From Ignavibacteriota bacterium (GTDB lineage: Bacteria; Bacteroidota; Ignavibacteria; Ignavibacteriales; Melioribacteraceae), in assembly GCA_013112585.1 (NCBI GenBank), contig JABFGH010000038.1, positions 1 to 37,535 of the forward strand: a DNA stretch of 37,535 nt. The letters run 5' to 3'. Position 1 is the stretch's first letter. Each line of letters opens with the position of its first letter. Below are positions 1-37,535 of this stretch, one piece after another. The translations under genes and the position numbers were made by a program. A model generated the notes under the pieces. The model was not told where the DNA came from and made no database searches. It worked only from the letters and a program-made list of their open reading frames with translations.

Positions 1-166
1 CACCCGGCTTTTTTTTATCCACACCATTATTCACCTCATTCAAAATTATGGTAATGTCATTGCTATACCGCCTTTTGGGAGAAGCAATCTCCAAATTTAA
101 CTTATGAATGAGATCACTTCGTCCGTCAGCTGACGGACTCGTGATGACAATTGTATTTTTGTGACA
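1..166. repeat. Direct repeat copy A (terminator 3' half plus about 150 bp)
   Basis: This stretch matches 4514-4679 at a constant offset of 4513 with four visible mismatches (positions 128, 144, 154 and 160). It begins with CACCCGGC and eight T, which in copy B is the descending arm of a rho-independent terminator. The window edge therefore probably cuts a second copy of that terminator, belonging to a gene just outside the window. An 18-bp perfect palindrome sits at 121-138 (GTCCGTCAG and its complement); copy B has the same arms around a GGCT centre. No open reading frame is supported here. Confidence 0.9.
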
Positions 167-200
167 TGCACGCTTAAGAATTTATGTGGAATCAAAAACT

Positions 201-245
201 ACACACCCCTTTAGTCCCCTCTCGAGAGGGGATTTAGGGGTGTGT
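201..245. repeat. 45-bp near-perfect palindrome
   Basis: The sequence reads from ACACACCCCT through a central CTCTCGAGAG to AGGGGTGTGT. Both arms are about 22 bases and differ only around the TTAG/TTTA step. It can form a long stem in either strand. It is not followed by a T tract, so it is not an obvious intrinsic terminator. It lies between the direct repeat and the first gene, and is absent from the matching place downstream of copy B. It could be a REP-like mobile palindrome or a transcription-associated structure. The rest of 246-394 is AT-rich leader with no recognised motif except the ribosome site at about 385-390. Confidence 0.85.
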
Positions 246-394
246 ATTATTACTTACTTTTGGAACAAACATAATATCAGACAATACATCTTAAATTTAA
301 ACTATTAAAATATCTAAATATTAATTTGATTTTAATTTTTACTTTTTCGCAAATTTCTTTTAGAGAAATTTCACAAACTGATAAAGGAGGAGTA

Positions 395-730
395 ATGAGA
401 GTAAAAACTATTTATAAGTTTTTTTCATCACGCAGCTATCAATTCCGGCACTTCCAAACACTCATTAAATTTGCTTTACTATTTCTTTTTATTATGGTGT
501 CTTCTAAAAATATAGAAGCACAAGTTATCATCAGGGAAAATGTAAAATTAGAATCAAAAAGTACCGAAGAATTACATTTTTGGATGACAGGTATATTTAA
601 TTATGATGCCGAGGATTTAGTTGCTGGGGAAACTGTAAATTTGCAAGTGGGCACAAAGATTATAATGGAATATTTTACCCTTATAATTTCCCGCCCGAAA
701 ATTCAAATGAGGTTATGGAATTTTCTATAG
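395..730 (+). CDS. Secreted protein, N-terminal fragment (frameshifted from the next ORF)
   Basis: The best start is ATG 395, ten bases after an AGGAGG ribosome site; the frame opens at an upstream non-ATG codon with no such site. The product begins with a basic stretch, a hydrophobic segment near residues 23-34 and a cleavage-like EAQ, so it looks like a Sec signal peptide followed by a short beta-rich stretch. After the GTGGGC at 647-652 the reading turns implausible and stops at 730. The other forward frame over the same bases gives HKDYNGIFYPYNFPPENSNE and joins smoothly to the ORF that begins at 715. One extra G in the GGG run at 649-651 would fuse both into one protein of about 654 residues. 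I infer a single gene broken by a one-base deletion, either real or a sequencing or assembly error. Confidence 0.7.
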   Translation: MRVKTIYKFFSSRSYQFRHFQTLIKFALLFLFIMVSSKNIEAQVIIRENVKLESKSTEELHFWMTGIFNYDAEDLVAGETVNLQVGTKIIMEYFTLIISRPKIQMRLWNFL

Positions 731-2358
731 TATACGGCGGTGAATATTGCAGTTTTGAGAATCCGGCTGGTGGATATTCAGATATTGTTCAAATGGATGC
801 GAATGGTATAGTTAACATTAACCTTAAACTTGAAGATAATTTTAACATCAGCACTACGGAAATTATATTAAAATTTGAAGCATGCGGCTCTTCATGTTAT
901 GGCTATGATAAAAGCAATAAACCAAAAAATGCTGGAAATGAGTTCTTGCTATCTGTCGACTGTCCTCCAGCACCAACACCAGAAGAGTGCTTGCAATGGG
1001 GAGGAGCGGTGCCTGGGTATACACATTATAACGCGCTTGATTATATACCTTCAGATCCAACGCACGAAATTTTGCTTGGCGAATCAAAATATTTTGAAAC
1101 ATTGAATCATCCATCAGATCCGAACAAAATTATAATTACAGATGCCAATGGACCAACACTTTCTACCGGTGCTCTTACTAATGTAGAGTGGGTTGTTAGC
1201 AATGTTGTGGGAGACAGATTGGGAGTTTACTATGAAATAGAGAAACCACAATCTATAAATCCACCTGCAAATCTTTTGCCTTCGGGATTAATTAGAATTA
1301 TTGGACGTTTTTATGAAGAGAATAAAGAATACATCGTCAAATTAGAAGTAAATGACTTAAATTCGAACCCGGTTAGGTCAACTAGCATACTATTAAAAGT
1401 TGTAAGACCATTCCAATTGGGTAATTCTCCAAATGCAATAGCTAGAAGAATGGCTCTTGATATTTATGGAGTAACTTATAATGTCGATGATATTTGTATT
1501 AAATATGGTGGTGAATTTGGTATACCTCCTCAGTACTTTAAGGCTCATTTTCATAAAGAATCTCCCCTCATAAATAATATGCTGTATCCACCTTTCAGAT
1601 ATGAACCATGGTCCGCTGAATTATGGACTAACCTTGCTCATGACTACGAAGATGGACATTTTTGGGTTACTGAGAATAATATGGGTTCTGGCCATCAAGT
1701 ACCAACTGACCATCAAAATTTAAGGTATATGGATTATGTTAATACGCCGCATTCTGTATGGTGGTTCATAGAACAATTTTCTAAATTAGTTCATAATGAA
1801 CCACCTGGTGGTGAAAGTTTATTTGGCGAATACAGCCCCACAACTGGATTGTTTAGTTTTATATATTATAAACCCAGTAAAGAATATAGATTAATTAGGG
1901 AAGAAGTTTATGACTATTTTTCTTTAGACACAGAAGACAATGATCCTGAAATTAATAATACATTTGTGAATACTGATTTTATTGAGTTTATGAGAGATAG
2001 CTATTTAGGCGTAGGCTTGGATAATCGAATGGCTCAATCTAGGATAGCAAGTTCGTATAGCCCACTACAACTAATGTATACTACAGCTGAACATAATCTT
2101 GATTACGGGACAAATCCAGAAAATGCTCCTGAATATCTCAGTATTCCAAGTGTGTATTGGCCATTTATTCTGTCCAATCTTATAAGAGTGCGTCAAGAAG
2201 TACTTCCTGCTAATGAAGATGTATATGGAATTGACTGGACAGATGGTCATAATGAGGTATTCTTTAGAACTTATGAAGAATGGAATTCAGCAGACTATGC
2301 AGAAGAATTAATTGATTTTTCAAACCTTTATTATCTTCCAATGAGGGAGCAACAATGA
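715..2358 (+). CDS. Secreted protein with lytic-transglycosylase-like C-terminal half (main fragment)
   Basis: This is the 547-residue remainder of the frameshifted gene whose signal peptide is at 395-730; ATG 715 is only the first ATG in this frame and has no ribosome site. The first half is beta-rich and cysteine-containing (CGSSCYGYD, DCPPAPTPEEC), with an Ig-like look near residues 140-235. The second half has two short motifs reminiscent of lytic transglycosylases: a glutamate in FKAHFHKES (residue 282 here, about 389 in the joined protein) and a later SYSPLQLMYTTA, similar to the G-x-MQ motif. Some 160 residues separate them, more than in ordinary SLT domains, so the assignment is tentative. 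There is no T9SS sorting domain. The stop overlaps the next start as ATGA, with a GAGGGAG ribosome site inside this gene, implying translational coupling. Confidence 0.75.
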   Translation: MEFSIVYGGEYCSFENPAGGYSDIVQMDANGIVNINLKLEDNFNISTTEIILKFEACGSSCYGYDKSNKPKNAGNEFLLSVDCPPAPTPEECLQWGGAVPGYTHYNALDYIPSDPTHEILLGESKYFETLNHPSDPNKIIITDANGPTLSTGALTNVEWVVSNVVGDRLGVYYEIEKPQSINPPANLLPSGLIRIIGRFYEENKEYIVKLEVNDLNSNPVRSTSILLKVVRPFQLGNSPNAIARRMALDIYGVTYNVDDICIKYGGEFGIPPQYFKAHFHKESPLINNMLYPPFRYEPWSAELWTNLAHDYEDGHFWVTENNMGSGHQVPTDHQNLRYMDYVNTPHSVWWFIEQFSKLVHNEPPGGESLFGEYSPTTGLFSFIYYKPSKEYRLIREEVYDYFSLDTEDNDPEINNTFVNTDFIEFMRDSYLGVGLDNRMAQSRIASSYSPLQLMYTTAEHNLDYGTNPENAPEYLSIPSVYWPFILSNLIRVRQEVLPANEDVYGIDWTDGHNEVFFRTYEEWNSADYAEELIDFSNLYYLPMREQQ

Positions 2359-3803
2359 AAAAACTAATAGCTTATATATTATTAACCATATTTCTATTTA
2401 TAAACACTAATGCACAGGTTGAACTTCCAGGTGTAACTGAAGAACTTAGGGTAGAAATACAAATTGCTTTAGATGCGCTTACTCAAAATTCTTTTCAATT
2501 AGGCTCAGTATTAAATGTCGAAAGTAGTCTTGGGGATTGTATGGACCCATTATTTTATCCAAGCTATGACTCCTTTGAGGATCCTTATAATACATTATTA
2601 GCTAGTATTGTGTTCACAGCTTCCAATAGAGATATAATAACATCTGATTACTCAGATTGTCTAATTGGTATTTATAAAAATGATAATATATTTTGGACCA
2701 CACCTCTGACCGATGGCATTAAGGGAAATCAAACACCAGGAATCATTTGGTCAATAAAGGATATTAATGATAATGGGAAAGTGGAAATCATATCCAGTTG
2801 GATTCAAGGAGCGGGTGGAATTCCAAATTTGCGTTATTTAATACTGACTTGGGATGGAACCGACGGGGTACTAATAAACTCAACCAATTCACTTGGATAT
2901 TCAGCAATTAGAACTAAAGTATCAAATGGGATTTCTTATGTGGATGTTGAGGGAGATGGTATTTGGGAACTTCAAGTTGGTGAATTTGATCGGAGCCAAG
3001 ATGAAGAAATTATTACAACCTACTCATGGAATGGAAGTGAATATGGCAGGTGGCCGGATACTCCGCAGCCCCAAGGAATGGCAGTTGTGCCTAGGAATTT
3101 TATTAATGCTAATATAAGTGCTAGTTGTAATAATGGAACCTATATTTATACTATTAATAGTGTAGGCGGTCGTTTTCAAAATATTAATACTTTTGCTATT
3201 GATCAAGAAATTGAAAGTATAAATTTTCTTTCAACCCGATATTCCTGGAAAACTCTAAACTCATTTTCGCTATTTGTTTGGAAGAACTATCCTCGCGCTG
3301 GCTGTAATTATATTCACCCAGGTGAGCAAAGTTCTGAATTTGTGATTGAAGCTGTTGAATCTTTACCAGTCATTGTTAATTCATATTTGGCTGGATGGAA
3401 TGGCAGCGTAAGTAGAACAAATACTAGTTTAGCAACACTACCTACAAACTCATTCCAAGGACGCACAATAGCCCCCAAAACCATCCCCAACCCATTTGAC
3501 CCATTAGCATTTATTGATAACATGATAGATATGGGTGATGAGGCTGAGAGTTTAGATTGGATTGGTACACCGGGTATTGAGGATCAAGTATGGAGCAGTC
3601 TTAAAACAAAACTTAATAATACCTATGATTATATTGACGACAGCAATTACAGAAATGCAGAGCAAGAACTTGATAGTTTTTTAACTGCTGTTGAAGATTA
3701 TTACAAAGGAAGAACGCAATATATGACAAGTGAGGGTTATGCATTAATGAACATTAATGGTGAATACTTAATTGACTATGTTAGAACTTTTGTAAAAAAT
3801 TAG
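2355..3803 (+). CDS. Secreted protein with FG-GAP-like segment and FIMAH-like C-terminal helices
   Basis: The 482-residue product starts with a clear signal peptide (MKKLIAYILLTIFLFINTNA, then Q). Around residues 135-215 there are acidic D-x-N-x-G and D-x-E-G-D-G-x-W-E stretches (DINDNGKVEI, DVEGDGIWEL) resembling calcium-binding FG-GAP/VCBS blades. The C-terminal 90 residues (VWSSLKTKLNNTYDYIDDSN onward) form amphipathic helices with the pattern of FIMAH-type domains: AEQELDSFLTAVEDYYKG and a final ALMNINGEYLIDYV. No T9SS sorting domain is present, so it may stay periplasmic or associate with a partner. It overlaps the upstream gene by four bases and precedes the small sorting-domain protein by nine bases, so the three probably form one transcript. 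The function is unknown; the domain calls are by eye. Confidence 0.85.
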   Translation: MKKLIAYILLTIFLFINTNAQVELPGVTEELRVEIQIALDALTQNSFQLGSVLNVESSLGDCMDPLFYPSYDSFEDPYNTLLASIVFTASNRDIITSDYSDCLIGIYKNDNIFWTTPLTDGIKGNQTPGIIWSIKDINDNGKVEIISSWIQGAGGIPNLRYLILTWDGTDGVLINSTNSLGYSAIRTKVSNGISYVDVEGDGIWELQVGEFDRSQDEEIITTYSWNGSEYGRWPDTPQPQGMAVVPRNFINANISASCNNGTYIYTINSVGGRFQNINTFAIDQEIESINFLSTRYSWKTLNSFSLFVWKNYPRAGCNYIHPGEQSSEFVIEAVESLPVIVNSYLAGWNGSVSRTNTSLATLPTNSFQGRTIAPKTIPNPFDPLAFIDNMIDMGDEAESLDWIGTPGIEDQVWSSLKTKLNNTYDYIDDSNYRNAEQELDSFLTAVEDYYKGRTQYMTSEGYALMNINGEYLIDYVRTFVKN

Positions 3804-3812
3804 GGGGTTTCA

Positions 3813-4457
3813 ATGAAAATAATTCAAGTAGTGTTATGCATTTTTACTCTATCCATTAATTTAATAGGCCAAACAATTTACAATGTAGAACCCGGCTCTA
3901 AGGATAATCAAATAATTCTATCGTTAATTTCTGATAAAAGTGAAAACACTCAAAAATTATCTCAAGCAAGTATTTATGCTTTAACCAATAGTAAATATAT
4001 TTCATTAAGCTCAACTGAAATTAGGGTGGCATTAACCGGTGAGGAGCAGGCGGCTGTATTTACTTTTGATGCAGCTCGAGACGCAGAAATAAACTTGCAA
4101 GAAAAAATAAGTTTGTTGATAAAAGATAATTTGGATAATACATTCACAAAAGATATTTTTATTAAATATACAGGTCCAACTGTGTTTAAACTTGAACAGA
4201 ATTATCCTAATCCATTTAATCCATCAACAAAAATTCAATATCAGCTTTCGAAACAAAGTGAAGTAAAATTATTTGTATATGATTTACTTGGACGTAGAGT
4301 TCAAAATATTGTAAATGAAATACAGGAAGCCGGTTATTACGAAATCGATTTCAATGCATCAAATCTATCAAGCGGTGTTTACTTCTACACAATTGAAGCA
4401 ATTGGTGTTGACGGAACAAACTTTGTATCATCAAAGAAAATGATGTTAATGAAGTAG
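3813..4457 (+). CDS. Small T9SS cargo protein (Ig-like domain plus Por sorting domain)
   Basis: This 214-residue product has a signal peptide (MKIIQVVLCIFTLSINLIG, then Q), a beta-sandwich-like region at about 20-120, and a canonical T9SS type A sorting domain from about residue 125: LEQNYPNPFNPSTKI, a VYDLLGRRV strand, NLSSGVYFYTI, and the terminal SSKKMMLMK. In characterised T9SS such C-terminal domains direct export across the outer membrane and are then removed. A GGGGG ribosome site lies 5-9 bases before the ATG. It is the last gene of the cassette and is followed by a strong terminator. The passenger is too small to be an obvious enzyme; it could be an adhesin, an anchor, or a structural partner of the two proteins encoded upstream. 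Confidence 0.92.
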   Translation: MKIIQVVLCIFTLSINLIGQTIYNVEPGSKDNQIILSLISDKSENTQKLSQASIYALTNSKYISLSSTEIRVALTGEEQAAVFTFDAARDAEINLQEKISLLIKDNLDNTFTKDIFIKYTGPTVFKLEQNYPNPFNPSTKIQYQLSKQSEVKLFVYDLLGRRVQNIVNEIQEAGYYEIDFNASNLSSGVYFYTIEAIGVDGTNFVSSKKMMLMK

Positions 4458-4500
4458 TTAGGAGTTAGAATTTAGTAGTCAGTAGAAAGGATTATTAATC

Positions 4501-4530
4501 AGCCGGGTTGAAACACCCGGCTTTTTTTTA
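4501..4530 (+). terminator. Rho-independent terminator of the 395-4457 cassette
   Basis: A perfect 8-bp stem (AGCCGGGT at 4501-4508 with ACCCGGCT at 4515-4522), a six-base loop, and a run of T immediately after. It lies 44 bases past the stop of the small T9SS cargo gene. Its descending half is also the first bases of the 166-bp direct repeat. Confidence 0.95.
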
Positions 4531-4679
4531 TCCACACCATTATTCACCTCATTCAAAATTATGGTAATGTCATTGCTATACCGCCTTTTGGGAGAAGCAA
4601 TCTCCAAATTTAACTTATGAATGAGATCACTTCGTCCGTCGGCTGACGGACTCGTGTTGACAATTGAATTTTGGTGACA
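4514..4679. repeat. Direct repeat copy B
   Basis: Near-identical to 1-166 (four mismatches). It starts inside the terminator and ends at about GGTGACA. The remaining gap to the HydE gene (4680-4907) has a weak further resemblance to the start of the window (GTGTGTTATTATTTAC here, GTGTATTATTACTTA at 241-255), as if copy A later acquired the 45-bp palindrome. Apart from that, 4680-4907 is AT-rich with no gene or clear promoter that I can support. Confidence 0.9.
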
Positions 4680-4907
4680 GCCGCGTAAGTCCAGATTGAC
4701 GGAAGGTGGGCGTGTGTTATTATTTACACAAAATTAATCACTCATATCTTTCCAATTCAAAATTATCATTCTTGTTTTTAAGAATTGATAACCTTAACAA
4801 ATCATTTTTCAGCTAAAAATTAACATTTTCTTTTATGGTACGCTTATTGAAAAAATACTATTTGAGAAAATAGAGTCCCGTTTTTGATTTATAAAATATG
4901 AAGTAAT

Positions 4908-5915
4908 TTGTTAACTGATTCAGCCTTACATAGCGATACATTATTTAGCCGAGAGCAATTAATTCGTCTTTTCAATTCAGAGGACGAATCCGAATTATGC
5001 CGATTGATAAATGACGCTGAAAATAAAATTGTTAGTAATTTTGATAATTCGATTAAATTAATCGGACAGATAAATTTTTCTAATTATTGTGAAGAAAATT
5101 GCAACTATTGCGATTTGCGTGAAGAGAATTTTTCGCTCGATAGAACAAGATTTACTGCTGATGAAATTATAAATAAGGCAATTCAAGTATCAAATCTTGG
5201 ATTAAAAACAATTGTTCTAGAATCGGGCAAAGACACCTATTTTGATACTGATATTATTGCCTACATTATATATTCGATTAAACAAAAAGCGGATATTTCT
5301 ATCATACTATCTTTAGGTGAGCGCGGTTTTGAAGAATATAAAAGATGGAAACTTGCAGGTGCTGATTCTTATCTGCTAAAATTTGAGACCTCCAATCCGC
5401 AGCTTTTTTCTAAAGTTCATAACGGTATGAATTTGGATGTTAGATTAAGGCATCTAAGCTATCTTAAAAAAGTTGGGTTTAATGTAGGCAGCGGCAGCAT
5501 TATAGGTTTACCGAATCAAACTATCGGGGATATGGTAAATGATATTTTTCTTTGTGATGAACTGGAGTTAGATTTTTGTGTTTTTTCTTCCTTTATTCCA
5601 CAGCCCTTTACACCAATGCAAAATAGCAGTGAATGCAGCGAGAATCTGCTTGTTAAGTTTTTAACATTGTCACGGCTCGTTTTGTCATCTAAGGATATCT
5701 CATTCCTTTCGGTTAATGAATCAGGTTTTAGTAAATACAATTCAACCGGGTTAAAATCGGGGATGAATATCACAATTTTAAGCTTTCCTTTTGACATTGA
5801 GGAAGATTCACTCTTACTCTATCCATCCAAAAAAAAAAGAAAAAAAAGTCCTTCAGAAATCCACTCAGATATGAAAATTATGGTTGAGGGACTGGGAAAA
5901 AAAGTAGCAGGGTGA
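4908..5915 (+). CDS. hydE: HydE-like radical SAM enzyme ([FeFe]-hydrogenase maturase family)
   Basis: The product is a 335-residue radical SAM protein. The cluster motif CEENCNYC gives cysteines 61, 65 and 68 (C-x3-C-x2-C). Downstream, LSLGERGFEEYKRWKLAGAD, LLKFETSNPQLFSKVH, GSGSIIGLPNQTIGDMV and SSFIPQPFTP follow the order and spacing of HydE proteins. HydE acts with HydF and HydG to build the H-cluster of [FeFe]-hydrogenase; PylB is a related family with similar motifs. No hydF, hydG or hydrogenase gene is in the window. The start is TTG: an in-frame stop lies just upstream, and the distance from TTG to the first cysteine matches full-length HydE. The C-terminal part, after about residue 270, is divergent and ends in a lysine-rich stretch coded by long A runs at about 5828-5846, a place where a frameshift error is possible. 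Confidence is high for the family, moderate for the exact role. Confidence 0.85.
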   Translation: MLTDSALHSDTLFSREQLIRLFNSEDESELCRLINDAENKIVSNFDNSIKLIGQINFSNYCEENCNYCDLREENFSLDRTRFTADEIINKAIQVSNLGLKTIVLESGKDTYFDTDIIAYIIYSIKQKADISIILSLGERGFEEYKRWKLAGADSYLLKFETSNPQLFSKVHNGMNLDVRLRHLSYLKKVGFNVGSGSIIGLPNQTIGDMVNDIFLCDELELDFCVFSSFIPQPFTPMQNSSECSENLLVKFLTLSRLVLSSKDISFLSVNESGFSKYNSTGLKSGMNITILSFPFDIEEDSLLLYPSKKKRKKSPSEIHSDMKIMVEGLGKKVAG

Positions 5916-5922
5916 GTATTTA

Positions 5923-6263
5923 GTTGCAGGTTTGCAGGTTGCAGGTTAAAAGATTGAAAGATTACAAGCTTGCCTACCACTGGTAGGATTGAAAGATTAA
6001 AAGATTAAAAGATTGAAAGATTACAAGATTACAAAATTGAAAGATTGCCTACCGGAGGTAGGATTGAAAGACGAGGGTTAGTTTGAGAAGTTATACATTT
6101 TAAAATCATAATGAAATTGTAAATCGAAATTTATTTCGAGATTCTACAATAAATTACAACAGAATTCCAAACGCAGTTTGGGATTGCAGCGCCACCAGTC
6201 AGCCGACAGACTCCTCCCAATGGTCTTGCTTCTGATTTCTGAATTCTGGATTCTGAATTCTTG
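5923..6263. repeat. Composite repeat, left arm of inverted pair
   Basis: From left to right: TTGCAGGT-type tandem units, a low-complexity run of AGATTGAAAG/AGATTACAAG units carrying two hairpins (CCTACCA/TGGTAGG at 5973-5987 and CCTACC/GGTAGG at 6048-6062), GACGAGGGTTAG, a CGAAATTTATTTCG palindrome-like word, AATTCCAAACGC, GACAGACTCCTCCCAATGG and GAATTCTG-type units. The same modules occur in reverse complement and in the matching order at 8155-8449, so the two arms flank the TPR and DUF58 genes. No gene is supported here. Confidence 0.8.
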
Positions 6264-6726
6264 ATTCTGGATCCCGCCAAAATATCGGCGGGCAGGTCTG
6301 AATTCTGAATCTAAGGTGGTTGAGTAATCCCGCTATGCGGGATGTATCGAAACAACCGCCATGCATGGTTGCACCCCTCATTCCATCGCTCCGGCTTCTG
6401 GATCCAAGTCGTTGGTTTCAAGTTGCAGGTTGGAAGGTTGAAAGAATTTTAAGATTAGATTGCGCTATAATTACTGGATTAATTCTTAATTTTCGCGGCT
6501 ATCGAAATAAATTTCGATTTACAAATGTAACCTGAAATTTATTTCTTGAGGTGAAAAGAATTTCAATTAAATTCTTTTACCTCTACCTGCGGCATGCAGG
6601 TTTGACCTTTCACTTTTGACTTCTCACTTTTCACATTAAAAAAATATTTATTATTATATTTTTTCATTTTTTAATAGATAGTATATTAGAATAGTAAATG
6701 ATTACTTTTAACAAAATGGTAGTGAA
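6264..6726. other. Intergenic region with further short hairpins
   Basis: This gap before the TPR lipoprotein gene contains several palindromes: CCCGCC/GGCGGG at about 6273-6292, CCCGC/GCGGG at about 6329-6340, the word TCGAAATAAATTTCGA at about 6498-6513 (also in both composite arms), and an ACCTGC/GCAGGT pair at about 6585-6601. Further TTGCAGGTTGGAAGG units lie at 6422-6440. The last 90 bases are AT-rich and probably hold the promoter for the following operon, but no sigma-factor boxes are clear enough to mark. The short open frames across this region are made of repeat sequence and are not genes. Confidence 0.6.
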
Positions 6727-7236
6727 ATGAAAAAAATCTTCTTAAGTGCTAATATTATATTTTTAATTCTTTTAACAGCATGCGGTACAAAAACGGAAAG
6801 TGAATTATTTGATGAAGCACAAAAAAATATAGACGAGAAAAATTATACAGAGGCTTTAACAAATTTTGAAATGATTGTTGAAAAGTATCCTAACGGTAAA
6901 TATACCGAAGGCGCAATATTAGAAATCGGCAAGCTCTACCATGGCAAGGTTGTAAAAAATATTACAGAAAGCGAAAGCATGAAAAAAGCTGTAGAATATT
7001 ACAAACAGGTATTTGAAAAATACCCGGAGCATAAGGATGCAAAACAGGCAATGTTTATGGCGGGTTTTATATTAGCAAATGATATTAAAGATTATGATCA
7101 GGCACGTGAAATTTATAATAAATTTATTGAAAAATACCCCGATAGTGAATTGGCGTTTTCCGCTAAATCTGAATTAGAAAATTTGGGCAAAGACCCGGAA
7201 GAAATTTTACAGAGCAAATCTGCAAAAGCTCAATGA
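6727..7236 (+). CDS. TPR-repeat outer-membrane or periplasmic lipoprotein (BamD/YbgF-like)
   Basis: This 169-residue protein begins with a lipoprotein signal: hydrophobic segment and lipobox L16-T-A-C19, so it is probably lipidated at Cys19. The mature part is helical with three TPR-like units: ELFDEAQKNIDEKNYTEAL, the YYKQVFEKYPEHKDAKQAMF unit, and DYDQAREIYNKFIEKYPDSE. The FEKYP-type helix ends are typical of the BamD/YbgF class of envelope TPR proteins, but it is shorter than BamD (about 240 residues). Its stop overlaps the start of the DUF58 gene as ATGA, so the two are probably co-translated and may act together at the envelope. The ribosome site is weak. The exact role is unknown. Confidence 0.9.
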   Translation: MKKIFLSANIIFLILLTACGTKTESELFDEAQKNIDEKNYTEALTNFEMIVEKYPNGKYTEGAILEIGKLYHGKVVKNITESESMKKAVEYYKQVFEKYPEHKDAKQAMFMAGFILANDIKDYDQAREIYNKFIEKYPDSELAFSAKSELENLGKDPEEILQSKSAKAQ

Positions 7237-8141
7237 TCGATCATTCTAAATCTTACAGAAAATATTTAGACCCTGCCACAGTTTCAAAATTAGACTCGCT
7301 TGAACTTAAAGCCCGTATGGTGGTGGAAGGATTCAAAGTGGGTCTGCACAAAAGTCCGTATCACGGTTTTAGTGTTGAGTTCAGTGAACACAGGTCATAT
7401 ATGCAGGGCGACCCGATCAGGAATATTGACTGGAAAGTTTATGCAAAAAGTGAAAAATATTTTATCAAGCAGTTTGAAGAAGAAACAAATTTAATTAGTC
7501 ATGTTATAGTTGATGTAAGCAAATCGATGGACTACAAACATGACGCTGAAATTACTAAACTTGAATATGCGCATATTCTTGCTTCGAGCTTAATTTACTT
7601 AATGATGCAGCAGCAAGACTCCGTCGGACTTGCATTATACTCTGATAAAATTGAGCAGTATCTAAAACCAAAATCCGCAAAAATTTATTTACCGGAATTA
7701 TTAAAAGCAATAAATAATACTACACCTTCAAATAGAACACTGACCGCAAATTGCTTAAACGAAATTGCCGATAAAATTAAAAGGAGGGGACTAGTAATTA
7801 TTATTTCTGATTTTTTTGATGATCCGGATTTAATTTTATCAGCACTCAAACGTTTCCATTACAAAAAAAATGAAGTGATAGTTTTTCAATTGCTTGACCC
7901 AATAGAGAAAAGTTTTGCATTCGGCAGAGATGCAATTTTTGTTGATAAAGAAACTGATGAAGAAATGTCAACACAGCCTTACCAAATTCAAAAGGCATAT
8001 CAGAAAACAATGAAGGATTACCTTGCCAAGATTAAGAAGGAATGTTTGAGTTTTGGTATTGAATATAATTTAATAGATACAACCACACCATTCGATAAAG
8101 CACTGTTTTCATATTTTAAGAAACGCTCGCATCTTAATTAA
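7233..8141 (+). CDS. DUF58 / vWA-like domain protein
   Basis: The 302-residue protein has no signal peptide or membrane segment. It shows the DUF58 signature GDPIRNIDWKVYAK (residues 59-72) and then a von Willebrand A-type fold with the metal-site motif DVSKS (94-98) and a later LVIIISDFFDD strand. DUF58 proteins usually sit beside a MoxR-type AAA+ ATPase and membrane vWA proteins (BatA/BatB-type aerotolerance operons) and are thought to take part in cofactor or complex assembly. Here the partner is instead a TPR lipoprotein, and no MoxR gene is in the window. Start and coupling are fixed by the ATGA overlap. The composite repeat begins 13 bases after the stop. Confidence 0.93.
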   Translation: MIDHSKSYRKYLDPATVSKLDSLELKARMVVEGFKVGLHKSPYHGFSVEFSEHRSYMQGDPIRNIDWKVYAKSEKYFIKQFEEETNLISHVIVDVSKSMDYKHDAEITKLEYAHILASSLIYLMMQQQDSVGLALYSDKIEQYLKPKSAKIYLPELLKAINNTTPSNRTLTANCLNEIADKIKRRGLVIIISDFFDDPDLILSALKRFHYKKNEVIVFQLLDPIEKSFAFGRDAIFVDKETDEEMSTQPYQIQKAYQKTMKDYLAKIKKECLSFGIEYNLIDTTTPFDKALFSYFKKRSHLN

Positions 8142-8154
8142 GGGTAGCAAAAAT

Positions 8155-8449
8155 AAGAATTCAGAATCCAGAATTCAGAAGCAAGACCATTGGGAGGAGT
8201 CTGTCGGGTGACGGATGACGCGGCAATCTTAAAACAGCGTTTGGAATTCGGTTGTAATTCATTTGTAATTCGGTTGTAATTTATTGTGTGAATCTCGAAA
8301 TAAATTTCGAGTTACAATTCATTGTAATATAAAAAGTAGAGCTATTCAGCCTAACCCTCGCCTGGCAATCTTTTAATCTTTTAAACTTTCAAACCTGCAA
8401 CCTGCAACCTGCCAACCTGCAACCTGCCAACCTGCAACTTGCAACCAGT
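8155..8449. repeat. Composite repeat, right arm of inverted pair
   Basis: Read on the minus strand this repeats the module order of 5923-6263: TTGCAGGT tandem units (about 8392-8449 here), AAAAGATT units, GGCGAGGGTTAG, the CGAAATTTATTTCGAG word (8294-8311), AATTACAACCGAATT, AATTCCAAACGC, GACAGACTCCTCCCAATGGT and GAATTCTGGATTCTGAATTC. The TTGCAGGT end runs up to within 16 bases of the stop of the minus-strand GlmM gene. No terminator of the classical stem-plus-T form is visible between the convergent genes, so the repeat itself may serve that role (inference). Confidence 0.8.
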
Positions 8450-8465
8450 ATTTCAGCCATGCTTC

Positions 8466-9815
8466 TCACACTAATTCCTTCACAATTGCAAAGTACTTAT
8501 CGATATACTTTTGTGTTTCGTTTAGATTTTTTCCTTCAACGATACATCTAATAATCGGCTCTGTGTTGGACTTACGCAAATGAACCCAATGATCATCAAA
8601 GTCAATTCTCAAGCCGTCATCAGTATTTGGATTTTGTTCAGTAAACTTTTCTTTTAACTTTTCAATTATTGCATCCGGGTCTTTACCGGAGACATTAATT
8701 TTATCCTTTAATATAAAATATTGGGGCAGTGCATCTTTTAACTCGCTCATAGTTCCGCCGAACTCAAGTAAATGCTGAAGCATAATAACAATTCCTGTTA
8801 ATGCATCTCTGCCGAAAACCACCGCGGGATAAATTACACCGCCGCTTCCTTCGCCGCCGATAACTGCATTAACCTCTTTCATTTTTTCAACAACATTAGC
8901 TTCACCCACAGGCGACCGAAAAACCTTGCTTCCCGTTTCGGCTGCTGCATCATCTACTCCGCGTGTTGTTGATAAATTTATTACTACATTTCCTTTTTCT
9001 TTTGAAAGTATAAATTTAACCGCCTGTGTAATGGTATTTTCTTCACCAAATGGTTCACCTTTTTCAGTGAGTAAAACTAACCTGTCAACATCAGGGTCAA
9101 CAACAATTCCAATATCAACATTATTGTTTTTAATTGCTTCCATAGTTTCCGTTAAGTTTTCAGGAATCGGTTCCGGTAGCCGGGGAAATACGCCTGTTTT
9201 TTCGCAATTGATTTTAATAACATCGCATCCCAGTTCTTTTAAAAATTGAGGAACTGAATAACTGCCGGCTCCATTTACACAATCGAGCAGAACTTTAAAT
9301 TTTCGATTTTTAATTGCTTCAAGATCAATGTATTTCATCTTAAGCACATCAGAAATATGATTCTTTAAACCATCTTCATAAAACTCAACGCTTCCTAAAT
9401 TATCCCAAGATTCAAATTTTTGAGGCTCATCTAAAAATTTCAGCATCTCTTTATTCTGAGCTGCGGTCATAAATTCGCCATCATTATTTAATAATTTTAA
9501 TGCGTTCCATTCATTAGGGTTATGACTTGCAGAAATTTGAATTCCACCGACTGCATTTAATTTTTTTACATTGTATAAAACAGTGGGTGTGGGACAAACA
9601 CCTATATCAACAACATCATTGCCCTTTGCCGTTAGCGCACTTATTACAGCATGCTTAACCATTCCGCCGGAAATTCTTCCATCGCTGCCGATTACAATTT
9701 TACCTTTACCGCAAAACGCTGCATAAGCTGAGGCATATTTTATTATTGTATTAGGGTCTAAGCCGTCACCTATTACTCCCCTAATACCTGAAACGCTAAC
9801 CATTAAAGTGGGCAT
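8466..9815 (-). CDS. glmM: Phosphohexomutase, probably phosphoglucosamine mutase (GlmM)
   Basis: The 449-residue protein is full length for the alpha-D-phosphohexomutase superfamily. The four signature loops are all present: catalytic serine loop ISASHNP with Ser97, metal loop DPDVDR (240-245), sugar-specificity loop GGEGSGG (320-326), and phosphate-binding loop RKSNTEPIIR (414-423). GlmM converts glucosamine-6-phosphate to glucosamine-1-phosphate for peptidoglycan and LPS; the ASHNPNEWNALKLLNNDGEF stretch is like the Bacteroidota GlmM type. A phosphomannomutase or phosphoglucomutase role cannot be excluded by sequence alone. The start is supported by CGGAG eight bases before the ATG on the minus strand. 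It is a single gene, divergent from the TonB receptor (286 bp between starts) and convergent with the DUF58 gene. Confidence 0.93.
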   Translation of the reverse strand: MPTLMVSVSGIRGVIGDGLDPNTIIKYASAYAAFCGKGKIVIGSDGRISGGMVKHAVISALTAKGNDVVDIGVCPTPTVLYNVKKLNAVGGIQISASHNPNEWNALKLLNNDGEFMTAAQNKEMLKFLDEPQKFESWDNLGSVEFYEDGLKNHISDVLKMKYIDLEAIKNRKFKVLLDCVNGAGSYSVPQFLKELGCDVIKINCEKTGVFPRLPEPIPENLTETMEAIKNNNVDIGIVVDPDVDRLVLLTEKGEPFGEENTITQAVKFILSKEKGNVVINLSTTRGVDDAAAETGSKVFRSPVGEANVVEKMKEVNAVIGGEGSGGVIYPAVVFGRDALTGIVIMLQHLLEFGGTMSELKDALPQYFILKDKINVSGKDPDAIIEKLKEKFTEQNPNTDDGLRIDFDDHWVHLRKSNTEPIIRCIVEGKNLNETQKYIDKYFAIVKELV

Positions 9816-10101
9816 ATAAATCTCCGTAAATATTTGTCATACAATTTTTATTTCATTGTCAATTTAACAGTCAAAAATCATATTACCAATTGTCTTATTT
9901 AATTTTTTCAAACTTTCAATAACTGTATTTTTTTTATAACAGGAAATGTTTACTTAAATAGCTATAAATAAGCTTTTTTGAATAGGCAAGTTTGCATAAT
10001 AACTTTCACTGTATTATTTTAGCACGAATTGTTCTAGAGATAAAACAATCTATGAATATGAAAATAACTAATTTACAAATCTCAAATTTGAGGTATAAAA
10101 T
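9816..10101. promoter_or_regulatory. Divergent intergenic region between glmM and the TonB receptor gene
   Basis: This AT-rich gap must carry promoters for both outward-facing genes. The ribosome sites at both ends are visible (CGGAG for glmM, GAGGT 8 bases before the receptor start). I could not fix either promoter by eye. Confidence 0.5.
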
Positions 10102-12963
10102 ATGAGATTTTATCGACTACTATTTTTTACCCTTTTCTTCATTTCTGCAATCTCAGTATTTGCCAGTTCCGGTAAAATTGCCGGTACGGTAATCGATGAG
10201 GAAACCGGGGAAGGTCTCCCATTTGCAAACGTTTTTATCAATGGAACCACAATGGGTTCTGCTGCTGACTTGGAAGGTAATTTTACCATCTTAAACGTTC
10301 AGCCGGGAGTTTACACAGTTACTGCATCAATCGTTGGTTATCAGAAGCAATCTATAACCGATGTGCGGGTAAGAACTGATTTTACAACACGGTTGGAATT
10401 TGAACTCTCTTCAGGATCGATTGAAATGGAAGCAGTTATCGTTCAAGGTGAAAGAAATCCTCTTATCACTTCCGATAAAACAAACCCCACTGTTTCAATT
10501 AATGCCGAAACTATTGATGAACTTCCGGTAACCGAAATATCTCAGTTAATCCGTTTACAAGCCGGTGTAGTTCAAGGGAACGACGGTAAACTCCACTTCC
10601 GCGGCGGTTATTCAAATGAGGTTGCATATACTCTTAACGGTGTATCGCTAAATGATCCTTACGGTAACTCATCATCGATTGGACTCGCAACTAACGCAGT
10701 TCAGGAAGTGTCGGTTTCAGTTGGTACTTTTAGTGCCGAGTACGGAAACGCACTTAGCGGTATAGTCAATTATGTTACTCGGGAAGGCGGAAGTGATTAT
10801 ACTTTCAGTTTGAGAGGTTACGGCGGAGATTATATCACCCCGAGAGATGAATTATTTTTTAACATTGATGATATCAATCCCTTAAATAGAAAACGCATGG
10901 AAGCAACTTTCGGAGGTCCTATTCCCGGATTGAAAGATGTAAGCATTTTTGTTTCCGGTGTTTATGAAGATTTCGGCGGGAGCCTTTATGGTGAACGGCT
11001 CTATAATATGACAGACTCTTACCTGGAACTTGGAAGTTTTCCGCAGGAAGACCCAAGGTTCGGTTCGTCGAGCGGCCCATATTACTTCAATCCTTATAAC
11101 TCGGATACTACTGTGGCTGTTGGAGAACCTACAGGTGATGGAGAGATTGTTGCCCTGAATCAGCGTGAAGATATAAATATTCAAGGTAATATCAGCTATA
11201 GAATTACTCCTACATTAAAAGTTAAATATGAAGTAGTTTATGAAGAAGCCGAGTCTCAAGGCGGCGGATCATACAGTACTTTCCAAACTAGATTTTTACC
11301 TGATGCACGCGGTACAACTTACTCTGATGCAATGTATCATGCATTAGATTTTACACATACCGTAGGACAAAATTTATTCTATACTATTAAAGGTTCATTC
11401 TCAAACAACAAAGGTAAATTTTATCAATTTGAAAATCCTCTTGATAAAAGATATTTACCATCGAACATTTATTCACGCACAATTGGCAACACTGCTTTCT
11501 TAACCGGCGGTACCGATAATTTAAGATTTAACCGGGAAACAAAAGCCTACGGCGTTAAAGGTGATTTAACAGCTCAATTATTTAAAACTCACGAGATAAA
11601 GCTCGGTTTTGAAGGAAGAATATTTGAACTTGATGTTGAATCGTATAATGTTCAAGTAGGTAAAGTTGATCCTACTGCTGATGACGGTTATGCAGCTCTT
11701 ACAACTGCTGATTTATTTAATCCTAATACTCAGTACTTTAGAAGAGTGCCTGTTGATACATCACTTTATACAAATTATACACGTAAACCAAAAAGCTTTT
11801 CAGCTTATTTCAGAGATAAAATCGAATTAGCAAAATCACTTATCCTTAATGCAGGTTTACGTTATGAATACTTTGATCCTAATGCATCTTACAATCCGAA
11901 TATTTCAGGTGAATTTAAAAAAGATTTGCAAGGTACACTTACAAAAGGTTTAGAAGAAGCAGAGGTTAGACATCTGTTTTCACCTCGTATAAGTGTTGCT
12001 TATCCAATTACCGATCAAGGTATTATTAGATTTTCATACGGTCACTTTTATCAAAATGGTTCCCTTTCATCGCTATACAGAAATCCGCATTTCTTTGCTC
12101 GCTTAGGGAGCAGACCAACATTCGGCAACCCAAATGTTAAACCGCAAAAGTCAGTTCAGTACGAGCTTGGATTGCAGCAAGGGTTAACTGAAGATTTAAG
12201 ACTTGAGATTTCGGGTTATTATAAAGATGTAACTAACTACATTCAAAATCAGACAGTGTTTACTACTAATGGTAAAGAGTTTAGAATACTCACAAATCTT
12301 GCTTATTCAAATGTAAAAGGTGTTACTATTTCACTTTTTAAAAGACGTTCTCAAAATTCACTTTTCCAAAGTAGTTTAGATTATACTTTCCAGATTGCCG
12401 AGGGAAATAGAACCGAACCAGAAGCTGAAATATTTTTTAGTGAATCTACCGGAAAACTTACCGAAACATTTTTAGTGCCGCTGGATTTTGATAGACAGCA
12501 TATTATTAATGCAACAATCAACTTAATTGAACCTAATGATTGGACACTTGGACTTACAGGGTATTTCCAAACCGGAACTCCATACACACCTTCAGTTTCA
12601 TTTGAAAATAGAGCAGTAACGTTTGAACAAAATTCTGCAACACGTCCAACAAACTGGAATATCAACTTGAAGTTCGAAAAATTCTTCCAACTTGGTTCAT
12701 TTGATTATTCTGTGTTTTTACAAATCAACAACTTGTTTGATACTGAAAATGAAATATATATTTATTCCAGCAGCGGTAGAGCATTATCTGCTGTTGAAGA
12801 AACAACATTAGCATCTCAGTTCAATAATATTCGTAATAGAATTGAACAACGAGAGGAAGCCGGCTTGTTTAGTGAAAGTGTTATAGATAATTATTATGCA
12901 AGACCGCAGAATGTTAGCAGTCCTAGGGAAGTACGTTTAGGATTCTCGATTATTTTTGATTAA
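10102..12963 (+). CDS. TonB-dependent receptor with CarboxypepD_reg-like N-terminal domain
   Basis: The 953-residue outer-membrane protein starts with a signal peptide (about 1-22), then a carboxypeptidase-regulatory-like beta-sandwich at 24-110 (GKIAGTVIDEETGEGLPFAN, GSAADLEGNFTILNVQPG), then a plug at about 115-230 (QLIRLQAGVVQ, LHFRGGYSNEVAYTLNGV, FSAEYGNALSGIVNYVT) and a beta-barrel to the end, with YELGLQQGLTEDLRLEISGY and NNLFDTEN strands typical of the family. Such receptors import large substrates using TonB energy; in the FCB group the N-terminal domain is often found in SusC-like proteins. There is no SusD partner here. It is followed after 19 bases by the large secreted protein and then by the PorV-like gene, which suggests a three-gene operon. 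The substrate is unknown. Confidence 0.95.
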   Translation: MRFYRLLFFTLFFISAISVFASSGKIAGTVIDEETGEGLPFANVFINGTTMGSAADLEGNFTILNVQPGVYTVTASIVGYQKQSITDVRVRTDFTTRLEFELSSGSIEMEAVIVQGERNPLITSDKTNPTVSINAETIDELPVTEISQLIRLQAGVVQGNDGKLHFRGGYSNEVAYTLNGVSLNDPYGNSSSIGLATNAVQEVSVSVGTFSAEYGNALSGIVNYVTREGGSDYTFSLRGYGGDYITPRDELFFNIDDINPLNRKRMEATFGGPIPGLKDVSIFVSGVYEDFGGSLYGERLYNMTDSYLELGSFPQEDPRFGSSSGPYYFNPYNSDTTVAVGEPTGDGEIVALNQREDINIQGNISYRITPTLKVKYEVVYEEAESQGGGSYSTFQTRFLPDARGTTYSDAMYHALDFTHTVGQNLFYTIKGSFSNNKGKFYQFENPLDKRYLPSNIYSRTIGNTAFLTGGTDNLRFNRETKAYGVKGDLTAQLFKTHEIKLGFEGRIFELDVESYNVQVGKVDPTADDGYAALTTADLFNPNTQYFRRVPVDTSLYTNYTRKPKSFSAYFRDKIELAKSLILNAGLRYEYFDPNASYNPNISGEFKKDLQGTLTKGLEEAEVRHLFSPRISVAYPITDQGIIRFSYGHFYQNGSLSSLYRNPHFFARLGSRPTFGNPNVKPQKSVQYELGLQQGLTEDLRLEISGYYKDVTNYIQNQTVFTTNGKEFRILTNLAYSNVKGVTISLFKRRSQNSLFQSSLDYTFQIAEGNRTEPEAEIFFSESTGKLTETFLVPLDFDRQHIINATINLIEPNDWTLGLTGYFQTGTPYTPSVSFENRAVTFEQNSATRPTNWNINLKFEKFFQLGSFDYSVFLQINNLFDTENEIYIYSSSGRALSAVEETTLASQFNNIRNRIEQREEAGLFSESVIDNYYARPQNVSSPREVRLGFSIIFD

Positions 12964-12982
12964 ACGAAACAAGGAATTAATT

Positions 12983-15900
12983 ATGAAAATTAAATTATTC
13001 ATATTACTGGCTGTCAGTCTTATTATTGCCGGAAGTACCTATGCCCAGGTTGCTAAAGATAAAGATGGTAATATTGATCTTAAACGATTATCCGAGGCTG
13101 ACGCTGAAAGATTATTTAGGAATCCCAGTAGTGATTTGATGCCGGAATTTTTGAAGATAGCCGGTAATCAGAGCATTATTAAGGAATCAATAATTAACGG
13201 TAATAAAATTACAACAATAGTTTTTAATTACGCTTCAATATGTGAACCAAATAGATTAGGAAATGTTGCCGACCTTGTTTGGCAGGGACTTGGGTACGGT
13301 TTTGAATTCGGTCCTTTGGCAGCAGCAGAGGTTCGAAGTGATTCCGGAACAATATTAAATATTGTATCCGACTCATTTATTAGAACCGGTCAGGGAGATT
13401 TTTCGCCTGATGGTACCGAAAAATGGGGATGGCTTCCTAAAGATGGTTATGTAGATGTAACTCAAGATGAAATTGCACGCTTGAATTCACCCGATACCGA
13501 TGGTGACGGTAAACCCGATAGCTGGCCCCCGGAGTTTTATGATGAGGATATAGGCAGGTATGTATGGCCCGCATTTTTAGGAGACCAGGCAACCGCACCC
13601 GATGAAGAAGTATTTTTTGTTGTTGATGATTTTACTAACAGAGAATTTGATTACTTCCCATTTGCCGATTCAAGTAAACGAGGAATTGGACTTGATATGG
13701 CGGTGAGAATTATTCAGTTTAACAATCCACTTGCAGAGGATATAATGTTTCTGGTTTACCAGGTAACTAATGCAAGTGAAAAAGTTCTTCCGCTTAACTA
13801 CTTTGGTATGCATGGTGATCCGCACGTTGGCGGTCCTTCTGATTATGCCGATGACTTTTCAGGTTTTGTTGATCCCTTTGGCAACAGTGAACAGAATGTT
13901 GAATTTCCGCAGAGATCGAGAAGCATGGTTTACTCATGGGATGATCCTCCGGTGGGTATGTTCGGAAGACCAACCGGTTACTTTGGTTGGAAGTTCCTAG
14001 AATCACCATCAATTTCAGATGACGGAATAGATAACGATGATGATGGAATAATTGATGAAACTCCGGATAACTCAGCCGGAACATTTATTGACGAAGAAAA
14101 CAGGTTTACAGGAATAGCCGATATTGCAAAATACACCGCTGTTTACGGTGAGCCTAAAGCACGCTTTGCAGGTGATGAAGACGGCGACTGGAACCCCCTA
14201 AAAGATGATGTGGGAATTGACGGTATTGGTCCTGATTCCCCGAATTATCCAGGTCCCGATTACGGTGAAGGCGATGGCTTACCATCCCAAGGCTGGTTTT
14301 TGGATATTGACGGAGATGGGAGATATGACCCAAGCGAACCTATTTCAGATGAAAGAATTGCCGGTTACAAATGGGCTGGTTCAGAATTAAACTTTGGTTT
14401 AAGAGATATCTCAGAATCTGATCAAATTGGTCTGACTAGTTTTCATGCTGCGATTTATACTAATGGACTTCCAAACGTTCCTTTAAATGATCCCCTTATG
14501 TGGGAATGGTTGTCAAGTGATACGCTTGTAGTAGAATTTGAACAGCCGGGAGATAACGTATTTAACTTTGGTACAGGTCCTCTCAGTTTAGAGCAGGGAG
14601 AAACGCAAAGATTTTCAATGGCTATACTTTTTAGTAATGATTTACAGGAACTTATTCTAAATGCAGAAACTTCTACTAGAATATTGGAAGCAGATTATAG
14701 ATTTGCCCAGCCTCCTGCAAAACCCCTTGTTACCGCAGTTCCCGGAGATGGAAGAGTAACACTTTACTGGGATAATAGATCTGAAAGTTCAGTTGACCCG
14801 CTCTCCGGTGAAATGGATTTTCAAGGATATAAAATTTACAGAAGCCGCGATTACACATTTGCCGATGTATTTACTATAACAGATGCTGCTGGTAATCCTT
14901 TCCTTGGTAAAGGCATTGCCCAATTTGATGTTGTTGATTCACTTTCAGGATTGCATCCCGTTGAATACCTCGGAAGAGGAATTAAATATGATGTAGGAAC
15001 TAACAGCGGGCTTGTCCACGAGTATGTTGATTCAACTGTTACAAACGGTATAAAATATTTTTATGCAGTTGTTGCTTACGATGGCGGTATTATTCGTCCG
15101 GGACAGGAACTGCCTCCAACTGAAAATCAAGCTGTTATTTCGCGAGACCCGATTACCGGTGAATTAACATTTGCAGAAAATACAGTGCAGGTTATTCCAG
15201 GTCCTGCAGGCAAAGGCTTGGTAAGTGCACAAGCCGGTACATTAGGTAAACCTAATCAAGTTGTTGGTAATTCAACCGGCGATGTTTTATTAAAAATATT
15301 AAATGATGCCGCAGTTGTTGATGATAAAATATATTCAATTGACTTTGCCAGCCCTACAGTTTATAGCATAAAAGATTCAACCGGTTTTATGGATAGGTTT
15401 ATATCAAACGATACAGTATTCGTTACTCTTAAGCAGTCAAATCTTATTGCCGAAAGTGCAGTTGTTACCGACCTTAACGGAAGTGTTATTCCTGCCGATA
15501 GATATGTAATAGAACCTATTGACGGAAAAATAAAAGGAGCATCAATCGGCTCCCTAGTAAAGGGTGAAGAATATCTTGTAACTTATCAATATTTCCCTGT
15601 TTTCAATAGTGAAAGAATAGATAACGAAGATTCAAATCCGGTTTTTGACGGAATAAAAGTTTTCGTTCAAAACGAACCGCTTGAATTAAATGTTGAAGAT
15701 TCAGAATTTAATAATTCAGATATCAATATAAATGCTTTAGTACGTGAGGCAACACTAGGTGCACAGAACGATATCAGAGGTGAGTGGGAAATTAGATTCC
15801 TTGACCTCGATACACTTGCAGACGGTACATGGCAAAATATTGGTGATACAACAATTAACCAGCAGCTTGGTGAAGTTGTTTGTCCATTCAATATTAAATA

Positions 15901-16504
15901 TGTTCTTGATACTGAAGAGAAAGGTAACTTCCTTATAAATGAAGGAATTAATACTCTTAATGGATCGTGGGACTGGAAGGAGCCTATAATTCTTCAGCCT
16001 CCGGGTGATGATCCGCAATTCAATACGACTTATGAAATTGTGTTCAGCATTCCTGATTCTGTTGATGGCGAATTAGTATTGCCAAAAGCCGGAGATGTAT
16101 TTTTTGTTAAAACAAATAGACCATTCGAGTCAGGAGATAAATACACATTCCAAACCAAAGGAGTTGAATATAAGCCTGAGGTTGCAAGTGCTAATTTGAA
16201 TGAAATTTATGTTGTACCAAATCCTTATGTAGCTTTTAGTCTTTCCGAAGACCCCGGATTATTACCGGGTACAAGAGGGGCAAGAGATATTCAATTTAGA
16301 AATTTACCGCCTGAATGTACAATTAAGATTTTTACAATTACAGGCGAGTTGGTTCAAACAATTGAAAAAAACGATAACTCGAGTCTGGCAAGATGGGACT
16401 TACTTTCATTTGAAGGACAGAGAGTTGCTTATGGTGTCTATGTTTTCCACGTTGATATACCGAACGTAGGCGAAAAAATTGGAAGATTTGCAGTGATAAA
16501 ATAA
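12983..16504 (+). CDS. Very large secreted protein with variant T9SS sorting domain
   Basis: The start is set at ATG 12983 (AAGGA ribosome site and a clean signal peptide, MKIKLFILLAVSLIIAGSTY then AQ); an upstream TTG in frame overlaps the receptor gene and lacks these. The 1173-residue product has several acidic, calcium-site-like stretches: DTDGDGKPD at about 171, DDGIDNDDDGIIDET at about 345, DIDGDGRYDPSE at about 445. A fibronectin-III-like domain follows at about 575-700 (PAKPLVTAVPGDGRVTLYWD, GYKIYRS). The C-terminal 100 residues are a sorting-domain variant: VVPNPYVAF, IQFRNLPPECTIKIFTITGE, AYGVYVFHVDI, ending FAVIK rather than KKMxxxK. It probably crosses the outer membrane through T9SS and acts at the surface with the receptor and the PorV-like barrel encoded beside it. 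The function is unknown. Confidence 0.9.
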   Translation: MKIKLFILLAVSLIIAGSTYAQVAKDKDGNIDLKRLSEADAERLFRNPSSDLMPEFLKIAGNQSIIKESIINGNKITTIVFNYASICEPNRLGNVADLVWQGLGYGFEFGPLAAAEVRSDSGTILNIVSDSFIRTGQGDFSPDGTEKWGWLPKDGYVDVTQDEIARLNSPDTDGDGKPDSWPPEFYDEDIGRYVWPAFLGDQATAPDEEVFFVVDDFTNREFDYFPFADSSKRGIGLDMAVRIIQFNNPLAEDIMFLVYQVTNASEKVLPLNYFGMHGDPHVGGPSDYADDFSGFVDPFGNSEQNVEFPQRSRSMVYSWDDPPVGMFGRPTGYFGWKFLESPSISDDGIDNDDDGIIDETPDNSAGTFIDEENRFTGIADIAKYTAVYGEPKARFAGDEDGDWNPLKDDVGIDGIGPDSPNYPGPDYGEGDGLPSQGWFLDIDGDGRYDPSEPISDERIAGYKWAGSELNFGLRDISESDQIGLTSFHAAIYTNGLPNVPLNDPLMWEWLSSDTLVVEFEQPGDNVFNFGTGPLSLEQGETQRFSMAILFSNDLQELILNAETSTRILEADYRFAQPPAKPLVTAVPGDGRVTLYWDNRSESSVDPLSGEMDFQGYKIYRSRDYTFADVFTITDAAGNPFLGKGIAQFDVVDSLSGLHPVEYLGRGIKYDVGTNSGLVHEYVDSTVTNGIKYFYAVVAYDGGIIRPGQELPPTENQAVISRDPITGELTFAENTVQVIPGPAGKGLVSAQAGTLGKPNQVVGNSTGDVLLKILNDAAVVDDKIYSIDFASPTVYSIKDSTGFMDRFISNDTVFVTLKQSNLIAESAVVTDLNGSVIPADRYVIEPIDGKIKGASIGSLVKGEEYLVTYQYFPVFNSERIDNEDSNPVFDGIKVFVQNEPLELNVEDSEFNNSDININALVREATLGAQNDIRGEWEIRFLDLDTLADGTWQNIGDTTINQQLGEVVCPFNIKYVLDTEEKGNFLINEGINTLNGSWDWKEPIILQPPGDDPQFNTTYEIVFSIPDSVDGELVLPKAGDVFFVKTNRPFESGDKYTFQTKGVEYKPEVASANLNEIYVVPNPYVAFSLSEDPGLLPGTRGARDIQFRNLPPECTIKIFTITGELVQTIEKNDNSSLARWDLLSFEGQRVAYGVYVFHVDIPNVGEKIGRFAVIK

Positions 16505-16549
16505 TAGATGTCCGATAATGGATATCAAAATTTTACGGAGAAAAGTTTT

Positions 16550-17587
16550 ATGAAAAAGATTTTTATAACTTCAATAGCTCTAATATTCAGTATTGCAATT
16601 ACATCAAATGTAAATGCACAACTGTTCGGCACTACTTCCAAAGTGGGCACTACAGCAGCTCAGTTCTTGAAAATAGGTGCCGGTGCCCGTGCAATTGGTA
16701 TGGGCGGAGCATTTGCATCAATACCGGATGATATTTATTCCATCTATTGGAACCCAGCCGGTATTGCTACTAGCAGAAGCAACGGTCAAGTATCATTCAA
16801 TCATGCAAATTGGATTGCCGAAATGGATTATGATTTTGCCGGCGGTTCAATAAACCTTGGAGGAATGGGAACCATTTTCGGTAGTTTTACCTCTTTCAGA
16901 ATTCCTGAAGATAAGGTTAGAACTATTGAAGACCCTGAAGGTGACGGACGAACCTGGGATGCAGGGTCTATATCGATAGCTGTCGGTTACGCAAAAATGC
17001 TTACTGATAGATTCTCGATCGGGTTCACCGCCAAATTTGTGCAGGAACGAATTTGGAATTCAACGGCAAGCGGATTTGCTTTTGATGTTGGTACACTTTA
17101 CCGCACACCTTTTAATGATTTAATGATCGGTGCTGCAATTTCTAATTTCGGTACATCTATGCAGTTAGATGGAAGAGATATTCAATTTAATTCCGATCCT
17201 GATGATAACATTGATACGGGTCCAAATAATGTGAAGTCTCTTTACGATATGGATGCATTTGATATGCCGCTTTCGTTTAGAATTGGTCTCTCGATGAATG
17301 TTTTGGAAACTAGATTCTTAAGAGCAACAGCATCGCTTGACGCTGCTCATCCTAACGACAATGTTGAGTACGTTAATGCAGGTGTTGAATTTGCTTATGA
17401 TGAAACATTGTTTTTACGAGCTGGTTACAAATCATTGTTTTATGATGAAGCTGAAGAAGGCTTAACTCTCGGCGGCGGTATAAAATATGAATTTGCCCCG
17501 AATCTAAAAATTGTTGTTAACTACGCTTATGCAGATTTTGGTTTATTTGATAACGTACAATTTTTTGATTTTGGTTTAGTTTTTTAA
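16550..17587 (+). CDS. PorV/PorQ-family outer-membrane beta-barrel
   Basis: ATG 16550 is chosen because it has a CGGAG site nine bases upstream and starts a normal signal peptide (MKKIFITSIALIFSIAITSN, then VNAQ); the in-frame extension upstream has neither. The mature protein opens with the family hallmark: AAQFLKIGAGARAIGMGGAF, then DDIYSIYWNPAGIA, followed by alternating barrel strands and a C-terminal phenylalanine (FFDFGLVF). PorV in characterised T9SS binds exported cargo and shuttles it from the translocon to the attachment complex; many Ignavibacteria-type genomes hold several paralogues. Its position, 45 bases after a protein with a sorting domain, suggests a dedicated carrier for that cargo (inference). 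A strong terminator follows. Confidence 0.92.
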   Translation: MKKIFITSIALIFSIAITSNVNAQLFGTTSKVGTTAAQFLKIGAGARAIGMGGAFASIPDDIYSIYWNPAGIATSRSNGQVSFNHANWIAEMDYDFAGGSINLGGMGTIFGSFTSFRIPEDKVRTIEDPEGDGRTWDAGSISIAVGYAKMLTDRFSIGFTAKFVQERIWNSTASGFAFDVGTLYRTPFNDLMIGAAISNFGTSMQLDGRDIQFNSDPDDNIDTGPNNVKSLYDMDAFDMPLSFRIGLSMNVLETRFLRATASLDAAHPNDNVEYVNAGVEFAYDETLFLRAGYKSLFYDEAEEGLTLGGGIKYEFAPNLKIVVNYAYADFGLFDNVQFFDFGLVF

Positions 17588-17612
17588 TTACGATAATCAA
17601 ATATTGGTTTAC

Positions 17613-17640
17613 AAAGAGGAACTGCGGTTCCTCTTTTTTT
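17613..17640 (+). terminator. Rho-independent terminator after the PorV-like gene
   Basis: A perfect 10-bp stem (AAAGAGGAAC at 17613-17622 with GTTCCTCTTT at 17627-17636), a TGCG tetraloop and a continuing T run, 25 bases after the stop codon. It closes the three-gene receptor/cargo/PorV operon. Confidence 0.95.
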
Positions 17641-17668
17641 ATCTAATAAATACGAGCAGGCAACGTTG

Positions 17669-17808
17669 AACCACTAACGTGGTTTTTTGTTTAAAAAAAA
17701 TGAATCAGCTACAAACATTGAACTCCGCTGGAGTTATGTCTGACCGCATCGCGGTCGAATGTTTGTAGGTAAGTTCTGAAGGAATAATTCGAACCGCGTT
17801 AGCGGTTC
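17669..17808. repeat. Hairpin cluster including a cloverleaf-like element
   Basis: Three structures sit in a row. First a hairpin AACCAC-TAAC-GTGGTT (17669-17684) with trailing T. Then a composite element at 17709-17768: outer inverted repeat CTACAAACATT (17709-17719) with AATGTTTGTAG (17758-17768) enclosing two 6-bp hairpins, AACTCC-GCT-GGAGTT (17721-17735) and GACCGC-ATC-GCGGTC (17742-17756). Last a hairpin GAACCGC-GTTA-GCGGTTC (17791-17808). The remainder of the 17641-17950 gap is AT-rich. No gene is supported. Confidence 0.85.
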
Positions 17809-17950
17809 AACTTTAGGATATGAACGAAAAATAAACAATTCAATTACCAAGATATTTTTTATTTTGTATTTCATAAATATTTGATAATGTAGAAATACGA
17901 CCAAGATAAATTATATTAAGAATTATTATAGTCTTATTATATCCCGAACT

Positions 17951-18673
17951 ATGTTCGACAAACGAAAAATAATAATAGCTGTAAACAAATTACTAATCAA
18001 AAAATTCGGCATTCCTCCGCGCAATTCAAAACTGCCTAACCCCTTAGATATGATTATTGCCACCATACTCTCCCAAAATACTAATGATAAAAATTCATAC
18101 AGGGCATTTGAAAACCTAAAAGCAGCCTATAAAAATTGGGATGAAGTACGCACTGCAAGAAGAGATACAATTGAGAATAAAATTAAAGTTGCCGGTTTAG
18201 GATTTCAAAAATCGACGGCAATAAAAAATTTTCTTCAGGGTCTTTATTCTACTACCGGTAAACTTTCGCTTGACTATATTAATGACTTTAAGGATGAAGA
18301 AGCGATACAAGATTTAACAAGCTACAAAGGGATAGGTGTTAAAACTGCAAGCTGCGTTTTGTTGTTTGCATTAGATAGAAATATTTGTCCCGTGGATACA
18401 CATGTTCATCGAACACTGAACAGAATTGGAATAGTTGAAACGAAAACCCCCGATAAAACATTCACTGCAATAAATGAAAAATTCCCCGCAAAAATTGCAC
18501 ATCAATTTCATACAAATTTAATTAGGCTCGGCAGGGAAATATGTGTTCCTAAAAATCCACGATGCGGTATTTGTCCTTTAGTTAAAGTGTGTGAATTTGA
18601 GCATAAAATTTTTGATAATAAATCGGTTGGGAATGCTATTCCTTTTATGCTTCTCGATAATGTGAACGGCTAA
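17951..18673 (+). CDS. nth: Endonuclease III-type DNA glycosylase/AP lyase
   Basis: The 240-residue protein is a helix-hairpin-helix-GPD glycosylase that removes oxidised pyrimidines and nicks abasic sites. The N-terminal helices include PLDMIIATILSQNTND. The hairpin motif is YKGIGVKTA with the catalytic lysine K131. The aspartate is D149 in CPVDTHVHRTLNRIG. The [4Fe-4S] loop has cysteines 198, 205, 208 and 214, the canonical C-x6-C-x2-C-x5-C spacing. All key residues are present, so it should be active. It is a lone gene with no obvious ribosome site, between hairpin-rich repeat regions on both sides, and apparently has its own promoter in the AT-rich 80 bases upstream. Confidence 0.95.
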   Translation: MFDKRKIIIAVNKLLIKKFGIPPRNSKLPNPLDMIIATILSQNTNDKNSYRAFENLKAAYKNWDEVRTARRDTIENKIKVAGLGFQKSTAIKNFLQGLYSTTGKLSLDYINDFKDEEAIQDLTSYKGIGVKTASCVLLFALDRNICPVDTHVHRTLNRIGIVETKTPDKTFTAINEKFPAKIAHQFHTNLIRLGREICVPKNPRCGICPLVKVCEFEHKIFDNKSVGNAIPFMLLDNVNG

Positions 18674-18798
18674 GTTCTATGAATTACAGCAATAATTAAT
18701 TCTTATTTAAACTACTTTGTGGTTCATTCTTGCTTGTCAACTTTTACTACTAATTTTATTCATGATTATTAAATTTTTGCCTCTTTGATCTAATTTTA

Positions 18799-19103
18799 CC
18801 CTTTACAATAATTTAGTTGAACCGCTCTGCGGTTCGATGTTTTTCTAGCTTCTTTTTTCTACAAACATTTAACCCCTAACGGGGTTATAAACTTTGCAGT
18901 GTTGATTAATTTTTCAATTATTTGTTTAGTTCAAGTAAATTTTTAATGAGTTAAACCCTTACAGTAAACTCGTCGTAGTAACTTCTCGAATACGAAGTAG
19001 TCAAATATAAATAACCATAGGAGAATCCTATGGAATAAAGGAAATGGCATATAACCGCAACCCCGACGGGGTTGAAGAATACTTGCTGTTAGAATTAAAC
19101 TTC
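18799..19103. repeat. 304-bp tandem repeat, copy 1
   Basis: This copy is followed directly by a second at 19104-19411. It contains four perfect hairpins: GAACCGC-TCT-GCGGTTC (18819-18835), AACCCC-TAAC-GGGGTT (18871-18886) preceded by CTACAAACATT (18859-18869), CCATAGGA-GAA-TCCTATGG (19015-19033), and AACCCC-GAC-GGGGTT (19059-19073). The CTACAAACATT word is shared with the cloverleaf-like element at 17709-17768, so both belong to one repeat family. No coding potential was seen. The 18674-18798 stretch before it is AT-rich and featureless. Confidence 0.85.
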
Positions 19104-19411
19104 CCCTTTAAATATTTTGGTTGAACCGCTCTGCGGTTCGATGTTTTTCTAGCTTCTTTTTCTACAAACATTTAACCCCTAACGGGGTTATAAACTTTGC
19201 GGTGTTGATTAATTTTTAAATAGTGTTTAGTTCAAGTCAATTTTTAATGAGTTAAACTCTTACACTAAACTCATTGCAGTAACTTATCGACTAGGAAACA
19301 GTAGAAAATAAATAACCGTAGGTGAAGTCTATTGAAAAAACTAGCATATAACTACAGCCCTGGCGGGGTTGAAGAATAATTGCTGTTATAATTAGAATTT
19401 AGCCTTTCAAA
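19104..19411. repeat. 304-bp tandem repeat, copy 2 (partly decayed)
   Basis: The first half is nearly identical to copy 1: hairpin GAACCGC/GCGGTTC at 19123-19139, exactly 304 bases from its counterpart, then CTACAAACATT and AACCCC/GGGGTT at 19174-19189. The second half has drifted: the CCATAGGA/TCCTATGG stem is broken by substitutions, and the last hairpin is reduced to CCC-TGGC-GGGG. 19412-19553 leads into lpd and is AT-rich with no clear motif. Confidence 0.85.
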
Positions 19412-19553
19412 CTAAAATTTCAATCCATTTTCGCAACTTCAGCAATAATTCATCATCAAACCACGACTTATTTTTTCAAAAAAGACTAATTGTTTCATTT
19501 ATGTTAATTCTTAACTATATTTCTATGCTTCTTAAAAAATATTGGAAAAAACG

Positions 19554-20957
19554 ATGAGTAAAAATTATGAAATTGCAGTTTTGGGAGGCGGTCCCGGCGG
19601 TTATGTAGCGGCAATTAGAGCGGCTCAACTTGGGTTCAAAACTGTTGTAATTGAAAAAGATAATATGGGCGGCATTTGCTTGAATTGGGGCTGCATTCCT
19701 ACAAAATCATTACTTAAAAATGCTGAAATGTATGATAATATTTTAAATCACTCAAAAGATTTTGGAATTACTGTTGAAGGCGTTAGTTTTGATTTTACAA
19801 AAATTATAAGACGAAGCAGAAATGTTTCAACAAAAATTACACGCGGTGTAGATTATTTGATCAAAAAAAATAAGATTGAAAGAATTAAAGGATTCGGCAA
19901 ACTTAAATCAAAAACAGAAATTGAAATTTTTGACGATGAAGGAAAAAGTATTGACAGTATTACCGCAGACAATATTATTTTAGCAACCGGAGCTCGATCC
20001 AAAACTGTTCCGGCTATTCCCGTTGATAGGGAAAACATTATTACCAGTACCGAAGCTATGATTCTTAAAGAACAGCCTAAGGAAATGATAATAATCGGAG
20101 CCGGAGCAATTGGAGTTGAATTTGCTTACCTCTATAATGTGCTTGGTACAAAAGTTACAATTATCGAAATGCTTGATAGATTAGTACCCGTTGAGGATAA
20201 AGAAGTTTCGGATGTGCTTGAAAAATCTTTTAAAAAACGGGGAATGGAAATATACACCGGAACGACTGTTGACAAAGCAGAAGTTAAGGATGGAAAAGTT
20301 CACGTTACAATTACGAAGGATGGCGAAACAAAAGAATTAATTGCCGATAAAGTTCTAAACGCGATTGGAGTAACCGGAAATATTGAAGGTATTGGTCTTG
20401 AAGAATTGGGAATCGAGACATTTAAGAATCACATAGTTGCCGATAGAAGGACATACCGGACAAATGTGAAAAACATTTTTGCAATTGGGGATGTAATTGG
20501 ACCGCCTTGGCTTGCTCACGTTGCCTCTGCCGAGGGAATAACTTGTGTTGAAAAAATTAAAGGTTTGGAAACTGTTAATGTAGATTATTCCTCAATTCCG
20601 GGATGCACATATTGCCAGCCGCAAATTGCAAGTATAGGTATGACAGAAGAAAAAGCTATTGAAGAAGGTTATGAATTGAAGGTAGGTAAGTTCCCGTTTT
20701 CTGCAAGCGGCAAAGCAGCGGCATCCGGCGAACGCGAAGGTTTTGTAAAATTACTTTTTGATGCAAAGTATGGCGAATTACTCGGTGCACATATTATCGG
20801 CTCGGAAGCAACTGAACTGATTGCAGAAGTTGGACTTGCAAAATCTATGGAAGCTACTTTTGAATCGATCATTAAAACAGTTCACGCCCATCCTACTTTA
20901 TCCGAATCAATAATGGAAGCAGCAGCAGACGCATATGACGAAGCAATCCACATATAG
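19554..20957 (+). CDS. lpdA: Dihydrolipoamide dehydrogenase (E3)
   Basis: E3 reoxidises the dihydrolipoyl groups of E2 and passes electrons to NAD+. With the start at ATG 19554 (TTGGA just upstream) the protein has 467 residues, the usual length. FAD-binding motif VLGGGPGGYVAAIRAAQLG is at 9-27. The redox pair is GICLNWGCIPT with Cys42 and Cys47. The NAD motif is IIGAGAIGVEFAYLY. The second FAD motif is IFAIGDV. The interface catalytic pair is HPTLSE with His446 and Glu451. All key residues are present. An in-frame TTG 12 bases upstream is a less likely start. It is the first gene of a four-gene cluster with lipB, E1 and E2; lipB begins inside its last 23 bases. Confidence 0.96.
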   Translation: MSKNYEIAVLGGGPGGYVAAIRAAQLGFKTVVIEKDNMGGICLNWGCIPTKSLLKNAEMYDNILNHSKDFGITVEGVSFDFTKIIRRSRNVSTKITRGVDYLIKKNKIERIKGFGKLKSKTEIEIFDDEGKSIDSITADNIILATGARSKTVPAIPVDRENIITSTEAMILKEQPKEMIIIGAGAIGVEFAYLYNVLGTKVTIIEMLDRLVPVEDKEVSDVLEKSFKKRGMEIYTGTTVDKAEVKDGKVHVTITKDGETKELIADKVLNAIGVTGNIEGIGLEELGIETFKNHIVADRRTYRTNVKNIFAIGDVIGPPWLAHVASAEGITCVEKIKGLETVNVDYSSIPGCTYCQPQIASIGMTEEKAIEEGYELKVGKFPFSASGKAAASGEREGFVKLLFDAKYGELLGAHIIGSEATELIAEVGLAKSMEATFESIIKTVHAHPTLSESIMEAAADAYDEAIHI

Positions 20958-21633
20958 AAAATGCGAAATTGTTGATCTTGGATTAGTTTCATACAAAGAA
21001 ACTTGGGATTTACAAAAAGATACGCTTCAGCGAAGATTGAAAGGGGAACTGCCGGATACTTTCTATCTTCTAGAACATCCGCATACATATACCTTGGGTA
21101 AAACTGCCGATGGTAAAAATTTATTATTCAATAAAAGTGAATTAGAAAAGAAAGGTATAACCGTTTTTGAAATTGACAGAGGCGGCGATATTACTTATCA
21201 TGGACCGGGACAAATTGTCGGTTACCCGATAATAAATCTAAAGGAATGGAAGTTAGACACACATCTTTATCTAAGAAGCTTGGAAGAAGTTTTGATTAGA
21301 ACTTGTAATGATTATGGTTTAGATGCCGGGCGCGCGGAAGGTTTAACCGGAGTGTGGATTGACAATAGAAAAATAGCCGCGATAGGAATTAAAATAAGCA
21401 GATGGATAACTATGCATGGCTTTGCTTTTAACGTAAATACCAATTTGGATTTATTTCAAGGGATAATTCCTTGCGGTATTACAGATAAAAAAGTAACTTC
21501 TTTAAAAGAGGAACTTGGCAATGAACATAATTTAAACGAAGTTCATGAGAAAATTTTAAAACACTTTAAAGATATTTTTGAATACGATGAAATAATAGCG
21601 AAAAAAAAAGATTCACTTTCTGTTAGTATATAG
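20935..21633 (+). CDS. lipB: Octanoyl-[acyl-carrier-protein]:protein octanoyltransferase (LipB)
   Basis: LipB moves octanoyl groups from acyl carrier protein to lipoyl-domain lysines, the first step in making lipoylated E2. The 232-residue protein has the family motif DRGGDITYHGPGQ (81-93), GIKISRWITMHGFAFNVN (151-168) with the conserved Lys153, and the acyl-accepting cysteine in PCGI (Cys180). The start at ATG 20935 overlaps lpd by 23 bases and has no visible ribosome site, suggesting translational coupling. Lipoyl synthase (lipA) is not in the window. The position between E3 and E1/E2 places cofactor attachment in the same transcript as the enzymes that need it. Confidence 0.95.
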   Translation: MTKQSTYRKCEIVDLGLVSYKETWDLQKDTLQRRLKGELPDTFYLLEHPHTYTLGKTADGKNLLFNKSELEKKGITVFEIDRGGDITYHGPGQIVGYPIINLKEWKLDTHLYLRSLEEVLIRTCNDYGLDAGRAEGLTGVWIDNRKIAAIGIKISRWITMHGFAFNVNTNLDLFQGIIPCGITDKKVTSLKEELGNEHNLNEVHEKILKHFKDIFEYDEIIAKKKDSLSVSI

Positions 21634-21653
21634 AAAATAGAAAAGGAAAATTT

Positions 21654-23750
21654 ATGACAAGAAATAGTAAAGTATCGGAAACTGAGATTATGAGTAAAAA
21701 AAATAATGGTAAAGCCCCAACGGGTAAGTTAGACCACTTTGGAGGTTTAACAAAAGATGAATTGATGAATGTATTACGTTTAATGTACACGTCGCGTCAG
21801 ATTGATATAAAGTCTCATAATTTAATTAAGCAGGGTAAGGGATTCTTTCACCTTGCCGCGGGCGGTCATGAAGCAGCACAGATTGCCTTTGGTCTTGCAA
21901 TGGATGCAAAAAATGATTGGGCTTATCCATATTACCGTGATGTTGCGTTTATGGTTGCACTTGGTGTAAAACCGGAGGATATATTTCTTCATCAAGCTGC
22001 CAAGGCTGATGATATTATGTCCGGCGGAAGACAAATGCCCTGCCATTGGGGAACAAAGGAATTTAATGTACCAACGCAATCGAGTCCTACAGGCACACAG
22101 TTTTTACAAGCTGTAGGCACAGCTTTAGCGAATAGAAGAAAAGGACTTGATTCTGTTACTTATGTAAGCAGCGGTGACGGCACAACGAGCCAGGGTGAAT
22201 TTCATGAAGCTGTAAATTGGGCAAGCCGAGAAAAACTTGCTGTGGTTTTTTTAATTCAAAATAATAAGTGGGCAATCTCTGTTCCAATAGAAGATCAAAA
22301 TGCCGGTAAAGGCGGATCAATTGTGGAATTGATGAAAGGCTATGAAAACCTTTATCGACAAAAAGTTGACGGCACTGATTTTCTGAAAATGAATGCCGTT
22401 GCACAATCTGCTTTCAAGTATGCCCGTATCGGTAAAGGTCCCGCACTGATTGAAGCTGATGTAGTAAGACTTTTTTCACACTCAACTTCGGACGATCAGT
22501 CAAAGTATCGAACTAAAGAATCACTTGATGAAGATCTGAAGAAAGACCCGCTTGAAAAATATAAGAATAAGCTCATCGAAAAAAATATTTTAACTGAGCA
22601 AGCCTTTGATGAATTAATTAAAGAAATAAAAAACCATATAAACGAAGCCGCTGATTGGGCATTAAAACATGATGATCCTGATCCTAAAACTGCCGAAAGA
22701 TATGTACTTGATGAAAGCGGCACACATGATAAACTTGAATTTGAAAAAAGCCAACCCGAGGGCAAACCTACGGTAATGGTAGATGCTATCAATCATGCGC
22801 TTCATGAAGAGTTGGAACGTAATAATAAAATTTATGTTTTTGGTGAAGACGTTGCCGGAAATAAAGGCGGAGTATTTTCAGCAACAAAAAATTTAACCAG
22901 CAAGTTTGGCGTAGAGAGAGTTTTTAACTCGCCGCTGGCTGAAGCTAGTATCGCCGGTGTGGGTATTGGTATGGCGCTTGCCGGATTAAAACCCTGTGTT
23001 GAAATTCAATTTGGTGATTATATTTGGCCTGCATTTATGCAGATACGCGATGAACTTGTGATGTACCGCTATCGTTCAAATAATCAATTCGAAGCACCGG
23101 TTGTTATTCGCGTTGCGGTAGGCGGATTTATTAGAGGCGGGTTGTATCACAGTCAGAACATTGAAGGATTTTTTGCGCACATGCCCGGTCTGCTGATAGC
23201 TTATCCCTCAAACGCAGCCGATGCTAAAGGCTTGCTGAAAACAGCATTACGGCTAAATGATCCTGTTTTATTTTTAGAGCATAAAGGATTATATCGTCAA
23301 AGTCATTCAACAGTACCCGAGCCTGATAAAGATTACCTGCTGCCTTTTGGTAAAGCCAGGATTGTTGAAGAAGGCGATGATGTTACAATAGTTACTTATG
23401 GCTTTATGGTTCACGAAACTAAATTTGCAGTAAAAAGATTGAAGGATGAAGGCTACTCGCCTGAAGTAATTGATATTAGAACAATAGCCCCGCTTGATAC
23501 GGAAACAATTTTTAATTCAGTTAAAAAAACGGGTAAGGCAATTGTAATACATGAAGATAGTTTAACAGCAGGTTTCGGTGCCGAGATTGCATCAAAAATA
23601 AGCGACAGCTGTTTTGAAAATTTAGATGGTCCGGTAAAAAGATTAGGTGCGGCAGATACTCCAATTGCATTTCATCCTAATTTGGAAAGAGAAATTTTAC
23701 CGAACAAAGAAAAAATTTATGACGCAGTAAAAGAATTATTGAATTATTAA
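21654..23750 (+). CDS. 2-oxo acid dehydrogenase E1, fused alpha and beta subunits
   Basis: The 698-residue protein joins both E1 subunits of a thiamine-diphosphate dehydrogenase. The alpha part (about 30-345) has FFHLAAGGHEAAQ, and the ThDP motif starting at GDG (174-176) and ending at QNNKW. A helical linker follows. The beta part (about 370-698) has VMVDAINHALHEEL, VFGEDVAGNKGGVFSATK, FNSPLAEASIAGVGIGMA and the C-terminal transketolase domain with VIDIRTIAPLD. The fusion and the overall style resemble the branched-chain 2-oxoacid or pyruvate type found in Bacteroidota; the substrate cannot be set from sequence alone. AAGGA lies 8-12 bases before the ATG; a second in-frame ATG at 21690 is possible. 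The adjacent E2 and E3 complete the complex. Confidence 0.95.
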   Translation: MTRNSKVSETEIMSKKNNGKAPTGKLDHFGGLTKDELMNVLRLMYTSRQIDIKSHNLIKQGKGFFHLAAGGHEAAQIAFGLAMDAKNDWAYPYYRDVAFMVALGVKPEDIFLHQAAKADDIMSGGRQMPCHWGTKEFNVPTQSSPTGTQFLQAVGTALANRRKGLDSVTYVSSGDGTTSQGEFHEAVNWASREKLAVVFLIQNNKWAISVPIEDQNAGKGGSIVELMKGYENLYRQKVDGTDFLKMNAVAQSAFKYARIGKGPALIEADVVRLFSHSTSDDQSKYRTKESLDEDLKKDPLEKYKNKLIEKNILTEQAFDELIKEIKNHINEAADWALKHDDPDPKTAERYVLDESGTHDKLEFEKSQPEGKPTVMVDAINHALHEELERNNKIYVFGEDVAGNKGGVFSATKNLTSKFGVERVFNSPLAEASIAGVGIGMALAGLKPCVEIQFGDYIWPAFMQIRDELVMYRYRSNNQFEAPVVIRVAVGGFIRGGLYHSQNIEGFFAHMPGLLIAYPSNAADAKGLLKTALRLNDPVLFLEHKGLYRQSHSTVPEPDKDYLLPFGKARIVEEGDDVTIVTYGFMVHETKFAVKRLKDEGYSPEVIDIRTIAPLDTETIFNSVKKTGKAIVIHEDSLTAGFGAEIASKISDSCFENLDGPVKRLGAADTPIAFHPNLEREILPNKEKIYDAVKELLNY

Positions 23751-23778
23751 GCAGAAATTATATTCGAGGAGATAGTAA

Positions 23779-25386
23779 ATGAAAGTGGATGTAATAATGC
23801 CCAAGATGGGCGAAAGCATCAACGAAGGAACCTTAATTAAATGGCATAAGAAAAAAGGCGATTCAGTTGAAAAGGATGAGATACTTTTTGAAATAAGTAC
23901 AGATAAAGTTGATACAGAAATTCCGAGTCCCGAAGATGGTGTGCTGGTTGACATTAAAGTTTTTGAAAACGAAACAGTTGAAGTAGATTCGGTTGTAGCA
24001 GTAATTGAAACTGAAGCCGACGGTGCTGTTGTTGAAGAAGCATCTGCTGAACCCCCGGAAGAAGAACCGTCGACAACTCAAGTCGGCGGAGAGTTGATAG
24101 ATATTCCAATGCCTAAGATGGGTGAATCTGTAATGGAAGGCACAATTATTAAATGGCACAAGCAAGTTGGCGACAAAGTTGAACGTGATGAAATACTTTA
24201 CGAAATAAGCACGGATAAAGTTGATACAGAAGTTCCTTCACCGGTTGAAGGTACTCTTGCTGAAATTATTGTAAAAGAAAATGAAACAGTTGAAGTTGAT
24301 ACTATCGTTGCAAAAGTTTCTACCTCCGGCGGATTAGTAAAACCTAAAGAAAAGGTTGATACGAAAGCTGAAGAAAAAACAGAGCCTGAAGTAAAAGAAA
24401 CAAAACCGGAACCTGCACCTCAGCAAACTCAAAGTAAATCTGCTAAACCAAATTCAAATAAATTTTACTCCCCGCTGGTTATGAATATTGCTAACAAAGA
24501 GAACGTAAGTTTTGATGAGTTAGAAAATATAAACGGAACCGGAGTTCAGGGAAGAGTAACGAAAAAAGATATTTTAAATTACATCTCTGACCGAAAAGAA
24601 GGAAAGACTGCGCAGCCTGTTAAAGAAAGTACTCAGCAGGAAAGTAGAGAAAGTAAACCTGCACCAAAACTTGAAGCAGGTGAGGGAACTAAGATCATCC
24701 CGATGGATAATATCCGTAAACGAATTATGCATCATATGAAAAACAGCCGCGATACTTCCGTTCATGTTTCTGCAATGATAGAAGTTGACATGTCAAGGAT
24801 CTACAATTTTGTGAAAGCAAATAAAAGTAAATTTGCAGGTGAAGGAGTTAAACTTACTTACATGCCTTTCATATCTTATGCATGTATTCGCGCATTAAAA
24901 GAATTCCCATTAATGAATGCTTCGATCGACGGTGAAAATATAGTAGTGAAGAATTACATCAATCTTGGTATTGCTGTTGCGGTTGAACCGAACGGATTGA
25001 TCGTTCCAAATATTAAAAATGCAGATGAAAAAAATATTCGAGGGTTGGCAAAATCAATTGCTGAGTTAGGACAAAAATCGAAGAACAAAGGATTAGTACC
25101 TGATGATATTGTTGACGGTACATTCAGCATAACAAATTATGGTGTATTCGGAACTGAGTTTGGAACGCCGATAATCAATCAGCCCGAAGTGGCAATACTT
25201 GGTATTGGAACAATTATCAAAAAACCCGTTGTTGTTGAAATTGACGGCGCAGATTCAATCGCGATTAAACCGATGATGTATCTTTCTCTAAGTCATGACC
25301 ACAGATTAGTCGATGGAATGCTTGGCGGACAGTATTTGAAATACATGAAAGAAACCTTAGAGAATTTTGATACGAGTATTGTTTGA
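23779..25386 (+). CDS. 2-oxo acid dehydrogenase E2 (dihydrolipoyl acyltransferase), two lipoyl domains
   Basis: E2 is the core of the complex and carries the acyl group on swinging lipoyl arms. The 535-residue protein has two lipoyl domains with the modified lysines in EISTDKVDTE (Lys43) and again EISTDKVDTE (Lys147); the two domains are so alike that they reflect an internal duplication. A Pro/Glu/Lys-rich hinge (185-225) leads to the E3/E1-binding domain at about 228-270 (FYSPLVMNIANKENV, GTGVQGRVTKKDI). A second hinge leads to the acyltransferase domain (305-535), with the catalytic DHRLVDG (His508, Asp512). A GAGGAGAT ribosome site precedes the start. It is the last gene of the lpd-lipB-E1-E2 cluster; no clear terminator follows. 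Confidence 0.96.
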   Translation: MKVDVIMPKMGESINEGTLIKWHKKKGDSVEKDEILFEISTDKVDTEIPSPEDGVLVDIKVFENETVEVDSVVAVIETEADGAVVEEASAEPPEEEPSTTQVGGELIDIPMPKMGESVMEGTIIKWHKQVGDKVERDEILYEISTDKVDTEVPSPVEGTLAEIIVKENETVEVDTIVAKVSTSGGLVKPKEKVDTKAEEKTEPEVKETKPEPAPQQTQSKSAKPNSNKFYSPLVMNIANKENVSFDELENINGTGVQGRVTKKDILNYISDRKEGKTAQPVKESTQQESRESKPAPKLEAGEGTKIIPMDNIRKRIMHHMKNSRDTSVHVSAMIEVDMSRIYNFVKANKSKFAGEGVKLTYMPFISYACIRALKEFPLMNASIDGENIVVKNYINLGIAVAVEPNGLIVPNIKNADEKNIRGLAKSIAELGQKSKNKGLVPDDIVDGTFSITNYGVFGTEFGTPIINQPEVAILGIGTIIKKPVVVEIDGADSIAIKPMMYLSLSHDHRLVDGMLGGQYLKYMKETLENFDTSIV

Positions 25387-25456
25387 ACAGAAATTAGTGT
25401 TTGACCCATATTTAATAAAGCGTTAAAAAAAGACTTTACAACTCATTTTATTTTAG

Positions 25457-25483
25457 TTGACACTTCACTCCAACTTTTATATT
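25457..25483 (+). promoter_or_regulatory. Possible promoter for the hybrid regulator gene
   Basis: A TTGACA box at 25457-25462 and TATATT at 25478-25483 lie in the 217-base gap before the regulator gene. The 15-base spacer is short for a sigma-70 promoter, and FCB-group organisms often use other consensus boxes, so this is only a candidate. Confidence 0.25.
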
Positions 25484-25603
25484 ATTTAGTAATCTTTGCC
25501 CCTCCTGCCTGGTGAAGTTATTCTAAATTCTGCAAAGGGATACTTTTTCTAAAAATTATAGTAAATAATAGATAGATATAACTGTCTCTGCGCGGAGATA
25601 AAA

Positions 25604-28600
25604 ATGGCAAAGTATTTTAAAATAATTTGTCTTAAACTACTCTTCCTTTCTTCAATAATTTCTCAAACTAAAAATATCCGGTTTGAAACGCTGGACATAG
25701 ATGCAGGGTTATCCAACAATACCGTTAATTGCATCCTGCAGGATAAACAGGGTTTCATGTGGTTTGGAACGAACAACGGATTGAATAAATTTGATGGATA
25801 CGAGTTTACACAATATTTTTCAACCTATGGTGACTCTAATAGTATTAGTGATAACTTAATATTTTCTATATGTGAGGATTACTCAGGAAACATTTGGATC
25901 GGCACTTCAAACGGACTGAATTTGTTTGATCCCGCAAAGGAAAAATTTCATCGAATCTTTAACAATCCGCTAGATTCATCCGGTTTGCCAAGCAATACTG
26001 TTTACTCAATTGTCTGTAGCCGCGATTCAAACCTCTGGATGGGTACGGCAGATGGATTAGCACTATTAGATACTTCGGAAATTCAAAAAGTAAAATGCAG
26101 TCAACCGCCAAAATTTAAAACGTATATGCACTATCCGCTTACTGGGTTATCATTAAAATCTAATGAAATTCGATATTTAATGGAAGACAGATTGGGACGT
26201 TTGTGGATATCATCATGGTGCAAAGGCATTAGTCTTTTTGATAGGAAAGAGGAACAGTTTATCAATTTTGAGGAGAGGGTAACGGATAAATCAGAAAATT
26301 GGAGTAAAAAGATTTTCAGCAAACTGCCCAGTTTGTGTATTTTTTGTTTTTCTCTGGATCCCTTTGATGATAATATATTATGGATGGGAGGTACTGAAAT
26401 ACTGATTAGATTTAATATTAATCAGAAAATATATACTGCTTATCATCCTGATCTCGTAAACACCCCTGATCGAATTCAATCAATTATTAAAATCTCTCAA
26501 CAAGAATCTTTAATAGGAACAGGCTATGGCTTATATATTTTTAACGAACAGTCAGAAGAGTTCTTCCAATATTTAAAGGATGCAGGTAATCCTGAAAGCA
26601 TTCCATCTAATAAAATAATAACCATATTTCAAGATAAAACGGGAATAGTCTGGTTGGGTACAGAGGGCGGCGGAATAAGTAAGTTTGATACTAGAGGGAA
26701 TAGTTTCCGCAAATTATTAAACCGTGAATACAGTGTAAATCTATCAGATAACACTGAGTTTTTACCTCTTCATGAAGATAAACAAAACAATAATTTATGG
26801 GTAGGAACAAGATCCAAAGGACTAATATCGCTTGAAACAGGAACAGGTGAGTCAACTTATTATTCCCTTGAAAACATAAGAAATCCAATGGGTGATAAAT
26901 CCAGCCGCACAACCATTATATCAATTCATCAATTTGTGGAGTCGCCCGAAATATTATGGATGGGGGTAGCGGGAAAAGGTTTAATTAAATTTAATAAAAC
27001 TAAAAATGAATTCACTCTATTTAATATGCTCTCCCCTTATTCAAAATTTGCATTACTTAACCGGGACAACCCTAATCTATTTTCTACGTTATTTATTCAG
27101 GAAATTGCGGAGGATAAATATAACACTTTATGGCTTGCCGCCCGTTTTGGGCTTTACAAGTTTGATACCGCGACTGAAACATTTTCAGCATTTAAAAATC
27201 ACCAAAATGATTCCAGCAGCATTGCTAATAATGACCTCACCTGCCTTCTTTTTGAAAATGATAATTCTTTATGGATTGGAACAAACGGCAGTGGTCTGGA
27301 TAAATTTGATGTGGGAAAAAATATTTTTTCGCATTTTACCCACGAGCCTAATAATCCAAATTCTATAAGCAGCAATTATATCATTTGCCTTTTCAAAGAT
27401 AAAAGTAACACAATCTGGATTGGAACTGAGTTGGGCTTGAACAAATTGGAAGTTATTAAAAACAAAAATAGAAATAATCCCGAGTATTTTTTCCGCAGGT
27501 ATTATAAAAAGGACGGACTGCCGAGCGGCAGAATTTTCGGAATTCTGGAAGATGACAGCGGAAATCTTTGGATTAGCACAGACAGGGGATTATCAAAGTT
27601 TGAAGTAAGCAAAAATCAGTTCACTAACTATGATAAGTTTGACGGTCTTCAAGGAAACGAATTCTACAAACGGTCATGTTTGAAAACATCTAAAGGCGAA
27701 CTATTATTCGGCGGACCCAACGGAATTAGTTCGTTCTTCCCTGATAGTATAAAAAGCAACTCGAATATTCCTGAAATTGTTATCACTGAATTTTTGCTAT
27801 TTAATAAAACTGTAAAACCGAAGAAAAATACATTGCTTGAGAAAACGATCACCGAAACCAATGAAATAATCTTAAATCACGATCAGTCTGTTTTCTCTTT
27901 TAAATTTTCAGCGCTCAACTATACTGCACCCATAAAAAATCAGTACGCATATAAAATGGAAGGCTTTGACCGCGAATGGGTTTTCACTAATTCTGAACAC
28001 CGGTTTGCTTCATATACAAATCTTGATCCGGGTGAATATGTTTTTAGAGTAAAAGGCTCAAATAATGACGGGGTCTGGAATACGAAGGGTGCATCAATTA
28101 AAATTACTATTCTACCTCCTTGGTGGGCAGCATGGTGGGCGTATTTAATATATGTAGTTTTTGCACTTTTTGTTTTTAGTGCATCGGCAATGTTTTATTT
28201 AAATCAGCAAAATCTTAAGTACAGACTTGAATTAGAACATGAACACTTCAAGAAATTATCCGAGCTGGATAAAGTTAAATCACGCTTCTTTTCAAATATT
28301 TCTCACGAATTCAGAACACCGCTCACATTAATAAAAGGACCGGTACAGCAAATAATTGATAAGACAAACGAAAGAGAAAATTTTAAAAACGCTAATCTGA
28401 TTTATAGAAATGCAAACAAACTTGACAAACTGGTTACACAGTTAATGGATCTATCTAAATTAGAAGCCGGCGCAATGAGGCTGAATGCGATAAGGAGCGA
28501 CTTAGTTTCTTTTTTCAAAAACTTTATATTGTCATTTGCCGCGCTAGCAGAGAGTAAAAAAATCAGTTTAAAATTCATTTCTGCTAATGAAGAAATTATT

Positions 28601-29866
28601 GTTTATTTCGATAGAGAAAAAGCGGAGAAGATTTTTAACAATATACTTTCAAATGCAATTAAGTTTACTCCAGCGGAAGGACAGATTAAAATAGAATTAA
28701 CAAAGAAAGAAAACTTTGCGGAGGTTAAAATATCTGATACAGGAATTGGAATACCTGCTGATAGACTTCCCAGAATTTTTGACCGTTTCTATCAAGTTGA
28801 AGTAAACCATAATTCATCACAAAGTGGAACAGGCATTGGTTTAGCATTGACGAAAGAATTGGTTGAACTTCACAACGGAGAAATTGAAGCAGTAAGTGAA
28901 GAGGGAGCGGGAACTTCGCTGATCGTAAAATTTCCCTTGGGTAAAGCTCATCTTAAAAAGGATGAAATAATTGATGAAGAAATTGAGCATGCAAAAGTAA
29001 TACAAACAAAATTTGATGAAAAAATTCCTCAAATATCCTCCATGGAAAAAAATGAATATCAAAATAATAATCTTGATTTGGAGCTTTTAAATGGAACTTC
29101 CGGTAAGCCCATATTATTGATTGTAGAAGATAATTTAGATTTAAGAATGTATTTGAGCGGATGCTTAAATAGTATTTATTCTGTTATTGAAGCAGTTGAC
29201 GGGCAGGATGGATATGAAAAAGCAATATATAATATGCCGGATATTATTGTAAGCGATATTATGATGCCGAAGATGGACGGATTTGAACTTTGCGAAAAAT
29301 TAAAATTCGATGAAAGAACCTGCCACATTCCGGTAATTTTACTGACAGCTAAAGCAGGCACTGAAAATAAAATTGAGGGTTTAGAAACTGGTGCAGATGA
29401 CTATATTACAAAACCTTTTGATGCTAAGGAGTTGAAAGCTCGCATTAAAAACTTAATTGATCAGCGTAAAAAACTATGGGATCATTTCCAAAAGGAAGGT
29501 TTAATCAGTTTTAACATTAAGGAGTTGACTTCTCTTGATAAAGATTTTCTAAAAAAGGTTTTAGATGTGATAAATAAGAATATCTCCAACACGGAATTTG
29601 GTGTCGAATTCTTTGCCGGTGAAATTGCACTTAGTCGTGTAACTCTGCATAAAAAATTAGTAGCACTTACCGGTGAAGCGCCGAGTGAACTGATCAAAAG
29701 AGCAAGACTTAATAAAGCCGCAAAATTATTGGAGAATAAAACCGGCAATATTTCTGAAATAGCATTTGAGGTCGGATTCGGCAATCCAGCATATTTTTCC
29801 GAATGTTTTAAAAAACAATTTGGCGTTAGCCCCTCAAAATATACACAAAATTATTTTCACACTTAA
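25604..29866 (+). CDS. Hybrid two-component system regulator (propeller sensor, kinase, receiver, AraC HTH)
   Basis: The single 1420-residue chain holds a full signalling pathway, the HTCS design of Bacteroidota. Order: signal peptide (1-20); periplasmic two-propeller region of Reg_prop units at about 25-720 (repeated GFMWFGTNNGLNKFD-type blades); a Y_Y_Y domain at about 745-835 (YAYKMEGFDREW, PGEYVFRVKGSN); a membrane helix at about 845-868; HisKA with the phospho-acceptor His901 (NISHEFRTP); HATPase (SDTGIGIP, GTGIGLALTKELVELHNG); receiver with phospho-acceptor Asp1218 (VSDIMMPKMDGFE) and KPF; and a C-terminal AraC-type HTH at about 1310-1420 (ISEIAFEVGFGNPAYFSECF). It senses a periplasmic ligand, commonly an oligosaccharide, and activates nearby genes. 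GCGGAG precedes the start. The target may be the secreted-protein genes downstream (inference); no SusC/SusD pair is present. Confidence 0.97.
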   Translation: MAKYFKIICLKLLFLSSIISQTKNIRFETLDIDAGLSNNTVNCILQDKQGFMWFGTNNGLNKFDGYEFTQYFSTYGDSNSISDNLIFSICEDYSGNIWIGTSNGLNLFDPAKEKFHRIFNNPLDSSGLPSNTVYSIVCSRDSNLWMGTADGLALLDTSEIQKVKCSQPPKFKTYMHYPLTGLSLKSNEIRYLMEDRLGRLWISSWCKGISLFDRKEEQFINFEERVTDKSENWSKKIFSKLPSLCIFCFSLDPFDDNILWMGGTEILIRFNINQKIYTAYHPDLVNTPDRIQSIIKISQQESLIGTGYGLYIFNEQSEEFFQYLKDAGNPESIPSNKIITIFQDKTGIVWLGTEGGGISKFDTRGNSFRKLLNREYSVNLSDNTEFLPLHEDKQNNNLWVGTRSKGLISLETGTGESTYYSLENIRNPMGDKSSRTTIISIHQFVESPEILWMGVAGKGLIKFNKTKNEFTLFNMLSPYSKFALLNRDNPNLFSTLFIQEIAEDKYNTLWLAARFGLYKFDTATETFSAFKNHQNDSSSIANNDLTCLLFENDNSLWIGTNGSGLDKFDVGKNIFSHFTHEPNNPNSISSNYIICLFKDKSNTIWIGTELGLNKLEVIKNKNRNNPEYFFRRYYKKDGLPSGRIFGILEDDSGNLWISTDRGLSKFEVSKNQFTNYDKFDGLQGNEFYKRSCLKTSKGELLFGGPNGISSFFPDSIKSNSNIPEIVITEFLLFNKTVKPKKNTLLEKTITETNEIILNHDQSVFSFKFSALNYTAPIKNQYAYKMEGFDREWVFTNSEHRFASYTNLDPGEYVFRVKGSNNDGVWNTKGASIKITILPPWWAAWWAYLIYVVFALFVFSASAMFYLNQQNLKYRLELEHEHFKKLSELDKVKSRFFSNISHEFRTPLTLIKGPVQQIIDKTNERENFKNANLIYRNANKLDKLVTQLMDLSKLEAGAMRLNAIRSDLVSFFKNFILSFAALAESKKISLKFISANEEIIVYFDREKAEKIFNNILSNAIKFTPAEGQIKIELTKKENFAEVKISDTGIGIPADRLPRIFDRFYQVEVNHNSSQSGTGIGLALTKELVELHNGEIEAVSEEGAGTSLIVKFPLGKAHLKKDEIIDEEIEHAKVIQTKFDEKIPQISSMEKNEYQNNNLDLELLNGTSGKPILLIVEDNLDLRMYLSGCLNSIYSVIEAVDGQDGYEKAIYNMPDIIVSDIMMPKMDGFELCEKLKFDERTCHIPVILLTAKAGTENKIEGLETGADDYITKPFDAKELKARIKNLIDQRKKLWDHFQKEGLISFNIKELTSLDKDFLKKVLDVINKNISNTEFGVEFFAGEIALSRVTLHKKLVALTGEAPSELIKRARLNKAAKLLENKTGNISEIAFEVGFGNPAYFSECFKKQFGVSPSKYTQNYFHT

Positions 29867-29994
29867 TACACACAAAAATTCCCTCCCTAGGTTTACGAAA
29901 TTGAAAGTAATTTTAACGAGACTGGTAGAATTCCACCTTCCATAATTTTACTATTTAACAGAATGCATTTGAGAATTTTTTGGATTGTGAATAA

Positions 29995-30330
29995 ATGGAA
30001 GAGCTAATACCATCAGAATTTTATTTAAGTCAGAATTTTCCAAACCCTTTTTGGGAAAAGACAGTTATAAAATACTGTCTCCCTATTTCTGCTAAAGTTA
30101 ACCTAATTTTGCTTAATCCAAAGGGAACGAAGATAAAAACAATGGTAGATAAGATTCAGGCAGCAGGTACTTATGAGCTAAAATATGAGGGGCACGATTT
30201 GCCTGTTGGAATATATTACTATCAGATTAAGCTTACCGATCCTGAATTAACAAACAAAAATACAAGTAAAAAAAAATCCAAGCAGCTTTATGCCGAAACA
30301 AAACAAATGCTGCACAGAAAACAAAAGTGA
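29995..30330 (+). CDS. Orphan T9SS sorting-domain ORF without passenger (possible remnant)
   Basis: The 111-residue frame is almost wholly a Por sorting domain: FYLSQNFPNPFWEKTVIKYC, VNLILLNPKGTKIKTMVDKI, AAGTYELKYEGHDLPVGIYY. Differences from the canonical form are the PNPFWEK in place of PNPFNPST and a lysine-rich tail (KNTSKKKSKQ, then KQMLHRKQK) after the usual end. There is no signal peptide, an in-frame stop lies directly before the ATG, and no ribosome site is seen. It therefore cannot be exported by itself as read. It looks like the 3' remnant of a cargo gene, 128 bases behind the regulator gene. Alternatively it could be a cytoplasmic or repurposed domain. Confidence 0.5.
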   Translation: MEELIPSEFYLSQNFPNPFWEKTVIKYCLPISAKVNLILLNPKGTKIKTMVDKIQAAGTYELKYEGHDLPVGIYYYQIKLTDPELTNKNTSKKKSKQLYAETKQMLHRKQK

Positions 30331-30392
30331 AAGATAACAGCAATAAATTTGCTGAGGATAAATAATTAACTAATTGTATTAAGGAGGTAAAA

Positions 30393-30932
30393 ATGAAACG
30401 ATTCAGAGTTCTATTTTTCGCTACTTGTGCATTACTAATATTTTTCGGCTGTACGGAAAATAATCCTATTGAACCGGATGTAACAAAAAATGACCAGCCA
30501 ACGGAGGCACTTGAAAAAAGATGTAGAACAAACTTTACCGGGACATGCAATTTTGTAAGGGATATTGACCCGGGGACAACAACTGTACTGCCAAACGGCA
30601 AGACATTGATAAGGGGAATAAAATCGGAATGGTACGATGAAGCATCGGATCCGCGCGTAACTGGAACAACTATCTGGCATTTCAGTATGCTGCTTAACGA
30701 GGACGGCACCGGAAAAAGCTGGGGCACTGCAGAACTTATAGTAGATGATAACGGGGGGAAATGGAAAATGTGGTTTAGAGGTAAAGTTACACCTGAAGGT
30801 GGTGTAGCACCGGTGTATGGTGTTGGAGTTGATGGAGATGTAAGAGGTTCGTTTGCTAAATGGAAATACACAATGATATTAGCAAATGGATTTTTCTACA
30901 CAACTAAAGGTAAAATATTTCAAAGAAGATAA
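30393..30932 (+). CDS. Small lipoprotein of unknown function
   Basis: The 179-residue product has a lipoprotein signal: hydrophobic core, then FFGC with the lipidated Cys20, and a flexible Asn/Pro/Glu-rich stretch. The mature domain, about residues 45-178, is rich in aromatic and beta-strand residues (GTTIWHFSMLLNEDGTGKSW, ELIVDDNGGKWKMWFRGKVT) and looks like an 8- or 10-stranded antiparallel beta protein. I do not recognise the family. A strong AAGGAGG site precedes the start. It lies 53 bases before another secreted protein, with a short CCGCCT/AGGCGG hairpin (30950-30964) between them. A long antisense open frame covers this gene but shows no protein-like features. Confidence 0.88.
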   Translation: MKRFRVLFFATCALLIFFGCTENNPIEPDVTKNDQPTEALEKRCRTNFTGTCNFVRDIDPGTTTVLPNGKTLIRGIKSEWYDEASDPRVTGTTIWHFSMLLNEDGTGKSWGTAELIVDDNGGKWKMWFRGKVTPEGGVAPVYGVGVDGDVRGSFAKWKYTMILANGFFYTTKGKIFQRR

Positions 30933-30985
30933 TCGTCTTAATTCATAAACCGCCTTCCAGGCGGCAGAAAAATTTTGGAGGTAAA

Positions 30986-31885
30986 ATGAAACATTATAGA
31001 AATTTATTTATTACAACTTTACTGGCACTCTTTATTATAATCCCAGCGCTCTCTAAAGCTACAGTTGCCAGCAATCATCACAAGAGCCCGATGAGAAGTA
31101 TATGTGATTATTCATTTGTTGCCCACTTAGAGATATTGGATGACGATGGAAGATTGCTTGTATGGAAAGCACCTCTTAAAGGAGATATAGTTGGTTATAT
31201 ATTATGGTGGTTTAACCCAGAGGGACCTCCTGATCTGATTCATGCAGACTTTGTCGTGAGTTTTTATACTGCTAGGTGGGAAATCTATGATACAGATCCT
31301 CTTCCTCCGGACAGTTCTGGAGGACTTGCTTCTAATCCGGACGCTAATCTACTCATGGCTGGATTCAGTAAAGGTCAAAGCTTATTCCCATCAGATCCTC
31401 CCGGATCAGACGTATTGTGGGACGGAGCAGGCATAGTCACGAAAACGAACAGGCAGTTCAGGAAATGGAAAGGCGGTATTATGTATGAGGGTGGACCTGT
31501 TGTAATTTCTACCTTTCCATATTATGGCACAGGTAAAATCCGCATTCATCCACGTTGGTTTCGTTTTCGCGATCTTTTTAAAAACCAAATAGATGGAACT
31601 ATAAAGGAACAAAATTTACCAAAAGATTTAAAGGTTTTGAATAATTATCCAAATCCCTTCAATCCATCAACCACTATTGAATTTCATATTGCTGCAGCAA
31701 CACAGGTTAGAATTGATATCTTCAACATTATGGGACAAAAAGTTAAAACACTTTTAGATCAAGAAATGCAAGCAGGAAATCACAAAGTGGAATGGAATGC
31801 TTCGGAGATAGCAAGTGGAATTTATTTTTACAAAGTTCAAGCCAACGGAATCCAAGAAGTGAAAAGGATGATCTTGATTAAATAG
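30986..31885 (+). CDS. T9SS cargo protein of unknown function
   Basis: The 299-residue product has a signal peptide (about 1-27, hydrophobic LLALFIIIPAL), a passenger of about 170 residues with many Trp/Phe residues (ILWWFNPEGPP, LVWKAPLKGD, FRKWKGGIMYEGGPV), and a canonical sorting domain from about residue 212: LNNYPNPFNPSTTIEFHIA, IFNIMGQKVKTLL, ASGIYFYKV, ending VKRMILIK. The passenger is not recognised; its Trp-rich strands are loosely like those of the upstream lipoprotein, so the two may be partners or distant relatives (inference). GGAGG lies five to nine bases before the ATG. T9SS would export it and cleave the C-terminal domain. Confidence 0.9.
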   Translation: MKHYRNLFITTLLALFIIIPALSKATVASNHHKSPMRSICDYSFVAHLEILDDDGRLLVWKAPLKGDIVGYILWWFNPEGPPDLIHADFVVSFYTARWEIYDTDPLPPDSSGGLASNPDANLLMAGFSKGQSLFPSDPPGSDVLWDGAGIVTKTNRQFRKWKGGIMYEGGPVVISTFPYYGTGKIRIHPRWFRFRDLFKNQIDGTIKEQNLPKDLKVLNNYPNPFNPSTTIEFHIAAATQVRIDIFNIMGQKVKTLLDQEMQAGNHKVEWNASEIASGIYFYKVQANGIQEVKRMILIK

Positions 31886-32083
31886 AGTTTACACAAAGTA
31901 ATTTGTCCATCAGTAAAACGATGATTTATTGAGGGACTATTTTACAAAAGAAAGGAATTTATTTTAGAGAAGGAAAATAACTTGCTCAACTTAGTTCTAT
32001 AAAAAAAACCTTAAGTGAGATTTTTTTGAATGGTTTTTTCATCGGCAAGTAATGAAAGCTAATCACATAAAAGTGGGTAAATT

Positions 32084-33976
32084 ATGAAAATAAGTATCTT
32101 ACATTTTTTTCTATTTGCTTTTTTGTTTTCATCAACAAACTTTTCACAAGAAGTTGTAAACGCCAGTTTTGAATTTGATGGAGTAACACGGGACTACATA
32201 GTGTTCCTTCCACAAAGTTATGAACCAAATATGCCGGTAGTATTAAATCTGCACGGTTATACAGACAACGCACAATGGCAAATGGAATATTCACTAATGA
32301 ATGACGTTGCTGATACTGCCGGATTTATTGCGGTTTATCCAAATGCTGTTTGGCCCGGCTTTAATACTGGGCTTATATACGGCAGTTGGCCGCCGCTTCA
32401 TACACATATTGATGACGTTGGTTTTATTTCAGAATTAATTGATACAATAATCTCGGTTTATAGTGCTGATAAAAACCGTATTTACTGCTGCGGATATTCA
32501 AACGGCGGGATGATGACATTAAAGCTGGCTGTTCAACACGGGCATAGGTTTGCTGCATTCGGTTCTGTGGCAGGCGTATTAATAGATCCCATATTAGAAC
32601 GTTATAATGTGTTGGGAAATCTTCCAATGATTTTTTGCCATGGTACGGATGATGTATTAGTTCACTACAACGGTGGACCATATCCAATGATGTGGTCGGT
32701 TGACGAAACTATTGACTTTTGGGTGCAGAATAATAATTGTAATCCGTTTTACACCTCTGTAATGCTGCCGGATGTTGATACAACAGACGGATGTACTGTA
32801 GAAAAAAGAACCTACAAGGACTTTTCAAACAATGCTCAAATTGAATTTTATAGGGTAATTGATGGAGGACATAATCCCCCAGGTGCTAATCCGCATCCAG
32901 ATTACAGGTGGTCTAACGAAGGGAATATAAACAGGGATATTAATTTTAATTCAGAACTTTGGAATTTCTTTAAAGATTATGAAAATCATTTAGTGGATAT
33001 GGCTTATGCAGAATCATTTGATATTTATCCAAATTATATAGAGTCAAACGGAGGTACGCTAAATATAAATGCACAGCTCGTTAACCCGGAAAACCATACT
33101 GCAAAAGTATATGCTCTTCTCAATGCTGATTCATCCGCATTTCAGGATTCAATAGAATTATACGATGATGGAATGCATAACGATGGAGATGCTAATGACA
33201 ATTATTGGGGAGGATCAAAGTTCCTATCCGGTTTGGATATAGATTATTACAACACTTCACTCTACACAAATGACTTGATGCATAATACAACAAATCTATA
33301 CCGGTTTCAATCCCGTTTTACTACAACAGGTCCAATTGAAACAGAATCCTATACTATCGTAAACATCAGTGAAAACCGAAGAGGTTTAACTGAATTTACA
33401 CTTAAAAATTCCGGTTCAGAGAAAACTATTGAAGATGTAAGAGCGAGATTAAAAACATCAGATACATGCGTAACTGAAATAACTTTAAACGATACTTACT
33501 TTGGAGATATTGGACCTGGCGAGAGTAAAACAGTTGCAGTTGGATTCGCATTTACTTTCAGCGCATGTACAATAGTTGAGTTTGAATTGGAAATTAGCAG
33601 TGGCGGAATTGTTTTCTGGAGAGATACATTAATGATTGATGTAGTTACTTATATAAGTAATAAATCATCAACTCAGCCAAATGAATTTGCACTTATGCAA
33701 AATTTCCCAAATCCGTTTAATCCAAGTACAAAAATAAAATATGAATTGCCGAAAATCGAAAATCGAGAATCAGTGATCGTTCAACTTATAGTTTACGACA
33801 TCCTCGGCAACGAAATTGCAGACCTAGTTAATGAACCCAAACCACCAGGCACATATGAAATTGAATTTGATGCTAGTGATTTTACGAGTGGAATATATTT
33901 TTACAGTCTGCAAGTTTACACGCCTGGGCGTGCTGGTGATTTTGTTGAGACTAAAAAGATGCTGCTGATAAAATAG
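32084..33976 (+). CDS. Secreted alpha/beta-hydrolase esterase (PHB-depolymerase/feruloyl-esterase type) with T9SS domain
   Basis: The 630-residue protein has a signal peptide (to about 21) and an esterase of the PHB-depolymerase/LpqC/feruloyl-esterase kind at about 22-305. The fold marker is LNLHGYTDNAQ. The nucleophile elbow is GYSNGG with Ser139, the likely acid is in HGTDD (Asp189 or Asp190), and the likely base is His263 in GGHNPPG. A module at about 305-525 follows (beta-rich, with LYDDGMHNDGDAND and FGDIGPGESKT), then the sorting domain: LMQNFPNPFNPSTKI to KKMLLIK. It would be exported and act on an extracellular ester: polyester, hemicellulose-bound hydroxycinnamate or an acetylated sugar; the sequence does not decide. 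The 305-525 module is repeated in the kelch protein encoded next. Confidence 0.92.
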   Translation: MKISILHFFLFAFLFSSTNFSQEVVNASFEFDGVTRDYIVFLPQSYEPNMPVVLNLHGYTDNAQWQMEYSLMNDVADTAGFIAVYPNAVWPGFNTGLIYGSWPPLHTHIDDVGFISELIDTIISVYSADKNRIYCCGYSNGGMMTLKLAVQHGHRFAAFGSVAGVLIDPILERYNVLGNLPMIFCHGTDDVLVHYNGGPYPMMWSVDETIDFWVQNNNCNPFYTSVMLPDVDTTDGCTVEKRTYKDFSNNAQIEFYRVIDGGHNPPGANPHPDYRWSNEGNINRDINFNSELWNFFKDYENHLVDMAYAESFDIYPNYIESNGGTLNINAQLVNPENHTAKVYALLNADSSAFQDSIELYDDGMHNDGDANDNYWGGSKFLSGLDIDYYNTSLYTNDLMHNTTNLYRFQSRFTTTGPIETESYTIVNISENRRGLTEFTLKNSGSEKTIEDVRARLKTSDTCVTEITLNDTYFGDIGPGESKTVAVGFAFTFSACTIVEFELEISSGGIVFWRDTLMIDVVTYISNKSSTQPNEFALMQNFPNPFNPSTKIKYELPKIENRESVIVQLIVYDILGNEIADLVNEPKPPGTYEIEFDASDFTSGIYFYSLQVYTPGRAGDFVETKKMLLIK

Positions 33977-34040
33977 ATGAATACTGTCGTCAACAATAAA
34001 TTTGTGTGAGGAACAATACAAAATTTTATTGAGGTGTAGA

Positions 34041-35918
34041 ATGTGCAAAACCAATTTTAGTACTATAATAGTTTTAATACTGTCGCTTTTAATTTGCAAC
34101 AAATCCAAAGCACAATGGTCTCAAGTAACAGATATGCCGACAGCAAGAAATGCGCATGCTGTTGGAATGGTGAACGGAAAGATTTATGCCGTAGGAGGCG
34201 AACAAGCAAATTCAAGAACTTTGGAAGATTATGATCCAATAACTGATACCTGGACAGCAAGGGAAGATATGCTCACTGCAAGAAGTTTTTTAACTTGCAA
34301 TGTTGTAAATCAAAAGATATACGCCATTGGAGGATATAATACTTCACAATCTCAATCTACTGTTCCAGCAGTAGAGGAATACAATCCGGCAACTGATACC
34401 TGGGAGACTAAATCTCCAATGCCGGAAGCTAGATGGGGGCATGGAACGGCAGTGATTGATGAAAAGATATATGTTATTGCTGGCGCAAGAAATTGGCCGA
34501 TTAATAGACTGTACAATGACGTAAAGGTATACGATCCTGTTTTAAATACATGGACTACAAAGTCTTCGGTATCGATAAAAAGATGGGGTGTTTCGTGCTG
34601 TGTTGTAGATGGAAAAATTTATGTTATTGGAGGATACAACGGTACTGGTATATCGACAGTTGAGGTATATGATCCGGAATCTGATTCCTGGACAACAAAA
34701 TCACCCTTGCCGACTCCAAGATGGGGGCATACTACGAGTGTTGTAAATGGAAAAATTTACGTTATTGGAGGTGCAGAAGTTTACCCGCCGACAGAAGCTC
34801 TATCTCTTGTAGAAGAATATGATCCGGTGACAGATTCCTGGACGCCAAAAGCTCCCATGCCTGTTGGTCGTATTGCTCACGCTCCCTCATCAGTTTCAAT
34901 AGATGGAAAAATCTATTTAGTTGGCGGTGGTGGACTTGAATCTACTGATGTATATTCAGAAGTCTTTGTTTTTAAACCATGTGATTTTTGGATTGTATCA
35001 GCTGGAATTTCTTCGAAGAATATTTTGCCCAATGGTGATAGTCTTAAAATAGCTGCTCAAATAGAAAATCCTGAAAACCATCAATTAAATGTATTTGCTG
35101 TGGTAAACGGTGAAGAAAATGTAAATCAAGATTCAATTCAGTTGTTTGAAAATGGACTTGATGATGTTGGAACAGTTAGCAGTAGCTTGTGGAGTGGTGA
35201 AAAATGGTTTTCTTCACTGCCCGAAGATGTTTATAGCATAGAATTCTCATTAAATGCTAGCAGGCATTTACTTCCGTTCAACATTCATTGTACATCAGCA
35301 GGTCCAATTATTATTGAATCATACTCTGTTGTAAATATAAATAATACTACTGTAGGGCTCGGTGATTTTACCCTAAGAAATAACGGATCAGTAAAGACAA
35401 TAAGAAATGTAAAAGCCAAATTAAAAACGGAAAATTCGTGTGTAACCGAAATTTATTTGAACAATACAAGTTTTGGTGATATTGGACCAGGCGAAAGCAA
35501 AACAGAACAATTTGGTTTTGCATTTTACCACAGCTGTAGTGGACTCGTTGAGTTTGAATTAGAAATAAGCAGTAATGGAATTGTTTACTGGAGAGATTCA
35601 CTAACTATTGATCTGTCACCAACGGATGTAGAAAATGAAATTTCAAATCAGCCAAAAGATTATGTGCTTGAACAAAATTTCCCAAATCCATTTAATCCAA
35701 CAACTTCAATTTCATATTCAATTCCAAAACAGTCTCATGTAAATCTAAAGGTTTTTGATGTACTAGGGAACGAAATAGCTGAAATAGTAAATGAAGAAAA
35801 ACCAATTGGGACTTTTGAAATTGAGTTTGATGCTTCTAACTTAGTTAGCGGCATCTATTTTTACAAACTAAGAGCAGGAGGATTTGTAGAAACGAAAAAG
35901 ATGATATTTTTAAAATAA
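34041..35918 (+). CDS. Kelch beta-propeller T9SS cargo protein
   Basis: The start at ATG 34041 is preferred: GAGGTG lies about five bases upstream and the signal peptide (ending KAQ) follows directly; an in-frame upstream ATG at 34002 would add 13 poorly fitting residues. The 625-residue protein has six kelch repeats at about 25-310 with KIYAVGG, KIYAIGG, KIYVIAG, KIYVIGG (twice) and KIYLVGG, each followed by a YDP-x-TDTW-type strand, so a six-bladed propeller. Then a module homologous to residues 305-525 of the preceding esterase (PENHQLNVFAVVNG, FGDIGPGESKTEQFGFAF, VEFELEISSNGIVYWRDSL) and a sorting domain ending KKMIFLK. Kelch propellers mostly bind proteins or sugars; no catalytic residues can be named. 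Confidence 0.93.
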   Translation: MCKTNFSTIIVLILSLLICNKSKAQWSQVTDMPTARNAHAVGMVNGKIYAVGGEQANSRTLEDYDPITDTWTAREDMLTARSFLTCNVVNQKIYAIGGYNTSQSQSTVPAVEEYNPATDTWETKSPMPEARWGHGTAVIDEKIYVIAGARNWPINRLYNDVKVYDPVLNTWTTKSSVSIKRWGVSCCVVDGKIYVIGGYNGTGISTVEVYDPESDSWTTKSPLPTPRWGHTTSVVNGKIYVIGGAEVYPPTEALSLVEEYDPVTDSWTPKAPMPVGRIAHAPSSVSIDGKIYLVGGGGLESTDVYSEVFVFKPCDFWIVSAGISSKNILPNGDSLKIAAQIENPENHQLNVFAVVNGEENVNQDSIQLFENGLDDVGTVSSSLWSGEKWFSSLPEDVYSIEFSLNASRHLLPFNIHCTSAGPIIIESYSVVNINNTTVGLGDFTLRNNGSVKTIRNVKAKLKTENSCVTEIYLNNTSFGDIGPGESKTEQFGFAFYHSCSGLVEFELEISSNGIVYWRDSLTIDLSPTDVENEISNQPKDYVLEQNFPNPFNPTTSISYSIPKQSHVNLKVFDVLGNEIAEIVNEEKPIGTFEIEFDASNLVSGIYFYKLRAGGFVETKKMIFLK

Positions 35919-35944
35919 ATGATGAGCAAATATTAAATTTAATG

Positions 35945-35974
35945 GAAACCCGTTATAAGCGGGTTTCTTTTTTT
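35945..35974 (+). terminator. Rho-independent terminator after the kelch gene
   Basis: A perfect 8-bp stem, GAAACCCG (35945-35952) and CGGGTTTC (35960-35967), a seven-base loop and seven T, 26 bases past the kelch stop codon. Confidence 0.95.
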
Positions 35975-36043
35975 ATAATTCTTAAAATTATTTTTATTTC
36001 GTATTATCTTTTCAGATTCAAACAATAAACCAGTAGGTACAAA

Positions 36044-37414
36044 ATGAATAGACTAGTAATAATGTTATTACTTCTCCCATTTCTTATGGAAGCCCAAATA
36101 ATAACTAATTGGCAAACACTTCCAAACGCTCCTTTTGGATCAAGAATTAATGATGCATCATTTATTGATGAGGATTATGGATGGGTTGTGCGCGGTGCAG
36201 GTGAGGGATTTAGAACAACTGACGGCGGAGATACCTGGGATGTAATGTTAAATAGCGATTCAACTTTTTGGAGAAGCGTTACTTTTACGAATAAAAATTT
36301 AGGCTTTGCAGGGAATCTAGGTCCCGATGAATATGGCGGTTCACAAATTACAGACTCCAATTTAATTTACAGAACATCAGACGGCGGTGAGAACTGGGCA
36401 CCGATAGAAAATATAAGCGGCGAAACAGGCAAGGGAGTCTGCGGTATGCATGCGCTTGACAGTTTACATATTTATGCTGTCGGCAGAGTACGCGGACCAA
36501 GTTTTTTTATGAAGAGTACAGATGGAGGCATAAGCTGGACTTCAAAAAATATGAGTTTCCTGTCAGCAGGTTTAGTTGATGTTCATTTCTTCACTCCCGA
36601 TAGCGGTATTGCTGTAGGATTATCCAACTCCGAACATGCCTTATCAAGCGGAGTTGTTCTTATTACTTCCGATGGCGGAAGTACATGGACACAAAAATAT
36701 TTATCAAGCAGGCAAGGTGAGTGGGCTTGGAAAATTTCTTTTCCATCAAGAAATACGGGCTACATTTCTCTCCAGCGAAATGTTGGTGAACCTGTAAATT
36801 TTATTAAAACTACCGACGGCGGTAATACCTGGTTTGAAAAACAATTTTTCGAAACTCCATATTATGTTCAAGGGATGGGCTTTGCCAATGATACTCTCGG
36901 CTGGATTGGAGGCAATAGTTCACAAACCACTTATCAAACCACCGATGGCGGTGAAACTTGGTCACCTGCAAATTTTGGGACGAGGATAAATAGATTTTAT
37001 TTTGTGAATGAACTTTTGGGATATGCCGGTGGACAGACAGTTTATAAATACACAGGTCAGGTTGCAACATCGATTGATGATTTAGTTAAACCAGATGGTT
37101 TTTCACTTTCGCAAAATTATCCTAACCCATTCAATCCGACGACAAAAATAAAATTTACAATTCCGCAACTTACGCCAATTGAAGGCGGAACGAATAACGG
37201 AATACTATATGTAACATTAAAAATTTATGATACTTTGGGTAAAGAAGTTATGACAGTAGTTGATGAACAGATGAGTCCCGGAGAAAATCAAATTGAAATT
37301 TACGCAGGTGATCTAGCTTCAGGTGTATATTATTATCAGCTACAGGCAGGAGACCCTTCGGCAGGCTCAGGGCGTGGCTTTATTGATAGTAAAAAAATGA
37401 TAGTGGTTAAATAG
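36044..37414 (+). CDS. Asp-box (BNR/Ycf48-like) propeller T9SS cargo protein
   Basis: The 456-residue protein has a signal peptide (about 1-17, ending EAQ), then a propeller with six Asp-box turns: TTDGGDTW, TSDGGENW, STDGGISW, TSDGGSTW, TTDGGNTW and TTDGGETW, spaced by about 40-70 residues over residues 55-315. This is the Ycf48/BNR arrangement; such propellers are structural or ligand-binding and not necessarily sialidases (no sialidase arginine triad or FRIP motif was seen). The sorting domain runs from about residue 350 (LSQNYPNPFNPTTKIKF) to KKMIVVK, with a Gly/Ser-rich insertion (AGDPSAGSGRG). It has its own transcription unit behind the kelch terminator. The 121 bases after it contain nothing I can name. 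Confidence 0.92.
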   Translation: MNRLVIMLLLLPFLMEAQIITNWQTLPNAPFGSRINDASFIDEDYGWVVRGAGEGFRTTDGGDTWDVMLNSDSTFWRSVTFTNKNLGFAGNLGPDEYGGSQITDSNLIYRTSDGGENWAPIENISGETGKGVCGMHALDSLHIYAVGRVRGPSFFMKSTDGGISWTSKNMSFLSAGLVDVHFFTPDSGIAVGLSNSEHALSSGVVLITSDGGSTWTQKYLSSRQGEWAWKISFPSRNTGYISLQRNVGEPVNFIKTTDGGNTWFEKQFFETPYYVQGMGFANDTLGWIGGNSSQTTYQTTDGGETWSPANFGTRINRFYFVNELLGYAGGQTVYKYTGQVATSIDDLVKPDGFSLSQNYPNPFNPTTKIKFTIPQLTPIEGGTNNGILYVTLKIYDTLGKEVMTVVDEQMSPGENQIEIYAGDLASGVYYYQLQAGDPSAGSGRGFIDSKKMIVVK

Positions 37415-37535
37415 TATCAAATGATACCAAAGGAAAGAGTGTAAGAACAAATTTATTGGTCAGCCGGCAATAAATCAAGATACTGGTTGACCACGGATTT
37501 AGATAAACGAGTAACCAAAGAGATAGTGTTGATAT

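Follow-up and report, generated by a model that had tools for sequence, protein, structure and literature searches.

The window, a stretch of 37,535 nucleotides from an Ignavibacteriota bacterium (contig JABFGH010000038.1 of assembly GCA_013112585.1), contains two adjoining open reading frames on the same strand, which encode a predicted esterase-headed and a predicted kelch-headed surface protein (Table 1). The esterase protein comprises, in order, a likely signal peptide (read by eye), an alpha/beta-hydrolase head, two stalk domains (SD1 and SD2) and a type IX-like tail. Residue numbers of the kelch protein count from the TTG at 34002; an ATG at 34041 sits before what is, by eye, a likelier signal peptide, and 13 must be subtracted if this is the start. 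A consensus scan found no terminator-like site in the gap between the genes, and the hairpin that it placed 3' of the kelch gene is a weak candidate because the scan gave 2 sites against 2.6 expected from shuffles.

Table 1. Features of the esterase and kelch genes, in window positions.
Feature	Position	Strand	Basis
Esterase-headed surface protein, 630 aa	32084..33976	+	ORF
SD1 of esterase, residues 309-415	33008..33328	+	Alignment and boundaries; model strands 5-109
SD2 of esterase, residues 416-520, starts at GPI, contains FGDIGPGESKT	33329..33643	+	Alignment; model strands 114-215
Esterase C-terminal tail, type IX secretion-like, stop included	33644..33976	+	PF18962/TIGR04183 scores; likeness to kelch tail
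Kelch-headed surface protein, 638 aa counted from TTG	34002..35918	+	ORF
SD1 of kelch protein	34992..35300	+	Alignment and boundaries
SD2 of kelch protein	35301..35615	+	Alignment
Kelch C-terminal tail, type IX secretion, stop included	35616..35918	+	PF18962, TIGR04183
Terminator-like hairpin and T run, 3' of kelch gene	35944..35968	+	Consensus scan, weak

The esterase head is matched by two Pfam families (PF02230, 31.3 bits; PF10503, 29.3 bits; cut-off 23 for each) and by the feruloyl esterase 9j07 (E 2.4e-12), the GYSNGG and GH..P region lying inside the latter alignment. Since its score for NF050058, the model for type 1 short-chain PHA depolymerases, is below the cut-off (142.1 bits, cut-off 150), the protein is classed only as an esterase-type alpha/beta hydrolase. 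The head of its neighbour has six stretches matching the Pfam kelch family PF01344. The initial annotation had described the heads as unrelated, and BLASTP agrees: the two proteins give one long alignment, which is C-terminal, the other alignments printed being fragments (E 0.38 or worse), and those involving esterase residues before 311 all have E 2.9 or worse.

The long alignment joins esterase residues 311-630 to kelch residues 333-638, with 165 of 321 positions identical (51%, E 1e-99 for the single comparison). This bears out the shared C-terminal half that had been reported, together with the motifs quoted for it, including FGDIGPGESKT, although it begins at about 311 and 333 rather than at 305 and 310. 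The likeness is not confined to the sorting domain. Comparison of the DNA by region, as the initial annotation had recommended, shows it to be uneven: amino acid and nucleotide identities are 34% and 54% in SD1, 65% and 69% in SD2, and 62-63% and 66% in the tail. On these alignments the stalk is homologous over its entire length in both genes.

Structure prediction, likewise recommended, resolves the strands of the stalk into two all-beta domains, SD1 followed by SD2, in a model of moderate quality (mean pLDDT 67.8, pTM 0.44, 6 rows). Foldseek matched the model of stalk and tail to generic tandem beta-sandwiches, PorU (6za2) included, the top query-length TM-score being 0.33 among the 50 matches listed. 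By sequence, the stalk profile has no match among solved structures (best E 1.5) and Pfam gives no consistent name for the stalk; in the literature, no title or abstract opening about an SD1-SD2 stalk appeared among the matches listed. The nearest named family is choice-of-anchor X (NF041940), which matches 10 of 21 stalks at E up to 0.1 (best E 3.4e-10). What it shares with the window pair is a distant likeness to esterase SD1, SD2 falling outside the match; the pair differs from it in that this score is below the cut-off (19.8 bits, cut-off 25) and the kelch stalk gives no match.

Both proteins are probably cargo of a type IX secretion system, judging from profile scores. The kelch tail passes PF18962 (42.7 bits, cut-off 27) and TIGR04183 (40.5 bits, cut-off 23), while the esterase tail scores below both cut-offs (25.7 and 18.8 bits) but resembles many of the genome's other tails. 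This 4.9 Mb genome has at least 150 type IX tails and a PorU-type sortase (990.8 bits, cut-off 420), and a PorV-family gene lies inside the window itself (PF19572, 42.7 bits, cut-off 27). For the esterase tail, the best other tail in the genome is that of the kelch protein (112.6 bits, runner-up 105.5). A joint history of SD2 and tail in the window pair was nevertheless dropped, because the reverse search ranks the esterase tail fifth for the kelch tail (112.9 bits), four other tails outscoring it (best 118.4 bits).

The initial annotation had envisaged a common stalk beneath different heads and proposed a search for the module under others; such a stalk extends well past the window pair. Of 164 genomes from the order, 13 contain full-length copies, 20 in all, and seven head types stand above the stalk in a 46-protein set and at least seven overall. 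A set of 97 genomes includes none from the genus of the window's organism. Heads were named from blastp clusters, plus Pfam on representatives, the beta-helix label being given by eye. The searches of the class and phylum, two overlapping samples, scored at most seven candidates per genome and so give minimum counts. From one of these samples nine places, weaker or partial, were excluded, six of which are counted as loci. Two SD1-only S41 proteins (G402, G302) were excluded ahead of the trees, from which a protein with a beta-helix-like head from outside the class (G572) is also absent.

In other genomes the stalk occurs under an esterase without a kelch protein or under a kelch head without an esterase. 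This distribution, the variety of heads and the fact that other tails of the genome resemble the kelch tail more than its neighbour's does would all fit a spacer common to many type IX cargoes that the two neighbours acquired independently. Such independent acquisition is improbable, given that only two full copies of the stalk were found in the source genome, with all its type IX tails, and that these lie side by side; furthermore, the SD2s of the pair are mutual nearest relatives in both the 21- and the 44-protein sets.

The SD1 tree places the kelch SD1 of the window in a clade with three order-level esterases and one GH130-like protein (95/99*), apart from its counterparts in the other two kelch proteins, and a single kelch clade is rejected (AU p 0.0011). 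Because it lies inside an esterase-type clade and away from the other kelch SD1s, the tree supports the union of a kelch head with an esterase-type stalk in the window lineage. To this extent the head replacement proposed initially is supported, but a single duplication followed by a change of head is too simple an account: the exchanged unit is not merely the head, since some relatives have SD2 in common between proteins that differ in both head and SD1. The window esterase SD1 is 48% identical to esterase SD1s of other genera and 34% to that of the neighbouring kelch protein, whereas SD2 shows the reverse (65% to kelch, against 38% and 26% to other-genera esterases). A separate SD2 event in this pair is no more than suggested by these identities. 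Against it, similarity between the pair steps inside SD2 (column 189, SD2 starting at 163; 2 of 2000 permutations), and dS is near saturation in every part (1.24-2.0).

The two neighbours might instead descend from one tandem duplication of esterase and stalk, after which a kelch head was swapped in and functional demands sped up the evolution of the kelch SD1 relative to that of SD2. The adjacency of the genes on one strand, the place of the kelch SD1 within the esterase-type clade and its longer branch (0.98; the esterase branch measures 0.37) are in keeping with this, and the SD2 tree already joins the pair, with support of only 42/63. Whole-stalk duplication is retained as a rival, an SD1 clade uniting the window pair being compatible with the AU test (p 0.313). 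It is nonetheless rather doubtful, since the pair is less alike in SD1 than are esterases of different genera and yet far more alike in SD2, and since the same split recurs in the esterase and kelch pair of genome G062 and, of the two pairs in genome G138, in one, where it is supported by synonymous distances, for which protein-level rates cannot account.

Trees and distances show that SD1 and SD2 have conflicting histories in some relatives: SD1 mostly tracks the head, whereas several genomes have SD2s that match those of their own proteins with other heads. Among 21 proteins, SD1 finds its nearest relative under the same head in a different genome 16 times and never within its own genome, while the nearest SD2 is in the same genome for eight of the 11 proteins having a genome-mate (four pairs). 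When 44 proteins are considered, 26 of them with mates, the nearest relative is a same-genome protein with another head for two SD1s and nine SD2s. The fewest head changes number 11 on the SD1 tree (bootstrap 10-11) and 16 on the SD2 tree (14-16), and genome-label changes over the 11 order-level rows number seven in SD1 (1000 of 1000 shuffles as low) and four in SD2 (9 of 1000). The three order-level esterases are rejected as a single clade in SD2 (AU p 3e-43) and not in SD1 (p 0.54). Conversely, the esterase and kelch proteins of G062 are rejected as a clade in SD1 (AU p 1e-7) and form one in SD2 (99/94*); their DNA is 88% identical in SD2 (dS 0.27), 47% in SD1 (dS 1.15) and 71% in the tail (dS 1.29), a pattern resembling the aftermath of gene conversion in SD2. 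The S41 and GH130b proteins of G138 are similar in this respect (SD2 82%, dS 0.54; SD1 43%, dS 1.99), low SD2 dS being found in only one of the two pairs of that genome (kelch and GH130a, 2.49). An upward step in identity lies 5-7 alignment columns ahead of the SD2 start in three of four pairs tested (0 of 2000 permutations each), the four having been picked because their SD2s are alike, and some of the tested groups were chosen after identities had been seen. Between the beta-helix proteins of G025 and G036, dS is 0.38 in the head, 1.27 in SD1, 0.32 in SD2 and 1.01 in the tail.

The relatives' genomes are draft assemblies, several rows being broken by contig ends or N runs, and the likeness of SD2 within genomes could in principle arise from assembly or binning. 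Tails can be mis-joined, as the G322 esterase illustrates: its contig end holds a copy of the tail of its G202 counterpart, and a candidate tail replacement between these two esterases (head dS 0.01, tail 0.70) was dropped on that account. As a source of the SD2 pattern, such artefacts are very improbable. Across the four pairs compared, 12-33% of bases differ between the SD2 copies, which are thus not a single sequence placed twice; the window pair lies within a single contig.

SD1 also moves between heads, with 71-81% identity among a kelch, a beta-lactamase-like and a GH130-like protein, and it is the more alike part in five of 17 same-genome pairs with different heads. Genome-label changes over all 26 rows with mates number 16 in SD1 (5 of 1000 shuffles as low) and 14 in SD2 (0 of 1000). 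SD1 clusters by genome too in this full set. These points count against the exchangeable-part reading that follows.

It is likely that the pair represents type IX cargo assembled from exchangeable parts, whose paralogues recombine near domain joints. Each such cargo would consist of a signal peptide, a variable head (an enzyme or a propeller), two Ig-like stalk domains and a tail for secretion and anchoring. Recombination between paralogues would proceed by copying or by gene conversion and be tolerated chiefly where its breakpoints fall at domain joints; in the window lineage an esterase-type stalk would have received a kelch head, and a later copying of SD2 from one neighbour to the other may have followed. 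By homology, the tail would take the protein to the surface by way of the type IX translocon, and the stalk would keep the head away from the tail and may shield the cargo during export. Work by Sato et al. in 2018 reportedly found that cargo cannot remain stable during type IX secretion without its Ig-like domains; the fold class is the same here. If the exchangeable-part reading is correct, some surface proteins of this lineage would be built from a small kit of stalk parts, and function or descent assigned from the C-terminal half would misguide annotation. Domain joints would offer natural sites for grafting heads in surface display, and the relatives would provide a countable test of gene conversion among paralogous type IX cargo outside Porphyromonas.

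A narrower proposal makes SD2 the constant domain of each genome: beneath unrelated heads, its copies would be kept similar by gene conversion confined to the domain, since all of them dock to one common partner (for instance the translocon, the shuttle or a surface polymer), with variation left to SD1 and the head. Although unlikely, this would amount to a constant/variable layout in a bacterial secretome.

The closest precedent for exchangeable-part cargo is RgpA, Kgp and HagA of Porphyromonas gingivalis, type IX cargo proteins that carry different catalytic heads above shared, rearrangeable C-terminal modules with an Ig fold, adhesin domains and a conserved C-terminal domain; combinatorial modularity is described there and gene conversion is raised (PMC5266723). 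The window pair is alike in having different heads above common C-terminal modules and, from its sequence, appears to work in a similar manner, but it is not a member of that group. In P. gingivalis and P. gulae the parts that RgpA, Kgp and HagA share are adhesin domains (CAD, DUF2436), some of them identical repeats (PMC5266723), and neither Pfam family was found in the window proteins at E up to 1; here, two Ig-like spacer domains with conflicting histories lie beneath unrelated heads across a class. Type IX cargo with a type A C-terminal domain (PF18962/TIGR04183) includes tails like that of the kelch protein, and the esterase tail is alike; that family is defined by the tail alone (PMC10202324), and the SD1-SD2 stalk falls outside the definition.

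The initial annotation had proposed that the esterase-headed and kelch-headed proteins share a homologous C-terminal half, and this is borne out: esterase residues 311-630 align with kelch residues 333-638, with 165 of 321 positions identical (BLASTP, E 1e-99). Aligned by codon, the DNA of the two halves is similar across both stalk domains (SD1 and SD2) and the type IX secretion-like C-terminal domain (the tail). The likeness is uneven along this length, a detail beyond the earlier description: amino acid and nucleotide identities are 34% and 54% in SD1, 65% and 69% in SD2, and 62% and 66% in the tail. A structure predicted for the esterase stalk and tail has, at moderate confidence, three all-beta parts, with strands at 5-109, 114-215 and 244-325 (model residue 1 being esterase residue 305), and its Foldseek matches are tandem Ig/fibronectin-like proteins and also PorU of P. 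gingivalis. By sequence, the stalk profile matched none of the solved structures (best E 1.5), and a Pfam search of the stalk gave no consistent name; SD1 distantly resembles choice-of-anchor X, which 10 of 21 stalks match at E up to 0.1.

In relatives the module occurs under other heads, whereas the searches of the window's genome recovered no full copies beyond these two. The esterase stalk matched 14 of 97 genomes at E 1e-3 (the window's own counted), many only partially, and a nine-row stalk profile matched 35 of the 164 genomes of the order Ignavibacteriales at the same threshold, with full-length stalks at 20 places in 13 of the 164 (E 6.4e-38 or better; next match 1.2e-7). At E 1e-10 there were matches in at least 23 of 391 genomes of the class Ignavibacteria, and in at least 5 of 395 in a sample of the phylum Bacteroidota that overlaps the class set. 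One scan of genome contigs gave five loci, four with full stalks, three of these apparently being contigs of two relatives, G025 and G036. The 46 proteins collected, from 28 genomes or records (both stalk domains being present in 44), carry S41 (22), GH130-like (8), esterase (5), kelch (3), M14 (3), beta-lactamase-like (2), beta-helix (2) and unknown (1) heads; Pfam confirmed S41, beta-lactamase, kelch, M14 and GH130 (27.7 bits, cut-off 26) heads on representatives. A beta-helix-looking protein on the same stalk is encoded at L172 in genome G572, and since this copy sits outside the class the architecture is either old or transferred.

Comparison of these sequences indicates that SD1 and SD2 differ in history. 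In a 21-protein set the nearest SD1 belonged to the same head in 16 cases and to the same genome in none, whereas the nearest SD2 came from the same genome in eight, or 8 of the 11 proteins having a genome-mate; the eight amount to four pairs rather than eight separate events, namely the window's esterase and kelch (65%), esterase and kelch in G062 (80%), and in G138 kelch with GH130a (68%) and S41 with GH130b (76%). Mean identities for same-genome, same-head and other pairs were 26.5% (n=11), 41.5% (n=31) and 25.6% (n=168) in SD1, 49.5%, 34.7% and 28.8% in SD2, and 63.8% (n=5), 52.9% (n=23) and 52.0% (n=125) in the tail. Among the 44 proteins, 26 have a genome-mate; for these, a protein of the same genome was the nearest relative 5 times in SD1 (twice with a different head) and 12 times in SD2 (9 times with a different head). 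The trees require 11 head changes for SD1 (bootstrap 10-11) and 16 for SD2 (14-16). In the SD1 tree the genome label changes 7 times across the 11 order-level rows (a count this low arose in 1000 of 1000 shuffles) and 16 times across all 26 (5 of 1000); the SD2 figures are 4 (9 of 1000) and 14 (0 of 1000), so that SD1 too clusters by genome in the wider set, less strongly. The SD2-by-genome rule also has exceptions, since SD2 is the more alike domain in 12 of 17 same-genome, different-head pairs and SD1 in 5 (one each in G138, G202 and G423, two in G322).

Signs of probable domain exchange are also seen in the DNA of relatives. Between the G062 esterase and kelch genes, identity and synonymous distance (dS) are 47% and 1.15 in SD1, 88% and 0.27 in SD2, and 71% and 1.29 in the tail; between G138 S41 and GH130b they are 43% and 1.99 in SD1 and 82% and 0.54 in SD2. 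For G138 kelch and GH130a, SD2 (67%) is saturated at dS 2.49, and a recent copy there is therefore without support from synonymous sites. In pairs selected for SD2 likeness, the largest upward identity step fell at alignment columns 156 (G062), 158 (G138 S41/GH130b) and 158 (G138 kelch/GH130a), each equalled by 0 of 2000 permutations, and at column 189 in the window pair (2 of 2000), SD2 beginning at column 163. The beta-helix genes of G025 and G036 are probably orthologues; dS is 0.38 in the head, 1.27 in SD1, 0.32 in SD2 and 1.01 in the tail, and the proteins (L067 and L068) are alike in head and SD2 (91%), with SD1 at 58% and the tail at 68%, which suggests that single domains (SD1, tail) were replaced between near relatives. 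Two G322 S41 paralogues have the entire C-terminal half in common (dS 0.29, 0.38, 0.59) under heads 48% identical in DNA. The esterase genes L144 (G322) and L145 (G202) are nearly identical (head dS 0.01), with tails diverging past the NPFNP motif; this may be an assembly error, because a copy of the L145 tail stands at the end of the L144 contig.

Duplication followed by head replacement had been proposed for the window pair, and of this the joining of a kelch head to an esterase-type stalk is supported by the trees, because the window kelch SD1 groups with three order-level esterases and G138 GH130a (95/99), apart from other kelch proteins. A single kelch clade is rejected by AU tests (p 0.0011 for SD1, 0.0004 for SD2). 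SD2 may later have been copied between the two genes, but the pair as one SD1 clade is unrejected (p 0.313), the SD2 tree joins it with support of 42/63, and its synonymous sites are close to saturation. Across three genomes the esterase head (48-52% identity) and its SD1 (47-49%) are similarly conserved, and the combination is therefore old.

Sec would export both proteins, the tail would take them across the outer membrane via the type IX system, and the head would be displayed at the tip of two Ig-like domains. Recombination between paralogues would create new head and stalk combinations, and breakpoints at hinges would survive because the domains remain whole. In relatives this account is supported as far as recombination; export and display we infer. 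The closest precedent is RgpA/Kgp/HagA, where different heads stand above shared modules with an Ig fold and C-terminal domain, and combinatorial modularity is described and gene conversion raised (PMC5266723). A literature search for the SD1+SD2 stalk turned up no account of it among the matches listed.

The esterase head scores above the PF02230 and PF10503 cut-offs and slightly below that of NF050058 (142.1, cut-off 150), and its alignment with feruloyl esterase 9j07 (E 2.4e-12) spans a GYSNGG motif and a GH..P region, which we take to have catalytic roles. In the kelch head, Pfam recognises six kelch motifs. The kelch tail exceeds the PF18962 and TIGR04183 cut-offs, and the esterase tail falls slightly below both. 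In the window's genome the kelch tail is the top other match to the esterase tail (63%, 112.6 bits; next 105.5; 150 of 227 candidates scored), but when the kelch tail is the query, four tails (118.4 to 114.0) outscore the esterase tail (112.9; 150 of 224 scored), so the two are not clearly paired. This genome has at least 150 type IX tails (150 of 232 candidates scored, every one above cut-off) and encodes a PorU-type sortase (990.8 bits, cut-off 420).

The pair may form a two-gene operon, given the shared strand, the 25 bases separating the ORFs and a terminator-like hairpin 3' of the kelch gene, although such hairpin sites were no commoner than chance in the scan. From the alternative kelch start (ATG 34041) the signal peptide would be more typical. 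The two genes belong to a cargo cluster (30986-37414) of four consecutive same-strand genes with type IX-like tails. A PorV-family gene follows a TonB-dependent receptor gene and a 1182-aa ORF, for which no Pfam match was found at E up to 1e-5. Upstream of the cluster lies a 1420-aa hybrid two-component regulator, which could regulate it.

Coordinates of the stalk genes and their neighbours
Feature	Position	Strand	Details
TonB-dependent receptor gene	10102-12963		
1182-aa ORF	12956-16504		
PorV-family gene	16508-17587		type IX shuttle family; PF19572 42.7 bits, cut-off 27
Hybrid two-component regulator	25604-29866		Reg_prop, Y_Y_Y, HisKA, HATPase, receiver, AraC-type HTH
Cargo cluster gene	30986-31885	as esterase	
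Esterase ORF	32084-33976	+	630 aa
Kelch ORF	34002-35918	+	638 aa counted from TTG
BNR/YCF48-type propeller gene	36044-37414	as esterase	
L172 (G572)	1216-3261		beta-helix-looking protein
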